From Microtetraspora fusca (lineage in GTDB: Bacteria; Actinomycetota; Actinomycetes; Streptosporangiales; Streptosporangiaceae): a stretch of 64,000 bases of DNA. Numbering within the stretch: the first letter of the stretch is position 1; each line of letters starts with the position of its first letter. The stretch spans positions 1,717-65,716 of the forward strand of contig NZ_BBYK01000070.1 in NCBI RefSeq assembly GCF_001570365.1, written 5' to 3'. Below the pieces are notes generated by a model. That model did no database searches and was not told the origin of the DNA. It saw only the letters and a program-made list of their open reading frames with translations. This document shows, in pieces, positions 1 to 64,000 of the stretch. The translations under genes and the position numbers were made by a program.

Positions 1-170
1 TCCCCGGCCGCTGCTGCGGCGACCGCGCTCACGCGAGCATCCGTCCGACCCTGCGGTCTGGGTACTCGAGATCGACCGGACCCTCTTGGCGTCCTGAGGG
101 TGCGGTCGCCTGGCGCCAGAGCCTCGATGATCCCGGCGTGTACGCGCTGCTCGCTGAGTTCCGGGCGGAT

Positions 171-230
171 CGCGTACTCCCTGGCACTCATCCCGCCGGA
201 CCGCGTGCCTCCTGGCGCTCATCCCGCCGG
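171..230. repeat. Two-copy 29-nt direct repeat
   Basis: Copies at 171-199 and 202-230 match at about 25 of 29 positions and share the block CTCATCCCGCCGG at their ends. No function can be assigned. Confidence 0.6.
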
Positions 231-463
231 GTGGTCCGGTTCGCGCAGGTACGGCGGGCGGGCAGGACGCCGGGCTGGGGGCCGCCGGCGGGCCGCGGGC
301 GGTATAGGCGGCGCCGAGGCCGACGCCGAGCGGTGCCGGTGTGACCTCGCGGATCTCCGCATCGGACGCGGAACAGAGGGCACATGTCCCACACGCCGCC
401 GTTCCCCCTGGAGCCGTCCGGCGCGCCGCCCCGGGCGCACGCCCGTACGGCGTCGCGGACGTC

Positions 464-553
464 GGCCGGACAGGCAGGAAAGGCCGGACAGGCGGGAAAG
501 GTCGGACCGGTAGGAAAGGTCGGACCGGTAGGAAAGGCCGGACCGGTACGAGA
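464..553. repeat. 18-bp tandem repeat array, five units
   Basis: Five consecutive 18-nt units (464-481, 482-499, 500-517, 518-535, 536-553) with consensus GGYCGGACCGGTAGGAAA; units 3 and 4 are identical. The array ends 30 nt before the start codon of the downstream luciferase-like oxidoreductase, so it occupies its 5' leader or promoter. Because the unit is a multiple of three it stays open in several frames and would encode Gly/Arg/Lys or collagen-like repeats, but there is no sign that it is translated. Confidence 0.85.
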
Positions 554-583
554 GGGAGGGGCGGCAGGAGAGGGAGGGGCGCC

Positions 584-1438
584 ATGAAAGTGGGACTCGG
601 TCTGCCCATCGGGGACCCCGGCTCGCTGTCGGCCTGGGCGCGCCGTGCTGAGGACGGTCCGTTCACGACCCTGGCGATGCTCGACCGCCTCGTGTACGAC
701 AACCCCGAGCCGCTGGTCACCCTGGCCGCCGTCGCCGGAGCCACCGCGCGGATCCGCGTGATGACCGAGGTGCTGATCGCCCCGGCACGCGAGACGCCTC
801 TGCTGGCCAAGCAGGCCGCGACACTCGACCGGATCTCCGGCGGCCGGTTCACGCTCGGCATAGGGGTGGGCGTGAGGGAGGACGACTTCCGGGCGGCGGG
901 CGTCGATTACCGGCGTCGCGGTCGCCGTCTCGACGAGCAGATGGCGGTTCTGCGGCGGGTGTGGTCGGGCGAGCCGTACGGCCGGGACATCGGTCCCATC
1001 GGGCCCGCGCCCGTGCGGCCCGGTGGGCCGGAGGTGCTGTTCGGCGGGTTCGTCCCGGCCACCGCCGAGCGCGTCGCCCGATGGGGAGACGGGTTTCTGG
1101 GTGCGATGTTCTCGCCGGAGGAGATGGGCCGGTTCTTCCGCACCGTCGAGAGATCGTGGCAGGAGGCGGGACGTTCCGGCGGTCCTCGGCTGGTGGCCCA
1201 GGCCAACGTGGCGCTCGGTCCGGATCGGGTGGTGGATGAGGCCCGGCGGGCCGTCCAGGCGTACTACGCCTTCGCCGAGTACCGGGACCGCGTCGCCGAA
1301 GGGATGTTGACCACCCCGGAGGCGGTCCTGCGAGCCGTGGCCGCGTTCGGTGACATCGGCGCGGACGAGGTCATGTTGTACTGCTGGTCCGCCGACACGG
1401 ACCAGGTCGACCGCATCGCCGAGGTGCTCCACCGCTGA
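584..1438 (+). CDS. LLM-class flavin-dependent oxidoreductase
   Basis: Encodes 284 residues of the bacterial luciferase-like monooxygenase family: (beta/alpha)8-barrel enzymes that use reduced FMN or coenzyme F420. The family pattern is clear: N-terminal MKVGLGLP strand, the TEVLIAPARETPLLAKQAATLDRISGGRFTLG-type segment around residues 60-95 (read as motif TLDRISGGR), then GVGVREDDF and a C-terminal part with the conserved ALGPD region. ATG at 584 was chosen because it follows a purine-rich ribosome-binding region (GAGAGGGAGGGGC) and the family N terminus starts exactly there; the frame is open further upstream only because of the 18-bp repeats. Substrate unknown; F420 use is plausible in actinobacteria but not shown. 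It is slightly short for the family (usually about 290-350). Confidence 0.85.
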   Translation: MKVGLGLPIGDPGSLSAWARRAEDGPFTTLAMLDRLVYDNPEPLVTLAAVAGATARIRVMTEVLIAPARETPLLAKQAATLDRISGGRFTLGIGVGVREDDFRAAGVDYRRRGRRLDEQMAVLRRVWSGEPYGRDIGPIGPAPVRPGGPEVLFGGFVPATAERVARWGDGFLGAMFSPEEMGRFFRTVERSWQEAGRSGGPRLVAQANVALGPDRVVDEARRAVQAYYAFAEYRDRVAEGMLTTPEAVLRAVAAFGDIGADEVMLYCWSADTDQVDRIAEVLHR

Positions 1439-1713
1439 TGCGACCGGCGTTCACGGGGCCGGTCGCCGCGCCTGGCGCCGTCGGATCGACCTGGTGGAAA
1501 GGTTCGTGGTCGGTCCAGCGGACGAAAGCGCACGCACCAGCGGCAACCAGACACCGAATCTGCCCGATCAGCCGACTGGGCGGGGCGGCGGCGGTGCGTG
1601 GGGAAGCCTGGCCACGCCAGTAGCCCAACGGACGGGATCACGGCGACGAACGTGGTCGAAGCGCTCCTGGTGGAGTCGATCGGGAGCCGTCGCCGTCTGC
1701 CAGAATCGGGATC

Positions 1714-2082
1714 ATGCTGAGGTTCGGATCCGTCGTGCTGGGTGTCTCGGATGTGCCGCGTGCGGCGGCGTTCTGGATGGAGGCGCTGGGATACGTCCCG
1801 CGTGAGGAGATGAAGGACGACTGGGTGGTGCTCGTCCCGGCGGACGGGGCGGGGCCGCACCTGTCGCTCGGGCTCAGTGAGACGCCCGTCCAGGACCAGC
1901 CGCGGGTCCACCTGGACCTGTACGCCGGGGACGCGGCCGACCAGGCCGCCGAGGTCGAGCGCCTGGTGGCCTTGGGTGCGCAGCGCGTCGATTGGGACCT
2001 CTATCCGGACGACCCCGATTTCGTGGTGCTCGCGGACCCCGACGGCAACCGCTTCTGCGTCATCGACACCAGCCGCGGCTGA
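1714..2082 (+). CDS. VOC (glyoxalase/bleomycin-resistance) family protein
   Basis: A 122-residue single VOC module pair: beta-alpha-beta-beta-beta repeats starting FGSVVLGVSDVPRAAAFW and ending VVLADPDGNRFCVID, the typical C-terminal DPDGN motif of this superfamily. Such small proteins are usually metal-dependent lyases, isomerases or drug-binding proteins; the exact role cannot be told. It stands alone, 275 nt after the flavin oxidoreductase, with a purine-poor leader and no clear operon partner. Start ATG 1714 is supported by the family N terminus. Confidence 0.85.
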   Translation: MLRFGSVVLGVSDVPRAAAFWMEALGYVPREEMKDDWVVLVPADGAGPHLSLGLSETPVQDQPRVHLDLYAGDAADQAAEVERLVALGAQRVDWDLYPDDPDFVVLADPDGNRFCVIDTSRG

Positions 2083-2117
2083 CCGTACGGGCCGCCGACA
2101 GGGGATTTGTCCGGAAA

Positions 2118-2131
2118 TACCCCCGGGGGTA
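2118..2131. promoter_or_regulatory. CsoR-family operator (G-tract palindrome)
   Basis: TACCCCCGGGGGTA is a perfect 14-bp palindrome 10 nt upstream of the start codon of the CsoR-family gene. Operators of CsoR/CstR/RcnR proteins are inverted repeats with central G/C tracts, so this is probably the autoregulatory site and would overlap the core promoter or ribosome-binding region. Confidence 0.8.
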
Positions 2132-2132
2132 A

Positions 2133-2411
<279 letters not shown>

Positions 2412-2464
2412 ACCTCGGGGCACGAGCCGCCCCCGGTCCGGCCAGGACCTTTTTCGGACACGCA

Positions 2465-2482
2465 CATACCCCGGGGCGTATG
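2465..2482. promoter_or_regulatory. Second G-tract inverted repeat, possible CsoR-type site or hairpin
   Basis: CATACCCCGGGGCGTATG is an imperfect inverted repeat resembling the upstream CsoR-type operator, placed in the convergent gap between the CsoR-family and TetR genes; a partial copy (CATGCCCCGGTATG) follows at 2502-2515. It could be a distal repressor site or simply part of a terminator. Confidence 0.35.
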
Positions 2483-2518
2483 CAAGTGCCGCGCGGGGCG
2501 ACATGCCCCGGTATGCGC

Positions 2519-3130
2519 TCAGGTATGGACGCCGTCGCGCAGCTGCGCGAACGCCCGGTCGGCGGCGGAGACGGCCGAGGGGTAGGCGTCGTCCGCGCTC
2601 GTGCCCTCGGCGAGCGCCGACCAGTTGCGGCGGGCGAGCACGCGCTGGACCGCGATCACCTGAGCGGCCAGCAGTCGCGCCGCGAGGTCGTCCGCGTCCT
2701 CGCCGAGCGCGACCGCGAGGGCCTCCTCGTCGGCGGCCATGTGATGGAACAGACGGGCCACCAGCGAGGGGGTGGAGAAGACCATCCGGTGGTATCCGAT
2801 GACCTCGGGATCGTCGTTCAGTCCGGTGACCGGGTCGCGCCGCGCGAGGCCGTCGAGGAAGTGCGTGTGGAGCGCGTCCAGCGGGTCGCCCCCGGGCGTG
2901 CGGTGCCGTACGACCCGGGCGGCCTCGCCCCTGTGGTCGGCGATGCGGTGCAGGACGAGGTCTTCCTTTGTCGCGAAGTATTTGAACAGCGTGGGCTTGG
3001 ACACCTCCGCCGCCGCGGCGACCTCGGCGACGGACACCTCGTCGAAGCCGCGCTCCAGGAACAACGAGATCGCCGCCGCGGAGATCGCGTCGTGGGTCCG
3101 CTGTCGCTTCAGCCGCCGAAGTCCTGTCAC
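2519..3130 (-). CDS. TetR/AcrR-family transcriptional regulator
   Basis: A 203-residue regulator with the usual TetR N-terminal helix-turn-helix: RTHDAISAAAISLFLERGFDEVSVAEVAAAAEVSKPTLFKYFATKEDLV at about residues 11-58, read through its hallmarks GFDEVSV, AAAAEVSK and YFATKEDL. The ligand-binding C-terminal domain is not assignable to a ligand. It is transcribed away from the HelD-like helicase gene, and the 61-bp gap between the two start codons contains a 30-bp near-perfect palindrome, so it very probably represses both itself and the helicase. The ORF could be extended upstream but the family N terminus and the operator position fix the start at 3130. Confidence 0.92.
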   Translation of the reverse strand: MTGLRRLKRQRTHDAISAAAISLFLERGFDEVSVAEVAAAAEVSKPTLFKYFATKEDLVLHRIADHRGEAARVVRHRTPGGDPLDALHTHFLDGLARRDPVTGLNDDPEVIGYHRMVFSTPSLVARLFHHMAADEEALAVALGEDADDLAARLLAAQVIAVQRVLARRNWSALAEGTSADDAYPSAVSAADRAFAQLRDGVHT

Positions 3131-3150
3131 GCCGCCAGCATAGCAACGTG

Positions 3151-3180
3151 TTAACCGGGTTAATGTATTAACTCGGTTAA
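3151..3180. promoter_or_regulatory. TetR operator between tetR and the helicase gene
   Basis: A 30-bp near-perfect inverted repeat made of two copies of TTAACYSGGTTAA (3151-3163 and 3168-3180); outside the central two bases only one position pair is mismatched. It is AT-rich in an otherwise GC-rich region and ends 14 nt before the helicase ATG, overlapping the expected divergent promoters. Two tandem half-palindromes would allow two TetR dimers to bind. Confidence 0.85.
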
Positions 3181-3194
3181 CCTAGGGTGGTGTG

Positions 3195-5261
3195 ATGAAC
3201 GGACTCGACGAGGAGAAGGCGTACGCCGAGCGCTGCGACGAGGCGCTGCGCGCGATGCTGGACGGCGCCCGGCTGAACGTCGTCATCGGTGAACAGGTGG
3301 CGGGCGACCGGTACAGCGCGGAGCGGCTCGGGCGCCACCTGAAGAGCCTGGCCAAGGAGCTGGCCGAGGAGCCCGGCGGGCCGCCGTTCTTCGGCCGGCT
3401 GGACTTCGGCTCGGACGCGGACGCGGGCGACCACCGGGGCCGGCGGTACTACATGGGCCGCCGGCACATCTCCGGCGGGCCGGGCGAGCCGCCCATGGTC
3501 ATCGACTGGCGGGCGCCGGTGGCGCGGGCGTTCTACCGGGCCGGCGCGGGCGCCACCCACGGCATCGCCGTACGCCGCAGGTTCGGGTGGGCGGAGCGCG
3601 AGCTGACCGGATACGAGGACGAGCACCTCGACCGGGGCGAGGACGTGGGAGCCGCGAGCCGGATCGTCGCGGCGGAGATCGAACGCCCCCGCGTCGGTCC
3701 CATGCGCGACATCGTGGCCACCATCCAGCCCGAGCAGGACGAACTGGTACGGGCCGAGCTGGAGGAGTCGATCTGCGTCCAGGGCGCGCCGGGCACCGGC
3801 AAGACCGCCGTCGGCCTGCACCGCGCCGCGTACCTGCTGTACGCGCACCGGCAGCGGCTCTCCCGGTCGGGGGTCCTCGTGCTCGGGCCGAACCCCGCGT
3901 TCCTCCACTACATCTCGGCGGTGTTGCCCGTGCTCGGCGAGGTGGACGTCGCGCAGACCACCATGGAGCGCCTGCTGGCCCGCGAGGCGGCGCCGGCCCG
4001 CGCCCGGACGGGAGCCGGGGAGGCTCAGAAGGACGACGTCGCGGCGGCCGCCGTCAAGCACGACGTCCGCATGGCGACCGTCCTGCGCCGGGCCCTGTAC
4101 GCGCGGGTGCGCCGGCCCGAGGGACCGGTCACCGTGACCGACGGCTCCTACCGGTGGCGGGTGCCGGAGGAGGAGCTGCGCCGCATCGTGGACGACACCC
4201 GCCGTGAGGCCGCGCCGTACGCGGTGGGGCGCGAGCGTGTCATCGCCCGGGTCGTCTCCGCGCTGGGACGGCAGGCCGAGGCGCGCGGCCGGAACCTCGA
4301 CGGGGTGTGGACGCGCCGGACGTCCCGCGCCGCGACGCCGTTCGTCGACGCGGTGTGGCCGGACGTGCGGCCCGAGGAGGTGGTCGCCGAGGTGCTCGGC
4401 GACCCGGAGGCGCTGGCACGGGCCGCGGACGGCGTCCTGACGCCGGAGGAGCAGGCGGCGATCCGGTGGGCGCGGCCGCCGCGTACGTACCGGAGCGCCC
4501 GGTGGTCGGCCGCCGACCTGGTGCTCCTCGACGAGGTCGCCGGCCTGCTGCGGCGCGCGCCCGGGTACGGCCACGTCATCGTGGACGAGGCGCAGGACCT
4601 GTCGGCGATGCAGTGCCGCGTCATCGCGCGCAGGAGCGAGTACGGCTCGATCACGGTGCTCGGCGACCTCGCGCAGGGGACGACACCGTGGGCGGCCCGC
4701 GACTGGCGCGACCTGCTCGCGCATCTGGGCAAGCCGGAGGCGCGGGTGATCGCGCTGACGACCGGCTTCCGCGTCCCCGGCGCGGTCGCCCGGCTCGCCA
4801 ACCACCTGCTGGACGTCCTGGACGTGGACGTGCCGCCGACCCGCTCCTTCCGCGCCGACGGCCGGGTCCGCGTCACGCGGACGCCCGACCTGCCGCGCGC
4901 GACGCTGGACGCCGTAGGCGAGGCGCTGCGGCACGACGGGTCGATCGCGGTGATCGCACCGGCCGGAGCGGTGGACGCGCTCACCGCCGGCTTGCGGGAG
5001 GGCCTGCCCGGCGAGGCCGTCGGCACGCTGACCCCCGGTGAGCCCACGGACGGCCCTGCCCGGGTCACGGTGCTGCCCGCGTCGCTGGCCAAGGGCTTGG
5101 AGTACGACCACGTGATCGTGGCCGAGCCCGCCGACATCGTCGAGGGCGAGGAGCGCGGGCTCAACCGGCTCTACGTCGTGCTGACGCGCGCCGTGTCGCG
5201 CCTGGACGTGCTGCACGCGCGGCCGTTGCCGGCCGGCTTCCCCGAGCGGGCCGACCGCTGA
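3195..5261 (+). CDS. HelD/HelR-like RNA-polymerase-associated superfamily 1 helicase
   Basis: A 688-residue UvrD/Rep-like superfamily 1 ATPase. Seen: Walker A GAPGTGKT near residues 196-203, Walker B VIVDEAQDL near 460, and a motif VI region LYVVLTRAVSRLDVL at the C terminus. The N-terminal third, with GRRHISGG, PMVIDWRAPVARAFYRA and RRRFG, is the hallmark of HelD/HelR proteins, which strip stalled or rifamycin-bound RNA polymerase from DNA; HelR of Streptomyces venezuelae contributes to rifamycin resistance. Function here is inferred from family. ATG 3195 is preferred over the adjacent GTG 3192 because the AGGGTGG ribosome-binding site (3184-3190) is too close to the GTG. It is probably controlled by the divergent TetR protein through the palindrome at 3151-3180; I see no rifamycin-associated element. 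Confidence 0.85.
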   Translation: MNGLDEEKAYAERCDEALRAMLDGARLNVVIGEQVAGDRYSAERLGRHLKSLAKELAEEPGGPPFFGRLDFGSDADAGDHRGRRYYMGRRHISGGPGEPPMVIDWRAPVARAFYRAGAGATHGIAVRRRFGWAERELTGYEDEHLDRGEDVGAASRIVAAEIERPRVGPMRDIVATIQPEQDELVRAELEESICVQGAPGTGKTAVGLHRAAYLLYAHRQRLSRSGVLVLGPNPAFLHYISAVLPVLGEVDVAQTTMERLLAREAAPARARTGAGEAQKDDVAAAAVKHDVRMATVLRRALYARVRRPEGPVTVTDGSYRWRVPEEELRRIVDDTRREAAPYAVGRERVIARVVSALGRQAEARGRNLDGVWTRRTSRAATPFVDAVWPDVRPEEVVAEVLGDPEALARAADGVLTPEEQAAIRWARPPRTYRSARWSAADLVLLDEVAGLLRRAPGYGHVIVDEAQDLSAMQCRVIARRSEYGSITVLGDLAQGTTPWAARDWRDLLAHLGKPEARVIALTTGFRVPGAVARLANHLLDVLDVDVPPTRSFRADGRVRVTRTPDLPRATLDAVGEALRHDGSIAVIAPAGAVDALTAGLREGLPGEAVGTLTPGEPTDGPARVTVLPASLAKGLEYDHVIVAEPADIVEGEERGLNRLYVVLTRAVSRLDVLHARPLPAGFPERADR

Positions 5262-5363
5262 CCCGCGACTCGCGTCCCGGAATCGCGGCGGTTGGAAATC
5301 CGGCGGCGGTTGCGCCATCGTGGACAGGCTCGCGATCATCGGCACCGCACCCGGGGGAACGAC

Positions 5364-5831
5364 GTGAAGAGGCTCATCGCCCGCCTGTGGCGGGCCATCC
5401 ACGGCCCGATGCAGTGGCGCCTGCTGTGGCTCGTGCACGCCACGTTCATGGTCGGCGTCACCGGGATCGTCCGCGACTCCGAGGGGCGGGTGCTGCTGCT
5501 CAAGCACCGCCTGTGGCCGGAGGGCCGCCAGTGGGGCCTGCCGTCCGGGTACGCGAAGCGGTCGGAGACGTTCGAGGACACGGTCGCCCGCGAGGTGCGC
5601 GAGGAGACGGGGCTGGAGGTCCGCGCGCACCGGCTCGTCCTGCTCAAGAGTGGCTTCCGGCTGCGGGTGGAGGTGGTCTACGAGGCCGAGTTCCTCGGCG
5701 GCACGCTCAGGACCGACGGCTTCGAGATCCTGGAGGCCGGGTGGTTCTCACCCGACGACCTCCCCGAAGGGCTGCAGGAGGGGCACCGCCTGCTGATCAG
5801 GGGTGAGACCACCCGGCCCGCCACACCGTGA
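5364..5831 (+). CDS. NUDIX hydrolase
   Basis: A 155-residue NUDIX hydrolase, a family that cleaves nucleoside diphosphates linked to other moieties. The Nudix box is intact: G-x5-E-x7-REVREETGLE, beginning at GYAKRSE about residue 58. A hydrophobic, Trp-rich N-terminal segment (LIARLWRAI, MQWRLLWLVHATFMVG) precedes the domain and may be membrane-associated or a core strand. GTG 5364 was chosen because GGGGGAA lies 5 nt upstream; an in-frame ATG at 5292 would add an Arg/His-rich tail with no homologous look. It lies 102 nt after the helicase gene on the same strand and is followed by a hairpin shared with the convergent collagenase gene. Confidence 0.88.
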   Translation: MKRLIARLWRAIHGPMQWRLLWLVHATFMVGVTGIVRDSEGRVLLLKHRLWPEGRQWGLPSGYAKRSETFEDTVAREVREETGLEVRAHRLVLLKSGFRLRVEVVYEAEFLGGTLRTDGFEILEAGWFSPDDLPEGLQEGHRLLIRGETTRPATP

Positions 5832-5832
5832 G

Positions 5833-5865
5833 GGCCGGTCCCGGACGCGAGGTCCGGTCCCGGCC
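5833..5865. terminator. Hairpin between convergent NUDIX and collagenase genes
   Basis: GGCCGGTCCCGGAC (5833-5846) and GTCCGGTCCCGGCC (5852-5865) can pair except for two central mismatches, leaving a 5-nt loop. It begins 2 nt after the NUDIX stop and lies between convergent genes, as expected for a bidirectional actinobacterial terminator without a U-tract. Confidence 0.6.
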
Positions 5866-5895
5866 GAGGTGATCGTCACGGAGCGGCGGCGGGCG

Positions 5896-8478
5896 TCAGT
5901 ACTCGACCTTCACCGAGGCCCCGGAGAAGCCCTGGGTGGCGTACAGGCTGACGTAGTGGTAGCCGGTCGCCGGGTTGGTCACCGTCAGGGTCTCGTCGTT
6001 GCCGGACCCCGCCGACCGCTGCGTGTACGCCGACGTCGTGGCCCACGAGCCGGCGCTGTAGTAGAGGTCGGCGTTCCCGGTGCCGCCCGACGACGTGATG
6101 ACGAGCCTGGCCGTTCCAGCCGGGACGTACAGGTAGAAATAGGCGTAGTTGCCGGTGGTCGCGGACACGCCGCTCCGCCGGCAGTTCTTGCCCAGCTCTC
6201 GCGTGTCGGCGGAGGTGCACTCCGGCACGGACTGCCCGGAGGTCACGGTCACCTGCCGGGTGGTCGTGCCGGTCGCGCCGCCGTTGTCGGTGACGGTCAG
6301 CGTCACCGTGTACGTGCCGGTCGCGCCGTACGTGTGCGAGGGGTTCGCCGAGGTGGACGACGAGCCGTCGCCGAAGTCCCAGCGGCGCGCGGCGATCGTG
6401 CCGTCGGGGTCGGTGGAGGCGTCGGTGAAGTTCACGGCGAGGCCGTTCGCGGTGAACGTGAACGCGGCCTGCGGCGCGCGGTTGCCGCCGTTCCCGCCGC
6501 CCGCGCAGGCCCCGGACGCGCACGCGGCCAGCCACGTCCACCAGTCGGCGTCGTAGCGGGCGCCGATCGTGCTCGTCAGGAAGGTGCGCGCGCTGTTCCA
6601 GCTCCCGGACCGATAGTGGCCGAGGACGGTCGCGACGTCGGCGGCGTGCTTCTCGAACATGTACCGCACCGCGAGGTAGCCCCAGCGGTAGATACGCGTG
6701 GTGTCGTGGGAGTAGCTGGTGTCCCACAGCGTGCTCAGCGCGTACGTCCGCTTCGCCGCCTCGGCGATCGCGGCATCGTAGGCGACGTTCCGGTAGGAGT
6801 AGGAGACGTATTCGGCGAAGCCCTCGATCCACCAGATGGTCGGGGTGGTGACGCCCGCCTCGAAGTCGCCGTACATGTCGAACCGGCCGTCGAGGTAGTG
6901 GGTGTACTCGTGGTTGAGGTTCCAGATCTGGAACGCGGGACGCACCCACTCGGCCTCGTAGGCGATGAAGCGGGGCTGGTTGCCGGCGGCGGCCGGGTCG
7001 CCCTCCAGGTACATCCCGCCGTTGTCGGTGTCGATGCCGAAGATCGCCCCCGCGTAGGTCTGGTAGTCGGTGCTCGAGTCGAACACGCAGACCTCGATCG
7101 TCGTGTTGTTGTCGTTCGCGACCGGGCGGCCACCGTCCTTGACGAGGTTGTGGAAGTACGCGTCCTGGTTGGTGAGGCTGGCGCAGGAGTCGGCGAGCTG
7201 TGCCGCGGTCATGTCCTGGGCGCGGATCCTGATGCTCGGCCCGCAGTCGTGGGTGATGGCGAGGACGGTCGCCGCGAGGCGGGCCTGCAGGTCGCAGGTG
7301 CCGTAGGAGGAGCAGTCGCCCTTGTCGTAGCTGTCGGCCATCTCGGCCACGCCCACCCACAGGGGTGCCGTCGGCCCGGTCATGGAGCTGCGCTGGAGGA
7401 GGTTCCTGACCAGGGGCCGCACCGTTGCCCGCAGCGGCGCGTGCTGGAGGAAGCGGCCCAGTTCACGGCCCGCGTTCGAGGTCAGGTACGCGCGGTCGGT
7501 GCCGAGCAGGTCGAGATGGTTCGTCGCGAAGGCGTTCAGGGTGTCGAGCACGCCGGGGTCCGCCTGAACGGCGGTCACGAACGCCGGGACCTGGTGGCCG
7601 CGGAAGAGCACCGTGTAGACGTTGTTGACCGCGGTCAGCATCCACCAGTACGCGTCGTAGGCGCTGGTGTAGCCGTTCAGCAGCCGCTTGACCACATAGA
7701 GGTAGCGGTCGTTCTCCTCGGCGCTGTCGATCAGCGTGACGGCCTCGGCGAGCACCTCGCCGTTGGCGTCGCCGACCGTCGAGGACCGGGAGTTCGCGAA
7801 GAACGCGTCCAGCCCCGACTGGATCGCCGTCTTCAGCGCGGGCCCGTACGCGCCCACGGTCGAGGGGTTGTACCAGTGCACGTAGTAGCCCGCGCGCAGA
7901 TAGAGCACGAGTTGGGCGGTGCCGGTGCTGTTGTCGCCGGGATAGGTGGCCGCGTTGTCGCGCAGGCCGTAGGCGACGCTCGTCATCTGCGATTCCCGGA
8001 ACGCGGCGGCAGCGTCGGAGCCGGTCAGGGTGAAGAGCGTGTTGACGCACTCCGTGGTGGACGACCTGATCTGCTGGACGAGGGCGTTTCCGGTCCGGCC
8101 GGTGAAGTCGCTCACGTTGCACGCGGCGGCCGCCTTGGCCTGCGCGGCGGACGTCGCCTTCTCTTTCAGGGACGGGCGCGGGTGCGCCGGGGCGGGCTGG
8201 GGCGAGTCGTAGTCACGCCGCAGCCGCTCGGAGGAGGAGGGGAGCGGCGGCCGGTCGCTGACCGGGAGTGGCGAGCGCCGGACGTGGTCGGCGCCGTCGC
8301 CTCCGAGCAGCGCCGGCGCGGGGGGCGGGTTTTCGCCCGCCGACACGGTCGTCGCCGGTGCTTCGGCGACGGCGACGGCCGCCGGTTGGAGGGCGAGCCC
8401 CAGACCGAGGACGGGGGCGAGGGCGAGTGCGGCCAGTGACAGCCTTCTGCGTGCGCGCAGGGGTGGGGTGACTCCCAC
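5896..8478 (-). CDS. Secreted M9-family collagenase with PKD and C-terminal PPC-type domains
   Basis: An 860-residue secreted zinc metalloprotease of peptidase family M9 (bacterial collagenases). The start GTG 8478 has GGAGGT 5 nt upstream and begins a signal peptide (LRARRRLSLAALALAPVLG, cleavage near AVAVAEA). After a long pro/activator region comes the catalytic motif HEYTH at about residues 523-527 followed by DGRFDMYGDF and the glutamate motif EGFAEY about 30 residues later, typical of M9 enzymes. A PKD domain (APQAAFTF to TVTLTVTDN, WDFGDGSS inside) and a C-terminal pre-peptidase/collagen-binding-like beta domain ending VSLYATQGFSGASVKVEY follow. The architecture matches clostridial-type collagenases with one PKD and one binding domain. 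A much longer upstream frame (to 8694) lacks a plausible start. Confidence 0.93.
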   Translation of the reverse strand: MGVTPPLRARRRLSLAALALAPVLGLGLALQPAAVAVAEAPATTVSAGENPPPAPALLGGDGADHVRRSPLPVSDRPPLPSSSERLRRDYDSPQPAPAHPRPSLKEKATSAAQAKAAAACNVSDFTGRTGNALVQQIRSSTTECVNTLFTLTGSDAAAAFRESQMTSVAYGLRDNAATYPGDNSTGTAQLVLYLRAGYYVHWYNPSTVGAYGPALKTAIQSGLDAFFANSRSSTVGDANGEVLAEAVTLIDSAEENDRYLYVVKRLLNGYTSAYDAYWWMLTAVNNVYTVLFRGHQVPAFVTAVQADPGVLDTLNAFATNHLDLLGTDRAYLTSNAGRELGRFLQHAPLRATVRPLVRNLLQRSSMTGPTAPLWVGVAEMADSYDKGDCSSYGTCDLQARLAATVLAITHDCGPSIRIRAQDMTAAQLADSCASLTNQDAYFHNLVKDGGRPVANDNNTTIEVCVFDSSTDYQTYAGAIFGIDTDNGGMYLEGDPAAAGNQPRFIAYEAEWVRPAFQIWNLNHEYTHYLDGRFDMYGDFEAGVTTPTIWWIEGFAEYVSYSYRNVAYDAAIAEAAKRTYALSTLWDTSYSHDTTRIYRWGYLAVRYMFEKHAADVATVLGHYRSGSWNSARTFLTSTIGARYDADWWTWLAACASGACAGGGNGGNRAPQAAFTFTANGLAVNFTDASTDPDGTIAARRWDFGDGSSSTSANPSHTYGATGTYTVTLTVTDNGGATGTTTRQVTVTSGQSVPECTSADTRELGKNCRRSGVSATTGNYAYFYLYVPAGTARLVITSSGGTGNADLYYSAGSWATTSAYTQRSAGSGNDETLTVTNPATGYHYVSLYATQGFSGASVKVEY

Positions 8479-8868
8479 GTGCGACCTCCGGGGGGTGTCG
8501 AGGAACGAGCGTGAGGTTGGATGTGACGGGGGATGTCGCGGCGGCCCGGAACGCGCCGGGGCGCGGCGGGACGCGGCGGGGCTCCGCTGTGGGCGGGCCA
8601 GGTGGCTCCGGGGGATTCGCCGCCGGAGAATCGAAGGGGTGTGCCGCCCGTAGTTTGATGACGAAATCGCGCCGGCGGCCATAAGCGGGCACATAAGTCT
8701 TCGTTATGGCCGAGGTATGGCCGGGGGTATGGCCCGGGGCATGGCCGAGGTATGGCCCGGGGCATGGCCGCTACCACGCGCGCCGCGGCCTGACCTGTGG
8801 CGGGAGCGGATCGGGGTGGCCCGTTCCAGATGGGGGGCCGCCCGGTCCGCGCGGCGTACCTCCCGGCG
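8479..8868. other. Intergenic region upstream of the collagenase gene
   Basis: This 390-bp stretch lies between the response-regulator stop and the collagenase start, both minus strand. It contains the collagenase promoter region and an array of six ATGGCC elements (listed separately). No gene is supported. Confidence 0.6.
8706..8769. repeat. Helically phased ATGGCC array
   Basis: ATGGCC occurs at 8706, 8717, 8729, 8741, 8752 and 8764, i.e. every 11-12 bp; the 22-nt block at 8706-8727 recurs at 8741-8762 with one mismatch. The spacing is close to one DNA helical turn. It sits about 230-290 bp upstream of the collagenase start. Confidence 0.75.
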
Positions 8869-9546
8869 CTACATCGGGCCGATGAGGCGGTGCTCCCAGG
8901 CCCAGGCGGCGATCTCGACCCGGTTGCGTACCTTGAGCTTGGCCTGGACGGCGGACACGTGGCTCTTGACCGTGCTGAGCGAGATGAACAGCTCGGCGGC
9001 GATCTCCTGGTTCGTACGGCCCCGGGCGATCGCCCGGACGACCTCGACCTCCCGGCCGGACAGCGGCCGGTCGGGCGCCGCGCCGGCGGTCAGGTCGGCC
9101 TTCAGGTCGGCGGTCAGGTCGGCGGTCAGATGGCGCAGCAACCGGACGGTGACCGACGGGGAGACCAGGGCGTCGCCGGCGTGCGCCGCCCGCACGGCCT
9201 CGACCAGCAGCGCGGGGCCCGCGTCCTTCAGGAGGAAGCCGACCGCGCCGCCGCGCAGCGCGCCGTAGACGTACTCGTCGAGGTCGAAGGTGGTGACCAC
9301 GACGACGCGGAGCGGGTCGGCGACGCCGGGGCCGGCCAGCGCGCGGGTGACGTCGATGCCGTCGAGACGAGGCATCCGTATGTCCACCAGGCACACGTCC
9401 GGGCGCAGCCGCCGGGCCAGCTCGACCGCCTCGGCGCCGTCCGCGGCCTCCGCGACCACGCTGATGTCGGGCTGGTCCTCCAGGATGAGCCGCAGCCCGC
9501 CGCGGACCATCGCCTGGTCGTCCGCCAGCAGGACCCTGATGGTCAT
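8869..9546 (-). CDS. NarL/LuxR-type response regulator
   Basis: A 225-residue response regulator: receiver domain at residues 3-120 with acidic pocket DD at 9-10, phospho-acceptor Asp55 in CLVDIRMPRLDG, and K in LLKDAG; LuxR-type helix-turn-helix at the C terminus (LSGREVEVVRAIARGRTNQEIA and LSTVKSHVSAVQAKL are the signature segments). The linker between domains contains (T/K)ADL repeated three to four times. Its start overlaps the stop of the sensor kinase gene by 4 nt (ATGA), so the pair is translationally coupled. Targets unknown; the collagenase gene just downstream and a 12-bp inverted repeat upstream of the kinase are candidates. Confidence 0.95.
   Translation of the reverse strand: MTIRVLLADDQAMVRGGLRLILEDQPDISVVAEAADGAEAVELARRLRPDVCLVDIRMPRLDGIDVTRALAGPGVADPLRVVVVTTFDLDEYVYGALRGGAVGFLLKDAGPALLVEAVRAAHAGDALVSPSVTVRLLRHLTADLTADLKADLTAGAAPDRPLSGREVEVVRAIARGRTNQEIAAELFISLSTVKSHVSAVQAKLKVRNRVEIAAWAWEHRLIGPM
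9087..9134. repeat. 12-bp in-frame tandem repeat in the response regulator linker
   Basis: Four 12-nt units of consensus CGGTCAGGTCGG encode the repeated TADL/KADL linker between receiver and DNA-binding domains. Confidence 0.8.
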
Positions 9547-10700
9547 CGCCGCTCCCGCGCCGGGACGGGCAGGGTGGCGAGCACGGACCAGCCGGCGTCC
9601 TCGCGCGGTCCGGCGCGCAGCGTCCCGCCGAGCACCTCGAGGCGCTCCCGCATCCCGACGAGGCCGTACCCGCGGCGACGGGGGTACCGGCCGGGTGGGC
9701 GCGGCGCGTCGTCGGTGACCTCGACGGTCACGGCGTCCCGAGCCTGTGTGACGCCGACGGTGACGGTACGGGCCTGCGGGGCGTGGCGGGCGATGTTGGT
9801 CAGCGACTCCCGCACGACCCGGTAGACGGTGCTCGCCACCTCGGGCGGCCACGTCGCCGCCTCGTCGTCGTCCGGCAGCCGCAGGCGTACCGTCCTGCCG
9901 TCGCCGCCGAAGCGGCCGACCAGATCCTCCAGACGCTCGGGGGAGTACGTCGCGGGGGCGGCGCCGTCGGCGTCCCGCAGCAGGCCGACGACGCGGCGCA
10001 TCGCGGCGAGCGCCTCGGAGCCGGCGGCCTCGATGCCCGCGAGCGAGGCGTCCACCTTCTCGGGACGCTTGCGCGCCACGAGCTGGGCCGCCTGCGCCTG
10101 GAGCACGATGCCGGTGACGTGGTGGGCGACCAGGTCGTGCAGCTCCCTGGCCAGCGCCAGGCGCTCGTCGCGGCGTACCTTCTCCGCCGCCGCCCTCCGG
10201 CGGGCGCCGAGCAGCCGCGGCGTCAGCCCGGCCGCGACGGCGGCGAGCCATCCCGCGCCGTTCAGCATCGTGACCGCCGGGACACCGAGCGCGAGCGTAC
10301 GGGCGCTGAGCAGGCTCGCGGCGACCACCGCCAGCCCGCCGGCCGCGACCGCGCCTGCCGATCGGGCCGGGAGCGTCCTGACCGCGGAACCGACGAGCAC
10401 GGACAGGCCGAGGGCCATCGCGGGGCCGGGCTCGGCGGGCAGCCCGCCGAACAGGGCGGCCGGGATCGCGACCGCCGCGACAGCCAGCCCGGCGATCGCC
10501 GCCCACGCGCGCTCGCGCCGGCGCAGCAGGGCGATCAGGCACACCACCGCCCCGGCGGCGCAGTCGAACTGCCAGTAGCCGCCTCCCCAGCTCTCCGCGA
10601 TCCGGGACGCCCAGAACGCGAGCACCGCGGCGAACACGACGGCGAGCCCGATGTCGGACGCGTTCCTGGCCCGCCCGGCCAGCCACTCGGGAACGTTCAC
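9543..10700 (-). CDS. Two-component sensor histidine kinase (HisKA_3 type)
   Basis: A 385-residue kinase of the NarL-partner class. Residues 1-165 are hydrophobic with about five or six membrane segments (SDIGLAVVFAAVLAFWAS, FDCAAGAVVCLIALL, AAVAIPAALFGGL and later ones). The dimerisation/phosphotransfer motif RELHDLVAHHVTG follows, with the phospho-accepting His after REL, then the HATPase domain with VVRESLTNIARHA (N box) and GYGLVGMRERLEVLGG (G box). GTG 10700 is the best start because it begins just before the first membrane helix; no strong ribosome-binding site is seen and a leaderless transcript is possible. Forms an operon with the response regulator (4-nt overlap). Confidence 0.9.
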   Translation of the reverse strand: MNVPEWLAGRARNASDIGLAVVFAAVLAFWASRIAESWGGGYWQFDCAAGAVVCLIALLRRRERAWAAIAGLAVAAVAIPAALFGGLPAEPGPAMALGLSVLVGSAVRTLPARSAGAVAAGGLAVVAASLLSARTLALGVPAVTMLNGAGWLAAVAAGLTPRLLGARRRAAAEKVRRDERLALARELHDLVAHHVTGIVLQAQAAQLVARKRPEKVDASLAGIEAAGSEALAAMRRVVGLLRDADGAAPATYSPERLEDLVGRFGGDGRTVRLRLPDDDEAATWPPEVASTVYRVVRESLTNIARHAPQARTVTVGVTQARDAVTVEVTDDAPRPPGRYPRRRGYGLVGMRERLEVLGGTLRAGPREDAGWSVLATLPVPARERR

Positions 10701-10737
10701 AAGCGTCGAGGCTACGAGATGACCACCGGCGGGCCGT

Positions 10738-10786
10738 ACCGGCCGAAAGTACGATCCCGCGGCGGAGAACCCTGCTTTCGGCCGGT
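10738..10786. promoter_or_regulatory. 12-bp inverted repeat between divergent kinase and DUF418 genes
   Basis: ACCGGCCGAAAG (10738-10749) and CTTTCGGCCGGT (10775-10786) are perfect inverted repeats separated by 25 bp in the 121-bp divergent promoter region. Probably a regulator site, most simply for the adjacent NarL-type regulator; a stem-loop in the DUF418 leader is the alternative. Confidence 0.55.
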
Positions 10787-10821
10787 CCCGCCGCCGGGCG
10801 GCGGCACTCAGGATGAACGCC

Positions 10822-11928
10822 ATGTCAGATGCAGATCGTTCTCCGGCCATCCGGATCGAAGGTGGTGCGTACAGCGGCGGACGTCCGGCGGACCCCGCCC
10901 GCGCCGACGCACAGGACGGCCCCGCGACCGCCTCTCCCAGTACTTCTCCTGGGCGTCCCCGCATCGCCGCGCTCGACGTCGTGCGCGGGTTCGCCCTGTG
11001 CGGGATCCTGCTCGCCAACGTCCAGCCGATCGCGAGCGTCGTCGACCTCCTCGCGCCGGGGTCGGCGGGCGGCCCGGTGGAGGAGTGGATGGGCCTGCTC
11101 GTCGAGCAGCGCTTCTATCCGATCTTCTCCCTGCTGTTCGGGATCGGGTTCTCGCTGCTGCTGGAGTCCGCCGCGGGTCGCGCCGCCCATCCGCGCGTGC
11201 TCCTGCTCCGTCGGCTCCTGGTCCTGCTCGTGATGGGCGTGGCGCACTTCCTGCTGCTGTGGCGGGGCGACATCCTGAGCACCTACGCCGTGCTCGGCCT
11301 GCTGGTGCTGCTGCCCTCGACCTGGCTGCCCCGATGGGCGGTGGCCGCCCTCTCTCCCGTGCTCGTCGTGGCGTCGTGGTTCATGCACGGCGACCGATTC
11401 CTGCTGATCGCCGGGCTGTTCCTGCTGGGCTCGGCACTGGCCCGATATGGAGTGATCGACCGGATCGAGCGGTCGACCCGGGTGCCCGCCGTGCTCGGCC
11501 TGGTCTTCGCTGTCGCGGCGGCGCCCGCCCTCTGGTGGCAGGTCACGTCGCGGCTCGAGGACATGGACCTGTGGGCCCCCTCCTCCCTCGCCGTGTCCGG
11601 GACGCTGCTCGCGGGCGTGTACGTGTGCGCGATGCTCGTCCTGCTCAGGACGCCGCTGCGGGCCGCGCTGCAGGTCGTCTTCGCGCCGCTCGGCCGGATG
11701 GCGCTGACCAACTACCTGACCGCCACGGTCCTCGTCCTGGTGGCCGCGCGGCTGCTCGGCGTGCCGGTCGGCCGGTCGTGGACCGCGATGCTCCTGACCG
11801 CCGGCGCCATCCTCGCGCTCCAGTGGTTGTGGTCCACCCTCTGGCTGCGCCGGTACCGCTTCGGCCCGCTTGAGTGGCTCTGGCGGTGGGCCACCTGGGG
11901 GCGCCGCCCGGCCCTGCGCGTCCGTTGA
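10822..11928 (+). CDS. DUF418-family integral membrane protein
   Basis: A 368-residue multispanning membrane protein. The N-terminal [20 protein letters not shown] is the hallmark of this family (YeiB-like), followed by about eight to nine hydrophobic helices and a C-terminal DUF418 portion ([41 protein letters not shown]). Function of the family is unknown; relationships to acyltransferase-like membrane proteins have been proposed. ATG 10822 is preferred to ATG 10813 because AGGA lies 8 nt upstream of it. About 45 residues of a Ser/Pro/Ala-rich cytosolic leader precede the first helix. Divergent from the histidine kinase. Confidence 0.9.
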
Positions 11929-11956
11929 TTCTCTCGCGGGGCCCGCGGCGGGTCTG

Positions 11957-12793
11957 TCACAGGGAGCAGACCGCCGGGATTTCCTCGGTGTGCCGGACGA
12001 TCCGCTCGACGACCTCGATCACGTCCGAGGCGGGAAGCCGGACGGCCTCGCCGTCGAGCAGCCGGTAGGAGATCCACTCCTCGCGCACCCACACCTGCCA
12101 CGCGCCGCGCTCCTGCCGCAGGCTCCCGTCGCAGGACAGGTGCGCGCGCAGGCCGCGGGCGGCGAGCAGCGCCTGGATCCGCTCGGCGCACCGGCGGCGC
12201 GACCACGGCCGGGGCCGTTCCGAGGGGAGGCGCGGGGCGTACTCCGGGACCGGGAGGGGGACCGGGGCGGCGAGCGGGACGGGGAGCGGGACGGGGAGCG
12301 GCACGGGGAGAGGCACGGGGAGAGGCACGGTGAAGAACACCGCCTTCCCCGGCGCAGGCGACGCTCCGAGGCGGCCGCGGGTCGGGTGGACGCCCCAGCG
12401 GCCGCCGTGCTCGGTGGTCAGCACGTCCACCAGATGCAGGCCGCGCCCGCCGGCGGAGTCCGTGGGCGGCGACTGTGGCGGGCGGCGCAGCGGCCCCTTC
12501 CACGTCACGGGGTCGAACACCTTGAACACGATCTCCGGCCCGGCGTGCCGCCGCAGGTAGGCCCACATCTCCGGGCGACCTCCGCCGGGAGGCGTGGTCC
12601 GGTACGCGTGCAGGAGGGCGTTGGTGGCGAGCTCCGAGGCCATCAGCGTGACGTCGCAGGTGACGTCGCGCGGCAGGCGGAACTCGCGGCACAGGGCGCG
12701 CGCGATCGACCGGGCGAACTCGGCGCAGGTCGCGTCCAGCGGCAACGGCCAGGCGGGGAAGCCGCCGTCGCTCAGCCTCGTCGAGATGTCCAT
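11957..12793 (-). CDS. RsbW-like ATP-binding protein with (VPLP)n linker
   Basis: A 278-residue protein with an N-terminal GHKL/HATPase_c_2 domain as in the anti-sigma factor and serine kinase RsbW: LMASELATNALLHAY is the N box and GGRGLHLVDVLTTEHG the G box. Proteins of this shape are abundant in streptomycete-like actinobacteria and are usually single-domain (about 140-180 residues). Here a proline-rich linker of repeated VPLP follows at about residues 155-185, then a C-terminal Arg/Trp-rich region of about 90 residues (WSRRRCAERIQALLAARGL to DVIEVVERIVRHTEE) that resembles no family I recognise. It probably regulates a sigma or anti-anti-sigma partner encoded elsewhere. Convergent with DUF418 and divergent from the LysR gene. 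Confidence 0.85.
   Translation of the reverse strand: MDISTRLSDGGFPAWPLPLDATCAEFARSIARALCREFRLPRDVTCDVTLMASELATNALLHAYRTTPPGGGRPEMWAYLRRHAGPEIVFKVFDPVTWKGPLRRPPQSPPTDSAGGRGLHLVDVLTTEHGGRWGVHPTRGRLGASPAPGKAVFFTVPLPVPLPVPLPVPLPVPLAAPVPLPVPEYAPRLPSERPRPWSRRRCAERIQALLAARGLRAHLSCDGSLRQERGAWQVWVREEWISYRLLDGEAVRLPASDVIEVVERIVRHTEEIPAVCSL
12275..12334. repeat. 12-bp in-frame tandem repeat encoding VPLP
   Basis: About four and a half units of CGGGACGGGGAG or AGGCACGGGGAG in tandem, coding on the minus strand for VPLP repeats that join the ATPase domain to the C-terminal region. Confidence 0.85.
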
Positions 12794-12862
12794 GGCACGT
12801 TTCCGGTACGGACGTCACCCCTGATCGGCATCATGTCGGGCTCCTTGGTGCTGTTCGGGGCG

Positions 12863-12892
12863 AAACGGTGGTGGGCAAAACGGTGGTGGGCA
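12863..12892. repeat. 15-bp tandem duplication upstream of the LysR gene
   Basis: AAACGGTGGTGGGCA occurs twice back to back, 72 to 102 bp upstream of the LysR start codon and 70 bp upstream of the RsbW-like gene. Could be a duplicated operator half or a recent slippage event. Confidence 0.7.
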
Positions 12893-12964
12893 ATGGGAGA
12901 GACAGCCGGAAGTTTCTCCCGAGAATCAGGCCGCCGGTTATTCATTGCCGCATAATTTCCCGTT

Positions 12965-13918
12965 ATGGATCTCGATATCCGGCATCTCCGTATGATCTGT
13001 GCCATAGCGGAGTCGGGCAGCCTGACCAGGGCCGCGGCCCAGGTGGGGCTCTCCCAGCCGGCCATGACGAACCTGCTGCGCCGGGTCGAGACCCTCATCG
13101 GGGGCGAACTTTTCGTCCGCAGCCGCACCGGGGTGGAGCCGACGCCGCTCGGCGACCAGGTCATCGCCCGCGCCCGGATCGTCCTTTCCGAGGTCGACGT
13201 GCTGTTCGGCGACCTGCGCGGGCCGTCCGAGACCGGATCGCTGCGGCTGGGCTCGGTCCACGTCGGCTGCGTGGGCAGCATCGTCAACCAGGTCGGCGAC
13301 GTCCTGCCCGGACGCGAGATCTCACTGCGCATCGAGCCCTCCGCGGTGCTGCTGGCCGAGGCGCTCACACACGGGCGGCTCGACGCGGCGCTGCTCGGCG
13401 TCATCGAGGGGTTCGGCGTCACGCTGGCGCCGCCGGTCGCCAGCCGGACACTGGTCCCCAGGTATCCGATTTTCGTCGCGCTGTCGGCGGCGCACCCGCT
13501 CGCCGGAAACGAGGAGATCCGGCTGGCCGACCTCAGGGACGAGGCGTGGATCAGCCCGCCGGGGGCCGACGACGGTTCCCTCGCCGCGCTGCGGGCCTCG
13601 TGCCGGGCGGCCGGCTTCGAGCCCGACGTGCGCTTCGAGGCGCCGAGCGGGGCCGCCCGCCCCCTGGTGGCGGACGGCCACGGCGTGCGGCTCGTCGATC
13701 CCTGCTGGCCCGCGCCGGAGGGCACCGCCGTACGGCCGCTCGCGGGGGAGCCGCAAGTGGCACGGCTGCTCGTCGCGTGGCGCAGGGACCGCCTGGGCGA
13801 CGCGACCGCCGGGGCGCTCTATCGCGGCCTGGCCGCGGCGTTCATCGACCATGTGCACGACAACCCTGTCTTCGGACGCTGGTGGGAGGCGCACCCCGAG
13901 GTGCATCCGCTGGTGTGA
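12965..13918 (+). CDS. LysR-family transcriptional regulator
   Basis: A 317-residue LysR-type regulator. The N-terminal winged helix-turn-helix is textbook: HLRMICAIAESGSLTRAAAQ, VGLSQPAMTNLLRRVE, GGELFVRSRTGVEPTPLG, then a linker helix and a substrate-binding domain from about residue 90 (GSLRLGSVHVG). The effector is unknown. No divergent metabolic gene is present: the upstream divergent neighbour is the RsbW-like ATPase and downstream is a convergent small secreted protein, so its target is not obvious. The intergenic region upstream holds a 15-bp tandem duplication. Confidence 0.93.
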   Translation: MDLDIRHLRMICAIAESGSLTRAAAQVGLSQPAMTNLLRRVETLIGGELFVRSRTGVEPTPLGDQVIARARIVLSEVDVLFGDLRGPSETGSLRLGSVHVGCVGSIVNQVGDVLPGREISLRIEPSAVLLAEALTHGRLDAALLGVIEGFGVTLAPPVASRTLVPRYPIFVALSAAHPLAGNEEIRLADLRDEAWISPPGADDGSLAALRASCRAAGFEPDVRFEAPSGAARPLVADGHGVRLVDPCWPAPEGTAVRPLAGEPQVARLLVAWRRDRLGDATAGALYRGLAAAFIDHVHDNPVFGRWWEAHPEVHPLV

Positions 13919-13951
13919 GACCGCTCGCCGGCCGGGTCTCCGTGACCGCGT

Positions 13952-14257
13952 TCAGCGCCGTTCCACCCGGAGGGAAATGATCGTGCCCGGAGGGATGTAG
14001 GCCGAGGAGACGACCCCGGCGGGCTCCCAGGGGCCGACGTTGTAGGCGTAGCCGACGGCCGGGTTGACGTGCAGCACGGTCACGGCCACGCGGTGCTCGC
14101 CGGTGCCGCTCGTGCAGTAGCTCGACGCCGTCGATCCGCTGACGGAGGTCGTGCAGTTGTCGGGAAGGGCGTTGGCCGCGGGCGCGGTACCGGCGAGCAA
14201 CGCCGACGTGAGGAGCGCCGCCGCGGGGAGAGTTAAAGCCCACTTCCTAGATGTCAC
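13952..14257 (-). CDS. Small secreted protein of unknown function
   Basis: 101 residues with a clear Sec signal peptide (RKWALTLPAAALLTSALLAG, cleavage after ANA at residue 30) and a mature part of about 71 residues with two cysteines (35 and 48) that could form one disulfide, followed by a beta-rich segment (HRVAVTVLHVNPAVGYAYNVGP). GTG 14257 was chosen because GGAGG sits 6-7 nt upstream and the signal peptide starts there; the longer frame would begin inside the upstream palindrome. I do not recognise the family. A perfect 19-bp palindrome 44 nt upstream suggests tight regulation. Confidence 0.75.
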   Translation of the reverse strand: MTSRKWALTLPAAALLTSALLAGTAPAANALPDNCTTSVSGSTASSYCTSGTGEHRVAVTVLHVNPAVGYAYNVGPWEPAGVVSSAYIPPGTIISLRVERR

Positions 14258-14300
14258 GTTCCGCCTCCGGATCCTGTGAACAGCGGGAAAGCAGTTTTCC

Positions 14301-14319
14301 ATTAGGAAACTTTCCTAAT
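14301..14319. promoter_or_regulatory. 19-bp perfect palindrome upstream of the small secreted protein
   Basis: ATTAGGAAACTTTCCTAAT is a perfect palindrome (one central base) 43 nt upstream of the GTG start, in AT-rich sequence suited to a promoter. It is a probable operator for an unidentified dimeric regulator of exported proteins. Confidence 0.65.
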
Positions 14320-14421
14320 CAAAACGCCATTGGAGGTCCGCCGTCAAGAGCCCGCGGCATCTCGTCCCGCTCGTCTCGGGTCCGGAGCGGTGGATGATCG
14401 TAGGGTTCCAACCGAGCGGTG

Positions 14422-14961
14422 ATGCGGGGTGCGCCGATGCGGGCCAGGTTGCGGAAGCTGTGGATCGGCGGGCGGGCGTTCCTGTGGCGCGCCCGGATCC
14501 GCTGCGTGCGCGGCGAGGGCGACTGCCATCGGTGCATCCGGGTGCGGATCTGGGGCGCGGGCAAGAACAGCCGGGCGCTGCAGGCCGACCTGTTGTCGAA
14601 AAGCTGGCCTGCGCCCTGGGGCGCATGTGCCGCCGACGGCGCGTACCCGACCTCACAGGACGTGCGGGCACTCGTCGTGTATGCCATGGAGCACGGTTGG
14701 GAGCCCGATGTCCGTGGTGGCACGCACATCCTGACCGAGAGCGAGCATGCGTCCACGCTGGAGCTGTCCGGCTTCCTGATCACCGATCGTCTCCGCCTGC
14801 CGGAGGCGCCGGATCCGACCGCGCGGGTGATCCGCGCCTTCGTCGATGACCAAGGCGCGGCACACCCGTCTCACCGCGATGGAAGGCGTCGGGAATCACG
14901 CGTCGACGGCGGAGATCGTCGTGGCGGTGGCTCCGAAACCGGCCCGGCTCCTACCGGCTGA
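14422..14961 (+). CDS. Hypothetical protein with N-terminal Cys cluster
   Basis: 179 residues of unknown function. The N-terminal third is basic and contains Cys28, Cys35 and Cys38 (C-x6-C-x2-C); the middle contains DVRALVVYAMEHGWEPDV and GGTHILTESEHA, which look like a folded alpha/beta domain; the last 40 residues are Arg/Gly/Asp-rich and overlap the neighbouring sigma-factor remnant on the other strand, so the true C terminus may have been altered by that junction. ATG 14437 is an alternative start. It is isolated from its neighbours and has no clear operon partner. Confidence 0.55.
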   Translation: MRGAPMRARLRKLWIGGRAFLWRARIRCVRGEGDCHRCIRVRIWGAGKNSRALQADLLSKSWPAPWGACAADGAYPTSQDVRALVVYAMEHGWEPDVRGGTHILTESEHASTLELSGFLITDRLRLPEAPDPTARVIRAFVDDQGAAHPSHRDGRRRESRVDGGDRRGGGSETGPAPTG

Positions 14962-15202
14962 TCTGACGTGGCGCCGCCAGTGCGAGGAGTTTGTCCGGAT
15001 TGCGGATGGCGTAGAAGTGGGTGATCTTCCCGCCGGCGACGTCGGCCAGGAAGATCCCCTCCAGGTGGTCGCCGCTGTAGGCGACGAGCGCGGGCGTGTT
15101 GTTGCAGTTCACCGACTCGATCCGCGTGTCCGCGCGGAAGATGCCCAGGAGGAGCGCGGCCACCTTCTCCGCGCCCACCACACGGACCGTCGCCAGGTCC
15201 AC
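14951..15202 (-). pseudogene. C-terminal remnant of an ECF41/SigJ-like sigma factor (SnoaL-like domain)
   Basis: The 83-residue frame contains VRVVGAEKVAALLLGIFRA, TPALVAYSGDHLEG, FLADVAGGKITHFYAIRNPDKL, which resemble the carboxy-terminal SnoaL-like domain that ECF41 sigma factors carry after region 4, including the characteristic NPDKL close to the end. The frame can be followed upstream to a stop at about 15250 (GRRTSYLRWADVDL), but sigma regions 2 and 4 are absent and the divergent soxR gene and its operator lie directly there. I read it as a truncated gene whose 5' part was lost; a free-standing SnoaL-like protein is the alternative. Confidence 0.55.
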
Positions 15203-15245
15203 GTCCGCCCACCGGAGATAGCTGGTCCTGCGGCCGACGGGGGAA

Positions 15246-15263
15246 CCTCAACCAATGTCGAGG
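15246..15263. promoter_or_regulatory. SoxR box
   Basis: CCTCAACCAATGTCGAGG matches the 18-bp SoxR operator (CCTCAAG-N4-CTTGAGG type) in both outer arms and lies 21 bp upstream of the soxR start codon, indicating autoregulation. Confidence 0.7.
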
Positions 15264-15283
15264 TCGGTCGGTAGGCTTCCGGC

Positions 15284-15772
15284 ATGCCGAAGCTTCCCCT
15301 GGACATCAAGGAGCTCACCGTCGGGCAGCTCGCCGAGCGGTCGGGCGTCGCGGTGAGCGCGCTGCACTTCTACGAGGCGAAGGGGCTCATCCGCAGCCGC
15401 AGGACCTCCGGAAACCAGCGCCGCTACCCCCGCGAGACCCTGCGCCGGGTCGCCGTCATCCGCGTGGCGCAACGCGTCGGCATCCCGCTGCGCGTCGTCG
15501 CCGAGGCGCTGGACACCCTTCCGGAGGGCCGTACGCCGACGATGGAGGACTGGGCGCGGCTGTCCACCGAGTGGCGGGCCGAGCTGGACGCCCGCATCGA
15601 CCAGCTCACCCGCCTGCGCGACCGGCTGTCCGACTGCATCGGATGCGGCTGCCTGTCACTGGACCGGTGCGTGCTGCGCAACTTCGACGACCGGCTGGGC
15701 GACGCCGGCCCCGGCCCGCGCCGCCTGCTCAGCCGGCGCGTCGCGCACGAGGACCCGTTCACCTCGTCCTGA
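15284..15772 (+). CDS. soxR: SoxR, redox-sensing MerR-family regulator
   Basis: A 162-residue MerR-family activator. The DNA-binding part [25 protein letters not shown] is followed by a dimerisation helix and the [2Fe-2S] cluster motif C-x2-C-x-C-x5-C at Cys118, Cys121, Cys123 and Cys129 ([12 protein letters not shown]), which defines SoxR. In actinobacteria SoxR responds to redox-active secondary metabolites rather than mainly to superoxide and controls a few oxidoreductase genes. An SoxR box lies immediately upstream. Its location 1.5 kb from an NRPS locus is suggestive but no direct target is next to it; the divergent neighbour is only a sigma-factor remnant. Confidence 0.95.
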
Positions 15773-15775
15773 CGC

Positions 15776-16213
15776 TCACTGGGGAGCGGTGACCGGCCGC
15801 CACGGCACCGGGCTGGACAGGACCATGGTGCTGGACGGCCTGCCGTACTGGGCGAGCAGGTCGATCAGCCCCTCGAACTCCTCCATCGACGGCACCGCGA
15901 CCAGGAGCAGGCAGCAGGTGTCGCCGGTGACCCGGTACACCTGGAGGATCTCCGGCCGGGTCAGTGCCTCCTCGTCGCGGAGCACGCACCGGGGGCCGTA
16001 GCAGGACATGCGGATCAGCGCCCGCACCGTACGCCCGGCGAGCCCCAGGTCCACGTGGGCGTGGTAGCCCGAGATCACCCCGGACTCCTCCAGCCGCCGG
16101 ACCCGCTCCGCCACGGCGGGCGCCGACATGTGCACCCGGCGGGACAGCTCGCTGTACGACAGCCGCGCGTCCGCCTGCAACTCGGCCAGGATCGCCCAGT
16201 CCATCGCGTCCAC
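15776..16213 (-). CDS. Lrp/AsnC-family transcriptional regulator
   Basis: A 145-residue feast/famine regulator: N-terminal helix-turn-helix (LDWAILAELQADARLSYSELS-type segment, here DWAILAELQADARLSYSEL, then VHMSAPAVAERVRRLEESGVI) and the alpha/beta RAM domain for amino-acid binding (VTGDTCCLLLVAVPSMEEFEGLI). The GTG start at 16213 has GGGAGG nearby. It is divergent from tryptophan 2,3-dioxygenase across 184 bp, the usual arrangement for an Lrp-type regulator of amino-acid catabolism, so tryptophan or another amino acid is a plausible effector. Confidence 0.92.
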   Translation of the reverse strand: MDAMDWAILAELQADARLSYSELSRRVHMSAPAVAERVRRLEESGVISGYHAHVDLGLAGRTVRALIRMSCYGPRCVLRDEEALTRPEILQVYRVTGDTCCLLLVAVPSMEEFEGLIDLLAQYGRPSSTMVLSSPVPWRPVTAPQ

Positions 16214-16397
16214 GACCGCGCCTCCCGATCACTCCGCGCCGCAGCGCCCGACGATGTGCGAACCGCCGAGCGGCTACGCAAAGCGAACCGCCGATCTGGC
16301 TTCCGAACGGAAGGTCCAAACGGCATATCGCCTTTGTCATGTTATTTCATGCTTTGCCGGGGAGGCGGATCATTGGAGGTGGAACGAGGAGGGAGCC

Positions 16398-17210
16398 ATG
16401 AGAACGCCCACGGTGGACTTCTCTCACCGCACGCCGTATGACGAGTACGTCGGCACCGACGTCTTGCACGCGCTCCTCAGACCGCGGACCGACGTGCCCG
16501 AGGAGCCCGCGTTCCTGGTGACCACGCAGGTCATGGAGCTGTACTTCGGACTGATCAGAACCGAGCTGCGGTTGGCCGTGCGACGGCTGGACGAGGACGA
16601 CGCGGTCGGGGCGACCGCCGTCCTGCGCCGGGTCACGCGCTATGTGGACGTGCTGAACGCGGCCTGGTCGGCGCTGGGCACGCTCACCCCGCCCCGGTTC
16701 AACGCCTTCCGCGAGAGCCTCGGCGAGGCGTCCGGGTTCCAGTCGGCGATGTACCGCCATGTGGAGTTCCTTCTCGGGAACAAGTCCGAGCCGCTGACCC
16801 GCCCGCACCGGGGGAGCCCGGAGGCCTACCGGGAGCTGCTGGCCGCCCTGCGCGCGCCGAGCCTGTACGACGCCGTGCTGGCCCTGCTGTCCCGGAACGG
16901 CCACCCGATCCCTTCGGCGACCCTCGCCCGCGACCCGGCCGAGCCGTACGAGCCGAGCCCGGTGGTGGAGGCGGCGTGGGTGCGTGTCTACACCGAGCTC
17001 GGGCCGGGCGACGCCCTGTGGGAGCTGGCCGAGGCGCTCACCGACGTGGCCGAGCGGTTCTCGGAGTGGCGGCACCGCCATCTGATGGCGGTGCGGCGCA
17101 CGATGGGCGCCAAGATCGGCACCGGCGGCTCCAGCGGCGCGGGCTGGCTGGAGCGCTCGATGGGGCGGGACGTCTTCCCCGAGCTGTGGTCCGCCCGCAC
17201 CGCCATGTGA
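16398..17210 (+). CDS. kynA: Tryptophan 2,3-dioxygenase
   Basis: A 270-residue heme enzyme that opens the indole ring of L-tryptophan to N-formylkynurenine. Family hallmarks: PEEPAFLVTTQVMELYF near residue 34, SLGEASGFQSAMYRHVEFLLGNK at 107-129 and the heme-binding block RHLMAVRRTMGAKIG with axial His228, followed by TGGSSGAGWL. AGGAGGGAGCC precedes the ATG. No kynurenine formamidase or kynureninase is adjacent. The gene is divergent from an Lrp regulator and convergent with the NRPS operon, separated from it by a strong hairpin. In several NRPS pathways a dedicated paralogue supplies kynurenine, so a link to the peptide is possible but unproven; general tryptophan catabolism is the default. 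Confidence 0.95.
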   Translation: MRTPTVDFSHRTPYDEYVGTDVLHALLRPRTDVPEEPAFLVTTQVMELYFGLIRTELRLAVRRLDEDDAVGATAVLRRVTRYVDVLNAAWSALGTLTPPRFNAFRESLGEASGFQSAMYRHVEFLLGNKSEPLTRPHRGSPEAYRELLAALRAPSLYDAVLALLSRNGHPIPSATLARDPAEPYEPSPVVEAAWVRVYTELGPGDALWELAEALTDVAERFSEWRHRHLMAVRRTMGAKIGTGGSSGAGWLERSMGRDVFPELWSARTAM

Positions 17211-17227
17211 CACAGCCGCAGAGCACG

Positions 17228-17274
17228 CACCGGGCCCGGGCCGCCTCGGAAGGGGAGGCGACCCGGGCCCGGTG
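17228..17274. terminator. Bidirectional terminator between kynA and the NRPS operon
   Basis: CACCGGGCCCGGG at 17228-17240 pairs perfectly with CCCGGGCCCGGTG at 17262-17274, with an additional inner stem GCCTC/GAGGC. It separates the two convergent stop codons (17210 and 17280). Confidence 0.9.
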
Positions 17275-17279
17275 TCCGG

Positions 17280-20200
17280 TCACCGCGCCAGCGCGTGCCG
17301 GTCGGCCTCGTCCTGCAGCTCGTCGAGGTCGGTGCTGATCGTCGCCGTCGGCAGCGCGTCGGGCAGCTCGTCCTCGATGTAGCGGAGCCGCCTCATCCGG
17401 AGCCCGGCGACGCCCCACAGCGTGAGCAGCACGCCCGACACGGCCATCATCGCCCCGATCGCCGGGCCCGTCGCCGCCCCGGTCAGCGACTCCGACCACG
17501 AGGTGAGCGGCGCCGCCGTCAGGTAGCCGATCGGGGTCATCGCGGTGGCCAGCATCTGGTTGGTGGCCAGCACCCGGCCCTGCAGCTCGCCCCTGACCTT
17601 GAGCTGGATGATCGACAGCCAGTGGGCGTTGATCACGCTGGTCGAGCCCCAGCGGAACGCCAGGCCGACCGCGATCAGCGGGACCACCGCCAGCCAGCCG
17701 GTCACGCCGACGAGCACGGTCGCCAGGCCCGCGAGGGCCACGAAGCCGACCATGCCGTCGGCGAGGCGGCGGGTGCCGCCCCAGACCATCATCACGACGC
17801 TGCCGAGCACCGCGCCGAGACCACCGGCCGCCGTCACCACGCCCAGGTCGGCCGCGTCCCCGAGCGACAGCACCATGGGCGAGACCACCGCGAGCGTGAG
17901 CGCGGTGAAGTAGTTGACGGCCATGAAGTACCCGGCCATCACCATCAGCGGGGGCCGCCGCGTGAAGAACCGCCAGCCGCCGGCCACCGCCGCACGGAAC
18001 GACTCCTCCCTGCGCCGGAACATCCGGTTCGGGATCCGTACGGCGAGCAGTGAGAGGAACGCGATCGCGAACGTCACCACGTCGGCGCCGACCACGACCG
18101 GCAGCCCGGCGAGCGCGACGAGCGCGCCGCCCGCCAGCGGGGCGACGAGGTTGCCCAGGCCGAGCCCGGCCTGCGCCAGCGCGTTCGCCTGTGGCAGGTA
18201 CGGCTTGGGCACGAGCTGGGCGATGGCGGCCAGATAGGCGGGCCGGTGGAACGCCGTGACCACCGAGGTCAGCGTCACGACCGCGCAGACCATGACGAAG
18301 TCGAGCCGGTCCAGCCACAGCAGCGCGGCCACCGCCGCCATGGCGAGGCCGTTGACCGCGTCGCAGGCCAGCATGATCCGCCGCCGGTCGTACCGGTCGG
18401 CGATCGCGCCGCCCATCGGGCCGACGAGCACGGTCGGCAGCAGCGCCAGCATCGTGACCAGGGCGAAGTCGAAGACCGCGCCGCTGCGCTGGAAGGTCCA
18501 CACGCCCAGGCCGAACGAGCTGAGCGAGCTGCCGACCATCGACACGAGCTGGCCGATCGCCACGGTGTAGAAACCGCCCAGGCCGCGCGGTCCCGGTCCG
18601 GCCGCGCGCTCCGGCGTGCTCGCGGGTTCGGCGTCCGGCGCGCCCTCGGCGGGCCGCTCGTCCGGATCCGTCCAGCGGCGCAGCGCCTCGGTCAGGTGGT
18701 CGCCGAGCTGGTCGGGCTGGTGGCGCAGGAAGTAGTGACCGGCGTTCGGGATCACGGCGAGCTCGACGCGGTCCGCGAACGCCGTCCACTCCCGGTAGCG
18801 CTCCTCGTACAGCTCCGTGGCGCGGTCGGAGCCGCCGATGACGACGAGCACCGGAGCCCGCAGCCTGGGGCTCTCCGGCTCCGCCAGCCGCCGGGTGAAC
18901 CACGCCTGCGCCTGGCGGGCGTCGTGCCTGAGCGCCTTGACGGCGGTCTCGACCGCCGGGCCCTCCAGGTCCTCGGGCAGGCCGCCCATCGCCCGCAGCA
19001 CGTCGCGGTAGGCGCGGTCCGACAGCCACCGGTCGGCCGGCAGGCGCCGGTTGAACCACGCGGACAGCTTTCCGGGGAGCCGTGCGGTCGGGAAGCTCCC
19101 GCCGAGGAAGACGCCGGTGACCGCCACCCCCGTCTCCTCCAGCCGCAGGGCCAGGGCGGTCGCGAGCGCCGTGCCCACGCAGTGGCCGTAGACCGCGATC
19201 GGCCCGTTCTCCCTGGCGGCGAGCTCGGCCACGCAGCGCTCGACCACCTCCTCCACCGGCTGCGGCTCCTCGTCGGGACGGGCCGGGTCGTGGCCGGGCA
19301 GTTCGAGCGCCAGCACCTCGACGCCCTCCGGCAGCGCCTCCGCGAGCGGGCGGTAGACCGCCGCCGAGCCGCCGCCGTACGGCACGCAGACCACGGTCGC
19401 GGTCGCCGTGGCGCCCGCCTTCGGGCCGCGGAGCCGGTGCAGCAGGCCGCCCCCGCCGCCCTCACCGGAGGCGCGGCCGTCGAGGAGGGCGGCCAGCTCG
19501 CGCACGGTCGGGTTGGTGAACAGGTCGATGACCCGCAGCCCGGCGTCGATCTCGTGGACGGCCTTGACCGCCACGAAGGAGTCGCCGCCCAGCGCGAAGA
19601 AGTCGTCGGTCGCGCCGACGGCCTCCACACCGAGCAGCCGCGCCCAGACCTCCGCGACGCGCCGCTCGGTGTCCGTGGCGGGCGCCACCTGCTCGCCCGC
19701 GCTCGCCGCGCCCAGTTCGGCGACCAGCCGCGTACGGTCCACCTTGCCGTTGGGGTTGAGCGGGAAGGCGTCCAGCAGCGTGATGACCGAGGGCACCATG
19801 TAGTCGGGCAGCGCGTCGCGCAGCGCCGCGCGGACGCCGTCCACCGTCGGCCCGTCCGGAGCGGCGGGGACCACCCAGGCGGCGAGCCGCCGTCCGGTGC
19901 CCTCGCCCACCGGGAGGACCACGGCGTCCGCGACCCCCGGGAGCGCACGGCAGACCGAGGCGACCTCACCCGGTTCGACCCGGTATCCCCGGATCTTCAC
20001 CTGGTCGTCGATCCGGCCGAGGAACTCCACGTACCCCTCGGAGGTCACCCGGGCTTGGTCTCCCGACCGGTACCACCGGCCGTCGTCCCGGGTGACATAG
20101 CGCGGGTCCTCCGGGTGCCCCAGATAGCCCCGCGCCACCTGCGGGCCGCCGATCCACAGCTCGCCCGCCACGCCGTACGGCAGGGCCCGCCCGGCCCGGT

Positions 20201-23200
20201 CGGCCACGAAGCAGCGCGCCTCCGGCAGCGGCAGGCCCAGCGGGACGTTCGCGGTCGCCCGGGTGGCGTCCCGGACCGAGCAGCCGAGCACGGCCACGGT
20301 CGTCTCGGTCGGGCCGTAGTGGACCTGGACCTCCAGGTCGGGCCGTACCTCGGCGATCCGGTCCACCAGCGTCCACGGCACGGCCTCGCCCGCGAGGACG
20401 AGCACCCGGCGCGGCAGCACCGCCGACAGGTCGCCGTGCGAGGCGAGCAGCTCCAGATGGCTCGGCACGCACTTGAGGAAGTCGACGCCGTGCTTCGCCA
20501 TGTGGGCGGCGAAGGCGGGCGGGTCGGTCGCCGTGTCCCGGTCCAGCAGGTGCAGCGCCGCGCCGGTGGTCAGCGCGCCGAACACGTTGAGGATGCCGAG
20601 GTCGGCCGCGGCCGTGGACGCCAGCGCCCACGACGCGAGCGGCCCGGCCGGGGCGAGCCGGGACAGGATCCCGTCCAGGTAGGCCGTGATGTTCCGGTGC
20701 TCGACCGCCACCCCCTTGGGCGTGCCGGTCGAGCCGGACGTGAAGATCACGTACGCGAGGTCCTCGGGGCCGGCCTCGACGTCCGGCTCCTCGGCGCCGG
20801 CGGCCGTCCCGTCCGGGGAGTAGGGCGGGACGGCGGTGACGTCCTCGGGCACGCGGGCCGCGAGGTCCGGGGCGCAGACCACCACGCGGGCCCCGGCGGT
20901 GGACAGCACCGCCGCGATCCGGTCGGCCGGCGCGGCGTCGTCGATCGGGACGTAACCCGCGCCCGCCTTGAGTGCGCCGAGCATGGCCACCGGCAGGTCC
21001 CGGGTCCGCTCCATCAGGACCGCCACCCGGTCCCCGCGTGCCACCCCGGCCGCGCGCAGCCGGCGGGTGAGCAGCCGGGCCCGCTCCTCCAGCTCCGCGT
21101 AGGTGAGGGCGCCGTCCGCCGCCACGACCGCGGTCGCCTCCGGGGTCCGCGCCGCGTGCGCGGAGATCCGGCCGTGCAGGGTCGGCCCGCCGAGCGGCGA
21201 CCGCTGCGGCCCCGTCAGCAGCGCGTCCGCGCCGGGGTCGAGGTCGAGGTCGCCGATCCGGCGGCCGGGATCCGCGGTCATCTGGTCCAGGACCGCCACG
21301 AAGAACCCGGCGAGCCGCCGCGCCGTCGCCTCGTCGAACAGCTCGGGCCGGTACGCCAGGCCGCCCCACAGGCCCGCGCCGGTGTCCTGGACCGTCCAGC
21401 TCAGGTCGAACTTCGCGGTGACCGGCCGCATCTCCACCGCCTCGGCGGCGAGGCCGGGGAAGCCGGTGATCGGGCCGGCCGCGTCGTACACGTTGAGCAG
21501 CACCGGGGGCAGGACCTGCGACCCGCCCGGGCCGAGCGACTCGTCCGCGTGCGCGAAGGCGTCCAGCGTCTCCGCGCGGGCCCGCTCGACGAGGTCCCCG
21601 CCGGTCAGGCCGTCCTCCACCGAGGTGCGGATCACCAGGGTCTGCAGGAAGCAGCCGATGAGCCGCTCGGTCTCGGGGTGCCGCCGGCCGGACTCGGGCA
21701 CCGCCACGCCGATGTCGGAGCCGCCCGACACCCGCGCGAGCATCGCCTGCAGGCCCGCGAGCAGAACCATGAACACCGTGGCGCCGTGCGCGGAGGCGAG
21801 ACCCCGCACCCGGGCGGCCAGGTCGTCCGGCAGCTCCAGGTCCAGCAGGCCGACGCCGGTTCCGGGGGCGGCGGGCCGCACCCGGTCGGCGGGGAGCGCG
21901 ATCTCGGCGGGCATGCCGTCGAGTTGGGTCGCCCACCAGCCGGATTCCGCCGACTCGGCGGCCATCCGCTGCCACTCCGCGATATCCGCGAACTGGCGGT
22001 CGAGGGGAGCGGGCGCGGGCCCGGCCCCCGTACGCGCCGCGTAGAGGTCGGCGAGGTCCCGGAGGAGGACGCCGCGCGACCAGGCGTCGCTCGCGATGTG
22101 GTGGAGCACCAGAGAGAGCACGTGCTCGCGCGGACCGAGCACCAGGATCGCCGCGCGCAGCGGGTACTCCTCGGCCAGCCGGAACGGCCGCCGGGCCAGC
22201 TCGTCCAGGCGCGCCGCCACCGCGGGATCCGGCAGGGAGCGGCCGTCCAGGTCGGCGACCGCCTCCACCACGACCCGCGACGCCGGGCCGGTCACCGCGT
22301 ACGGCTCCGCGTCGCGGACCTCGACGGTCGAGCGCAGCACCTCGTGCCGCTCGGCCAGGTCCACGACGGCGAGCCGGAGCGCCTCCACGTCCAGCTCACC
22401 CTCGAACCGGATCACGACCGGCACGTTGTAGGCCGCGCTGTCCGGGTCCACCTCGCCGGCCAGCCACATCTGGCGCTGCAAGGGGGAGAGCGGGACCGGG
22501 CCGTCGCCCGCGCGCCGGGGGATCCCGGCGGGCGCGGGGGCCGCCTCGCTCCGGGGCAGGGCGTCCAGCGCGGCGGCCAGGTCGGCGAGCACCGGGTGCT
22601 CGAAGATCAGCCGCAGCGGGACCGTGACCCCGAGCCCGACGCCGAGCCGGCCGGCCACGCGTACGGCGGTGAAGGAGTCGCCGCCCAGCGCGAAGAAGTC
22701 GGCGTTCACTCCGATGGCGTCGCCGTCCGCGCCGTTGCCGGCGGCGGCCTTGGACGCGAGCAGCTCCGCCCAGACGCGGGCGATCAGCCGTTCGGTCTCC
22801 GTCGCGGGCGCGGGGCCCGATCCGTCCGAGGCCGGCGGGTCGGACCGGTCGGCCGCGAGCGCGTCGAGCAGGCGGGCGCGGTCCACCTTGCCGTTCGCGT
22901 TGAGCGGCAGCGCGTCCACCAGCGTGATCGCCGAGGGCACCATGTAGTCCGGCAGCACGCGCCGCAGGGCCGCGCGGATCTCGTCCACCGTGGGCCCGTC
23001 CGGAGCCGCGGGGACCAGCCAGGCGGCCAGCCGCCGTCCGGCGCCCTCGCCCGCGGGCAGGACCACCGCCTCCGCCACGCCCGGCAGCGCCCGGCAGGCG
23101 GCGGCGATCTCGCCCGGCTCGACCCGGTATCCCCGGATCTTCACCTGGTCGTCCACGCGGCCGAGGAACTCCACGACGCCGTCGCGGGTGATCCGCACCC

Positions 23201-25775
23201 GGTCGCCGGACCGGTACCACCGGCCGTCCGCCCGCTCCACGTAGCGCGCGTTGCCGGGGTCGCCCAGATATCCCCGGGCGACCTGCGGGCCGCCGATCCA
23301 CAGCTCGCCCGCCACGCCGTACGGCACGGCCCGCCCGGCGGCGTCGGCGACGAAGCAGCGCACGCCGGGGAAGGGGGTGCCGAGCGGCGCCACCGAGCCC
23401 GTGCGCGCGACCGCCCCGGCCGCGCAGCCGAGCACCGAGACCGTGGTCTCGGTCGGCCCGTAGTGGATCTGGACCTCCAGGTCGGGCCGCACCTGCGCGA
23501 TCCGGTCGACCAGCGTCCACGGCGTCGCCTCGCCGGCGAGCACGAGCAGGCGGCGGGGCAGCACCGCCGCGAGATCGCCGTGCGCCGCCAGCAGTTCGAG
23601 CTGGCTCGGCACGCACTTGACCGCGTCCACCTCGTGCCGGCGCAGCCAGGCCGCGTACGCCTCCGGATCGACGGCCGTCTCCCTGCCGAGCACGTGCAGC
23701 GCCGCGCCCGTGGTCAGCGCGCCGAAGACGTTCAGCAGGCCGAGGTCGGCGGCGATCGTCGAGACGAGCGCGTACGAGCGGGGAGCGGCGTCACCCTGCC
23801 CGACCCGGGTGAGCACGGCATCCAGGTACGCGGTCAGCTGGCGATGCTCGACCGCCACCCCCTTCGGCGTGCCGGTCGAGCCGGAGGTGAAGATCACGTA
23901 GGCGAGATCCGCGCCGTCTCCGCTTTCCGCGGCCGCGTCCGCGACGTCGTCGCCGGGGACGACCGCGACGACGCCCTCGGGCAGGCGATCCGCCAGTTCG
24001 GGCGCGCAGACCGCGACACGCACCCCGCCGCCGGCCACCATGGCGGCGATCCGGTCCCGCGGCGCGGCGTCGTCGATCGGGACGTACGCCGCCCCGGTCT
24101 TGAGCACGGCGAGCAGCGCCACCGGCAGGTCCCGGGTCCGCTCCATGAGGAGGGCGACCCGGTCGCCGCGCGCCACCTCGGCGTCGCGCAGCCGCCCGGC
24201 CAGGCCGTTCGCGCGCGCGTCCAGCTCGGCGTACGTGAGCGTGCCGTCCGCCGCCACGACGGCGGTCGCCGACGGCGTACGGGCGGCCTGGGCGGAGATC
24301 CGGCCGTGCAGGGTGGGCGCGCCGAGCGCCGGCGGCGCGGGCTCGGCGAGGGCGGGGTCGGCGCCCGGCTCCAGCTCCAGCTCGCCGACCGGGCGGTCCG
24401 GATCCGCCACGAACTGGGCGAGCAGCGCGCCGAACCAGCCCGCGAGGCGGGCCGCCGTGTCCGGTTCGTACAGGTCCGAGCGGTAGGTGAGCTCGCCGCG
24501 CAGCGCGCCGCCGTCCTCGACGAAGGCCCACGCCTGGTCGAACTTCGCCGCGAACGGCGGCACCTCGAACGGCTCGGCGGTCAGGCCGGGGAAGCCGGCG
24601 ACCTCGCCCGGGGCGTCGTAGACGTTGAGCAGCACGTCGAACAGCGGCGCCGCCGTGCCCGAGCGCGGCGGGCGCACCCGCTCCACGACGCGGTCGAACG
24701 GGACGTCCGCGTGGCCGAACACGTCGAGCGCGGCGGAGCGGGCCTGCCCGACCAGCTCCCTCCCGGTGCGGGCGCCGTCCACCGTCCCGCGTACGACCAG
24801 GGTCTCGACCAGGCAGCCGACCAGCGACTCGGTGTCGGGGTGCCGGCGGCCGGACTCCGGCACGCCCACGGTCACGTCGGCGCTCGCCTCGGAGCCGCCC
24901 GACACCCGCGCCACCGTCGCCTGCAGCGCCGCCAGCAGCACCATGAACACGGTGGCGCCGCTCTCCGCCGCGAGCGCGCGCAGCCGCGCGACCGTCTCGG
25001 GGGCCAGCGGCACGTCCACCACGCCGGCCCGCCACGCCGCCCCGGGAGGGGACGCACGGTCGGGAAGGAGGCCGGGGACCGGTTCCAGCCCGGCCAGCCG
25101 GTCCTCCCACCAATCCAGCGCCCGTTCCGCCTCGGGGGAGGAGGCGCGGGCGGTCGCCCACGCGGCCACGTCCGAGTAGCGCGTCGCGGGCGGGTCGAGC
25201 GCCGGACCGCTCCCCAGCCGGTGCCGGTACAGCGCGGCCAGGTCACCGAGGAGCAGCGGCTGCGCCCATGCGTCGATCGCGACGTGGTGCATGAGCAGGA
25301 GCAGCACGTGCTCCCCGGGACCGGCGGCGAGCAGGGTCGCCCGCAGCGGATACTCCTCCGCCAGCCGGAACGGCACCCGCGCCAGCTCCGCCACCCTGCT
25401 CGGGAGCGCCTCGGGGGCGACCTCCTCCACCGCGACGTCGATCCGGTCCGCCTCGCCGGTGACCGCGTACGGCTCGCCGTCGCGGACCTCCACCGTCGAG
25501 CGCAGCACCTCGTGCCGCTCGGCCAGGTCCACCACGGCCCGCCGAAGCGCGGCGACGTCCAGCTCGCCGCGCAGCCGCAGCGCCACGGGCACGTTGTAGG
25601 CGGGGCTGTCCCGCTCCATCTCGGACGCGAGCCACATCCGCCGCTGCACGGGCGACAGCCGCCAGGGCCCGTCGTCCGCACGCCGGGGGATGCCCGCCGG
25701 CGTCGCCTGGCGCGCCTGGGCGATGCGGCGGTTGAGCAGCTCGCGCAGCCGGTCCTCGCCGGAGACGACGGTCAT
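17280..25775 (-). CDS. NRPS fused to an exporter: C-A-T-C-A-T-TE-MFS
   Basis: One 2831-residue polypeptide. Domains in order (approximate residues): C1 25-450 with HHVAIDA near 161; A1 485-960 with FTSGSTGTPKG near 630; T1 with LGGDS near 1028; C2 1085-1500 with HHIASDA; A2 1525-2000; T2 with LGGDS near 2060; thioesterase 2125-2360 with nucleophile elbow YGHCVG (Cys2199) and a late His in NAGHYFLRHQ; then a Pro/Glu linker and a complete MFS transporter from about 2400 to the end (GFYTVAIGQLVSMVG, loop motif GGAIADRYDRRR, ten to twelve helices). Hand-read adenylation codes are DLLKVAHVSK and DLLKVAHVAK, nearly identical. No epimerase or methyltransferase domain. The ATG at 25775 overlaps the preceding NRPS stop by 4 nt and has AGGAGG upstream. 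It probably elongates, releases and exports the peptide begun by its partner. NRPS/MFS fusions are rare but known from annotation. Confidence 0.93.
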   Translation of the reverse strand: MTVVSGEDRLRELLNRRIAQARQATPAGIPRRADDGPWRLSPVQRRMWLASEMERDSPAYNVPVALRLRGELDVAALRRAVVDLAERHEVLRSTVEVRDGEPYAVTGEADRIDVAVEEVAPEALPSRVAELARVPFRLAEEYPLRATLLAAGPGEHVLLLLMHHVAIDAWAQPLLLGDLAALYRHRLGSGPALDPPATRYSDVAAWATARASSPEAERALDWWEDRLAGLEPVPGLLPDRASPPGAAWRAGVVDVPLAPETVARLRALAAESGATVFMVLLAALQATVARVSGGSEASADVTVGVPESGRRHPDTESLVGCLVETLVVRGTVDGARTGRELVGQARSAALDVFGHADVPFDRVVERVRPPRSGTAAPLFDVLLNVYDAPGEVAGFPGLTAEPFEVPPFAAKFDQAWAFVEDGGALRGELTYRSDLYEPDTAARLAGWFGALLAQFVADPDRPVGELELEPGADPALAEPAPPALGAPTLHGRISAQAARTPSATAVVAADGTLTYAELDARANGLAGRLRDAEVARGDRVALLMERTRDLPVALLAVLKTGAAYVPIDDAAPRDRIAAMVAGGGVRVAVCAPELADRLPEGVVAVVPGDDVADAAAESGDGADLAYVIFTSGSTGTPKGVAVEHRQLTAYLDAVLTRVGQGDAAPRSYALVSTIAADLGLLNVFGALTTGAALHVLGRETAVDPEAYAAWLRRHEVDAVKCVPSQLELLAAHGDLAAVLPRRLLVLAGEATPWTLVDRIAQVRPDLEVQIHYGPTETTVSVLGCAAGAVARTGSVAPLGTPFPGVRCFVADAAGRAVPYGVAGELWIGGPQVARGYLGDPGNARYVERADGRWYRSGDRVRITRDGVVEFLGRVDDQVKIRGYRVEPGEIAAACRALPGVAEAVVLPAGEGAGRRLAAWLVPAAPDGPTVDEIRAALRRVLPDYMVPSAITLVDALPLNANGKVDRARLLDALAADRSDPPASDGSGPAPATETERLIARVWAELLASKAAAGNGADGDAIGVNADFFALGGDSFTAVRVAGRLGVGLGVTVPLRLIFEHPVLADLAAALDALPRSEAAPAPAGIPRRAGDGPVPLSPLQRQMWLAGEVDPDSAAYNVPVVIRFEGELDVEALRLAVVDLAERHEVLRSTVEVRDAEPYAVTGPASRVVVEAVADLDGRSLPDPAVAARLDELARRPFRLAEEYPLRAAILVLGPREHVLSLVLHHIASDAWSRGVLLRDLADLYAARTGAGPAPAPLDRQFADIAEWQRMAAESAESGWWATQLDGMPAEIALPADRVRPAAPGTGVGLLDLELPDDLAARVRGLASAHGATVFMVLLAGLQAMLARVSGGSDIGVAVPESGRRHPETERLIGCFLQTLVIRTSVEDGLTGGDLVERARAETLDAFAHADESLGPGGSQVLPPVLLNVYDAAGPITGFPGLAAEAVEMRPVTAKFDLSWTVQDTGAGLWGGLAYRPELFDEATARRLAGFFVAVLDQMTADPGRRIGDLDLDPGADALLTGPQRSPLGGPTLHGRISAHAARTPEATAVVAADGALTYAELEERARLLTRRLRAAGVARGDRVAVLMERTRDLPVAMLGALKAGAGYVPIDDAAPADRIAAVLSTAGARVVVCAPDLAARVPEDVTAVPPYSPDGTAAGAEEPDVEAGPEDLAYVIFTSGSTGTPKGVAVEHRNITAYLDGILSRLAPAGPLASWALASTAAADLGILNVFGALTTGAALHLLDRDTATDPPAFAAHMAKHGVDFLKCVPSHLELLASHGDLSAVLPRRVLVLAGEAVPWTLVDRIAEVRPDLEVQVHYGPTETTVAVLGCSVRDATRATANVPLGLPLPEARCFVADRAGRALPYGVAGELWIGGPQVARGYLGHPEDPRYVTRDDGRWYRSGDQARVTSEGYVEFLGRIDDQVKIRGYRVEPGEVASVCRALPGVADAVVLPVGEGTGRRLAAWVVPAAPDGPTVDGVRAALRDALPDYMVPSVITLLDAFPLNPNGKVDRTRLVAELGAASAGEQVAPATDTERRVAEVWARLLGVEAVGATDDFFALGGDSFVAVKAVHEIDAGLRVIDLFTNPTVRELAALLDGRASGEGGGGGLLHRLRGPKAGATATATVVCVPYGGGSAAVYRPLAEALPEGVEVLALELPGHDPARPDEEPQPVEEVVERCVAELAARENGPIAVYGHCVGTALATALALRLEETGVAVTGVFLGGSFPTARLPGKLSAWFNRRLPADRWLSDRAYRDVLRAMGGLPEDLEGPAVETAVKALRHDARQAQAWFTRRLAEPESPRLRAPVLVVIGGSDRATELYEERYREWTAFADRVELAVIPNAGHYFLRHQPDQLGDHLTEALRRWTDPDERPAEGAPDAEPASTPERAAGPGPRGLGGFYTVAIGQLVSMVGSSLSSFGLGVWTFQRSGAVFDFALVTMLALLPTVLVGPMGGAIADRYDRRRIMLACDAVNGLAMAAVAALLWLDRLDFVMVCAVVTLTSVVTAFHRPAYLAAIAQLVPKPYLPQANALAQAGLGLGNLVAPLAGGALVALAGLPVVVGADVVTFAIAFLSLLAVRIPNRMFRRREESFRAAVAGGWRFFTRRPPLMVMAGYFMAVNYFTALTLAVVSPMVLSLGDAADLGVVTAAGGLGAVLGSVVMMVWGGTRRLADGMVGFVALAGLATVLVGVTGWLAVVPLIAVGLAFRWGSTSVINAHWLSIIQLKVRGELQGRVLATNQMLATAMTPIGYLTAAPLTSWSESLTGAATGPAIGAMMAVSGVLLTLWGVAGLRMRRLRYIEDELPDALPTATISTDLDELQDEADRHALAR

Positions 25776-28700
25776 GAGCTGGCCTCCTGTCCGGCCATCT
25801 CCGCGATGACCTGTCGTTCCACTTCGGCGGCGTACTCGGCGAGCACGGGATGGTCGAACAGCGCCCGTACGGCGAGGTCGCAGCCGAGCGCCTCGCGCAG
25901 GCGGACCGTCACCCGGGTCGCGAGCAGCGACGTGCCGCCGAGCGCGAAGAAGTCGTCGCGCGCCCCGACCAGAGGGACGCGCAGCACCTCCTGCCAGATC
26001 TCCGCGGCGAACTCCTGCATTGGGCCCTCCGGCGGCGTGTGCGGCGCGGCGGCCACCTCGACGCCCTCCAGCGCCCGCCGGTCGAGCTTGTCGCTGACCG
26101 TGTGGGGCAGCGCGTCGTGCGCGGCCCACCGGCGCGGCACCATGTAACCGGGCAGCCGCTCCCGGGCGTGCTCCTCCAGCTCGGCGGCGCGGGCCTCGCC
26201 ACGCCAGACGACGTGGCCGATCAGATGGGCGTCCGGCCCGGTCGTGGCGACCACGGCGGCGTCGGCGACGGCCGGGTGGGCGCGCAGCACCGCGTCGATC
26301 TCGCCCAGCTCGACCCGATATCCGCGGACCTTGACCTGGCCGTCCACCCGGCCGGCGAAGTCGAGCACCAGCCCGCCCGCGCCGTCCGGGACCCAGCGCA
26401 CGATGTCACCCGAGCGGTAGCGCCGCGCCGGCGCGCCGGGCGGAGCCTCCGGGTCGGGGACGAACGCGGCGGCGGTCAGGTCGGGGCGGCCGCGATAGCC
26501 GCGCGCGACGCCCGGACCGCCCAGCCACAGCTCGCCCGGCACGCCGGGCGGGAGCATCCGGCCGAGCGGGTCCACCACGTACAGCCGCTCGCCGGGGATC
26601 GGGTGTCCGATGGGGACGCTGTCCCCGATCGAGCCGGTCACCGGATGCACGGTGGACGCGACGGTCGCCTCCGCCGGGCCGTAGGCGTTCCAGAGCCCGG
26701 CGACCCGGGTGCGCAGCTCCCCGGCCAGGGCCGGGTCGAGCGGCTCGCCGCCGGCCAGGAGCCGCATCTGCGGCCGGCCGCGCCAGCCCGCCTCCACCAT
26801 CAGCCGCATCCGGCTCGGGGTGGTGAGCACCAGCGTGACCTCCGCGGTGTCACACAGCTTGCCGAGCGCGCGGCCGTCGAACGCGGTCGCGGTGTCGGCC
26901 ACGACCACCCGGGCTCCGGCGGTCAGCGTGGCCCACAGCTCGAACGCCGAGGCGTCGAACACCATCGGCGCCACCGCCAGCACGGCGTCGTCGCGGGTCA
27001 GCCCGGGATCGGCCTGGATGGAGGCGACGAACGCGGCCAGGCTCCGATGGGTGATCTCGATGCCCTTCGGGCGTCCGGTCGAGCCCGACGTGAAGATCAC
27101 GTACGCGAGCCCGTCGGGGTCGGCCTCCGGGATCTCGCCGCGCGGCGCGTCGAGCAGCGCCGCCGCGTCGAGGACGGTCACGCCGTCGAGCCCGGCGACC
27201 GCGGCGTGCGCCTCGTCGCCGAGCGCGAGCACCCGCCGCACCCCGCCGTCCTCGACGATCGCCGCCAGCCGCATGGCCGGCAGGTCGGGGTCCATCGGCA
27301 CGTACGCTCCGCCCGACCGCAGCACGCCGAGCAGGACGGCGGGCAACAGGGGGTCGCGCGGCAGGCTCACCCCGACCGGCTCCTCGGCCGTCACGCCGGC
27401 CGCGACCAGACCCGCGGCGACCCGGGCCGAGAGCTCCTCCAGCTCGCCGTAGGTCAGCCGGCGCCCGGCCGCCTCGACCGCGATCCGGCTCCGGTCCCGG
27501 GCGACGATCGCGTCCACGACGGTCGCGGGCGGCCGGATCTCGGCCCCCGTGCCCGCCGCGAGCAGCGCCGTACGCTCCGCAGGGGAGACCAGCGGCAGCG
27601 CGGAGACCGGCGTGGCCGGGTCGGCGAGGCCGCGGTCGAGCGCGGTCAGCAGCGCGTCGGCCACCCGCCCGGCGTCGGCCACGCCGAACCGCGACGTGGC
27701 GTACTCGACCAGGAGTTCCGCGCCGTCGGCCCCGGCGTTCACCAGGACGCTCAGCTCCGTGGCCGCGCCGCCGCAGTCCAGCTCGCCGACCAGCTCGACC
27801 CTGATCCCCGGTTCCTCCCGCCCGGGCTCAGACGCGATCTCGACGGCGACGGGCACGTCCTCCGGCTGGACCGACAGCACGACCGGCGCTGGACCGGACC
27901 CCGGAGGGCGCGGCAGCGCGGCGGCGACGGCGGCCCCCGCCTGCTCCTGGTGGGCCAGCGCCCCGGTGATCGCCGCGCCGGCCGCGGCCACCAGGTCGCC
28001 GAACGCCGGGTCGTCGCCGAAGCGCACGGGGACGGGCAGCACGCCGAGCAGCGGGCCCACGACCCGGTCGAGGCCGGGCCGGTCGCGTTCGGCCGCGGTC
28101 ACGCCGATCATCGTCTCGGCCCGCCCGGTCAGCCCGCCGACGACGGTGGCGAGCGCGGCCAGGTGGACCGCCGCCGGGGTGACGCCGCGCTCGGCCGCGA
28201 ACCGCCTGATCCGCGCCTCCAGCGCCGGATCAATGGGGCGGCTGAGCCGGCGCCCCTCGTGCGTCGCCGTCCCGGCCGCGCCCAGCAGGTCGTACGGCAC
28301 GGCCGCGTCGGCCAGCGCCTCCCGCCAGTGCGCGCTCTCGCGCTCGACCGCCGCCTCGCGGCGCTCCTCCTCGCCCAGCGCGACGTCGCCCAGCTGGAGC
28401 GCCGGCTCGGGGACGGGACGCCCGGCGAGTCCGGCGGCGACCTCGTCGATGAGGATCCGGGCCGACCAGCCGTCGAACGCGATGTGGTCGGTGACCAGCA
28501 CCAGCTCGGCCGCCGCCGGGCCGGTCCAGGCGAGCAGCGCGCGCAGCAGCGGCACGTCGCCGGTCAGGTCGAACGGCGTCGCCGCCCGGCCGGCGAGGTC
28601 GAGGATCGCGGACTCGCGCGCCGCCGGGTCCAGGCCGCGCAGGTCGTGCTCGTCCACGCGTACGGGCACGGGGGCGTGGACGCGGACGGCCGGCTCCCCG

Positions 28701-30628
28701 CCCCGGTGCTCGATCACGCCGCGCAGCGACTCGTGCCGGCGCACGACGTCGTCGAGCGCGGACCGGAAACGCGCCGCGTCCGCGACGCCGGACACGCGGA
28801 ACCGCATCGCGATCAGCGTCGCGCGGGTGTCCGGCTCCATCTGCCGAAGCGCCCAGAACTGGCGCTGCATGTCGGTCAGCGGGTAGCGGTCGCGGCCCGT
28901 GTGCCGGACCAGGGGGGCGCGCCCGTCGCCCCCGGAGCGTACGCGCCGGGCCAGAGCCGCCACCGTGGGCTCGGCGAGGAACGCGTGCAGCGGCACCTCG
29001 GCACCGAGGTCGGCGCCCGCCCGGGCCACCACCCGGGCCGCGGCGAGGGAGTGCCCGCCGAGGTCGGCGAACCGGTCGTCCACGCCGACCCGGGCGACCT
29101 CGACGCCCAGCACGCCGGCGACGATCGCGGCGAGCCGCCGTTCGAGGTCGTCGCGCGGCGCCGTGGTCGCCTCGTGCGCGGCGGGCCGTACGGCGCCGAG
29201 CGCCTGGCGGTCGATCTTCCCGTTCGGGGACAGCGGGAGGCGGTCGAGCAGGGCCACCCGGTCGGGCACCATGTAGCCGGGCAGGCGCTCGCGCAGGAAG
29301 CCGAGCAGCTCCGGCTCGTCCACGCCGTCGGCCTGGGCGTATCCGGCCAGCCGCCGGGTGCCGTCCGCGTCGGGCAGCGCCAGCACGGCGGCGGCGGCCA
29401 CGCGGGGATGCGCGGTCAGGGCGCGCTCGACCTCGCCCAGCTCGACCCGGTGGCCGCGGATCTTGACCTGGTCGTCGGCCCGCCCCGCGAAGTGGTAGAC
29501 GCCGCCCTCGAACCGGACCAGGTCGCCGGTCCGGTAGGTGTGGCCGAGGCCGGGCAGCTCGACGAACCGGTCCTGCCCGGCCGGGACGCCGTCCGACCGG
29601 TTCAGGTAGCCGCGGGCCACCAGGGGGCCGCTCACCCACAGCTCGCCGGTCTCGCCCTCGGCGACCTCGGCGCCGTCGCCGTCCCGGACGCTCAGCACGG
29701 CGCCCGCGATCGGGAGCCCGATCGGCGGGACGCCGGTCGTGCCGCGCGGCACCTCGTGGGCCAGGCACTGGATCGTGCACTCGGTCGGCCCGTACAGGTT
29801 GAGGACCCGCTCGATCTGCGGGTTGCCGTAGATCGCGTCGATCAGCTCGGGCCACGCCGCCTCGGCGCCGGAGTGCACCAGCCGGGCGCGCGGAGGCAGC
29901 GGTCCGGAGCGCAGCAGCGCCGCCAGCACGGACGGCGGGCCGCCGAGGGACGTCACCTCGTCGCGCGCGGGCAGGCCGGGCAGCGCGAGCAGGTTGTCGG
30001 CCAGGATCACGGCGCCGCCGGCCAGCAGCGGCGCGAAGATCTCCATCACCGACGGGTCGAAGCAGACCGAGGTCGCGGCCAGCGAGCCGGCGAGTGCCTC
30101 GGGCCCCCACGTCTCGACGATCCAGGCGAGCTGGTTCAGCACGTTGCGGTGCTCGACCGCGACGCCCTTGGGCCGGCCGGTCGATCCGGACGTGTAGATG
30201 ACGTACGCCAGGTTCTGCGGGGTGACGGCGGCGCCCGGATCGGTGTCCGGAGCCGTCACGTCGTCGATCCCGGCGTTGATCACGCGCGCCTCGATCGCCC
30301 GGTCGAGGCCGGGGCGCGTGATCAGGGACTTCAGGCCGCTGTCGGCGGCGATGAGCCGCAGCCGCTCCGAGGGGTAGGCGGGGTCCAGCGGCACGTAGGC
30401 CGCCCCCGCCTTCAACACGCCGAGCAACGCCGGGATGAGATGCTCGCCCCGATCGAGCAGCACCCCGACCGGCTCCTCGCGGGCGACGCCGCTCCGCAGG
30501 AGCGTGTGCGCGATCCGGTTCGCGCGCCGATCCATCTCCTCGTAGGAGATCCGCAGATCACCGGCGACGTAGGCGAGCGCGTCGGGTGTGCGCGTCGCCT
30601 GTGCCGTCACCGCCACATGAATGGTCAC
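25772..30628 (-). CDS. NRPS initiation enzyme: A-T-C-A-T
   Basis: 1618 residues. Domains (approximate residues): A1 from the very N terminus, with YTSGSTGRPKG near 145; T1 with LGGHS near 523; C 575-1000 with DHIAFDG near 713 (the catalytic second His is kept, the first is Asp); A2 1037-1500 with FTSGSTGRPKG near 1180; T2 with LGGTS near 1561. There is no starter condensation or acyl-ligase domain, so synthesis should begin on a free amino or aryl acid. Hand-read pocket codes are DPMGVSLIQK for A1 (no match I recognise) and DAFLLGAVAK for A2 (hydrophobic, closest in style to branched aliphatic codes). GTG 30628 begins exactly at the A-domain N terminus; the frame is open to 30715 but that part is AT-rich promoter sequence. 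No MbtH-like gene is in the window. Coupled by ATGA overlap to the second NRPS. Confidence 0.93.
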   Translation of the reverse strand: MTIHVAVTAQATRTPDALAYVAGDLRISYEEMDRRANRIAHTLLRSGVAREEPVGVLLDRGEHLIPALLGVLKAGAAYVPLDPAYPSERLRLIAADSGLKSLITRPGLDRAIEARVINAGIDDVTAPDTDPGAAVTPQNLAYVIYTSGSTGRPKGVAVEHRNVLNQLAWIVETWGPEALAGSLAATSVCFDPSVMEIFAPLLAGGAVILADNLLALPGLPARDEVTSLGGPPSVLAALLRSGPLPPRARLVHSGAEAAWPELIDAIYGNPQIERVLNLYGPTECTIQCLAHEVPRGTTGVPPIGLPIAGAVLSVRDGDGAEVAEGETGELWVSGPLVARGYLNRSDGVPAGQDRFVELPGLGHTYRTGDLVRFEGGVYHFAGRADDQVKIRGHRVELGEVERALTAHPRVAAAAVLALPDADGTRRLAGYAQADGVDEPELLGFLRERLPGYMVPDRVALLDRLPLSPNGKIDRQALGAVRPAAHEATTAPRDDLERRLAAIVAGVLGVEVARVGVDDRFADLGGHSLAAARVVARAGADLGAEVPLHAFLAEPTVAALARRVRSGGDGRAPLVRHTGRDRYPLTDMQRQFWALRQMEPDTRATLIAMRFRVSGVADAARFRSALDDVVRRHESLRGVIEHRGGEPAVRVHAPVPVRVDEHDLRGLDPAARESAILDLAGRAATPFDLTGDVPLLRALLAWTGPAAAELVLVTDHIAFDGWSARILIDEVAAGLAGRPVPEPALQLGDVALGEEERREAAVERESAHWREALADAAVPYDLLGAAGTATHEGRRLSRPIDPALEARIRRFAAERGVTPAAVHLAALATVVGGLTGRAETMIGVTAAERDRPGLDRVVGPLLGVLPVPVRFGDDPAFGDLVAAAGAAITGALAHQEQAGAAVAAALPRPPGSGPAPVVLSVQPEDVPVAVEIASEPGREEPGIRVELVGELDCGGAATELSVLVNAGADGAELLVEYATSRFGVADAGRVADALLTALDRGLADPATPVSALPLVSPAERTALLAAGTGAEIRPPATVVDAIVARDRSRIAVEAAGRRLTYGELEELSARVAAGLVAAGVTAEEPVGVSLPRDPLLPAVLLGVLRSGGAYVPMDPDLPAMRLAAIVEDGGVRRVLALGDEAHAAVAGLDGVTVLDAAALLDAPRGEIPEADPDGLAYVIFTSGSTGRPKGIEITHRSLAAFVASIQADPGLTRDDAVLAVAPMVFDASAFELWATLTAGARVVVADTATAFDGRALGKLCDTAEVTLVLTTPSRMRLMVEAGWRGRPQMRLLAGGEPLDPALAGELRTRVAGLWNAYGPAEATVASTVHPVTGSIGDSVPIGHPIPGERLYVVDPLGRMLPPGVPGELWLGGPGVARGYRGRPDLTAAAFVPDPEAPPGAPARRYRSGDIVRWVPDGAGGLVLDFAGRVDGQVKVRGYRVELGEIDAVLRAHPAVADAAVVATTGPDAHLIGHVVWRGEARAAELEEHARERLPGYMVPRRWAAHDALPHTVSDKLDRRALEGVEVAAAPHTPPEGPMQEFAAEIWQEVLRVPLVGARDDFFALGGTSLLATRVTVRLREALGCDLAVRALFDHPVLAEYAAEVERQVIAEMAGQEASS

Positions 30629-30940
30629 GGGCGCTGACACTAGACAGCAATGATCATCCAGTCGATGATATGTCACATATCTGGTGCCAAAACGGTATAA
30701 GACTGCCTCGCGCACGCTATTGCGGTCTGCGATTTATCCGCATCTCGGCCGTTCTCGCCCTCGAATCCCGGTCGCCCTCCGGCCCTTGTTCGGCGAAAAA
30801 TCTACATCGTAAAGGCGCGCTGCCCTTGCGCGTACGCCGGGACGTCTGATCGGCCACCCGCCGCCGCTTCGCCGGCCTGGGCGGGCGGCAGACCGGCGGA
30901 TCTCGCCGGATTGTCGGAGGGTCTCCCTATTGTCGCGATC
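30629..30940. other. Divergent promoter region of the NRPS operon and the DUF6493-like gene
   Basis: 312 bp between divergent starts. The part at about 30640-30720 is markedly AT-richer than its surroundings and contains a 15-bp palindrome plus an ATCATC/GATGAT inverted pair (30653-30658 and 30664-30669). The right half is GC-rich and featureless. No gene is supported. Confidence 0.6.
30667..30681. promoter_or_regulatory. Palindrome in the NRPS promoter
   Basis: GATATGTCACATATC is a perfect 15-bp palindrome 39-53 nt upstream of the NRPS GTG start, within AT-rich sequence. It is positioned like an operator overlapping the core promoter. The cognate regulator is not adjacent. Confidence 0.6.
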
Positions 30941-33655
30941 ATGACGAACGCCTGGGATGAGGTCCGCGCCGCGATCGACGGGGAGGACGCCGCCGCCGTG
31001 GCGGCGCTGGTGGCCGGATTCGACGAGGAGCGGCGCCGGGAGGTCGCCCGTGAGCTGCCCGGATACCTGCCGGTCGCTCGGGCGGCCGGCAGGCGCAGGG
31101 ACGAGGAACGGGAACGGCAGGCCCGGTGGATGGAGCTCCAGCGGCAGGCGGAGCGGATAGGCCGGCCGGTCTACGCGCTCGCCGAGGCGCGCACCTTCTA
31201 CACCGAGCGGGTGGGCGATCTCTGGATTGAGCCCATGCGCGTCGCGGGGGCGGGCACCATCGTCGGCGCCGCGGCCGTGGTCACCTGGCTAAACAAGCGC
31301 GACTTCGCCCGCTTCTGGGAGCCCGACGAGATCGACGACACCGCGCCGATCCTCCAGGCCGTGGCGGCCAGGCCCGCCGCCTGGCAGCGGGACCTCGCGG
31401 TGCGGATGGCGCTGCGGCTGCGTGCGGCGCGCCCGGAGCCGGACCGGCGGGTGCGGCTGACCCTGGAACTGCTGCGCCGTACGGGGGCGGAGCCGCCCGA
31501 GCACGACCCGCTCACCCTGGCCTGGATCGCGGCCTCCCGGCCCGGAGAGCTGGACGGCGACCCGCTGCTGGACGTGATGGTGCCGAGATTGTTCGCGGCC
31601 GAGGGGGTGGGCAGGCTCCTGCGCGCCGACCGGGAGTGGCCCGCCGCCCTGGCCGCGCTCGCCCGCTCCGGGCGGATCGCGCGCGCGACCCTGCTCGACG
31701 GGTGCCGGGCCCGGTTCCTGCGCGGAGGCGAGGCCGCCGACCAGCGTTTCTTCGTCCGCCTGTACGAGCTGCTCGACCCGGCTCCCGACGAGGTCGCCCC
31801 GCACCTCGGCGACCATCTCGCGCTGCTCGCCTTCGCCCCGGCGAACGTGGCCGACCTGGCGCTCAAGCAGGTCAGGCGAGCAGGAGCGGTCCCGCCCGAG
31901 CGGGCCGGCGCAGCCGTCGAGGGGCTGCTGTTCCGCGGCGAGGGCAGGCTGGTACGGGCCGGGCTGGCCTGGCTCGACCGGCTCCTGAAGGATCCCGCGG
32001 GCGACCTGGACGCCTATGCGCCCGCGCTGGCCGCGGCACTGGTGTGCGAGTCGGGCGACGCGCGGGACCGCGCGGTGAAGCTGGCGGTCAAGCACGCGCC
32101 CCGGTTCGGCCCGCTGGGCGCCGAGACGATCAGGGAGGTCGTCGCCCTGCTGCCCGCCGGCCAGGGGGCGGAGCTGGCCGAGGTCTTCGGCGGCGAGCCC
32201 GCCCTCGCGCCCGCGCCCGAATCCGTGCGCTTCGCTCCCGTGCCGCTGCCCGACGTCCCGCCGCCCGCCCCGATGCCGCCGCGGGTGGAGGGCCCGGAGA
32301 CGCTGGTCCGGCTCTCGCTCCAGCTCTCCGAGTTCGACTGGATGAGCTCCGAGAGATGGCTGGACGGGTTCGTCCGGCTGGCCGGATGCCCGGACGGCGC
32401 GGAGCGGGCCCGGCTGGCCGCGACGCTCGCCCCGCTCGCCGCGCGCTGCCCCGACAGGCAGTTCCGCTGGAGGCCGTGGTGGGGCACCGGCGACTGGGCC
32501 GCGGCGATGGCCAGGGAACTCGCCGAACCGGGGGCGGAGCGCCGCGCCCACCCGGAGGGCCGTCTGACGGTGGCGGAGCGCGTTCCCGGGATGACGCACG
32601 CCGGCCTCGGGAAGCTCATGCCGCTCTTCCGGTACGCCGAGGTGTACCAGGCGCTGGTGGAGGGGCGGCTGCCGCCGTACCTGCTGGGGACGCCGACCCG
32701 GGCGAACGGGCTGCTCGACGCAGAGACGCTGGTGGAGCGGCTGGAGGGGTACGAGCGCGACGGCGTCGCGGCGTTGCCGCTGGATCTGCGGCAGGCGCTC
32801 TTGCGGCTGGGCCGTACGGTCACGGACGAGGTCGCCGAGCGCGCGGGGCGCCTGAGCGGGGAGGCCGGGCGCACGGTCGCCCGCTGGCTCACCGACCGGC
32901 CCGAGGAGCCGCGCGTCGTGCTGACCTGGGGGACGCATCAGGGTGACACCCGCATCGCCTCCGAATTCGTCTCGGGCCCCGAGTATCGCGAGGTGCTGGG
33001 CGACCTGCTCGTCCCCCGGACGCACGACGAGTCGTGCGAGCGGCTGCTCGCCGTGCTGGCCGGGCACCGGGAGCCGGCCGCCGCCCGGTCCGTCTACACC
33101 TTGCGAACGAACTGGCCGCTGAACAAGCCGTCGCTGGAGGACCTGCGGCTGCTGGTGAGCGCGGACGGTCCGGCGGGGCCCGGCCTGTGCCTGCTGCTGG
33201 CCCACTTCCTCCTGCAGGGGCCGGACGGCGGGGCGGTGCTCCCGCTGCTGCAGCTGGCCGCCACCGGCGACCTGCCCGGCGAGGAGCTCGGCAGGCGGCT
33301 CGCCGATCTGCTCAGCCGCGACGGGAACGGCCACGGCGAGGCCCTCGCCGCGCTGCGGGCGGCGGCCGAGCAGGGTGCGCAGCGGGAGGTGTGGCAGGTG
33401 ATGCGGGGACTGCTGCCCGCCTGCCTGCCGGGGCCGGACGAGCGGTCCACCACCGCGCACACGCGGCTGATGCGGTTCGCCGCGGATGTGGCGGAGTGGG
33501 CCGGCGCGCGCGGCGAACTCGCCGTGGTCGCGCGGCTCGCCGCCCGCACCCGGGGGAGCGAGCTGGTACGGCAGGCACGGCGCCTGCACGCCCTGCTGAC
33601 GACGGAAACGCCGCCGAAAGCAGGGGATCGCCTTCCTGTGGACACCTCCGTCTGA
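30941..33655 (+). CDS. Large DUF6493-like protein
   Basis: 904 residues, soluble, Ala/Leu/Arg-rich and helical throughout, resembling the DUF6493 proteins found in actinobacteria, which look like HEAT-type alpha-solenoids. Seen: N-terminal ITNAWDEVRAAIDGEDAAAVAALV-like helical repeat segment (here AWDEVRAAIDGEDAAAVAAL), a proline-rich break near residues 425-445 (PLPDVPPPAPMPPR), and a C-terminal half with further helical repeats. No catalytic motif is recognisable. ATG 30941 was chosen over an earlier in-frame start because the helical N terminus begins there. In related genomes such genes often neighbour SWIM zinc-finger proteins; none is present here. Family name moderately sure, function unknown. 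Confidence 0.7.
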   Translation: MTNAWDEVRAAIDGEDAAAVAALVAGFDEERRREVARELPGYLPVARAAGRRRDEERERQARWMELQRQAERIGRPVYALAEARTFYTERVGDLWIEPMRVAGAGTIVGAAAVVTWLNKRDFARFWEPDEIDDTAPILQAVAARPAAWQRDLAVRMALRLRAARPEPDRRVRLTLELLRRTGAEPPEHDPLTLAWIAASRPGELDGDPLLDVMVPRLFAAEGVGRLLRADREWPAALAALARSGRIARATLLDGCRARFLRGGEAADQRFFVRLYELLDPAPDEVAPHLGDHLALLAFAPANVADLALKQVRRAGAVPPERAGAAVEGLLFRGEGRLVRAGLAWLDRLLKDPAGDLDAYAPALAAALVCESGDARDRAVKLAVKHAPRFGPLGAETIREVVALLPAGQGAELAEVFGGEPALAPAPESVRFAPVPLPDVPPPAPMPPRVEGPETLVRLSLQLSEFDWMSSERWLDGFVRLAGCPDGAERARLAATLAPLAARCPDRQFRWRPWWGTGDWAAAMARELAEPGAERRAHPEGRLTVAERVPGMTHAGLGKLMPLFRYAEVYQALVEGRLPPYLLGTPTRANGLLDAETLVERLEGYERDGVAALPLDLRQALLRLGRTVTDEVAERAGRLSGEAGRTVARWLTDRPEEPRVVLTWGTHQGDTRIASEFVSGPEYREVLGDLLVPRTHDESCERLLAVLAGHREPAAARSVYTLRTNWPLNKPSLEDLRLLVSADGPAGPGLCLLLAHFLLQGPDGGAVLPLLQLAATGDLPGEELGRRLADLLSRDGNGHGEALAALRAAAEQGAQREVWQVMRGLLPACLPGPDERSTTAHTRLMRFAADVAEWAGARGELAVVARLAARTRGSELVRQARRLHALLTTETPPKAGDRLPVDTSV

Positions 33656-33682
33656 CCCGTCCGGCGGCCACACCGTCCGAGG

Positions 33683-35536
33683 TCAGCCGAGGTCCTTGAC
33701 CGCCCGCCAGGCCGCGTCGATCGCCGCGTCCGCGTACGCGCGGGGCAGCGCGTCCGTGTTCGCGAACGCCAGGTTCCCGTACGGCTGCCGGGCCGTTTCG
33801 CTGGGCAGCGGGCCGTCAGGGAAGAAGGTCGCCCACGGCCTGCCGTACTCCAGGGCGTAGCCGTGCGCCCAGCGGTTGACCGTGATCGCCTTGATGTCGC
33901 GGGCCGGGTCGAAGCCGCCCTGGCCGAGGCTGCGCAGCAGCAGCTCCCTGGTGGTGCGTTCGATCTGCTCGAACGGCGTCCTGATCAGCTCGACACGCCC
34001 CTTAACCGCGCCGACGCGCGGGTCCGGGTCGGACACGCTGCAGGCCCGGTTGAGGTGCAGGACGATCGGCTCGTCGGGTGAGCGCGGGTGTGTGTAGCCG
34101 CCCATGCTGACCGGGAAGTCGAGCGAGGCGCCCAGCCAGTACGCCCCGGGGTAGCGGACGCCCTGGATGCCGAGCCGCTGGAACGCCTTCCAGTCGCGCA
34201 GCACCACGTTGGTGTAGAGCAGTGGCAGCCGCACCGCCCCCTTCAGCGCGAGGCGCTGCTCCTCGGGCAGGTCCGGCACCAGGTAGGGGATCATCTGGTG
34301 CTGGCAGGCGAGGATCATCTTGCCGCCGGTGACCGAGTGGAGCCTGCCGCCCTGGACGTAGGAGACCTCGCCGTCGCCCGTGACCCGGACGACCGGGCTG
34401 GACAGGCGCAGCCGCACCTTCGCGCCCTTCACATCGAGCCGGTCGTAGCGGACCTTGGCCGGGACTAGGTCCTCCATCGTGTGCCCGGGGACGGATCCGG
34501 GGATCAGCGCGCGGACGAGCGCCCTGGCCACCCCGGCGTTGCCGTCGGGGAAGTGGTAGATGTACTCGTCTTCGGCGTCCCAGAACCTCGCCTCGGTCGG
34601 CGCCATGAGCCGGTGCGCCTTGGACACGAGCTTGAGCCCGCCGAAGCCGGGGTAGCCGTCCGCCCACGCGTCCAGCGCGCCGACCGCCTCCGCGTCGTAG
34701 CCCCAGTTGCCGCTCGGCACGTGGCGCAGGTACTTGATCACGTCGGGGTGCGCCTTGACGACCGTGCGCAAGTAATCGGCGTAGGTCAGCTCGGCCAGCC
34801 GGAGCTTCTTCTTCTCGTCGGACAGCCCCTTCAGCCAGTCGTGGGAGTCGATCCTGGCCAGGTCCTTCAGCGCCTCCTTGTGCATCGGCGCCTTGGCCAG
34901 CCCGTCCTTGCCGATGGCCAGGTGGTCGCGGCCGAAGGTCTCCTTGTCGAAGAACGTCGCCCGGCCGAGGCCTTTGTACGTCTCCTCGTGGAAGTAGCGC
35001 TCGAACCGCTTCAGCTCGATGCCGAGGTCCTTCAGGAGGCCCTTGGCCTGGTTGGAGAAGGTGGAGGGAGTGTCCAGCGACTGCGAGCCGCCATAGCCGA
35101 TCAGCCTCCGGCCGCGCACCTCGAACTCGTTGCGCACGGCATGGCCGCCGAAGTCGTCGCCCACCTCCAGCAGCAGGATCCGGGCGCCCGCGTGCTTCTG
35201 GCGGTAGAAGAACGCCGAGGCGAGGCCGCTGATCCCGGCGCCGACCACCACCAGGTCGTAGCGCTCTCCCGTCGGCTGGGGCTCGCCCATGTCGAAGGCG
35301 CCGTCGCGCAGCGCGTGCGGCACCTTCAGCATCGCGTCCGTCTGGCCGCGAAGCCCCTTCCTCGCCGGTGGGTACGGCCCGGCCGCCGCGGATCCGGCGG
35401 TCGTGGCCTGGGCGGCGGCGGGGCCGGCGGCGGCGCCGGCCGTGAGTCCGGCGGCGGCGGCGGTGAACACGACGCCGTTGATGAAGTCTCGCCGGTTGAT
35501 CGACCGATCCATACCAAGCTCGCGGTCAGAGAACAC
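33683..35536 (-). CDS. Tat-exported FAD-dependent oxidoreductase (spermidine-dehydrogenase-like)
   Basis: 617 residues. A twin-arginine signal (INRRDFINGVVFTAAAAGL) is followed by a long Ala/Gly stretch, then the FAD-binding Rossmann motif DLVVVGAGISGLASAFFYRQ near residue 100, the LLLEVGDDFGGHAVRNEF block and C-terminal FAD contacts. The overall pattern (GYGGSQSLDTP, WGYDAEAVGALDAWADGYPGF) resembles bacterial spermidine dehydrogenase-like amine oxidases. Likely substrate is an amine, acting outside the membrane. GTG 35536 has AAGGAG 5 nt upstream and was preferred to the internal ATG 35512. It lies after an AT-rich promoter region and is not in an operon with the DUF917 genes, from which it is separated by a strong hairpin. 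Confidence 0.88.
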   Translation of the reverse strand: MFSDRELGMDRSINRRDFINGVVFTAAAAGLTAGAAAGPAAAQATTAGSAAAGPYPPARKGLRGQTDAMLKVPHALRDGAFDMGEPQPTGERYDLVVVGAGISGLASAFFYRQKHAGARILLLEVGDDFGGHAVRNEFEVRGRRLIGYGGSQSLDTPSTFSNQAKGLLKDLGIELKRFERYFHEETYKGLGRATFFDKETFGRDHLAIGKDGLAKAPMHKEALKDLARIDSHDWLKGLSDEKKKLRLAELTYADYLRTVVKAHPDVIKYLRHVPSGNWGYDAEAVGALDAWADGYPGFGGLKLVSKAHRLMAPTEARFWDAEDEYIYHFPDGNAGVARALVRALIPGSVPGHTMEDLVPAKVRYDRLDVKGAKVRLRLSSPVVRVTGDGEVSYVQGGRLHSVTGGKMILACQHQMIPYLVPDLPEEQRLALKGAVRLPLLYTNVVLRDWKAFQRLGIQGVRYPGAYWLGASLDFPVSMGGYTHPRSPDEPIVLHLNRACSVSDPDPRVGAVKGRVELIRTPFEQIERTTRELLLRSLGQGGFDPARDIKAITVNRWAHGYALEYGRPWATFFPDGPLPSETARQPYGNLAFANTDALPRAYADAAIDAAWRAVKDLG

Positions 35537-35898
35537 GGCATCTCCTTGATCTTGGGGGGATGGCGTGGATTCAAGCACCTCGCAAATATGCCGACAAGAA
35601 CGGGAATGTAAAAGAAAAGGGGTCGGCGAATACATGCTGTTAGTTACGCCAAGTAATCGCGGAATTCTGAAAGAAATTCGAAACTCAGAACGCCGACGAC
35701 AGCACCGAGCCCGCGCCCGAGCCGGCCATCGCCCCCTGCGCATCGGTCAGGTCGAACCGCCTCGTCACCGCCAGGGCGGCCACGAGGTCTCCGGTAATTG
35801 GGTCGACCGCCCAATTACCGGAGACCTCTCGTTGTCGGTCTACGACCTCTCCGACACCCGGACCGGCTTACGCATCACCGCGGACTTCGATACAGGGC
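35537..35898. other. Intergenic region with terminator and AT-rich promoter
   Basis: 362 bp between two minus-strand genes. About 35575-35690 is AT-rich and is the probable promoter region for the Tat-exported oxidoreductase; 35784-35828 holds a strong hairpin listed separately. No gene is supported. Confidence 0.7.
35784..35828 (-). terminator. 19-bp perfect hairpin after the DUF917/hydantoinase operon
   Basis: GAGGTCTCCGGTAATTGGG and its exact reverse complement are separated by the 7-nt loop TCGACCG. It begins about 70 nt after the last stop of the minus-strand operon (35899) and most likely terminates it. There is no U-tract. The unusual length and perfection could also mark a mobile-element end, but no transposase is nearby. 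Confidence 0.75.
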
Positions 35899-36972
35899 CT
35901 ATGCGAGCGTCAGCGGGACGTGGTCGCAGTCGTAGCCGAAGTAGCGCGGCCCGGCCAGCGCCAGCCCGGCGGGCGTGGTCCAGCGCGGGTCGCAGGGCGC
36001 GGCGATCACGGTGACCCGCAGGCCGTACCTCATGTTCTCCGTGGTGACCGGCTCGCCGGTCTCGGTGTCGAGCACGCAGATCAGGTCGGGCGTCGTGGCG
36101 ACCACCTCGCCGTCCCGGGTGGCGAGCAGGTGCTCGTTCTGGAAGTTGAGCCGCAGCGTACGGCCGGCGTCGGCTCCCAGCCCCTCAAGGGACGCCTGAC
36201 CGCGGGCGAAGCCGCCGGAGGTGCGGCGCTCCACGTCGATCACCTTCCCGGTGAGGAGGCGCGTGCCGCCCAGCAGGTCACGCGCCGCGGCGACCGGGTC
36301 CGCGTGCTCGTGCCGCGCGAGCCGTACGGCACGGCCGAGGTCCTCGGCCAGGGTGAGCGTGGCCGGGACCAGGCCGTCGCGCAACTGGTCGCCGCGCAGC
36401 ACGGTGTCGGCGCACGACACCTGGCAGCCCATCTCCACGCAGGCCGAGCGGGCGATCCGCTCCGACCACAGGTTGGAGACCGCGTCCACGACGAGCGTGT
36501 TCCCCTTGTCGTCGGCGAGGGCCATGGGCGTGGTCGACACGCCGATCAGCGTGGGCAGCACCATCTGGGCCTCGGGGAAGGCCCGCCCCATGGCGTCGCC
36601 GTCGACCAGCGGGAGTCCCGACTCCGCCGCGGCCGCGATGGGGATCATCGAGTTCACGCCGCCGATCTCGATCGGCACGATGTGCGTCGCGGGCCGTCCC
36701 AGCACGGCCTCCAGCGCGCGCAGGGCAGTGAGCTCCTCCGCGCCGGAGGGCAGCTTCTCCAGCAGGACCGTCGGCGCGCCCATCGCGGAGACCGGCACGA
36801 CCGTCGCGTCGGCCGGCACCTCGTCGATGTCGGCGACCGTCACCGGGCCGTGGCGGCGGATCGCCTCCCGGGCCAGCAGCTTGCCGATGTAGGGGTCGCC
36901 GCCGCCGCCCGTGCCGAGGATGCCCGCGCCGCGGGCGATGTCGTCGAGCTGCTCGATTCCGATCTCACGCAT
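35899..36972 (-). CDS. DUF917-family protein, copy a
   Basis: 357 residues of the DUF917 family, typified by GAGILGTGGGGDPYIGKLL at the N terminus and the VDGDAMGRAFPEAQM and IGGVNSMIPI blocks. Members are almost always encoded beside hydantoinase/oxoprolinase (HyuA-like) genes and are thought to act with them, possibly as the second subunit of an amidohydrolase or as an ATP-dependent partner; the reaction is not established. It overlaps the upstream HyuA-like gene by 8 nt. Glycine-rich TGGGGDP may be a nucleotide or metal site. Last gene of the operon, followed by a 19-bp hairpin. Confidence 0.9.
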   Translation of the reverse strand: MREIGIEQLDDIARGAGILGTGGGGDPYIGKLLAREAIRRHGPVTVADIDEVPADATVVPVSAMGAPTVLLEKLPSGAEELTALRALEAVLGRPATHIVPIEIGGVNSMIPIAAAAESGLPLVDGDAMGRAFPEAQMVLPTLIGVSTTPMALADDKGNTLVVDAVSNLWSERIARSACVEMGCQVSCADTVLRGDQLRDGLVPATLTLAEDLGRAVRLARHEHADPVAAARDLLGGTRLLTGKVIDVERRTSGGFARGQASLEGLGADAGRTLRLNFQNEHLLATRDGEVVATTPDLICVLDTETGEPVTTENMRYGLRVTVIAAPCDPRWTTPAGLALAGPRYFGYDCDHVPLTLA

Positions 36973-38485
36973 CGATCTTCTCCAGGTCCAGGTCGCCGAC
37001 GGCCTTCACCCGAACGCGGGTCGCGTTCCCGGGGAGGTACGCCAGCGGGATCTCCTCCACGTCCACGATCCGCACGCTGCCGGGGCGCGCCCCGGCCCGT
37101 TCGGCGCGGGACACCGCCTCGGCGCGGGCCTCGTCGAGCACGGTCTCGCGGGCGCCGGAGAACACCCGGTCCACCTCCCCGCCGACCTGCGCGATGGCCG
37201 CGCCGACGGCGTTGGCGACGGCGAAGTGGTCCGGCCGGCGTACGTCGTCGAAGCCGGGCAGCCGGTCGGGGATGAGGACGCTGCCGCCCCCGACGGCGAC
37301 GACCGGCAGCGGGGCGGAGGAGGTGCGCATCCGGTCCACGGTGACGGCGACGCGCTCGGCGATCCGGCGCAGCGCGTCGCGCGGGTCGATGTGCGAGACG
37401 AGGGACGGGTCGCCGATCTTGGCGTACCCGGCGGCCACGGCGAGGTCGGTCGCGGTCAGGGTGGACCCGCCGAAGACCAGGGCCTCGGAGGGGAGCCGGT
37501 AGCCGACGCTGCGCGGCCCGGTCGTGCCGTCCTCGGAGACGATCGAGCCCCCGCCGATGCCGAGCGACAGCACGTCCGGGATGCGGAAGTTGGTGCGGAC
37601 CCCGGCCAGCTCCGCCTCGCCCGCGGCCTCCCGGGGGAAGCCGCCCACCAGCACGCCCACGTCGGTCGTCGTGCCGCCGATGTCGACCACGGCGCAGTCG
37701 GTGAGGCCGGACAGGAACGCGGCGCCCCGCATCGAGTTGGTCGGCCCGGAGGCGAAGGTCGCCACCGGGTACCGCCTGGCCTGCTCGACGTCCATCAGCG
37801 TGCCGTCGTTCTGGGACAGGAACAGCGGGGCGTCGATGCCGGCCGCCAGCAGCGCGCCGCCGAACGCGTCGACGATGCCGACGGCCAGCGACCGCAGCGC
37901 GGCGTTGACGATGGTGGCGTTCTCCCTGGCCAGCAGGCCCACCCGGCCGATCTCGTGGGAGAGGGACAGGTGGACGCCGGGGCCGAGCTCGGCGGCGAGG
38001 ATCTCCGCCGCGCGCAGCTCGAACTCGGCGCTCACCGGCGAGAAGACCGAGGAGATCGCCACCGAGCGCAGCCCGCGCGCCGCGATGTCCCCGGCGACCC
38101 GCCGGATCTCCTCCTCGTCGAGGTCGGAGATCGGGCGGCCGTCGAACTCGTGGCCGCCGCGGCACAGGTAGCTGGCGCCCTCGACGGCCGTCCGGAGCCG
38201 GTCCGGCCAGTCCACCATGGGCGGCAGGGCGGCCGTGGCGGGCAGGCCGAGCCGCACCGCCGCGACGGGCTCCAGCCGGGACGCCTCCACGAGGGCGTTG
38301 ACGAAGTGCGTGGTGCCGATCATCACCGCCGAGACCTCGGTGGTGCCGAGCGCCTCCAGGGCGCCGGCGACGCCGGTGGTGACGTCCGCGGTAGTGGGGG
38401 ATTTGACGGTCGCGAGCACCTCGTCCGCGTCGCCGATGAGTACGGCGTCGGTGTTGGTGCCGCCGACGTCGATGCCGATGCGCAT
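36965..38485 (-). CDS. Hydantoinase/oxoprolinase-family protein, copy 1 (HyuA-like)
   Basis: 506 residues with the family's N-terminal ATPase-fold signature IGIDVGGTNTDAVLI, the middle block RVGLLARENATIVNAALRSL and a second phosphate-binding loop VVDIGGTTTDVGVLVGG, then GGGSIV. These proteins hydrolyse cyclic amides such as hydantoins or 5-oxoproline, usually with ATP. It is about the usual length of the short (DUF917-associated) subclass. It overlaps the DUF917 copy a gene by 8 nt and follows the permease by 18 nt in the same operon. All expected motifs are intact, in contrast to copy 2. Confidence 0.93.
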   Translation of the reverse strand: MRIGIDVGGTNTDAVLIGDADEVLATVKSPTTADVTTGVAGALEALGTTEVSAVMIGTTHFVNALVEASRLEPVAAVRLGLPATAALPPMVDWPDRLRTAVEGASYLCRGGHEFDGRPISDLDEEEIRRVAGDIAARGLRSVAISSVFSPVSAEFELRAAEILAAELGPGVHLSLSHEIGRVGLLARENATIVNAALRSLAVGIVDAFGGALLAAGIDAPLFLSQNDGTLMDVEQARRYPVATFASGPTNSMRGAAFLSGLTDCAVVDIGGTTTDVGVLVGGFPREAAGEAELAGVRTNFRIPDVLSLGIGGGSIVSEDGTTGPRSVGYRLPSEALVFGGSTLTATDLAVAAGYAKIGDPSLVSHIDPRDALRRIAERVAVTVDRMRTSSAPLPVVAVGGGSVLIPDRLPGFDDVRRPDHFAVANAVGAAIAQVGGEVDRVFSGARETVLDEARAEAVSRAERAGARPGSVRIVDVEEIPLAYLPGNATRVRVKAVGDLDLEKIDA

Positions 38486-38503
38486 GGTCGTCCGGTGGTC
38501 CTT

Positions 38504-39838
38504 TCAGCTTGTTACGGCGGGCGCGAGGGTGGCGGAGTGGGCGACGGGCCGCTCCCGGGTGGCGCGGACGAGGCCGAGCTTGCCGGCGACGACGTAGCCG
38601 AGCCCGGCGAGGACGAGCGAGTTGAGGGCCGGGATGCCGGGCCACTGGTAGTGCTCGCTCAGCCAGCCGATCACGGCGGCCGCGCCCCAGAGCACCAGGG
38701 TGGCGGGCACCCAGGTCGGCTCGGTGTCGGGCAGCCGCCCGGTCAGGCGCGAGGCGTCCAGGGCCGGACGCCAGCGCCGCACCACGAAGTACTCGGCGAC
38801 CATGATCCCGGCGACCGGGGGCGTGATCACGCCGAGCAGGGTGAGGAAGTCGGTGAACCTGTCGAGGATGCCCGCCGCGGCGAGGACGCTGCCGAACGTG
38901 CCGATGCCGATCGTCACGGCGACCCGGTTGAGCCGGACGCCGACCGTGGACTCGACCGCGCTGAGCAGGCCGAGCGTGGCCGAGTACAGGTTCCAGTTGT
39001 TGATCTTCACGGTCGCCGAGACCAGCACGACGACGCCGAGGATCCCCGTGGAGGCGGTGATGATCGCGATGACGTCGGACGTCTTCACGGCGTACGCGAG
39101 CAGCACACCGGCCAGGCCGAGCACGTACTCGCCGAGGGAGATGCCGACGAGCGTCTGCTTGACCACGTCGCCGGTGTTGCGGTTGAACCGCGTCATGTCG
39201 GGGGTGGTGACCGCGCCGACGATGTACGAACCGGCGACGATCGTCGCGCCGCTCGCGATCGACATGGTGGCCCCGAACGGCGGCGAGGCGACCAGGTCGC
39301 CCAGGCTGTGCCGGGACACCTCCACCCACATGGCCCATCCGGCGAGGCCGAGGAACGCGGGCACGGTGATGAAGGCGGTGAGGCCCATCATCTTGAAGCC
39401 CCTGATCACCAGGGCGGTCACTCCGAGCCCCGCGACGAGGCACCAGCCCCACATGGGCAGGCCGCCGATCAGGGAGCTCAGGCCCCCGGCGAAGACCGCG
39501 GTCTGCACGCCGAACCAGCCGAAGAGACTGAGCGTGATGATCACGCCGATCAGCGTGGAGCCGTAGCGGCCGAACCCGGTCCACCGGGCGAGCATCGAGG
39601 TGGAGAGCCCCTCGCGCATCCCCGCGACGCCGACGAAGATGCAGACGATCTCCAGGATGACCGAGCCGAGGGTGAACGCCCAGAAGGCGCCCCAGAAGGA
39701 CAGGCCCGCGCCCAGCGTCGCGCCGAGCAGGAACTGCGTCAGGTCGGAGAGCTGGCCGAATCGCTGCACGGCCACGTTGAACCAGGAGTAGCGGGCGGAC
39801 GGAGGGACCCGCTCCAGCGGGTAGTCCTCATCGATCAT
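38504..39838 (-). CDS. NCS1-family nucleobase/hydantoin permease (cytosine-permease-like)
   Basis: 444 residues with about twelve membrane helices. The family features are visible: N-terminal LERVPPSARYSWFNVAVQRFGQLSDLTQFLLGATLG, a helix pair around GWFGVQTAVFAGGL, and PDMTRFNRNTGD, a hallmark of cytosine permease (CodB)-like transporters. NCS1 members import hydantoins, allantoin or pyrimidines by Na+ or H+ symport, which fits the surrounding hydantoinase-like genes: the operon would import a cyclic amide or ureide and open it. ATG 39838 overlaps the 3' end of the HyuA-like copy 2 gene by 11 nt, so it is translationally coupled. Confidence 0.93.
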   Translation of the reverse strand: MIDEDYPLERVPPSARYSWFNVAVQRFGQLSDLTQFLLGATLGAGLSFWGAFWAFTLGSVILEIVCIFVGVAGMREGLSTSMLARWTGFGRYGSTLIGVIITLSLFGWFGVQTAVFAGGLSSLIGGLPMWGWCLVAGLGVTALVIRGFKMMGLTAFITVPAFLGLAGWAMWVEVSRHSLGDLVASPPFGATMSIASGATIVAGSYIVGAVTTPDMTRFNRNTGDVVKQTLVGISLGEYVLGLAGVLLAYAVKTSDVIAIITASTGILGVVVLVSATVKINNWNLYSATLGLLSAVESTVGVRLNRVAVTIGIGTFGSVLAAAGILDRFTDFLTLLGVITPPVAGIMVAEYFVVRRWRPALDASRLTGRLPDTEPTWVPATLVLWGAAAVIGWLSEHYQWPGIPALNSLVLAGLGYVVAGKLGLVRATRERPVAHSATLAPAVTS

Positions 39839-41225
39839 TGCGGAGACCTTTCGGGGGAGGGGGTGCGAGCGGGGCGGGAGGTCCGGCGGCCCGGACACGG
39901 ACGCGGACGAAGGAGCCGGGCAGGTACGCCAGCGGCGCGCGGTGCGTCTCGACGATCTCGATCGCGCGGGGGTCGGCCCCGGCGCGTACGGCGCTGGCGC
40001 GCGCCTCCTCGAGGATCTCGTCGAGCGCTCCCGCGTCCCGGGACCGGTCGTCGAGGCGGACGATCCGTTCGGCCTGCCCGCCGACGGGGCTGCCGATCGC
40101 CCCGATGGCGCCGGCGACCCGGCCGTGCGGCGGGTGCCGTACGTCGCCCACGCCGGACAGGCCGTCCGGCACGGCCGCCGCCCCACCGCCGACCACGACG
40201 AGGGGGAGCCGGTCGGCGGCGGGCTGCAGCCGGTCCACCGCCTCGGCGAGCTCCGCCAGTTCGGCGGGCGCCGGGCTGCCGGGCGAGCCGGGCGCGGCTC
40301 CGATCGGGACCTGGATCAGGTCGGGCATCCGGAAGGCGACCGGCACGCCGCCGATCTCGGCGCCGTGCGCCGCCTCCTCGGGGAAGCCGTCGGCGAGCGC
40401 GCCGACCCGGATCCGGCTCGCGCCCACGTCGGCGACCACCGCGTGGGTGAGGCCGGTCAGCAGACCCGCGCCGCGCAGCGCGCTCGCCGGACCGCTGCCC
40501 AGGCTGAGCCCGGGATGGCGGGCCAGGTGCTCCAGGCTCATGAGGGTGCCGTCGCCGCGGGTGACGAACACGGCCGCGCCGGGGAGGGCGGTGGAGAGCC
40601 GCGCGACGGTGTCGCGGGCGTGCCGGGACAGCGCCGCGTCCAGGACGGTCGTGTTCTCGCGCTCCAGCAGGCCGAGCGTGCCGAGGTCGGCGGAGAGCGA
40701 GACCGGCAGCGGGCCGAGCTCGGCCCGGACGATCTCGGCGGCCTCCCGCTCCTGGTCGCCGTCGAGGGGCGCGAAGACGCCGGTGACGGCGACCGCCTCG
40801 GCTCGCTCGGCGACCTGGCCGGCGAATCGCGCGACCGCGTCCCGGTCCAGCGGGCTGCGATCCTCCGGGTCGAGGCCGCCGCCGCCGTCGACGATCGCCG
40901 TGCCGGCGTGGACGGCGGCCAGCAGGTCGGCCGGCCAGCCGAAGAGGGGCCGTACGGCGCGGGTGGCGGGGCCGCCGATGCGCAGCACCGCGACCCGGCA
41001 CAGGCCGCTGCGCCGGGCGATGGCCGAGGCCGCGCCGCGCAGCCCGATCGCGACCTGGGCGACGTCGGGGGCGCCGAGCGCGTCCAGCGCGGCGGTCACG
41101 GACGCCACGGGATCGCCCGGCACGGAGCTCACCTTGGCCGCGGTCAGCACGTGTCCGGCCGCGTCGACGAGGACGGCGTCGGTGTTGGTCGGGCCCACGT
41201 CCAGCCCGGCGCGGGGCCGGCTCAC
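39828..41225 (-). CDS. Hydantoinase/oxoprolinase-family protein, copy 2, divergent and shortened
   Basis: 465 residues, homologous to copy 1 but altered at key places. The N-terminal loop reads LDVGPTNTDAVLV (Gly to Pro inside the first phosphate-binding motif), the second loop reads VVADVGASRIRVGAL where copy 1 has VVDIGGTTTDVGVL, and about 60-70 residues around the SVGYRLPSEALVFGGSTLTATD block are missing between VPIGAAPG and LPLVVVGGGAAAVP. ENTTVLDAAL and YLPGSFVRVRV are retained. It may be a non-catalytic partner of copy 1 or have a changed substrate. GTG 41225 overlaps the DUF917 copy b stop (GTGA). The frame stays open far upstream, but that part is antisense to other genes. Confidence 0.85.
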   Translation of the reverse strand: MSRPRAGLDVGPTNTDAVLVDAAGHVLTAAKVSSVPGDPVASVTAALDALGAPDVAQVAIGLRGAASAIARRSGLCRVAVLRIGGPATRAVRPLFGWPADLLAAVHAGTAIVDGGGGLDPEDRSPLDRDAVARFAGQVAERAEAVAVTGVFAPLDGDQEREAAEIVRAELGPLPVSLSADLGTLGLLERENTTVLDAALSRHARDTVARLSTALPGAAVFVTRGDGTLMSLEHLARHPGLSLGSGPASALRGAGLLTGLTHAVVADVGASRIRVGALADGFPEEAAHGAEIGGVPVAFRMPDLIQVPIGAAPGSPGSPAPAELAELAEAVDRLQPAADRLPLVVVGGGAAAVPDGLSGVGDVRHPPHGRVAGAIGAIGSPVGGQAERIVRLDDRSRDAGALDEILEEARASAVRAGADPRAIEIVETHRAPLAYLPGSFVRVRVRAAGPPAPLAPPPPKGLRNDR

Positions 41226-42193
41226 CGGTCCACGTCCAGTCCGAAGGCCGCCGGGCCGCCGAGCCGCAGCCCGCGCTCGGTGTGCCACACGGGCGCGCAG
41301 GGCAGGCGTACCACGCCCACGCGCAGGCCGTACCTGAGCTGGTCGACCCCGACGACCTCGCCGGTGCGGGTGTCGAGCAGGGAGATGATGTCGGGGATGG
41401 CGGCGACCGGCGCCCCGTCCTCGAAAAGCGCGAGGTATTCGGTGCGCGCCTCCAGCCGCACCAGTCGCCCGGCGTCCGGGCCGAGCCCCTCGACGACGAC
41501 CGTGTCCGGTTCCACCACGGCGACCTTGCCGCTGATCAGCGGGGCGGGCGGGGCGCCGCCCAGCTCCACCGCCCGGGTGACGGACCCGGGGACGGTGACG
41601 TCGGGGAGCCGTCCGGCGCGGAACACGTACTCGGCGGTGGCGGCCTGGCCGCCGAACGCCTCCAGCGCCGCCCGCACCAGGCGCTCCAGCCGGCGGCCGT
41701 CGACGCCGTCGATCACCATCGTGCGGCCGCGCTCGTCGCACACCACCGCCGGAGCCGGGCTGACGCCGCGCAGCTCCATCACGGTCTGGTCCATCCGGGG
41801 GAAGGCGCGGCCCATGCCGTCGGCGTCCACCAGGGGCAGCCCCAGGTAGGCCGCCCAGGCGACGGCGACGCATCCGTTCGCGCCGCCGATCTCGCTCGCC
41901 ATCAGCGCGGCCACGGGGGAGCGGTGCAGCTCCTCGACCTTGGCCCGCAGGTGGAACGGCTCGCGGGTGCCGCCGATCCGCTCGCTCAGCACCGCCGTCG
42001 AGCCGACGATGCCGCACGGCATGACGAGGTCGTCGGGGGCCAGGTCGCCCGGCTGGACGACCCGCACCGGGCCGTGCTCCTCCACGGCCTGCAGCGCGGC
42101 GGCGCGGGCGACGGTGACCGGGCCGCCGCCGCCCGATCCGAGGATCGCGCAGCCCCGCGCGTACGCGGGCAGCAGCTCGGCGTCGATTTCCAC
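41222..42193 (-). CDS. DUF917-family protein, copy b
   Basis: 323 residues, paralogous to copy a: CAILGSGGGGPVTVARAAAL, IGGANGCVAVAWAAYLGLPLVDADGMGRAFPRMDQ read in the blocks IGGANG and VDADGMGRAFPR. It is about 35 residues shorter than copy a. First gene of the minus-strand operon DUF917b - hyuA2 - permease - hyuA1 - DUF917a, all overlapping or within 20 nt. The GTG start lies 65 bp from the divergent PucR gene. Family known to pair with HyuA-like proteins; biochemical role not established. Confidence 0.88.
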   Translation of the reverse strand: MEIDAELLPAYARGCAILGSGGGGPVTVARAAALQAVEEHGPVRVVQPGDLAPDDLVMPCGIVGSTAVLSERIGGTREPFHLRAKVEELHRSPVAALMASEIGGANGCVAVAWAAYLGLPLVDADGMGRAFPRMDQTVMELRGVSPAPAVVCDERGRTMVIDGVDGRRLERLVRAALEAFGGQAATAEYVFRAGRLPDVTVPGSVTRAVELGGAPPAPLISGKVAVVEPDTVVVEGLGPDAGRLVRLEARTEYLALFEDGAPVAAIPDIISLLDTRTGEVVGVDQLRYGLRVGVVRLPCAPVWHTERGLRLGGPAAFGLDVDR

Positions 42194-42228
42194 AGCACAA
42201 GGCTACGAACGGTAACGGGATGCTACGG

Positions 42229-42243
42229 TGTGCTCGCAGCACA
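42229..42243. promoter_or_regulatory. PucR-operon palindrome
   Basis: TGTGCTCGCAGCACA is a perfect 15-bp palindrome in the 65-bp divergent region; a further AGCACA half-site lies at 42194-42199 beside the DUF917b start. It is placed to control both directions and is the best candidate for the PucR operator. Confidence 0.65.
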
Positions 42244-42258
42244 TCTTTTGGGGAGATC

Positions 42259-43740
42259 ATGGTCAATCCGCCCACCGAGCGCCCGGTCTCGGCGTTGCTG
42301 GGCGCGCCCGGGCTGGACGGCGTACGGCATCTCGCCGGTCCGCTCGACGCCCGGCCGGTCATCGGGGTGCGGCTCGTGGAGGACCTGCGCGCGCTCGCCG
42401 GGCAGCCCGCCGGTTCCGTGGTGGTGCTGAGCGCCGCCGCCTCGGCGCGCGCCACCGGATACCGCCTCGACGTCGCGCTCCGCGACTGCGTGGCGGCGGG
42501 CGCGGCCGCGCTGGTCCTGACCTGCGCCGGAGAGCCGCTCGCGGCGACCGCCGCCGCCCTCGCCGACCGGGGCGCGCTCGCGGTGCTGTCCGCCGCCACG
42601 TCCCCCGGGGGCGATCTTGCCGGGCTCGTCGTGGCCGTCGAGCGGGCCGTCGCCGGGTCGGCGGCCGACGCGCTCGCCCGGGTAGAGGCCGCGACGTCCG
42701 CCGTCCTGCGCGCGGGCGGGGACCCGGAGCGGATCGCCGCGGCCGCCTCGCGCGCGCTCGGCGTCGCCGTACGGACCGGACCGCCGGGGAGTGGCCCGGG
42801 GCGAGACGGGGCCTTCTCCGCCGGCCTTTCGGATGTGGCCGACGGCGCACGAGACGGCGCGGCGGACGGGCACCTGGAGCGCGCCGTCCGGGTGGTGCTG
42901 GAGGTCGCCGCGCTGGCCGCCGCGCGCGGGGAGCCGGACGACATCCCGGTGCGCTCCCGCTCGCAGCTCCTCGCCGAGCTGCTGATCGCCCCCGAGGAGC
43001 AGGCGCTGCGGCTGGCCGCCCGGGCGCGGGCGCTCGGCATGGCCGTCGACTCCTGGCACATCGCGCTGCGGGTGGAGCCGGCCGAGCTGGCGGGCACCGA
43101 GCGGTACGCCGTGCTCGACGCGGCCGGGCCGCTCGCGATGCGGCTGCTCCGCTCGGCCGGAGGGCCCGACTGGAACCTCGCCCGCGCCGACGACGCGCTG
43201 ATCGTCATCCGCACCCAGCCCGCCGACCCCGGCAGGCAGGGGCTGCGGGCGGCCGTGGCCGACGCCGAAAGGCTCCTCGGCCACCTGCGCGCGCGGCTGC
43301 CCGAGGCGGGGCTGCGCTGCGGTGTCAGCGGCGCCCATCGCGGCCCGCTGGGGCTGCGCACCTCCGCGAGGGAGGCGAGGAGCGCGCTGCTGCGCGACCC
43401 GGCCGCCCGGTCGCCGGTCACCGCGCACGACGTGGCCGGGCTCGACCGGATGCTGATCGAGTGGTACTCCTCCGAGGCCGCCCGGCAGGCCGTACGCGAG
43501 CTCCTGGCCCCGCTGACCGCCCTCGGGCCCACCCGGGCCGAGCCGCTGCTGCGCACATTGCAGTGCTACCTCGACCATCAGGGATCGCCCGCGCGGGTGG
43601 CCGAGGAGCTCCACCTCCACCGGAACGCGGTGAGCCAGCGGATCCGCAAGATCGAGGAACTGCTCGGCGCCGACCTCGACGACCCCCAGCAGCGGCTCGC
43701 CCTGCAGCTCGCCTGCCGTGCCGCCCGGATCCGCGCCTGA
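42259..43740 (+). CDS. PucR-family transcriptional regulator
   Basis: 493 residues with the PucR layout: N-terminal sensory region (GRPASVLLGAPGLDGVRHLAG-like opening, here SALLGAPGLDGVRHLAGPLD), a central GGDEF-like/RsbR-like region, and the C-terminal helix-turn-helix TLQCYLDHQGSPARVAEELHLHRNAVSQRIRKIEELLGADLDDP, recognised through LHRNAVSQRIRKIE. The founding member regulates purine/allantoin catabolism, which fits a divergent operon with hydantoinase-like enzymes and an NCS1 permease. ATG 42259 is preceded by GGGGAG at 5 nt. It probably activates or represses the operon from the palindrome at 42229-42243 in response to a ureide or cyclic amide. Confidence 0.92.
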   Translation: MVNPPTERPVSALLGAPGLDGVRHLAGPLDARPVIGVRLVEDLRALAGQPAGSVVVLSAAASARATGYRLDVALRDCVAAGAAALVLTCAGEPLAATAAALADRGALAVLSAATSPGGDLAGLVVAVERAVAGSAADALARVEAATSAVLRAGGDPERIAAAASRALGVAVRTGPPGSGPGRDGAFSAGLSDVADGARDGAADGHLERAVRVVLEVAALAAARGEPDDIPVRSRSQLLAELLIAPEEQALRLAARARALGMAVDSWHIALRVEPAELAGTERYAVLDAAGPLAMRLLRSAGGPDWNLARADDALIVIRTQPADPGRQGLRAAVADAERLLGHLRARLPEAGLRCGVSGAHRGPLGLRTSAREARSALLRDPAARSPVTAHDVAGLDRMLIEWYSSEAARQAVRELLAPLTALGPTRAEPLLRTLQCYLDHQGSPARVAEELHLHRNAVSQRIRKIEELLGADLDDPQQRLALQLACRAARIRA

Positions 43741-43758
43741 CCGGCTCGCAGGTGCGTC

Positions 43759-45051
43759 TCACTCCAGGGCCGTGAGCGGGGCGGGATAGCCGCGCACCCC
43801 GCCGATCCGCCACGGCTCGCGCGCCTCCGCCGGCGCCAGGCCGGCGAGCTCGGGGACGTACCGGTGGATGTAGCCGGAGACGGGGTCGAAGCGGCGCGCC
43901 TGCCGGAGCGGGTTGAGCACCCGGCCGGGACGAGGCGAGTTGCCGGTGCCCGCGATCCACTGCCAGTTGCCGCCGTTGTCGGCCACGTCGCCGTCGAGCA
44001 GCAGGTCGAAGAAGTGCGCGGCGCCGACCCGCCAGTCCACGCCCAGGTGGTTGACGAGGTAATCGGCCACGATCATGCGCGCTCGGTTGTGCATCCAGCC
44101 CTCGGCGAGGAGTTGGCGCATGCCCGCGTCCACGATCGGGATCCCCGTCATGCCCGCCTTCCACGCGCTCACCGCGTCGGCGTCGTCCCGCCACCTCCGT
44201 GGGCGCGGGCGGTAGTCGCGGCGGCCGATCGCCGGGAAGGCCAGCGTCACCTGGTGGAAGAAGTCGCGCCAGCAGAGCTGCCGGACGAAGGGGTGCTCGA
44301 CGGGCGCGACGGATGCGGCCTCCAGCGGGGAGAGGCAGCCGAACCTCAGGTACGGGCTCAGCCGGGAGGTGCGGTCGCCGGCCAGATCGTCGTGCCCGTC
44401 CGCGTAGCCGTCCAGGCCCTCGCGCCGCCACCGCTCCAGCCGCGCCCGCGCGGCCGACTCGCCGCCGCGCAGCGCCGGGTGGGGCGCGTGGCGGGGCAGA
44501 TCGCCGGGCTCCAGGCCCGGCTCCAGACCCGGCTCCAGACCCGGCTCCAGACCGGGCGGCAGCGGGACGCGCGCCGGGGCCGGGAGCACCGGGCGGCGCG
44601 GGTGGCCCGCCCACGCCCGCCAGTAGGGCGTGAAGACCCGGTAGTGGTCCCCGCCCCCGGACGGCAGGAGTTCGCCGGGCGGGACGATCGTCAGGCCGGG
44701 GAAGAGCCGCAGGCCGATCCGCTCCCCGGCGAGCCGGCGCTCCCGCCCGCGGGCGAGCGCGCTGACGTCGGCGCTCGCGTAGACCTCGGACGCGCCCACC
44801 GCGGCGGCGAGCCGCATCGTCTCGGCCACCGTGTCGCCGTGCCGTACCAGGAGGTCGCCCCCGCGGGCCCGGAGCGACGCGCGCAGATCGGCCAGGCAGT
44901 CGGTCAGGAAGCCGGCGCGGCAGCCGGCGGGCACCCTGGGGTCGAGCACGAACAGCGGCACGACATGGCCGCCGCGGGCGCAGGCGGCGGTCAGCGCCGG
45001 GTGGTCGCGCACGCGCAGATCCCGCGTGAACAGCACGATCACGGTGTCCAT
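43759..45051 (-). CDS. phr: Deoxyribodipyrimidine photolyase (CPD class I)
   Basis: 430 residues. N-terminal antenna-chromophore domain begins VIVLFTRDLRVRDHPALTAA; the C-terminal FAD domain shows TSRLSPYLRFGCLSP, WRDFFHQV, WKAGMTGIPIVDAGMRQL, WMHNRARMIVADYLVNHL and DNGGNWQWIAGTG, all typical of CPD photolyases, which use blue light to split pyrimidine dimers. The inter-domain linker contains GLEP repeated four times, encoded by a 12-bp tandem repeat. ATG 45051 is supported by the domain start. A small frame with a good ribosome-binding site precedes it by 28 nt on the same strand. The neighbouring sigma-factor fragment and epimerase suggest a former light-regulated locus. Confidence 0.95.
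   Translation of the reverse strand: MDTVIVLFTRDLRVRDHPALTAACARGGHVVPLFVLDPRVPAGCRAGFLTDCLADLRASLRARGGDLLVRHGDTVAETMRLAAAVGASEVYASADVSALARGRERRLAGERIGLRLFPGLTIVPPGELLPSGGGDHYRVFTPYWRAWAGHPRRPVLPAPARVPLPPGLEPGLEPGLEPGLEPGDLPRHAPHPALRGGESAARARLERWRREGLDGYADGHDDLAGDRTSRLSPYLRFGCLSPLEAASVAPVEHPFVRQLCWRDFFHQVTLAFPAIGRRDYRPRPRRWRDDADAVSAWKAGMTGIPIVDAGMRQLLAEGWMHNRARMIVADYLVNHLGVDWRVGAAHFFDLLLDGDVADNGGNWQWIAGTGNSPRPGRVLNPLRQARRFDPVSGYIHRYVPELAGLAPAEAREPWRIGGVRGYPAPLTALE
44509..44556. repeat. 12-bp in-frame tandem repeat in the photolyase linker
   Basis: Four units of CTCCAGACCCGG (two identical, two with one or two changes) encode GLEP repeats between the antenna and FAD domains. Confidence 0.85.
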
Positions 45052-45079
45052 CAGATCAGCGCGGAGGGGACCGCCTGCT

Positions 45080-45196
45080 TCAGCCGGCGGGGGAGTCCGC
45101 GCTCCCTCCCTTCGGGTTTCGTCGGTCGTGGCCCCCTGAAGTCGCATCCGGCGCAGTTTTTGCGGTGTTCCTGCGCTGAGCTGGTTGTTTGTCCAT
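45080..45196 (-). CDS. Possible 38-residue basic protein upstream of phr
   Basis: ATG 45196 is preceded by GGAGG with a 6-nt spacer and opens a 38-residue frame starting MDKQPAQRRNTAKTAP, hydrophilic and rich in Lys, Arg, Asn and Gly, ending 28 nt before the photolyase start on the same strand. Its composition (AAC, AAA codons) is less GC-biased than neighbours. It may be a real small protein or a leader peptide for photolyase; no homologue is known to me. Coding status uncertain. Confidence 0.4.
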   Translation of the reverse strand: MDKQPAQRRNTAKTAPDATSGGHDRRNPKGGSADSPAG

Positions 45197-45254
45197 CAGA
45201 TGCCTCCGTATGAATAGGTTTGAGTGGGTTCGGCGTCCGGAGCCGGGGGGATCG

Positions 45255-45515
45255 GTGGACGATACGACGGCCATCCGCCTCACGCGGGGCGAGCCCGGGG
45301 CGCTCGGCGAGTGCCACCGGGTGTACCCCGCGATGGGGTGCTCCTATCCGCGGCGGCCGGCCCCGGCGCAGGACGTCGAAGACGTGGCGCGGGTCGGCTT
45401 CGCCGAGGCGTGGCGATCACGGCGCCGGTTCGATCCCGACAGGAGTCTTCCCACTTGGCCGGTGGGCATCGCCCACGGACACGAACACGCCCGGCGCGAC
45501 CGTGTCGCGGCCTGA
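45255..45515 (+). pseudogene. Degenerate N-terminal fragment of an ECF sigma factor
   Basis: The 86-residue frame (GTG 45255 after GGGGGG) shows a sigma region 2-like layout: DVEDVARVGFAEAWRSRRRFDPDRSL followed by PVGIAHGHEHARRD, to be compared with the usual DAEDLTQEVFLRAWR, RFDP and LLGIARN blocks of ECF factors. Several core positions are changed and the frame stops at 45515 with no region 4, overlapping the start of the epimerase gene. It is best read as a decayed sigma factor, perhaps of the light-inducible (LitS-like) group given the adjacent photolyase. Confidence 0.5.
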
Positions 45516-46989
45516 GCGGGCGGCCCGCTGCCTGGTGACGGGCGCCACCGGTTACGTGGGCGGGCGGCTGGTCCCCGAGCTGCTCGCCGCCGGGTACGGC
45601 GTGCGCTGCATGGCCAGGTCGCCGGGACGGCTGCGCGACCGGGCGTGGCACGGCGACGTGGAGATCGCGAAGGCGGACGCCATGGACCAGGGGCAGACCG
45701 TGCGGGCCCTCGAGGGGACGGACGTCGCCTACTACCTGATCCACACGATGGGGTCCGCCCGCGCATTCGTGGAGCGGGACCGGAAGGCGGCCGCGGTGTT
45801 CGCCGCGGCGGCGCGGGAGGCGGGCGTGCGGCGGGTCGTCTACCTCGGCGGGCTCACGCCGCCCGAGCGGCCCTCGCCGCACATGCGCTCCCGGGCCGAG
45901 GTGGAGCGAATCCTTCTCGGCTCCGGCGTCCCCACGGCGGTGCTCCGGGCGGCCGTGATCATCGGCTCGGGGTCGTTGTCGTTCGAGATGCTGCGCCACC
46001 TCACCGAGCGGCTGCCGGTCATGGTCACGCCCCGCTGGGTGCGCACGCTGACCCAGCCGATCGCGATCCGCGACGTGCTGCGCTACCTCGTGGGGTGCGC
46101 GGAGCTGCCCGAGGACGTGCACCGGGGGTTCGACATCGGCGGCCCCGACGTCCTGACGTACGCCGAGATGATGCGCGGCTACGCGGCCGTGGCCGGGCTG
46201 CCGCGCCGAGTGATCCTGCCGGTGCCGCTGCTCACCCCGCGCCTGTCCAGTTACTGGGTGGGGCTGGTCACGCCGCTGCCGGCCAGGGTGGCCCGGCCGC
46301 TGGTCGAGTCGCTCCGGGGCGAGGCGGTCTGCCGGGAGCACGACATCGCCCGGTACGTGCCCGACCCGCCCGAGGGGCTGATCCGGTTCACCCAGGCGGT
46401 GGACCTCGCGCTCCGCCGGATCAAGGAGGCCGACGTCACGACCCGCTGGTCCTGCGCCTCCACGCCGGGCGCGCCGAGCGACCCGCTGCCCACCGACCCC
46501 GACTGGGCGGGCGGCAGCCTGTACGTGGACGAGCGGAGCCGGACCCTGGACGTGCCGCCGGAGCGGCTGTGGCGGGTGATCGAGGGCATCGGCGGTGAGA
46601 ACGGGTGGTACTCCCTCCCCGTCGCCTGGCGGGTACGCGGTCTCCTCGACCGGCTGATGGGCGGCGTGGGCCTGCGCCGGGGGAGGCGCGACCCGCAGCG
46701 GCTCCGGGTCGGCGACGCGCTCGACTTCTGGCGGGTCGAGGAGATCGTGCCCGGCTCCCTGCTGCGGCTCCGCGCCGAGATGCGGCTACCCGGCCTCGCG
46801 TGGCTGGAGCTGACCTGCCGGCGGGAGCGGGGACGCACGGTATACGGCCAGCGGGCGATCTTCCATCCCCGCGGACTGCTCGGCCACCTGTACTGGTGGG
46901 CGATCACGCCATTCCACGGGCTGATCTTCGGCCGGATGCCCCGCAACATCGCCCGCGCGGCGGCCCTTCCGCGGACGCGCTCCGGGTGA
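45502..46989 (+). CDS. NAD(P)-binding epimerase-like protein with C-terminal DUF2867 domain
   Basis: 495 residues. N-terminal extended/atypical SDR fold: nucleotide motif LVTGATGYVGGRLVPELLAAG at residues 9-28, DVAYYLIHTM, VVYLGGL. The C-terminal 160 residues (VPPERLWRVIEGIGGENGWYS, LRVGDALDFWRVEEIVPGSLLRLRAEMRLPG, ALWELT-type end read as AWLELTCRR) form a DUF2867/polyketide-cyclase-like domain. Such two-domain proteins are commonly found near photolyase and ECF sigma genes. Substrate unknown. GTG 45502 was chosen because the Rossmann motif follows immediately; the longer upstream frame is the sigma remnant in another frame. Confidence 0.85.
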   Translation: MSRPERAARCLVTGATGYVGGRLVPELLAAGYGVRCMARSPGRLRDRAWHGDVEIAKADAMDQGQTVRALEGTDVAYYLIHTMGSARAFVERDRKAAAVFAAAAREAGVRRVVYLGGLTPPERPSPHMRSRAEVERILLGSGVPTAVLRAAVIIGSGSLSFEMLRHLTERLPVMVTPRWVRTLTQPIAIRDVLRYLVGCAELPEDVHRGFDIGGPDVLTYAEMMRGYAAVAGLPRRVILPVPLLTPRLSSYWVGLVTPLPARVARPLVESLRGEAVCREHDIARYVPDPPEGLIRFTQAVDLALRRIKEADVTTRWSCASTPGAPSDPLPTDPDWAGGSLYVDERSRTLDVPPERLWRVIEGIGGENGWYSLPVAWRVRGLLDRLMGGVGLRRGRRDPQRLRVGDALDFWRVEEIVPGSLLRLRAEMRLPGLAWLELTCRRERGRTVYGQRAIFHPRGLLGHLYWWAITPFHGLIFGRMPRNIARAAALPRTRSG

Positions 46990-46994
46990 CGGTC

Positions 46995-47429
46995 TCACGG
47001 GTGGTGGCAGACCGCCTCGTGTCCGGAGGTGAGGACGTGGAAGGTCACCTCGGGCGCGCGGAACAGGGTGTTGTGCACCGGGCAGTGCCGGATGACCGCG
47101 GTGAAGGACTCGCGCAGCCCCTCGGGCAGCCCGGGCGCCTCGACGTCGAGCGCGACCTTGCTCAACCGCGCCGGCTGCAGGCCGAGGTCGTACCGCGCGG
47201 TGACCGTGACGCCGGCGGGAAGCTGGCATCGGTGCAGGTAGCGCTCGGCGCAGTCCGCGACGCACGCGGCGAGGCTGCCGACGAAGAGTTCGGTCGCGGT
47301 GGGCCCGGTGTCGCTTCCGCCGAAGTCCTTCGGCTCGTCCACCCGCACGGAGTGCCCGCGGATCCGGATGTCGAAGCGATCACCGCCGTGCCACGCGACC
47401 CGCAGGGTTTCGCTCCGGCTCTCGGCCAT
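46995..47429 (-). CDS. OsmC-family peroxidase-like protein
   Basis: 144 residues of the OsmC/Ohr superfamily, thiol peroxidases for organic hydroperoxides. The two redox cysteines are present: Cys56 in SLAACVADC and Cys116 in RHCPVHNTL. The sequence pattern (PTATELFVGSLAAC) is closer to OsmC/YhfA-type than Ohr. ATG 47429 starts at the domain; the frame continues upstream antisense to the UspA gene and was rejected. Its gene is convergent with the epimerase and divergent from the first UspA gene, consistent with a stress-related cluster. Confidence 0.9.
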   Translation of the reverse strand: MAESRSETLRVAWHGGDRFDIRIRGHSVRVDEPKDFGGSDTGPTATELFVGSLAACVADCAERYLHRCQLPAGVTVTARYDLGLQPARLSKVALDVEAPGLPEGLRESFTAVIRHCPVHNTLFRAPEVTFHVLTSGHEAVCHHP

Positions 47430-47615
47430 GGCTGGCTCCACGCTCGTGACTGATGCTCCAAAGAAGCACCGCTGCCCACCCCTCGCGGAGAAAAACCACC
47501 ATAAAAGGTGATATGTCGGGATTAGGGGGGTGGGTGAATGGAGGGGCGCGGACAGAGGGCCGTACGGATAGGTACGGACAGAGGGCGCAGTACGGCCCGC
47601 AGGAGAGGGGGCGCC

Positions 47616-48476
47616 ATGAGGGAACCGATCGTGGTCGGCGTCGACGGGTCGCCGGTCTCGCTGCAGGCGGCCGAATGGTCCGGACGGGAGGCCGCGCTGC
47701 GCGGCGCGCCGGTACGGGTCGTCCACGTGGCCACGCAGTGGGCCCATCACATCCCGCTGGTGCCCGAGCCCGGCCGCTGGGGCGCGGAGCGGTCGGCGGC
47801 CCTGGAGGAGATGCTCCAGGGCGCGGTCAACCGGGTCAGGGCCGGCCACCCGGACGTCCAGGTCACCACCGAGATCCTGGAGGGCGGCGCGGGCGAGACG
47901 CTCGTCGCCGAGGCCAAAGGGGCGCAGCTCCTGGTCGTGGGGAACCGGGGGCGCGGCGGCTTCGCCGAGCTGCTGCTCGGCTCCGTCAGCCGCTACACCG
48001 CCTCCCGGTCGCCGTGCCCCCTGGTCGTCGTCCGCGAGCAGCATCCGCACGTGCGCGGCCAGATCGTCGCGGGCGTCACCGGGCGGGCCGACCGCAGCGC
48101 CGTCCTGGACTTCGCCTTCCGGGAGGCCGAGCTGCGCGGGGCGGTCCTGCGCGTCCTGCACGCCTGGACCCACCCGACCAGCACGGGGCCGGGCGACATG
48201 CTGCCCGTCGTGTACGACGTCGAGGCCGTCGGGCAGGAGGAGGAGACCCTGCTCGCCGAGGCCGTCGCGGGATGGCGCGAGAACCGGCCCGACGTCGAAC
48301 TGGTCCAGCAGGTCGTGCGCGAGCACCCGGCCAAGGCGCTGATCGAGGCCTCCGCCGAGCACGACCTCACCATCCTGGGCGCGCACGAAGGAGGCCGCTC
48401 GCTGCTCGGCCTCGGCTTCGTCGCGCACGCCGTCCTGCATCACGCGCACGGCCCGGTCGTGGTCGTCCGCCCGTGA
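47616..48476 (+). CDS. Tandem UspA-domain universal stress protein, first
   Basis: 286 residues with two UspA domains. Domain 1 begins IVVGVDGSPVSLQAAEW and ends with the ATP-binding motif VVGNRGRGGFAELLLGSVSR (G-x2-G-x9-G-S) and PLVVVR; domain 2 starts near residue 150 (IVAGVTGRADRSAVLDFA) and its glycine motif is weaker (LGAHEGGRSLLGLG), suggesting only the first domain binds nucleotide. AGGAGAGGGGG precedes the ATG. Forms a two-gene unit with the next UspA gene (38 nt gap). Typical of dormancy or redox-stress regulons in actinobacteria. Confidence 0.93.
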   Translation: MREPIVVGVDGSPVSLQAAEWSGREAALRGAPVRVVHVATQWAHHIPLVPEPGRWGAERSAALEEMLQGAVNRVRAGHPDVQVTTEILEGGAGETLVAEAKGAQLLVVGNRGRGGFAELLLGSVSRYTASRSPCPLVVVREQHPHVRGQIVAGVTGRADRSAVLDFAFREAELRGAVLRVLHAWTHPTSTGPGDMLPVVYDVEAVGQEEETLLAEAVAGWRENRPDVELVQQVVREHPAKALIEASAEHDLTILGAHEGGRSLLGLGFVAHAVLHHAHGPVVVVRP

Positions 48477-48514
48477 CCGGCCCGCCCGGGGCGGGAGGGC
48501 GGAGAGGGGGAGAG

Positions 48515-49369
48515 ATGGCCGAGCCGATCATCGTCGGCGTGGACGGATCCCCGGCCGCCACGGCCGCGGTCGCCTGGGCGGCCGACGACGCGGCCAGGAA
48601 GGGCAAGCCACTGCGCCTGGTCCACGCCGTCCACCGCCCGCCGTACGGGAGCCGGCCGTACCCGATCCCGGGGCTGGACGACGCGCTGAGCCGGGCCGGC
48701 GGCCAGTTCCTGCGCGAGGCCGAGGAGATCGTCCGGGAGCGGCACCCCCTCCTCGACGTGTCCGCCCGGCTCCTCGAAGGCGCCCCGGCCCGCATGCTGC
48801 TCCGCGAGGCGGAGGGCGCCTCCGAGCTGGTGGTCGGCAGCCGCGGCCGGGGCGGCTTCGCCGGGATGCTGCTCGGCTCGGTGAGCGGGGGCCTCCCCGG
48901 CCACACGGCCGTCCCCGTCGTCGTCGTACGGCCCGGCCGCACTGCGGCGGACGCGACCGAGGTGGTCGTCGGCGTGGACGAGTCGGAGGGGTGCGAGCCC
49001 GCCCTGGGATACGCGTTCGAGCAGGCGCTGCTGCGCCGCGGACGGCTGCGCGCCGTGTACGGGTGGCGGCCGCCACCCGAGATCTACACGGGGTACTTCG
49101 TCTACGACCCGGAGGAGGCGCGGCAACTCCGGCAGGTCCTCGACGTCGGCCGCATCGCCGCCTGGCGGGCGAGGTTTCCGGAGGTGCGGGCGGAGGTCGA
49201 GGTCGTCTGCGACCACCCTGTCAGCGCGCTGGTCGACGTGGCCGCGTCCGCTGCCGTTCTCGTCGTGGGCTCCCGCGGCAGGAGCGGGATCGCGGCGATG
49301 GTGCTCGGCTCGGTGAGCCGCGGCGTGCTCCACCACGCCCACTGCCCCGTCGCGGTCGTGTCCTCCTGA
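48515..49369 (+). CDS. Tandem UspA-domain universal stress protein, second
   Basis: 284 residues, two UspA domains, homologous to the preceding gene but with intact nucleotide motifs in both halves: VVGSRGRGGFAGMLLGSVS near residue 108 and VVGSRGRSGIAAMVLGSVSR near 250. Starts IIVGVDGSPAATAAVAWA. GGAGAGGGGGAGAG precedes the ATG. Probably co-transcribed with the first UspA gene. Confidence 0.93.
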   Translation: MAEPIIVGVDGSPAATAAVAWAADDAARKGKPLRLVHAVHRPPYGSRPYPIPGLDDALSRAGGQFLREAEEIVRERHPLLDVSARLLEGAPARMLLREAEGASELVVGSRGRGGFAGMLLGSVSGGLPGHTAVPVVVVRPGRTAADATEVVVGVDESEGCEPALGYAFEQALLRRGRLRAVYGWRPPPEIYTGYFVYDPEEARQLRQVLDVGRIAAWRARFPEVRAEVEVVCDHPVSALVDVAASAAVLVVGSRGRSGIAAMVLGSVSRGVLHHAHCPVAVVSS

Positions 49370-49494
49370 CCCTCGCGCCGGCGCGGATGGGGCCGGTCTG
49401 CCGATGGGGTGCCGTGTCAGCGGCCGTGTCAGCACGGCGACGGCCCGATATCAGGGCGGTCGGCGATCGTGGATGCCACGAACGGTTCAGCGAT

Positions 49495-49512
49495 CGCGGC
49501 CTCGGGGCCGCG
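49495..49512. terminator. Small GC hairpin upstream of the P450 gene
   Basis: CGCGGCC and GGCCGCG separated by TCGG form a 7-bp stem 52 nt before the P450 start. It may terminate the UspA transcript or sit in the P450 leader. Confidence 0.4.
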
Positions 49513-49563
49513 AAAGGCATCCAGAAACACGACCATGCTCGACGGCCGATGAGAGGAATGACC

Positions 49564-50763
49564 ATGGAACACATCGTCACGACGCTGCCGACGGCGCGTC
49601 AGCCCGGCTGCCCCTTCGACCCGCCGGCAGAGCTGATCGACGCCCGCCGGCACGGCCCGATCAGTCGCTACCCCTTCCCCGATGGGCACCAGGGCTGGCT
49701 GGTCACCGGCTACGACCTGGTCCGGTCGGTCCTGGCCGACTCGCGGTTCAGCTCACGCAAGGAGCTCATGCGCCACCACCCGCTGATCGACTACGGCGAC
49801 ATCGAGGTCCCCCCGGCGCCGCCCGGCGAGTTCCTCCTCATGGACGAGCCACAGCACAGCCGCTACCGCAAACCGCTGGTGGGCAAGTTCACCGTACGGC
49901 GGATGCGACTGCTCACCGAGCGCATCGAGCAGATCACCGCCGAGCACCTGGACGCCATGGAGAAGGCCGGGCCGCCGACCGACCTGGTGACCGCGTTCGC
50001 CAAGCCCATCCCCTCCATCGTGATCTGTGAGCTGCTGGGGGTGCCGTATGAGGACCGGGGCCGCTTCCAGGACCAGATCGACACGTTCCTCGGCGGGGAG
50101 ACCAGCGACGAGGACCTGATCGCGGCCTATACTGCGACCCAGCAGTACCTGGCGGAGCTGGTGGCGGCCAAGCGCGCGAACCCCACCGACGACGTGCTCA
50201 GCGACCTCACCGACAGCGATCTGACCGATGAGGAGCTGAGGGGGATCAGCCTGATTCTGCTGGCGGCCGGGTTCGACACCACCGCGAACACGCTGGCGCT
50301 GGGTACCTTCGCGCTGCTGCGCAACCCGGCGCAGCTGGCCGCGCTGCGCGCCGATCCCGCGCTCACCGACGGGGCCGTGGAGGAGCTGCTGCGGTATCTG
50401 TCCGTCGCCAAGACGTTCATGAGGACGGCACTGGAGGACGTCGAGCTGGGCGGCCAGACCATCAAGGCCGGCACGACGGTCATCCTGTCGTACAACACCG
50501 CCAACCGGGACCCCGAGCGCTTCACCGATCCCCACGTACTCGACATCCAGAGGCAGGACGGCGGGCACCTGGCCTTCGGCCACGGCATCCACCAGTGCCT
50601 GGGCCAGCAGCTGGCCCGCGTCGAGATGCGGGTCGCCTTCCCCGCGCTGCTCAGCCGCTTCCCCACGCTGCGCCTGGCCGTACCGGCCGAAGAGGTGGCC
50701 CTGCGCCCGGAGACCGCCGACATCTACGGGGTGAAGAGCCTCCCGGTCGCCTGGGACGTGTGA
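49564..50763 (+). CDS. Cytochrome P450 (soluble bacterial class)
   Basis: 399 residues of the CYP105/107-like soluble P450 group. Seen: I-helix oxygen motif LAAGFDTTANTLALG (A/G-G-x-D/E-T-T), K-helix EELLR, PERF region PERFTDPHVLD, and the heme loop FGHGIHQCLGQQLARVE with the iron-ligand cysteine at about residue 345. GAGAGGA lies 6 nt upstream of ATG 49564, which is preferred to the overlapping ATG 49558. No ferredoxin gene is adjacent. Substrate unknown; the gene lies beside the IclR-controlled aromatic-degradation block but in its own unit. Confidence 0.93.
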   Translation: MEHIVTTLPTARQPGCPFDPPAELIDARRHGPISRYPFPDGHQGWLVTGYDLVRSVLADSRFSSRKELMRHHPLIDYGDIEVPPAPPGEFLLMDEPQHSRYRKPLVGKFTVRRMRLLTERIEQITAEHLDAMEKAGPPTDLVTAFAKPIPSIVICELLGVPYEDRGRFQDQIDTFLGGETSDEDLIAAYTATQQYLAELVAAKRANPTDDVLSDLTDSDLTDEELRGISLILLAAGFDTTANTLALGTFALLRNPAQLAALRADPALTDGAVEELLRYLSVAKTFMRTALEDVELGGQTIKAGTTVILSYNTANRDPERFTDPHVLDIQRQDGGHLAFGHGIHQCLGQQLARVEMRVAFPALLSRFPTLRLAVPAEEVALRPETADIYGVKSLPVAWDV

Positions 50764-50861
50764 CCGCGAGCCGGTGACGGGCGAGGTCGCGTACGGTCGC
50801 CGCCGGTGCCCACATGGTCAGCTCACCGAGCGGGCGTGGTCGCGGTGGGGTGCACGCCGGT

Positions 50862-51623
50862 TCAACGGAGGAGGTCGCGCCGGCTCAGTGTGCTGCCGAG
50901 CGCGGCCGCCGCCGCGCGCACCGCCGTCACATGTCCCTCGGGCCGGAACCTGTGGCTGGGGCCGGCCACGCTGATCGCGGCGAGCGGCTCGTCGCCGCGC
51001 CCCAGCACCGGCGCGGCGACGCACACGAGCCCGACGGCCGACTCCTCCTGCTCGAACGCGACGCCGGTCTCGGTGACGCGCTGCAACTGGCGCCGGAGGA
51101 TGCCCGGCGCGACGACGGTGTGCGGCGTGCGCCGCTCGAGCGGCCCGGCCAGCACCTCGCGCCGCAGGTCGGCGCCGGCGTACGCGAGCAGAGCCTTGCC
51201 GATCGCGGTGCAGTGCAGCGGCATCCGCCCGCCCGGGCGCGAGGGCGCCTTGGCTTGGCGGTGGCCGCCGATCTTGGCGACGTAGACGACGTCGTGACCC
51301 TCCCGCACCCCGAGGTGGACGGTCTCGTGGGTGCGTTCGTAAAGGTCTTGAAGGAACGGCATCGCCACCTCGAGCAGGCTGCGCTCCAGCGAGGCGAGCA
51401 TCCCGAGCTCGAAGAGGCCGCCACTGAGCCGGTAGCCGCCGTCGGCGCGGTCGAGCAGGCGGTTGGCGACCAGATCGCCGGACAGCCGATGCACGGTCGC
51501 CTTGTGGAGGCCGGTGCGCCGCACCAGCTCGGCGAGGCTGACGACCCGGTCCTCGGGCCGGAAGGCGCGCAGGATCGTCACCGCCTTGCCCAGCACGGTG
51601 TCGAGGTCGGCAGTCTCCGTCAC
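50862..51623 (-). CDS. IclR-family transcriptional regulator
   Basis: 253 residues with an N-terminal winged helix-turn-helix (VSLAELVRRTGLHKATVHRLSGDL) and a C-terminal effector domain (HCTAIGKALLAY, VAAPVLGRGDEPLAAISVAGP), the standard IclR layout. Divergent from the hydratase-dehydrogenase-aldolase operon across 68 bp containing a 17-bp palindrome; IclR members such as MhpR and PcaR regulate aromatic degradation, which fits. Likely effector is the aromatic substrate or a ring-fission product. Confidence 0.93.
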   Translation of the reverse strand: MTETADLDTVLGKAVTILRAFRPEDRVVSLAELVRRTGLHKATVHRLSGDLVANRLLDRADGGYRLSGGLFELGMLASLERSLLEVAMPFLQDLYERTHETVHLGVREGHDVVYVAKIGGHRQAKAPSRPGGRMPLHCTAIGKALLAYAGADLRREVLAGPLERRTPHTVVAPGILRRQLQRVTETGVAFEQEESAVGLVCVAAPVLGRGDEPLAAISVAGPSHRFRPEGHVTAVRAAAAALGSTLSRRDLLR

Positions 51624-51633
51624 CCCCGCAGCG

Positions 51634-51650
51634 TATCGCTGAGCGAGACG
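51634..51650. promoter_or_regulatory. IclR operator
   Basis: GTATCGCTGAGCGAGAC is a 17-bp inverted repeat with one mismatch pair, in the divergent gap between the IclR gene and the hydratase gene, 42 bp upstream of the latter's start. Confidence 0.7.
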
Positions 51651-51691
51651 AAGTGCTGGTCGGCGCCCGAGCCCGACCGCACAGTGGGGGC

Positions 51692-52516
51692 GTGACCGAA
51701 ACCACCGGGCTCGCCGTCGCGAGCCAGTCCGACATCGCCGCCGCGGTCGAGCGGCTCGCCGGGGCGTCCGCGTCCGGCGTGCCGTGCGCCCCCGTGCGGG
51801 ACCTGATCGGCCGGGACGACCTGGCCGCCGCGTACGCCGTCCAGGCGGCGCTCACCGGCCGCCGGCTCGCCGCCGGCGCCCGGATCGTCGGCCGCAAGAT
51901 CGGCCTGACCTCGGAGGCCGTGCAACGGCAGCTCGGCGTCGACCAGCCCGACCTCGGCGTCCTCTTCGACGACATGGCGTACGCCGACGGGGACGCGATC
52001 CCGGCCGGGCGGGTCCTCCAGCCACGGATCGAGGCGGAGATCGCGTTCGTGCTCCGTTCCGACCTGGCCGACGGCCCGCTCGGCGCCCCGCAGGTCCGGG
52101 ACGCGATCGAGTACGGCGTCGCCGCGCTCGAGATCTGCGGCAGCCGGATCGCCGGGTGGGACATCGCCTTCGGCGACACGGTCGCCGACAACGCGTCCTC
52201 GGGCGCCTACGTGCTCGGGACGGAACGCCGCACCCTCGACGAGTTTGAGCCGGTGGACGTCGTGATGTCGATGAGCGTCGACGGCAAGGAGGTCTCCACC
52301 GGGACCGGCGCTGCCTGCCTGGGCGACCCGATCGAGGCGGTCGTGTGGCTGGCCCGGATGGCCCGCGACCTCGGCGAGCCGCTGCGCGCGGGGCAGGTCG
52401 TCCTCTCCGGCGCGCTCGGTCCGATGCGGCCGGTCGCCGCCGGCGACACCGTCACCGCCACCCTGTCCGGCCTCGGCACGGTGACGGTCCGCTTCACCGA
52501 AGGAGCAGCATCATGA
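51692..52516 (+). CDS. mhpD: 2-keto-4-pentenoate hydratase
   Basis: 274 residues of the fumarylacetoacetate hydrolase-related hydratase family (MhpD/BphH/TesE), which adds water to 2-hydroxypenta-2,4-dienoate to give 4-hydroxy-2-oxovalerate. Blocks such as [53 protein letters not shown] and [19 protein letters not shown] are characteristic, with metal-coordinating acidic residues in IEAEIAF. GTG 51692 follows GGGGG; the frame continues to 51653 without a better start. First gene of the lower pathway; stop overlaps the next gene by 4 nt. Confidence 0.93.
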
Positions 52517-53457
52517 GCAGGACGAAGGTCGCGATCATCGGATCGGGCAACATCGGCACCGACCTGATGATCAAGGTGTTGCGCGGGGCGCACCACCTCG
52601 AGATGGGCGCCATGGTCGGCATCGACCCCGAGTCGGACGGCCTGGCCCGCGCCGCCCGGTTCGGCGTCCAGACGACGCACGAGGGCGTCGACGGGCTGAT
52701 CGCGCTGCCGGACTTCGGCGAGATCGAGATCGTCTTCGACGCGACCTCGGCCAAGGCGCACGAGATGAACGCCGCGAAGCTGATCCCGCTCGGGAAGCGG
52801 CTGATCGACCTGACCCCGGCGGCGATCGGGCCCTACGTCATCCCCGCCGTCAACCTGGACGAGCACCTCGACGCGCCCGACGTCAACATGGTCACCTGCG
52901 GCGGCCAGGCCACGATCCCGATCGTCGCCGCCGTCAGCCGGGTGGTGCCGGTCGAGTTCGCCGAGATCGTCGCGTCGATCGCGTCGAAGTCGGCCGGTCC
53001 GGGCACCCGCGCCAACATCGACGAGTTCACCGAGACCACCTCGGCCGCCATCGAGCAGGTCGGCGGGGCGCGCCGCGGCAAGGCGATCATCATCCTCAAC
53101 CCCGCCGAGCCGCCGATGATCATGCGGGACACGGTCTTCTGTCTCGTCACGGCGCCGGACCCGGCCGTGCGCGAGGAGATCCGGCGATCGGTCGAGAAGA
53201 TGGTCGCCGACGTCGCCGCCTACGTCCCGGGCTACCGGCTCAAGCAGCAGGTGCAGATCACGGAGATCCCCGCCGACCAGCCGGTCGGGACGCTCCTCGC
53301 CGACGGCGCCTCCCGGCCAACCCACCAGGTGTCGGTCTTCCTCGAGGTCGAGGGCGCCGCGCACTACCTCCCGGCCTACGCCGGCAACCTCGACATCATG
53401 ACCTCCGCCGGCCTGCGGGTCGCGGAGCGCATCGCGGCAGGGAAGGCGGACCTCTGA
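52513..53457 (+). CDS. mhpF: Acetaldehyde dehydrogenase (acylating)
   Basis: 314 residues, MhpF/BphJ/HsaG type: NAD-binding [20 protein letters not shown] at the start, catalytic Cys129 in [13 protein letters not shown], and the C-terminal [23 protein letters not shown] block. It converts the acetaldehyde from the aldolase to acetyl-CoA and forms a channeled complex with it. Overlaps the hydratase stop (ATGA) and the next gene by one base (TGATG), so the three genes are translationally coupled. Confidence 0.96.
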
Positions 53458-54482
53458 TGGGCACCCCGATCTTCGTCCAGGACGTCACGCTGCGCGACGG
53501 GATGCACGCCATACGCCACCGGATCACCCCGGAGGACGTCAAGCGCATCGTCACCGCGCTCGACCGGGCGGGCGTCGACGCGCTCGAGGTCGCGCACGGC
53601 GACGGCCTCGCCGGAGGGTCGCTCAACTACGGTCCCGGGTCGCACACCGACTGGGAATGGATCGAAGCCGCGGCATCGGTGCTGGTGAACGCCCGCCTCA
53701 CCACGCTGCTGCTGCCGGGCGTCGGCACCGTCCACGAACTGAAGCGGGCCCACGACCTCGGCGTACGCTCCGTCCGGGTCGCCACGCACTGCACCGAGGC
53801 CGACATCTCCGCGCAGCACATCGCCGCGGCGCGCGAGCTCGGCATGGATGTGTCCGGCTTCCTGATGCTCTCCCACATGGCCCCGCCGGAGGAGCTGGCC
53901 CGGCAGGCGAAGCTGATGGAGTCCTACGGCGCGCACTGCGTCTACGTCACCGACTCCGGCGGCCGGCTCACGATGAACGACGTGGCCGCACGGGTCCGCG
54001 CGTACCGGGACGTCCTCGACGACGGGACCGAGATCGGCATCCACGCTCACGAGAACCTGTCGCTGTCGGTCGCCAACTCCGTCGTCGCGGTCGAGAACGG
54101 CGTCTACCGGGTCGACGCGTCGCTGGCGGGTCACGGCGCGGGCGCGGGCAACTGCCCGCTGGAGGCGTTCATCGCGGTCGCGGACCTCTCGGACTTCGAG
54201 CACCGATGCGACCTGTTCCAGCTCCAGGACGCCGCGGACGACATCGTCCGCCCGCTTCAGGACCGTCCGGTGCGGGTCGACCGGGAGACCCTCACCCTCG
54301 GGTACGCCGGCGTCTACTCGTCGTTCCTCCGCCACGCGGAGACCGCCGCCGCGCGGTACGACGTCGACGTCCGCGACATCCTCATGGAGTGCGGCCGCCG
54401 CCGGCTCGTGGGCGGCCAGGAGGACATGATCGTCGACATCGCGCTCACGATCGTCGCCGAGCGCGAGAAGCGGCCCGCCTGA
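53457..54482 (+). CDS. mhpE: 4-hydroxy-2-oxovalerate aldolase
   Basis: 341 residues, DmpG/BphI/HsaF-type class II aldolase with the DRE-TIM N terminus ([16 protein letters not shown]), [33 protein letters not shown] and metal-binding [16 protein letters not shown]. Cleaves 4-hydroxy-2-oxovalerate into pyruvate and acetaldehyde, passing the latter to the adjacent dehydrogenase. Last gene of the lower-pathway block. Confidence 0.96.
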
Positions 54483-54488
54483 CCGTCG

Positions 54489-54520
54489 CGCCGGCCGCGG
54501 GTCCGCCTCAGCGGCCGGCG
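54489..54520. terminator. Hairpin after the aldolase gene
   Basis: CGCCGGCCGC (54489-54498) and GCGGCCGGCG (54511-54520) form a perfect 10-bp stem starting 7 nt after the aldolase stop and overlapping the last codons of the convergent TetR gene. Confidence 0.65.
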
Positions 54521-55158
54521 ATCAGCGCCTCGCCGATCGCCACCATGGCGTCGGCGAGCTGGTCCATGAACTCCGAGATCGGCCTGCCGTCCCCCGACTG
54601 GAGCGAGACGAACGCTCCGTCGAACCCGGCCATGCCGAAGTGGGCGAGGGCGTCCGCGACCGTGTTCGCAGCGTCCTCGCCCTCGCTCATGAACGACGAG
54701 CGGATCATGTGCCGCATGTGGTCGCGGCCCTCGTCGCGGACCGCGATCACGGTCCGCGTCGCCTCCGGCGCCTCGGCGGCCTCGTTGCTCATCACCAGCA
54801 CCAGCAACAGGCGGAGGAACTCCTCCCGGTGCACGAAGACCTCGCCCGTCTTCTGCAGGTACCACCCCAGACGCTCACGCGGGGTGCCGCCCGCCGGCGG
54901 GTTCCGCTGGGCCTCGCGCATGGCGTCGAAGAAGCCCTGCGCCCCCTCGGCCATGACCGCCGAGAGCAGCCCCGCCTTGGACTCGAAGTGGTGGTAGAAG
55001 GCGCTCTTCGGCAGGCCCGTCTCCTTCACGAGCGTCGAGATCGACGTACCGGCGTAGCCGCGCACGGACATCACCCGGGCGGTCGCGTCGAGGATCTCCT
55101 GCCGCGACCGTCGGCCGCGGCGGTTTCCGGTTTGCGCCTCCTGCGCGGGCTTCTCCAC
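54508..55158 (-). CDS. TetR-family regulator of the ring-cleavage operon
   Basis: 216 residues. N-terminal helix-turn-helix: RQEILDATARVMSVRGYAGTSI, LVKETGLPKSAFYHHFESKAGLL; the FYHHF motif is typical. GTG 55158 precedes a basic N terminus (NRRGRRSRQEIL); the frame extends further but that DNA is the promoter of the divergent hydroxylase gene. A perfect 22-bp palindrome lies in that region, so this protein very probably represses the divergent operon, released by an aromatic metabolite or its CoA ester. Confidence 0.92.
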   Translation of the reverse strand: MEKPAQEAQTGNRRGRRSRQEILDATARVMSVRGYAGTSISTLVKETGLPKSAFYHHFESKAGLLSAVMAEGAQGFFDAMREAQRNPPAGGTPRERLGWYLQKTGEVFVHREEFLRLLLVLVMSNEAAEAPEATRTVIAVRDEGRDHMRHMIRSSFMSEGEDAANTVADALAHFGMAGFDGAFVSLQSGDGRPISEFMDQLADAMVAIGEALIAGR

Positions 55159-55237
55159 CCGCCGAAGTCTAGGGACCCGGCGATGGCGCCTCATCCCGCA
55201 GGCCCTGCCGCTGTGCATCTCGGTTCCCGATGACCTC

Positions 55238-55267
55238 TTGACATACGGCCGCGGCTCGTTGTTACTC
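55238..55267 (+). promoter_or_regulatory. Putative sigma70-type promoter of the hydroxylase operon
   Basis: TTGACA at 55238-55243, followed about 18 bp later by TTACTC (55262-55267). The TetR palindrome begins 10 bp after this -10 element, where binding would block initiation or clearance. Confidence 0.5.
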
Positions 55268-55277
55268 TCCTCCACGA

Positions 55278-55299
55278 TTGGACCGAACGTTCGGTCCAA
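55278..55299. promoter_or_regulatory. TetR operator upstream of the hydroxylase gene
   Basis: A perfect 22-bp palindrome with half-sites TTGGACCGAAC and GTTCGGTCCAA, 43 bp upstream of the hydroxylase start and directly downstream of the putative -10 element. Clear dyad symmetry of this length is typical of TetR dimer sites. Confidence 0.88.
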
Positions 55300-55342
55300 A
55301 AGTGCCACATGGGGCACGTGCGGCCGAGAACGGAGTCAGCGC

Positions 55343-56887
55343 ATGACCGAGAGCTACGACGCGGACGTCGCGATCGTCGGGTACGGCCCGACCGGCGTGA
55401 TCGCCGCACTGACCCTCGCCAGGTACGGCGTCTCCGCCGTCGCCCTCGAGCGGGACAAGGACCTCTATCCCCGGGCCCGGGCCGTGACCGTCAACGACTG
55501 GACGATGCGGATCTTCCAGGACCTCGGCGTCGACGAGCGGGTCGACAAGAAGATCGACCCCCAGCGGGCCCTGCGCTGGGTGACCTACGGAGGCACGGAG
55601 ATCATGCGGGTCGAGCACCCGCCCTCGACGCTGGGCCGCAAGCCGCGCTTCTACAACATCTACCAGCCGACCATGGAGGCCGAGCTCCGCGCGGCCGCGC
55701 AGGAGTACGGCGACCGCATCGCCGTCCACTACGGCGCCGAGGTCACGGGGATCGACCAGGACGCCGACGGCGTCACCGTCACCTCGACGGACATCGCCAC
55801 CGGCGAGACCCGCACCACCCGCGCCCGATACGCGATCGGCGCCGACGGCGGCAGCAGCACCATCCGGGGCGAGGCGGGCTGTCGCCTGCTGGGCGACACC
55901 AACGACGTCACGTGGGTGGTCATCGACTGCCGCGTCAAGCGGTGGTGGCCCGACCGGGACTTCCTGACCTTCTGGTCCGACAAGGAGCGGCCCGTCGTCG
56001 ACATCGCGCTCTCCGCCGGCAACCACCGCTGGGAGATCCCGCTCAAACCCGACGAGTCCCCCGAGGACTACCCGACCAGCGCCGAGGTCTGGCCGCTGCT
56101 CAAGGCGCTCGGTGTCACCGAGGAGGACGTCGAGATCCACCAGCACGCCTTCTACAAGCACCACGTCCGGATGGCCGACACCTGGCGCAACGGCCGGGTG
56201 TTCCTGGCCGGGGACGCGGCCCACCTGATGCCGCCGTGGGCCGGCGCCGGGATGCAGACCGGAATGCGTGACGCCCACAACCTGGGCTGGAAGCTCGCCC
56301 GCGTGATCAAGGGCGAGCTGCCCGAGAGCTGGCTGGACACCTACGAGGCCGAGCGGCGCCCGAACGCCGCCTTCTACACCGGGCTCGCGGTCCAGCTCGG
56401 GCGGGTCATCAAGCAGGAGCTGTCCGAGGAGGAGCAGGCCGCGATGAACGCGGTCCCTCAGGACACGGTCACCCCGTTCGAGCCGCCGCTCATCGCCCCG
56501 CCGGTGCTCGAGGGCGGATGGATCCGGGGGCCGCTGGGCGACGCCAGCATCGTCGGCCGGATGGTCCCGCAGCCGATCGCCGGCGACGCCGTCGGCCGGA
56601 TGGCGCGCCTGGACGACCTCCTCGGCGACGGCTTCGTGCTGCTCGGCGACGACGTCGACCCCGCGACTCTGCTGACCGCGGAGGAGAAGGCGGGCTGGGA
56701 CGCGCTCGGCGCCCGCTACGTCGCGATACGGCCGAAGACGGCGTACACGCAGGGCCCGGACGAGCTGGTCGACCTCGACGAGGTCCTCCTGCCGTGGCTG
56801 CGCCGGTACGGCGCCCGCGCCGTGGCGCTCCGCCCCGACAAGTTCGTCGCCGCCGCGGACGTCAGCGGCCTCGCCGTACCCGCCTGA
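55343..56887 (+). CDS. FAD-dependent aromatic hydroxylase (MhpA-like)
   Basis: 514 residues, class A flavoprotein monooxygenase. FAD motif VAIVGYGPTGVIAALTLARYG at residues 9-29, the DG motif IGADGGSSTIR near 165 and the second FAD motif VFLAGDAAHLMPPWAGAGMQTGMRDAHNLGWKLA near 285. The family hydroxylates phenolic acids such as 3-(3-hydroxyphenyl)propionate or its 2-hydroxy isomer to catechols, the substrate for the next enzyme. The C-terminal 130-residue thioredoxin-like extension (VPQPI, LDDLLGDGFVLLGDDVD) is typical. First gene of the upper pathway. Confidence 0.92.
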   Translation: MTESYDADVAIVGYGPTGVIAALTLARYGVSAVALERDKDLYPRARAVTVNDWTMRIFQDLGVDERVDKKIDPQRALRWVTYGGTEIMRVEHPPSTLGRKPRFYNIYQPTMEAELRAAAQEYGDRIAVHYGAEVTGIDQDADGVTVTSTDIATGETRTTRARYAIGADGGSSTIRGEAGCRLLGDTNDVTWVVIDCRVKRWWPDRDFLTFWSDKERPVVDIALSAGNHRWEIPLKPDESPEDYPTSAEVWPLLKALGVTEEDVEIHQHAFYKHHVRMADTWRNGRVFLAGDAAHLMPPWAGAGMQTGMRDAHNLGWKLARVIKGELPESWLDTYEAERRPNAAFYTGLAVQLGRVIKQELSEEEQAAMNAVPQDTVTPFEPPLIAPPVLEGGWIRGPLGDASIVGRMVPQPIAGDAVGRMARLDDLLGDGFVLLGDDVDPATLLTAEEKAGWDALGARYVAIRPKTAYTQGPDELVDLDEVLLPWLRRYGARAVALRPDKFVAAADVSGLAVPA

Positions 56888-56915
56888 GATCGCTTACCTG
56901 AGAAAGAGAAGAGAG

Positions 56916-57848
56916 ATGTCCGGAGTCAAGGAACTCGGTTACGTCGTCTACGAGGTCGGCGACCTCGCTGACTGGGAGCACTTCGCCGTCGAACTGCTGG
57001 GCATGCGGTTCGGAGAGAAGACCGATGGCGGCTTCACGCTGCGCACCGACGAGAAGGCCCACCGCTGGATCATCACCAGGGGGCCCACCGACGACCTGGT
57101 GGCCACCGGCTACGAGGTCTCGGACGCCGCCACGCTCGACGCGCTGGTCGAGAAGGTCCGTGCGGCCGGGGTCGAGGTCACCGAAGGCGACGACGCCCTC
57201 GCGGCCGCCCGCAAGGTGGAGCGGATCTTCGTGACCACGGACCCCATGGGCAACCGGATCGAGCTGGTCACGGGCCTGGCCGACGCCGCCACGCCGTTCG
57301 AGTCCGCGAAGCTGCTCGGCGGGTTCGTCACGGGTGCCGGTGGCGCGGGCCACCAGGTCCTCCTGGCGCACGGTGTCCCGCGAGAGACCTACCTGCACTT
57401 CTACATCGACCTGCTCGGCTTCAAGATCAGCGACGTCATCGTCGAGGAGCTGGCCCCGGGCGTGGTCGCCGACCTGATCTTCCTGCACTGCAACGGCCGT
57501 CACCACACCGTGGCCTTCGGCGATCTGCCGTCGCCGAAGAAGACCCATCACTTCATGGTCGAGGTGACCGACATCCGCGACGTCGGCCTGGCCTACGACC
57601 GGTGCATGGACGCCAAGCAGCCGTTCGAGATGACGCTCGGGATGCATCCGAACGACCACATGTTCAGCTTCTACGTCTTCACCCCCTCGGGATTCAGCGT
57701 CGAGTACGGCTGGGGCGGGCTGATCATCGACGACGAGACGTGGGAGGTGAAGACGCTCGACAGGCTGCACAGCTGGGGCCACCGCCCCCCGGGCGTCGTC
57801 GCCGAGCTGCTGGCCGCCGCGCCCACACCGAACGGGAAGGACAACTGA
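56916..57848 (+). CDS. Type I extradiol ring-cleavage dioxygenase (VOC fold)
   Basis: 310 residues with two VOC domains, the second being catalytic. Iron ligands by alignment to BphC: His146 (GAGHQVLLA), His212 (THHFMVEV) and Glu263 (FSVEYGWGG). This is the 2,3-dihydroxybiphenyl/HsaC group, which opens catechols next to a hydroxyl. E. coli mhpB is a LigB-type enzyme instead, so this pathway uses a different ring-cleavage class, as in steroid and biphenyl degradation. GAGAAAGAGAAGAGAG precedes the ATG. Confidence 0.95.
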   Translation: MSGVKELGYVVYEVGDLADWEHFAVELLGMRFGEKTDGGFTLRTDEKAHRWIITRGPTDDLVATGYEVSDAATLDALVEKVRAAGVEVTEGDDALAAARKVERIFVTTDPMGNRIELVTGLADAATPFESAKLLGGFVTGAGGAGHQVLLAHGVPRETYLHFYIDLLGFKISDVIVEELAPGVVADLIFLHCNGRHHTVAFGDLPSPKKTHHFMVEVTDIRDVGLAYDRCMDAKQPFEMTLGMHPNDHMFSFYVFTPSGFSVEYGWGGLIIDDETWEVKTLDRLHSWGHRPPGVVAELLAAAPTPNGKDN

Positions 57849-58693
57849 TGACCCTCGACGCCAAGGACATCGCGCGCACCGTCCAGACCGAGGACTGGAA
57901 GCTTCGCTACTACGAGGCGGGCTCCGGCCACCCGGTCGTGCTGCTGCACGGCAGTGGACCGGGCGCGACGGGGTGGAGCAACTTCGCCGGCAACATCGAG
58001 GCGCTGGCCGAGCACTTCCACGTGTACGCCGTCGACATGCCCGGCTGGGGCGAGTCGGACCCCGCGACCGTCGACCGGCTCGACCATGTGCGGGCGGCGA
58101 TCCAGTTCCTGGACGCCCTCGGCATCGAGAAGGCCGCGTTCGTCGGCAACTCGATGGGCGGCCAGACCTCGCTGCGGCTGGCCACGGAGCACCCCGGCCG
58201 GATCTCGCACCTGGTCACCATGGGTCCGCCGGTCGGCCGGATGCCCACGCTCTTCGGCGCCGGCGACGGCCCCTCCGAGGGCCTGAAGGTGCTGATCCAG
58301 GCCTACCGCGACGCGAGCCCGGAGAACATGCGCCGGCTCGTCGAGATCATGGTCTACGACAAGGCCCGGTTCGCCACCCCCGAGCTGTGCCAGGCGCGCT
58401 CGGACGCCGCGCTCGCGCGTCCGGACCACCTGCGCAACTACGTGGACGGCCTGCCGAAGGGCGCCCCGCTGCCGAAGTGGGTCAAGCCGGAGCTGCTGCC
58501 GACGATCCAGGTGCCGACCCTGCTCATCCACGGCCGCGACGACCGCGTCGTCTCGTTCGAGACCTCGATGTACCTGCTGGCGAACATCCCGAACAGCCGG
58601 CTGGTGGTGCTCAACCGCTGCGGGCACTGGGCGATGATCGAGCACGCCGACGAGTTCAACCGGCTGGTCGCCGACTTCATCGCGAACAACTGA
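57848..58693 (+). CDS. Ring-fission product hydrolase (MhpC/BphD/HsaD type)
   Basis: 281 residues, alpha/beta-hydrolase of the meta-cleavage product family: oxyanion HGSGPGATGWSN near residue 34, nucleophile Ser102 in VGNSMGGQTSLRLA, and the acid/base residues in HGRDDRVVS and CGHWAMIEHADEF. Cleaves the dienoate ring-fission product to hydroxypentadienoate and an organic acid. Overlaps the dioxygenase stop by one base (TGATGA), so the pair is coupled. Confidence 0.95.
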   Translation: MTLDAKDIARTVQTEDWKLRYYEAGSGHPVVLLHGSGPGATGWSNFAGNIEALAEHFHVYAVDMPGWGESDPATVDRLDHVRAAIQFLDALGIEKAAFVGNSMGGQTSLRLATEHPGRISHLVTMGPPVGRMPTLFGAGDGPSEGLKVLIQAYRDASPENMRRLVEIMVYDKARFATPELCQARSDAALARPDHLRNYVDGLPKGAPLPKWVKPELLPTIQVPTLLIHGRDDRVVSFETSMYLLANIPNSRLVVLNRCGHWAMIEHADEFNRLVADFIANN

Positions 58694-58715
58694 CCCGGTG
58701 GCTTCAGGTCCGTTC

Positions 58716-58768
58716 GGTCGTGGAGCACGGCGGTGAGGGCGATCCCCACCTCGCCGTGCTCCGCGACC
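58716..58768. terminator. Long hairpin after the hydrolase gene
   Basis: A 17-bp stem pairs GGTCGTGGAGCACGGCG (58716-58732) with 58752-58768, allowing one G-U pair, around a 19-nt loop, 23 nt after the hydrolase stop and before the convergent GNAT/ligase gene. Confidence 0.75.
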
Positions 58769-58829
58769 GGCACCGCGACCGCGGCATCTCGTCGTCGGTC
58801 CGTACGCATCGGTGCTCCGGAAGACGGTC

Positions 58830-61499
58830 TCACCGCAGCCGGCGGCGGAACGGCGAGGGCGGGGGAGCGGCCGGTGCGAGCCGCACCCGGATGTCCACCG
58901 CCGCGGCCCCGCGCGGGGTGACGATCAGCGGGTTGACGTCGAGCTCGGCGACCTCGGGCAGGTCGTCGAGCAGCTTCCCGACGCGGACGATCCGCTCCTC
59001 GAGAGCCCGTATGTCCACCTCCGGACGTCCCCGGTAGCCGAACAGCAGCGGCGCGCAGCGCAGCTCCCCGATCATCTCGGCCGCGTCCGCGTGGGTCAGC
59101 GGCGGCACCCGGAACGCGTGGTCGGCCAGCAGCTCGGCGGTCACCCCGCCCAGGCCGACCATGACCAGCGGGCCGAACGCGGCGTGCCGGACGCCCCCCA
59201 CGATCATCTCCACGCCGCCGGTCACCATCCGCTGCACGATCGCGCCGGTCATCGCCGGGCCGATCCGCTCGGCCATCTCCCGGTACGCCGCGGCCGCCTC
59301 CTCGGGCGTACGCAGCCCCAGCCGCACCCCTCCGACGTCGCTCTTGTGCACGAGGGCGGGGCCGGTGGCCTTCAGGACGGCGGGCAGCCCGGTCAGGGCC
59401 GCCGCCTCGGCCGCGCTCTCCGGCCCGTCCACGCCGATGGACTCGCACACCTCCACGCCGTAGCAGCCGAGCAGCCGGGACGCCGTGCGGTGGTCGAGCC
59501 AGCCGCCGCCCGGCGAACGTGCGAGCTCCTGGGAGACGATCTCCTCCGCCGTCGCGACCGCGCGCCGCTCCCGCTCGGAGTCCGTCTCCGTCTCCGGCTC
59601 CTCCGGACGGGCCCGCCAGCGGGCGTAGTGCACCGCGCGGGACAGCGCGTGCACCGCCTGCTCGGGGAACGCGTACGACGGCACCCGGCCGCCGATCAGC
59701 CCGTCGTGGCCCACGACGCAGGCGAGCACGGTCTTGCCCGTGTCACGGGTCGCCTCCTCGATGGCGGCCTCCGTAAGGACCCGGCCGGAGCCGAAGGGCG
59801 GCGTGTAGACCACGACGACGGCGTCCACGCCGGGGTCGGCCAGCACGGCGGAGACGGCGAAGCCCAGCTCGTCCGCGCCGCCGTCGGCGGTGAGGTCGAC
59901 CGGGTTGCCCACGGCGGCGCCCGGCCGCAGCCGCTCGCGCAGCCGCCGCTTCGTCTCGGCCGACAGCTCGGGCACCTCCAGTCCCAGTCGCTCGCAGGCG
60001 TCGGCCGTCATCGCCTCGGGGCCGCCGGAGTTGCCGACGATCGCCACCCGGCCGCCGGCGGGCAGCGGCTGCCCGATCAGCAGCCGGGCCGTGTCGAGCA
60101 GGTCCTGGACGGTGTCCACCCGGATCACGCCGGCGCCGCTCAGCAGCGCGTCCACCGCGGTGTCCGGGGTCGCCGCGGCCGCCGTGTGCGAGCGCACGGC
60201 CCGGTCGCCGGAGGCGCTGCGGCCGCTCTTGACCACCACGATCGGCTTCGTGCGGCCGACGCGGCGGGCGATCCGGCCGAAGCGGCGCGGGTTGCCGAAG
60301 GACTCCAGATAGAGGCCGATCACGCCGGTCCGGTCGTCGTCCTCCCAGTACTCCAGCAGGTCGTTGCCGCTCACGTCCGCCTTGTTGCCGACGGAGACGA
60401 AGCCGGACAGGCCGAGGCCGACCTCGGCGGCGCGGTCGATCAGCGCCACCGCGACGGCGCCCGACTGCGACATCAGGGCCAGCCGGCCGGGTGCGGGAGC
60501 CGCGGGCAGGAAGCTGGCGTTGAGCCGTGACCCGGTGTCCACGACGCCCAGGCAGTTGGGGCCGACCAGGCGCATCCCCGCCTCGCGGCAGATCGCCAGC
60601 AGCTCCGCCTCCTGTTTCGCGTCGCCCGTCTCGGCGAAGCCCGCGCTCACCACGACCAGGTTCCCCACGCCCGCTCTGGCGCAGTCGCGCGCCACGTCGA
60701 GCACGGCCGGCGCGGGCACGGCGACGACCGCCAGCCCGACCGGTCCGGGGACGCTGTCCAGGTCGGGGTAGGCGGTGAGATCGCAGATCCGGTCCGCGCG
60801 CGGGTTGACCGGATAGATCGGGCCGGGGAAGCCGCCCTCGACCAGGTTGCGCAGCACCCGGTGGCCCACACTCGACGGGTCGCGGCCCGCGCCGACGACG
60901 GCCACCGACTCCGGCGAGAACAAACCGGCCAGCGAGGCGCGCTCCGCCTCGTGCGCGCGCTTCTCGACCTTCGCCAGGAGGCGGCGGGTGGGCCGCAGGA
61001 CGATCCGCAGCTCCACCTGCTCGCCCTCGTGCCGCCGCCCCATCTCCAGGCCCAGGTCCCGGACGACGTCGAGCATCGGCCGGTTCTCGGCCAGGACGTC
61101 GGCGACCATCTCGCGTACGCCGCTCTCGGCCGCGTCCAGGGCCAGGTGCTCCAGCAGGAGCGTGCCGAGCCCCAGGCCGTGCACGCCGTCGTCGAGGAGG
61201 ATGCCCAGGTCGGCCGTCTCGCCGGTGTCGTCGGTCACGTACTCGGCGACCGCCACGAGCCGGCCGTTCATCAGGGCGACGAGCGCGTGGCCGGCGTAGT
61301 CCGGCTCGGTCAGATGGTCGGCGTGGACGTGGGCCGAGGCCCGGCCCCCGCTGAAGAACCGCAGATAGGCGGACCGTTCGCTGGTCCGCTCGATCAGGGC
61401 GTGCAGGGCGGGCCGGTCCGCGGGGCGCAGCGGACGCAGATGGGCGATCCCGCCGTCGCGGAGGAGGACGTCGCATTCACCGGAGGGCGCTCGTTTCAT
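58830..61499 (-). CDS. GNAT acetyltransferase fused to acetate-CoA ligase (Pat-like)
   Basis: 889 residues. An N-terminal GNAT domain (residues 1-170; LRPLRPADRPALHALIER, LGLGTLLLEHLALDAAE with the acetyl-CoA loop) is followed by an ADP-forming acyl-CoA synthetase: CoA-binding Rossmann region (VAVVGAGRDPSSVGHRVLRNL), succinyl-CoA-ligase-like flavodoxin region (MSQSGAVAVALIDRA, GNKADVSGNDLLEYW, IVGNSGGPEAMTAD) and a C-terminal ATP-grasp part (VLKATGPALVHKSDVGGV, ELDVNPLIV). Proteins of this class, such as mycobacterial Pat/KATms, acetylate lysines including acyl-CoA synthetases; here the GNAT is N-terminal. Such enzymes would regulate acyl-CoA-forming steps of catabolism nearby. Confidence 0.93.
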   Translation of the reverse strand: MKRAPSGECDVLLRDGGIAHLRPLRPADRPALHALIERTSERSAYLRFFSGGRASAHVHADHLTEPDYAGHALVALMNGRLVAVAEYVTDDTGETADLGILLDDGVHGLGLGTLLLEHLALDAAESGVREMVADVLAENRPMLDVVRDLGLEMGRRHEGEQVELRIVLRPTRRLLAKVEKRAHEAERASLAGLFSPESVAVVGAGRDPSSVGHRVLRNLVEGGFPGPIYPVNPRADRICDLTAYPDLDSVPGPVGLAVVAVPAPAVLDVARDCARAGVGNLVVVSAGFAETGDAKQEAELLAICREAGMRLVGPNCLGVVDTGSRLNASFLPAAPAPGRLALMSQSGAVAVALIDRAAEVGLGLSGFVSVGNKADVSGNDLLEYWEDDDRTGVIGLYLESFGNPRRFGRIARRVGRTKPIVVVKSGRSASGDRAVRSHTAAAATPDTAVDALLSGAGVIRVDTVQDLLDTARLLIGQPLPAGGRVAIVGNSGGPEAMTADACERLGLEVPELSAETKRRLRERLRPGAAVGNPVDLTADGGADELGFAVSAVLADPGVDAVVVVYTPPFGSGRVLTEAAIEEATRDTGKTVLACVVGHDGLIGGRVPSYAFPEQAVHALSRAVHYARWRARPEEPETETDSERERRAVATAEEIVSQELARSPGGGWLDHRTASRLLGCYGVEVCESIGVDGPESAAEAAALTGLPAVLKATGPALVHKSDVGGVRLGLRTPEEAAAAYREMAERIGPAMTGAIVQRMVTGGVEMIVGGVRHAAFGPLVMVGLGGVTAELLADHAFRVPPLTHADAAEMIGELRCAPLLFGYRGRPEVDIRALEERIVRVGKLLDDLPEVAELDVNPLIVTPRGAAAVDIRVRLAPAAPPPSPFRRRLR

Positions 61500-61515
61500 G
61501 GCTCCACCCTCGGAT

Positions 61516-61530
61516 GGGACGAATGTCAGG
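61516..61530. promoter_or_regulatory. Weak DosR/DevR-like site upstream of the GNAT-ligase gene
   Basis: GGGACGAATGTCAGG resembles one end of the DosR box (GGGAC-N4-GTCCC) 17 bp upstream of the GNAT-ligase start, but the right arm is imperfect. Listed because a dormancy-type control would fit the UspA genes, but it may be chance. Confidence 0.3.
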
Positions 61531-61670
61531 AAACAGGGTCTTTATGCCCATCGGGCACGGGCTCTCGTCCCTCCGGCCCATGTGAGGCCGCCGACGCGGT
61601 CGCGCCGCCGGCCCGGCGTCCGGCCGGGCCAACCTTCTCACCGACCTCCCCGCCTGGGAGGATGCTTGCC

Positions 61671-62312
61671 ATGTCACCCGAGGAGCCGGCCCTGCGCCTG
61701 CCGCGAGCCGTCGTGTTCGCGGCGGTGTGCGTCGTCGTCTCCGCGGCCGCGCACGCCTTCGCCGGCGGCGGCACGGTCCCGCCCGAGGTGATGGCGCTCG
61801 GCGCGGTCGGCGCCCTGGCGGTCGCGTACGCGCTGAACGGGCGCGAGCGCGGTCCCCAGGCGGTGCTGGCGGCGACGATCGGCGCCCAGGTCCTGCTGCA
61901 CGAGCTGTTCGCCTGGTCCGCTCCGGCCGGGCCCGCCGCGCCGTTCCCGCCCGCGCCGGTCGTCGGGATCGGGCCGGTCGTGGGCCCCCTGCCGCCGGTG
62001 CCGCCGCCCTTCGCCGGGTCGGGCCACGCCGGCCACCTCGGCGTGGGGATGACGCTGGCCCACCTGGTCCTCGCCGTGATCACCGGCTGGTGGCTGTATC
62101 GCGGCGAGCGCGCGGTGTGGCTGATGCTGCGGCTGTGGAGCGCGGCCCCGCTGGCCGTGCTCCGATGGATCCGCGCCCTCTCGGCCGGGGTGTTCGCGCC
62201 GCCGGCCCGTCCCGTTCCGCCGTCCGAGGCCGGGCCGTATGTCGGCAGGGAGGTCGAGGCGGCGATCCACCGGCGCGGCCCGCCGCTTCGCCCCGCGCCG
62301 GCCCAGGGCTGA
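61671..62312 (+). CDS. Hypothetical membrane protein upstream of copC
   Basis: 213 residues with four or five hydrophobic segments (RAVVFAAVCVVVSAAAHAF, ALGAVGALAVAYAL, VLAATIGAQVLLHELFAW, LAHLVLAVITGWWLYRG) and a Pro/Gly-rich loop rich in small residues (PFPPAPVVGIGPVVGPLPP), plus a GHAGHLGVGM segment that could bind a metal. ATG 61671 has GGGAGG 9 nt upstream. Gene order with CopC suggests a copper-related role, but the family is not recognised. Confidence 0.6.
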   Translation: MSPEEPALRLPRAVVFAAVCVVVSAAAHAFAGGGTVPPEVMALGAVGALAVAYALNGRERGPQAVLAATIGAQVLLHELFAWSAPAGPAAPFPPAPVVGIGPVVGPLPPVPPPFAGSGHAGHLGVGMTLAHLVLAVITGWWLYRGERAVWLMLRLWSAAPLAVLRWIRALSAGVFAPPARPVPPSEAGPYVGREVEAAIHRRGPPLRPAPAQG

Positions 62313-62474
62313 CCGGCGCGGCCGTACGTCGCTCCCCGCTCCGCGGTGCGGACGACGCGGCCGCCTCCGCCGGACCGCCGGGTCCGGGCGCTTCCGACGC
62401 TCGCACGCTCCGCCGTACGGCGAGAGCGCTTTTCGGTTTTCCCGGTTAAGTCCGGATTTCGTATGGAGTCAGAG

Positions 62475-63107
62475 ATGGCCTTCCTGCCACGATTCATCCG
62501 CGGCGGTCTCATAGCCGCGCTCGGCTGCGGGATCTTCCTCACCACCGCGACGACCGCCGCCCAGGCCCACGACAGCCTGAAGAGCAGCACCCCCGCCGAG
62601 AACGCCAAGGTCACCGAGCTCAAGACGATCGAGCTCGACTACAGCGCCCAGGTCCGCTTCCCCGTCGTCGCGATGAGGGACAGTGCGGGCAAGCCGATCG
62701 CGGTCGGCGCGGCGCACGCCGAAGGGGCCAAGGTACGCGCCGACGTGACGGCACCGCTGGCGCCCGGCGGCTACGTGCTCGCCTGGCGGGTCGTCTCCTC
62801 GGACGGCCACCCCATCGAAGGGGAGATCCCGTTCACGGTGATCGGCTCGGGCGGGGCCGGGGCGGCCACGCCGGTCGCCTCCATCTCGGCGTCGAGCGCC
62901 GCCGCCACGAGCGAGCCGACGCCCGAGGCCGCCTCGTCCGTGGCCGCCCCGCCCGCCGCGCAGCCGTCCGCGTCGGCCGCCCGGGACGTGGACAGCGGGC
63001 GCGGCGCCGGAGGGTGGATCTGGGGCGGCCTCCTCGCCCTGGCCGTGGTCGGAGTCGTGATCTGGCTGCGCAACAGCAGGGGAGGCGCCCCCGGAACCCA
63101 GGGCTGA
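62475..63107 (+). CDS. CopC-like copper-binding protein with C-terminal membrane anchor
   Basis: 210 residues: signal peptide (FIRGGLIAALGCGIFLTTATTAAQA) cut before HDSLKSSTPAENAKV, so the mature N terminus starts with the His that in CopC binds Cu(II); the CopC beta-sandwich continues to SDGHPIEGEIPFTVIG. An Ala/Ser/Pro-rich linker and a final membrane helix (WIWGGLLALAVVGVVIWL) anchor it outside the membrane. ATG 62475 was preferred to 62463 because GGAG sits 6 nt upstream of it. Probably part of a copper-handling locus; a CopD partner is not in the window. Confidence 0.9.
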   Translation: MAFLPRFIRGGLIAALGCGIFLTTATTAAQAHDSLKSSTPAENAKVTELKTIELDYSAQVRFPVVAMRDSAGKPIAVGAAHAEGAKVRADVTAPLAPGGYVLAWRVVSSDGHPIEGEIPFTVIGSGGAGAATPVASISASSAAATSEPTPEAASSVAAPPAAQPSASAARDVDSGRGAGGWIWGGLLALAVVGVVIWLRNSRGGAPGTQG

Positions 63108-63121
63108 CGGGCCGGAGGAGA

Positions 63122-63144
63122 GGCCCGGCCTCTGCGGCCGGGCC
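63122..63144. terminator. Terminator between copC and the ABC gene
   Basis: GGCCCGGCC (63122-63130) and GGCCGGGCC (63136-63144) form a perfect 9-bp stem with loop TCTGC between the convergent copC and ABC-ATPase stops. Confidence 0.85.
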
Positions 63145-63156
63145 CCGGCCATCAGG

Positions 63157-63993
63157 TCAGGGCCGGAGGTCCGGCCGCAGGCCGAGCACCTCCTCCGGGC
63201 TGCGCGGGTCGGGGGCGTCCGCGGGCAGCCCGTCGACGGCGCGCAACACCCGCCCCACCGCCGGGCCCCAGGCCGGGCGGAGCGAGGCGGCGCGCAGCAG
63301 GGCGGCGTCGGTGAGCAGCGTGTCCGCCGGCCCGAAGCGCAGCTCTCCCCGCGCGATGATCGCGGCGTCCCGCGCCCATCTGTGGGCGAAGTCCACATCA
63401 TGCGTGGACGCGATGATCGTGGTGCCGTCCTCCTGCAGCCGCCGCAGCGTCTCCAGGAGCGCCTCCGTGCCCGCCGGGTCGAGACCGGCCGTGGGCTCGT
63501 CCAGGGTGAGCACCACCGGGCGCAGCGCGAGCGCCCCCGCGATCGCGACCCGCTTGCGCTGGCCGAAGGACAGCAGGTGGGTGGGCTGGTCGGCGAGGGA
63601 GGAGATCTCCATGTCCTCCAGCGCTGACGTCACGCGCGCCGCGACGGCCTCCGGAGGTAGGCCGAGGTTCAGCGGGCCGAAGGAGACGTCCTGCCCGACC
63701 GTGGCGGCGAAGAGCTGGTCGTCCGGATCCTGGTGCACGAACTGGACCCGTGTACGGAAATCGGCGAGCGCGGCGCGGCCGTAGGCGACGGGCCGGCCGT
63801 CCAGCAGGACCCGGCCCGCCGCCGGGCGCAGCCCCCCGCACAGGAGGCGCAGCAGCGTGGTCTTCCCGCCGCCGTTGGGCCCGAGCACGGCGAGGGAGGT
63901 TCCTCGGGCCACCTCCAGGCTGAGCTCGGAGAAGACCGGGGCGGCCCCCGGATACGCGTACGAGAGCCGGTCGGCGGCGAGCACCGCGGTCAT
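63157..63993 (-). CDS. CbiO/EcfA-type ABC transporter ATPase
   Basis: 278 residues, complete: Walker [18 protein letters not shown] near residue 37, Q-loop [27 protein letters not shown] (the CbiO-type Q-loop with DPDDQ), signature [17 protein letters not shown] in place of LSGGQ, Walker [14 protein letters not shown] and the switch His in STHDVDF. This is the energy-coupling ATPase of cobalt/nickel or vitamin uptake (ECF-type) transporters. Its membrane partners (CbiQ and a substrate protein) should lie upstream of the right window edge, 3' of position 63993 on the plus-strand map. Start ATG 63993 is at the edge and not confirmed by upstream context. Confidence 0.92.
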
Positions 63994-64000
63994 TGCGGGC

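Follow-up and report, generated by a model that had tools for sequence, protein, structure and literature searches.

The routes by which NRPS producers export their peptides and protect themselves are mostly inferred from neighbouring transporter genes. In the enterobactin system, the synthetase EntF, whose thioesterase (TE) uses a serine, and EntS, the MFS exporter of enterobactin, are separate proteins. NRPS/MFS fusion proteins exist as names in automatic genome annotation; like the protein described here they consist of NRPS modules followed by an MFS part, and they are labels only. No study of a bacterial fusion was found in the open-access literature (most subscription journals lie outside this coverage), in keeping with the initial annotation, which had called such proteins little studied. 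Likewise, the open-access literature on the fusion yielded no description of a cysteine TE, of a shared clade or of the spread of the fusion.

The order TE, then MFS, is already in print for fungal lines. Verticillium polyketide synthases are listed as KS-AT-ACP-ACP-TE-MFS (PMC9495618), and an Ophiocordyceps PKS-NRPS string ends Te-MFS-Dehydrogenase-CYP-MT (PMC11057048); the latter could be the string of a whole cluster and not of a single protein. Further papers close to the topic mention MFS domains in connections other than an NRPS fusion. As given in these listings, the fungal megasynthases share the TE-MFS order with our protein and differ from it in being polyketide or hybrid lines, the order appearing there in a table or domain string without functional study. 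Two synthetases offer a comparison for the TE itself. The catalytic triad of ObiF1 is named in the text of PMC6668435, and the TEs of ObiF1 and of the sulfazecin synthetase SulM, both formers of four-membered rings, are described in PMC11298585 as having a Cys nucleophile with the Asp in 'position II'. The word "transporter" is absent from the main texts of both papers, and "exporter" from that of the latter.

We analyzed a 64,000-nucleotide stretch of the Microtetraspora fusca genome (the window), which is part of contig C69 of a 9.0 Mb genome in 108 contigs. On its minus strand, a single open frame of 2831 codons runs from an ATG at 25775 to a TGA at 17280-17282 (Table 1). Pfam searches of the protein yielded two Condensation, two AMP-binding and two PP-binding domains, one Thioesterase domain and one MFS_1 stretch, all above their cut-offs (PF00668, 474 bits; PF00501, 498 bits; PF00550, 86 bits; PF00975, 72 bits, E 8e-20; MFS_1, 86.1 bits against a cut-off of 33.4, E 3e-24). 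With C, A, T and TE domains above the curated cut-offs and in module order, the protein belongs to the modular NRPSs with a terminal TE; the order along the chain was read with domain seeds cut from the fused protein itself. The initial annotation had described a C-A-T-C-A-T-TE protein that continues without a stop, through a Pro/Glu linker, into a complete multispanning transporter. Each element of this description was recovered: NRPS and MFS lie in one 2831-residue frame of continuous codon phase, the domain order is borne out by the scan along the chain, the linker spans 33 residues, the motif GGAIADRYDRRR is present at 18413, and the MFS_1 match together with 12 averaged hydropathy maxima predicts a complete transporter. 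The upstream partner NRPS gene and the fused gene share an ATGA, in which the stop of the former overlaps the start of the latter, and the four modules of the two proteins are therefore expected to act together.

Table 1. Features of the fused gene and its upstream partner (window positions).
Feature	Position	Strand	Basis
Fused NRPS-thioesterase-MFS gene, 2831 aa, C-A-T-C-A-T-TE-MFS	17280..25775	minus	ORF, Pfam, codon-phase plot, domain order
Condensation domain 1	24330..25682	minus	Domain-order scan; Pfam PF00668 best stretch
Adenylation domain 1 (core), code DLLKVAHVS	23034..24293	minus	Domain-order scan; code via GrsA anchor
Carrier (T) domain 1	22545..22745	minus	Domain-order scan; Pfam PF00550
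Condensation domain 2	21207..22514	minus	Domain-order scan; condensation matches
Adenylation domain 2 (core), code DLLKVAHVA	19890..21161	minus	Domain-order scan; Pfam PF00501 best stretch
Carrier (T) domain 2	19473..19625	minus	Domain-order scan
Thioesterase domain, Cys nucleophile, ObiF1-like triad	18705..19397	minus	Pfam PF00975; ObiF1 6n8e alignment; conservation
TE-transporter linker, 33 aa, Pro/Ala/Glu/Gly-rich	18573..18671	minus	
MFS transporter domain, 12 predicted membrane helices, motif A GGAIADRYDRRR	17400..18572	minus	Pfam PF07690 and PF05977 above cut-off; averaged hydropathy, charge pattern
C-terminal tail, conserved EDxLPDAxP ... DLDxxQxEAD	17283..17399	minus	Consensus of aligned fused proteins
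Upstream partner NRPS, 1647 aa, A-T-C-A-T, codes DPMGVSLIQ and DAFLLGAVA	25772..30715	minus	

A frame of this kind might also arise from a missed stop codon or a frameshift that joins two neighbouring genes through an assembly or sequencing error. The GC enrichment at the third codon position stays in one phase all the way from the NRPS modules to the MFS end, across the linker and the TE-MFS junction, and gives no sign of a frameshift. The frame is also preserved in independent assemblies from many genera. Relatives were collected by scanning genome contigs with a 22-sequence TE-MFS alignment, and the best 80 of at least 557 were kept; in all 80 of them, which include homologues from other genera, TE and MFS share one open frame, downstream of A or T domains. 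One of the two scan patterns demanded YGHC, which biases this kept set toward cysteine TEs. An artefact is thus ruled out by codon phase and conservation, its probability being vanishingly small, and the fusion is genuine.

In the order of their functions, EntF (C-A-T-TE) and EntS (MFS) correspond to the window protein. The C-A-T-TE part is matched by the EntF model with 575 bits, far short of the 2400 bits which that model requires, and PF05977, a family that includes EntS, scores above its cut-off on the MFS half. Whereas the enterobactin pair consists of two proteins with a Ser TE, the window gene encodes one chain with a Cys TE. Moreover, no siderophore genes (catechol, hydroxamate or uptake) were found among the 20 window frames scanned; on this count the locus is not of the EntF/EntS type.

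The nearest solved protein to the TE by sequence is ObiF1 (PDB 6n8e, E 2e-45). Cys89, Asp207 and His237 of the 721-residue TE-MFS stretch, corresponding to Cys2199 (codon 19179-19181), Asp2317 and His2347 of the full protein, align with the Cys, Asp and His of the ObiF1 triad at a constant offset of 20 in this sequence-only comparison. The Cys, set in a GxCxG motif, is present in all members of three overlapping sets of fused proteins (32, 22 and 48 sequences), some of which carry one extra residue after the Cys. The fused TEs are accordingly assigned as cysteine thioesterases of the ObiF1 type with an invariant Cys-Asp-His triad, a feature that the initial annotation missed and that may be more telling than the points it raised. 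To avoid the bias of the kept set, we used a Thioesterase-family search of seven genomes, which gave 41 matches (E≤1e-8) in five of them, all read at the sequence level. GHC occurs in 17 of the 17 TEs with a same-frame MFS downstream, these 17 being related to each other rather than independent events; the unfused TEs of the related genomes, free-standing ones included, have Ser in 20 and Cys in 4 of 24 cases. A Cys unique to fused TEs is ruled out by these four. GHC TEs are also found in three proteobacterial plasmid NRPSs, with no MFS-like gene within about 5 kb, and the cysteine nucleophile is thus wider than the fusion.

Resemblance to ObiF1 and SulM ends at other positions. The C-terminus of ObiF1 is an MbtH-like domain according to the text of PMC6668435, in place of which the window protein has a transporter. 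The TE of SulM likewise has a Cys nucleophile and an Asp in 'position II' in the account of PMC11298585, whereas its Gln-Cys-Asn motif is absent from the fused TEs, which read His-Cys. All A-domain codes given here were read on a GrsA anchor, and the amino acids named for them are putative readings. On this reading, unlike in ObiF1, the terminal A-domain code of the window protein is not the usual Ser/Thr one; beta-lactone formation is therefore not to be assumed. As a rule for the family it is ruled out, because the terminal codes of 4 of 79 relatives read as Gly, which could not give a beta-lactone or beta-lactam ring.

The MFS half displays 12 hydrophobic maxima when hydropathy is averaged over 48 sequences, a count that depends on this averaging and on settings of our choice; the window MFS alone, at another cut-off, yields overlapping hydrophobic segments in which 12 separate ones are not resolved. 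Lys and Arg sum to about 26 in the predicted inside loops versus about 2.6 in the outside ones (48 sequences). The transporter is thus predicted to be complete and to have an N-in/C-in topology, by which the TE is predicted to lie on the cytosolic side. In motif A (GxxxDRxxRR-like, between helices 2 and 3), D350, R351 and R355 are invariant in the 48 sequences; a single member of the separate 22-sequence alignment has DK. At the position of motif C, which in MFS drug/proton antiporters reads GxxxGPxxGG in helix 5, the window protein has GxxxAPxxGG, and the relatives vary. The acidic tail after helix 12 is conserved in the aligned fused proteins. A search of the PDB by sequence found no related solved chain for the MFS half (one chance-level match, E 0.11).

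The linkers between the two halves range from 15 to 75 residues (median 25, n=48) and are richest in Ala, Pro, Arg and Gly. Since their length varies so widely, a loose, flexible tether is favoured over a rigid channel, and it fits the linker better than a fixed conduit would; the initial annotation had raised the possibility that the peptide is channelled from the TE to the pore, and a sealed channel of this kind is not supported and not favoured by so variable a linker. A linker that is Pro/Ala-rich and probably exposed could also be a site of separation: the protein might be translated in full length and then cut there by a protease, or an internal start might add free transporter, the parts working apart. 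In 6 of the 48 sequences, the region from the linker to the first helix contains a possible internal start, in frame and with a loose Shine-Dalgarno-like site. The window linker stretch tested contains no such start, however, and no shared cleavage motif was seen by eye in 12 of the 48 linkers, so that we regard this course of events as unlikely.

We consider it probable that the gene encodes a genuine NRPS that ends in a membrane exporter and serves to make, release and export one small peptide. The products of the two overlapping genes (A-T-C-A-T, followed by C-A-T-C-A-T-TE-MFS) would build a peptide of about four residues. The final carrier domain would hand this peptide to Cys2199 in the TE, which would release it by hydrolysis or cyclisation. 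A flexible cytosolic linker would connect the 12-helix MFS with the TE and tether the latter where the pump opens to the cytosol; the peptide would then be exported by this MFS. The fusion would keep the assembly line at the membrane, set synthetase and exporter at 1:1 and raise the concentration of the product at the pump. We infer that the cargo of the pump is the NRPS product, that transport is outward, as judged from family knowledge, that the Cys-TE performs the release and that the synthetase is localised at the membrane. In this arrangement the transporter lies within the synthetase, so that the protein itself hints at what the pump carries, and severing a single linker would be a test of whether release and export are coupled. 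A GHC TE followed by an MFS, a conserved pairing, can further serve as a search tag for peptides of an apparently little-studied class. Cysteine-thioesterase NRPSs fused to a transporter are, as a class, worth a direct test.

Architectures among the best 80 of at least 557 relatives range from C-A-T-TE-MFS (about 1800 residues) to C-A-T-C-A-T-TE-MFS, several of the frames running past the contig or locus end upstream. These 80 fall into Actinomycetota and three further phyla (Chloroflexota, Bacillota and one Spirochaetes MAG); the organisms comprise many Actinomycetota genera, Herpetosiphon, two further Chloroflexota MAGs, Paenibacillus, Fontibacillus, a Paenibacillaceae MAG and the Spirochaetes MAG. 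With the MFS half alone as query, 108 of 249 genomes of the order gave matches at E≤1e-40, and seven candidates were scored per genome, which makes the counts per genome lower bounds. Among the 150 matches listed, 149 lie in frames read as at least 1338 residues long, and the remaining one lies in an 881-residue frame with both the TE and the MFS motif. A sample of the class, in which three candidates were scored for each genome, gave matches at E≤1e-90 in 21 of 345 genomes, and 42 of the 47 rows listed span TE and MFS in one frame. A sample of the phylum, with two candidates scored for each genome, had 7 matching genomes among 396 (E≤1e-60); fused rows came from the source genome only, the other six rows being MFS alone. 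The source genome itself has five fused copies, on contigs C69, C76, C75, C65 and C40, and they account for 5 of its 9 TE matches (E≤1e-8). The fusion is thus common within its own order, has a patchy distribution in the rest of the phylum, and is found in some bacteria of other phyla as well. The initial annotation had termed such fusions uncommon, which the five own copies and the 108 of 249 genomes show to be wrong for this order. The window gene is one of many such genes there.

The distance matrices of the TE and MFS parts of 48 fused sequences correlate with r 0.949, a value that none of 1000 permutations reached, and the two halves accordingly share their inheritance. In the MFS tree the fused rows lie on one side of a branch with support 89/83 (38 fused, 17 stand-alone), and in the TE tree on one side of a branch with support 96/98 (35 fused, 15 unfused); the rows of both trees were chosen by us, the unfused TE rows being 15 of the 24, and long stand-alone branches were flagged. 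One fusion followed by descent and transfer would be the simplest reading of these trees, unproven as it is. A related arrangement in two genes exists in the same genus (genome G061, contig C15), where the stop codon of an NRPS gene overlaps the ATG of a stand-alone MFS that is related to the fused ones. The MFS of this split pair lies outside the fused branch of the MFS tree, and its TE is of a different type, GWC.

Both this split yet overlapping pair and the fivefold variation in linker length, in linkers rich in Ala, Pro and Arg, would be expected if the fusion were mainly an anchor or expression device, that is, if the product were exported and the joining of the two parts did no more than express them together and place them at the membrane, without a functional transfer from the TE to the pump. 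Mere co-expression should, however, resolve into separate genes more often than is seen: the fused state is kept in 80 of the 80 relatives retained (the best 80 of at least 557) and, as judged mainly by frame length, in all 150 of the MFS-only matches listed. We take this explanation seriously while leaning, with some hesitation, against it.

The occurrence of a split NRPS/MFS pair in the same genus also ties this kind of pump to NRPSs, which bears on the nature of the cargo. Proteins in which an acyl-ACP synthetase is fused to a lysophospholipid transporter exist and are a precedent for an MFS half that moves something other than the NRPS product, for example a lipid or a precursor. Six stand-alone MFS relatives from elsewhere in the phylum were inspected for their surroundings. 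One adjoins an NRPS (L260), three adjoin DNA polymerase III alpha-like genes (L258, L259 and L263), one adjoins a DUF2126/transglutaminase gene (L262), and around the last (L261) no NRPS domain was found in about 18 kb. As five of the six thus have no adjoining NRPS, the link to peptides does not hold throughout the wider MFS clade, and these surroundings slightly lower our confidence in the exporter reading set out above. Against another cargo, the MFS matches in six related genomes fall into near relatives at E≤3e-52 and a remainder at E≥3e-20, with a gap between the two, and the sole stand-alone MFS on the near side of the gap is one that overlaps an NRPS gene. We consider another cargo quite improbable, and export of the NRPS product remains the reading that we prefer.

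The A-domain codes give some indication of the peptide. Those of the window protein (DLLKVAHVS and DLLKVAHVA) and of its partner (DPMGVSLIQ and DAFLLGAVA) can be set beside the terminal codes of the relatives, of which 79 of the 80 kept (the best 80 of at least 557) are readable. In 71 of these 79, positions 278 and 322 of the last A domain are K and H, respectively; DLTKIAHVS occurs in 32, DFTKIAHMI in 18 and DLLKVAHVA in 8. The common K278/H322 codes look, on our assumption, Asp/Asn-like. In more distant fused proteins the terminal codes read as Asp- or Ser-like, and Ser-like codes are seen in some paralogues.

In 4 of the 80 kept loci, all from Amycolatopsis, genes for SbnA, a carbamoyltransferase and an SbnB-like protein directly follow the fused gene; SbnA scores above its cut-off in L053, and the SbnB-like gene scores below its own. 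These neighbours suggest a carbamoylated diaminopropionate at the chain end. It is conceivable, and in our judgement a long shot, that the Cys-TE and the MFS form one release-and-export unit, in which the acyl-cysteine would wait until the transporter can take over, which would keep reactive or ring-closed peptides out of the cytosol altogether; in the Amycolatopsis relatives, the ureido nitrogen could then attack the Cys thioester and give a six-membered dihydrouracil ring on release, a chemistry that we infer. For the window cluster itself diaminopropionate is not supported: SbnA and SbnB have no match above the curated cut-offs in the source genome, and tblastn with the Amycolatopsis SbnA, SbnB-like protein and carbamoyltransferase found no counterpart of them in the window, nor in those paralogue regions that were examined.

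Other loci have different neighbours. A KamA-like aminomutase is present in three MAG loci (below cut-off in L105), and a GT4 glycosyltransferase gene lies just upstream of the fused gene in eight Herpetosiphon/Paenibacillaceae loci, in three of which, as scanned, it is placed between an A-T gene and the fused gene. Neither a glycosyltransferase nor an aminomutase was found among the 20 window frames scanned. Genes for a tryptophan 2,3-dioxygenase and an AsnC regulator adjoin the fused gene in the window and were set aside as cluster members. Both recur in the three orthologue regions of the same genus that were examined; in Bailinhaonella, where the two NRPS genes are conserved, neither was found in about 12 kb downstream.

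Gene neighbourhoods of the fused TE-MFS relatives (loci numbered L; those cited in this paragraph are among the best 80 of at least 557 matches) contain several accessory genes. In eight loci from two phyla (Herpetosiphon: L094, L096, L099 and L100; Paenibacillaceae: L104, L106, L107 and L108), the fused gene is closely preceded by a gene for a GT4 glycosyltransferase. The three of these loci that were scanned, L094, L104 and L107, have the gene order A-T protein, GT4, C-A-T-TE-MFS; the product may therefore be glycosylated. A gene for a KamA-like radical SAM aminomutase (match below cut-off in L105) is found 3′ of the fused gene in L105, L111 and L113, from Spirochaetes and Chloroflexota MAGs, and suggests a β-amino acid as building block. 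In four Amycolatopsis loci, the NRPS-TE-MFS gene is directly followed by genes for SbnA (over cut-off in L053), an OTCase-like carbamoyltransferase and an SbnB-like protein (below cut-off), a set that likely supplies carbamoyl-diaminopropionate and is reminiscent of the viomycin/capreomycin trio.

A split arrangement occurs in a same-genus genome (G061), where the stop codon of an NRPS gene with a GWC thioesterase overlaps, via ATGA, a stand-alone MFS gene related to the fused MFS domains.

In the window, the tryptophan 2,3-dioxygenase and AsnC-type regulator genes probably lie outside the NRPS cluster. Both adjoin the NRPS end in three same-genus orthologue regions; neither was found in the Bailinhaonella stretch (about 12 kb downstream). 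The 914-aa protein gene is transcribed away from the NRPS operon. The acidic tail follows the final helix in the aligned fused proteins.

Coordinates of the features discussed
Feature	Location	Remark
Split NRPS and stand-alone MFS pair	G061:C15:195185-200328	L194
SbnA, OTCase-like carbamoyltransferase, SbnB-like genes	about 10.9-14.1 kb	L053, L054, L057, L092 (Amycolatopsis)
Tryptophan 2,3-dioxygenase	window 16128-17210	
AsnC-type regulator	window 15776-16213	
S-Me-THD-like protein, hydantoinase/oxoprolinase-like genes, cytosine/purine-type permease, PucR-type regulator	window 35899-43740	looks like a catabolic operon
914-aa protein	window 30911-33655	sole match DUF7824, sub-threshold
Acidic C-terminal tail, EDxLPDAxP ... 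DLDxxQxEAD	window 17283-17399	conserved in aligned fused proteins
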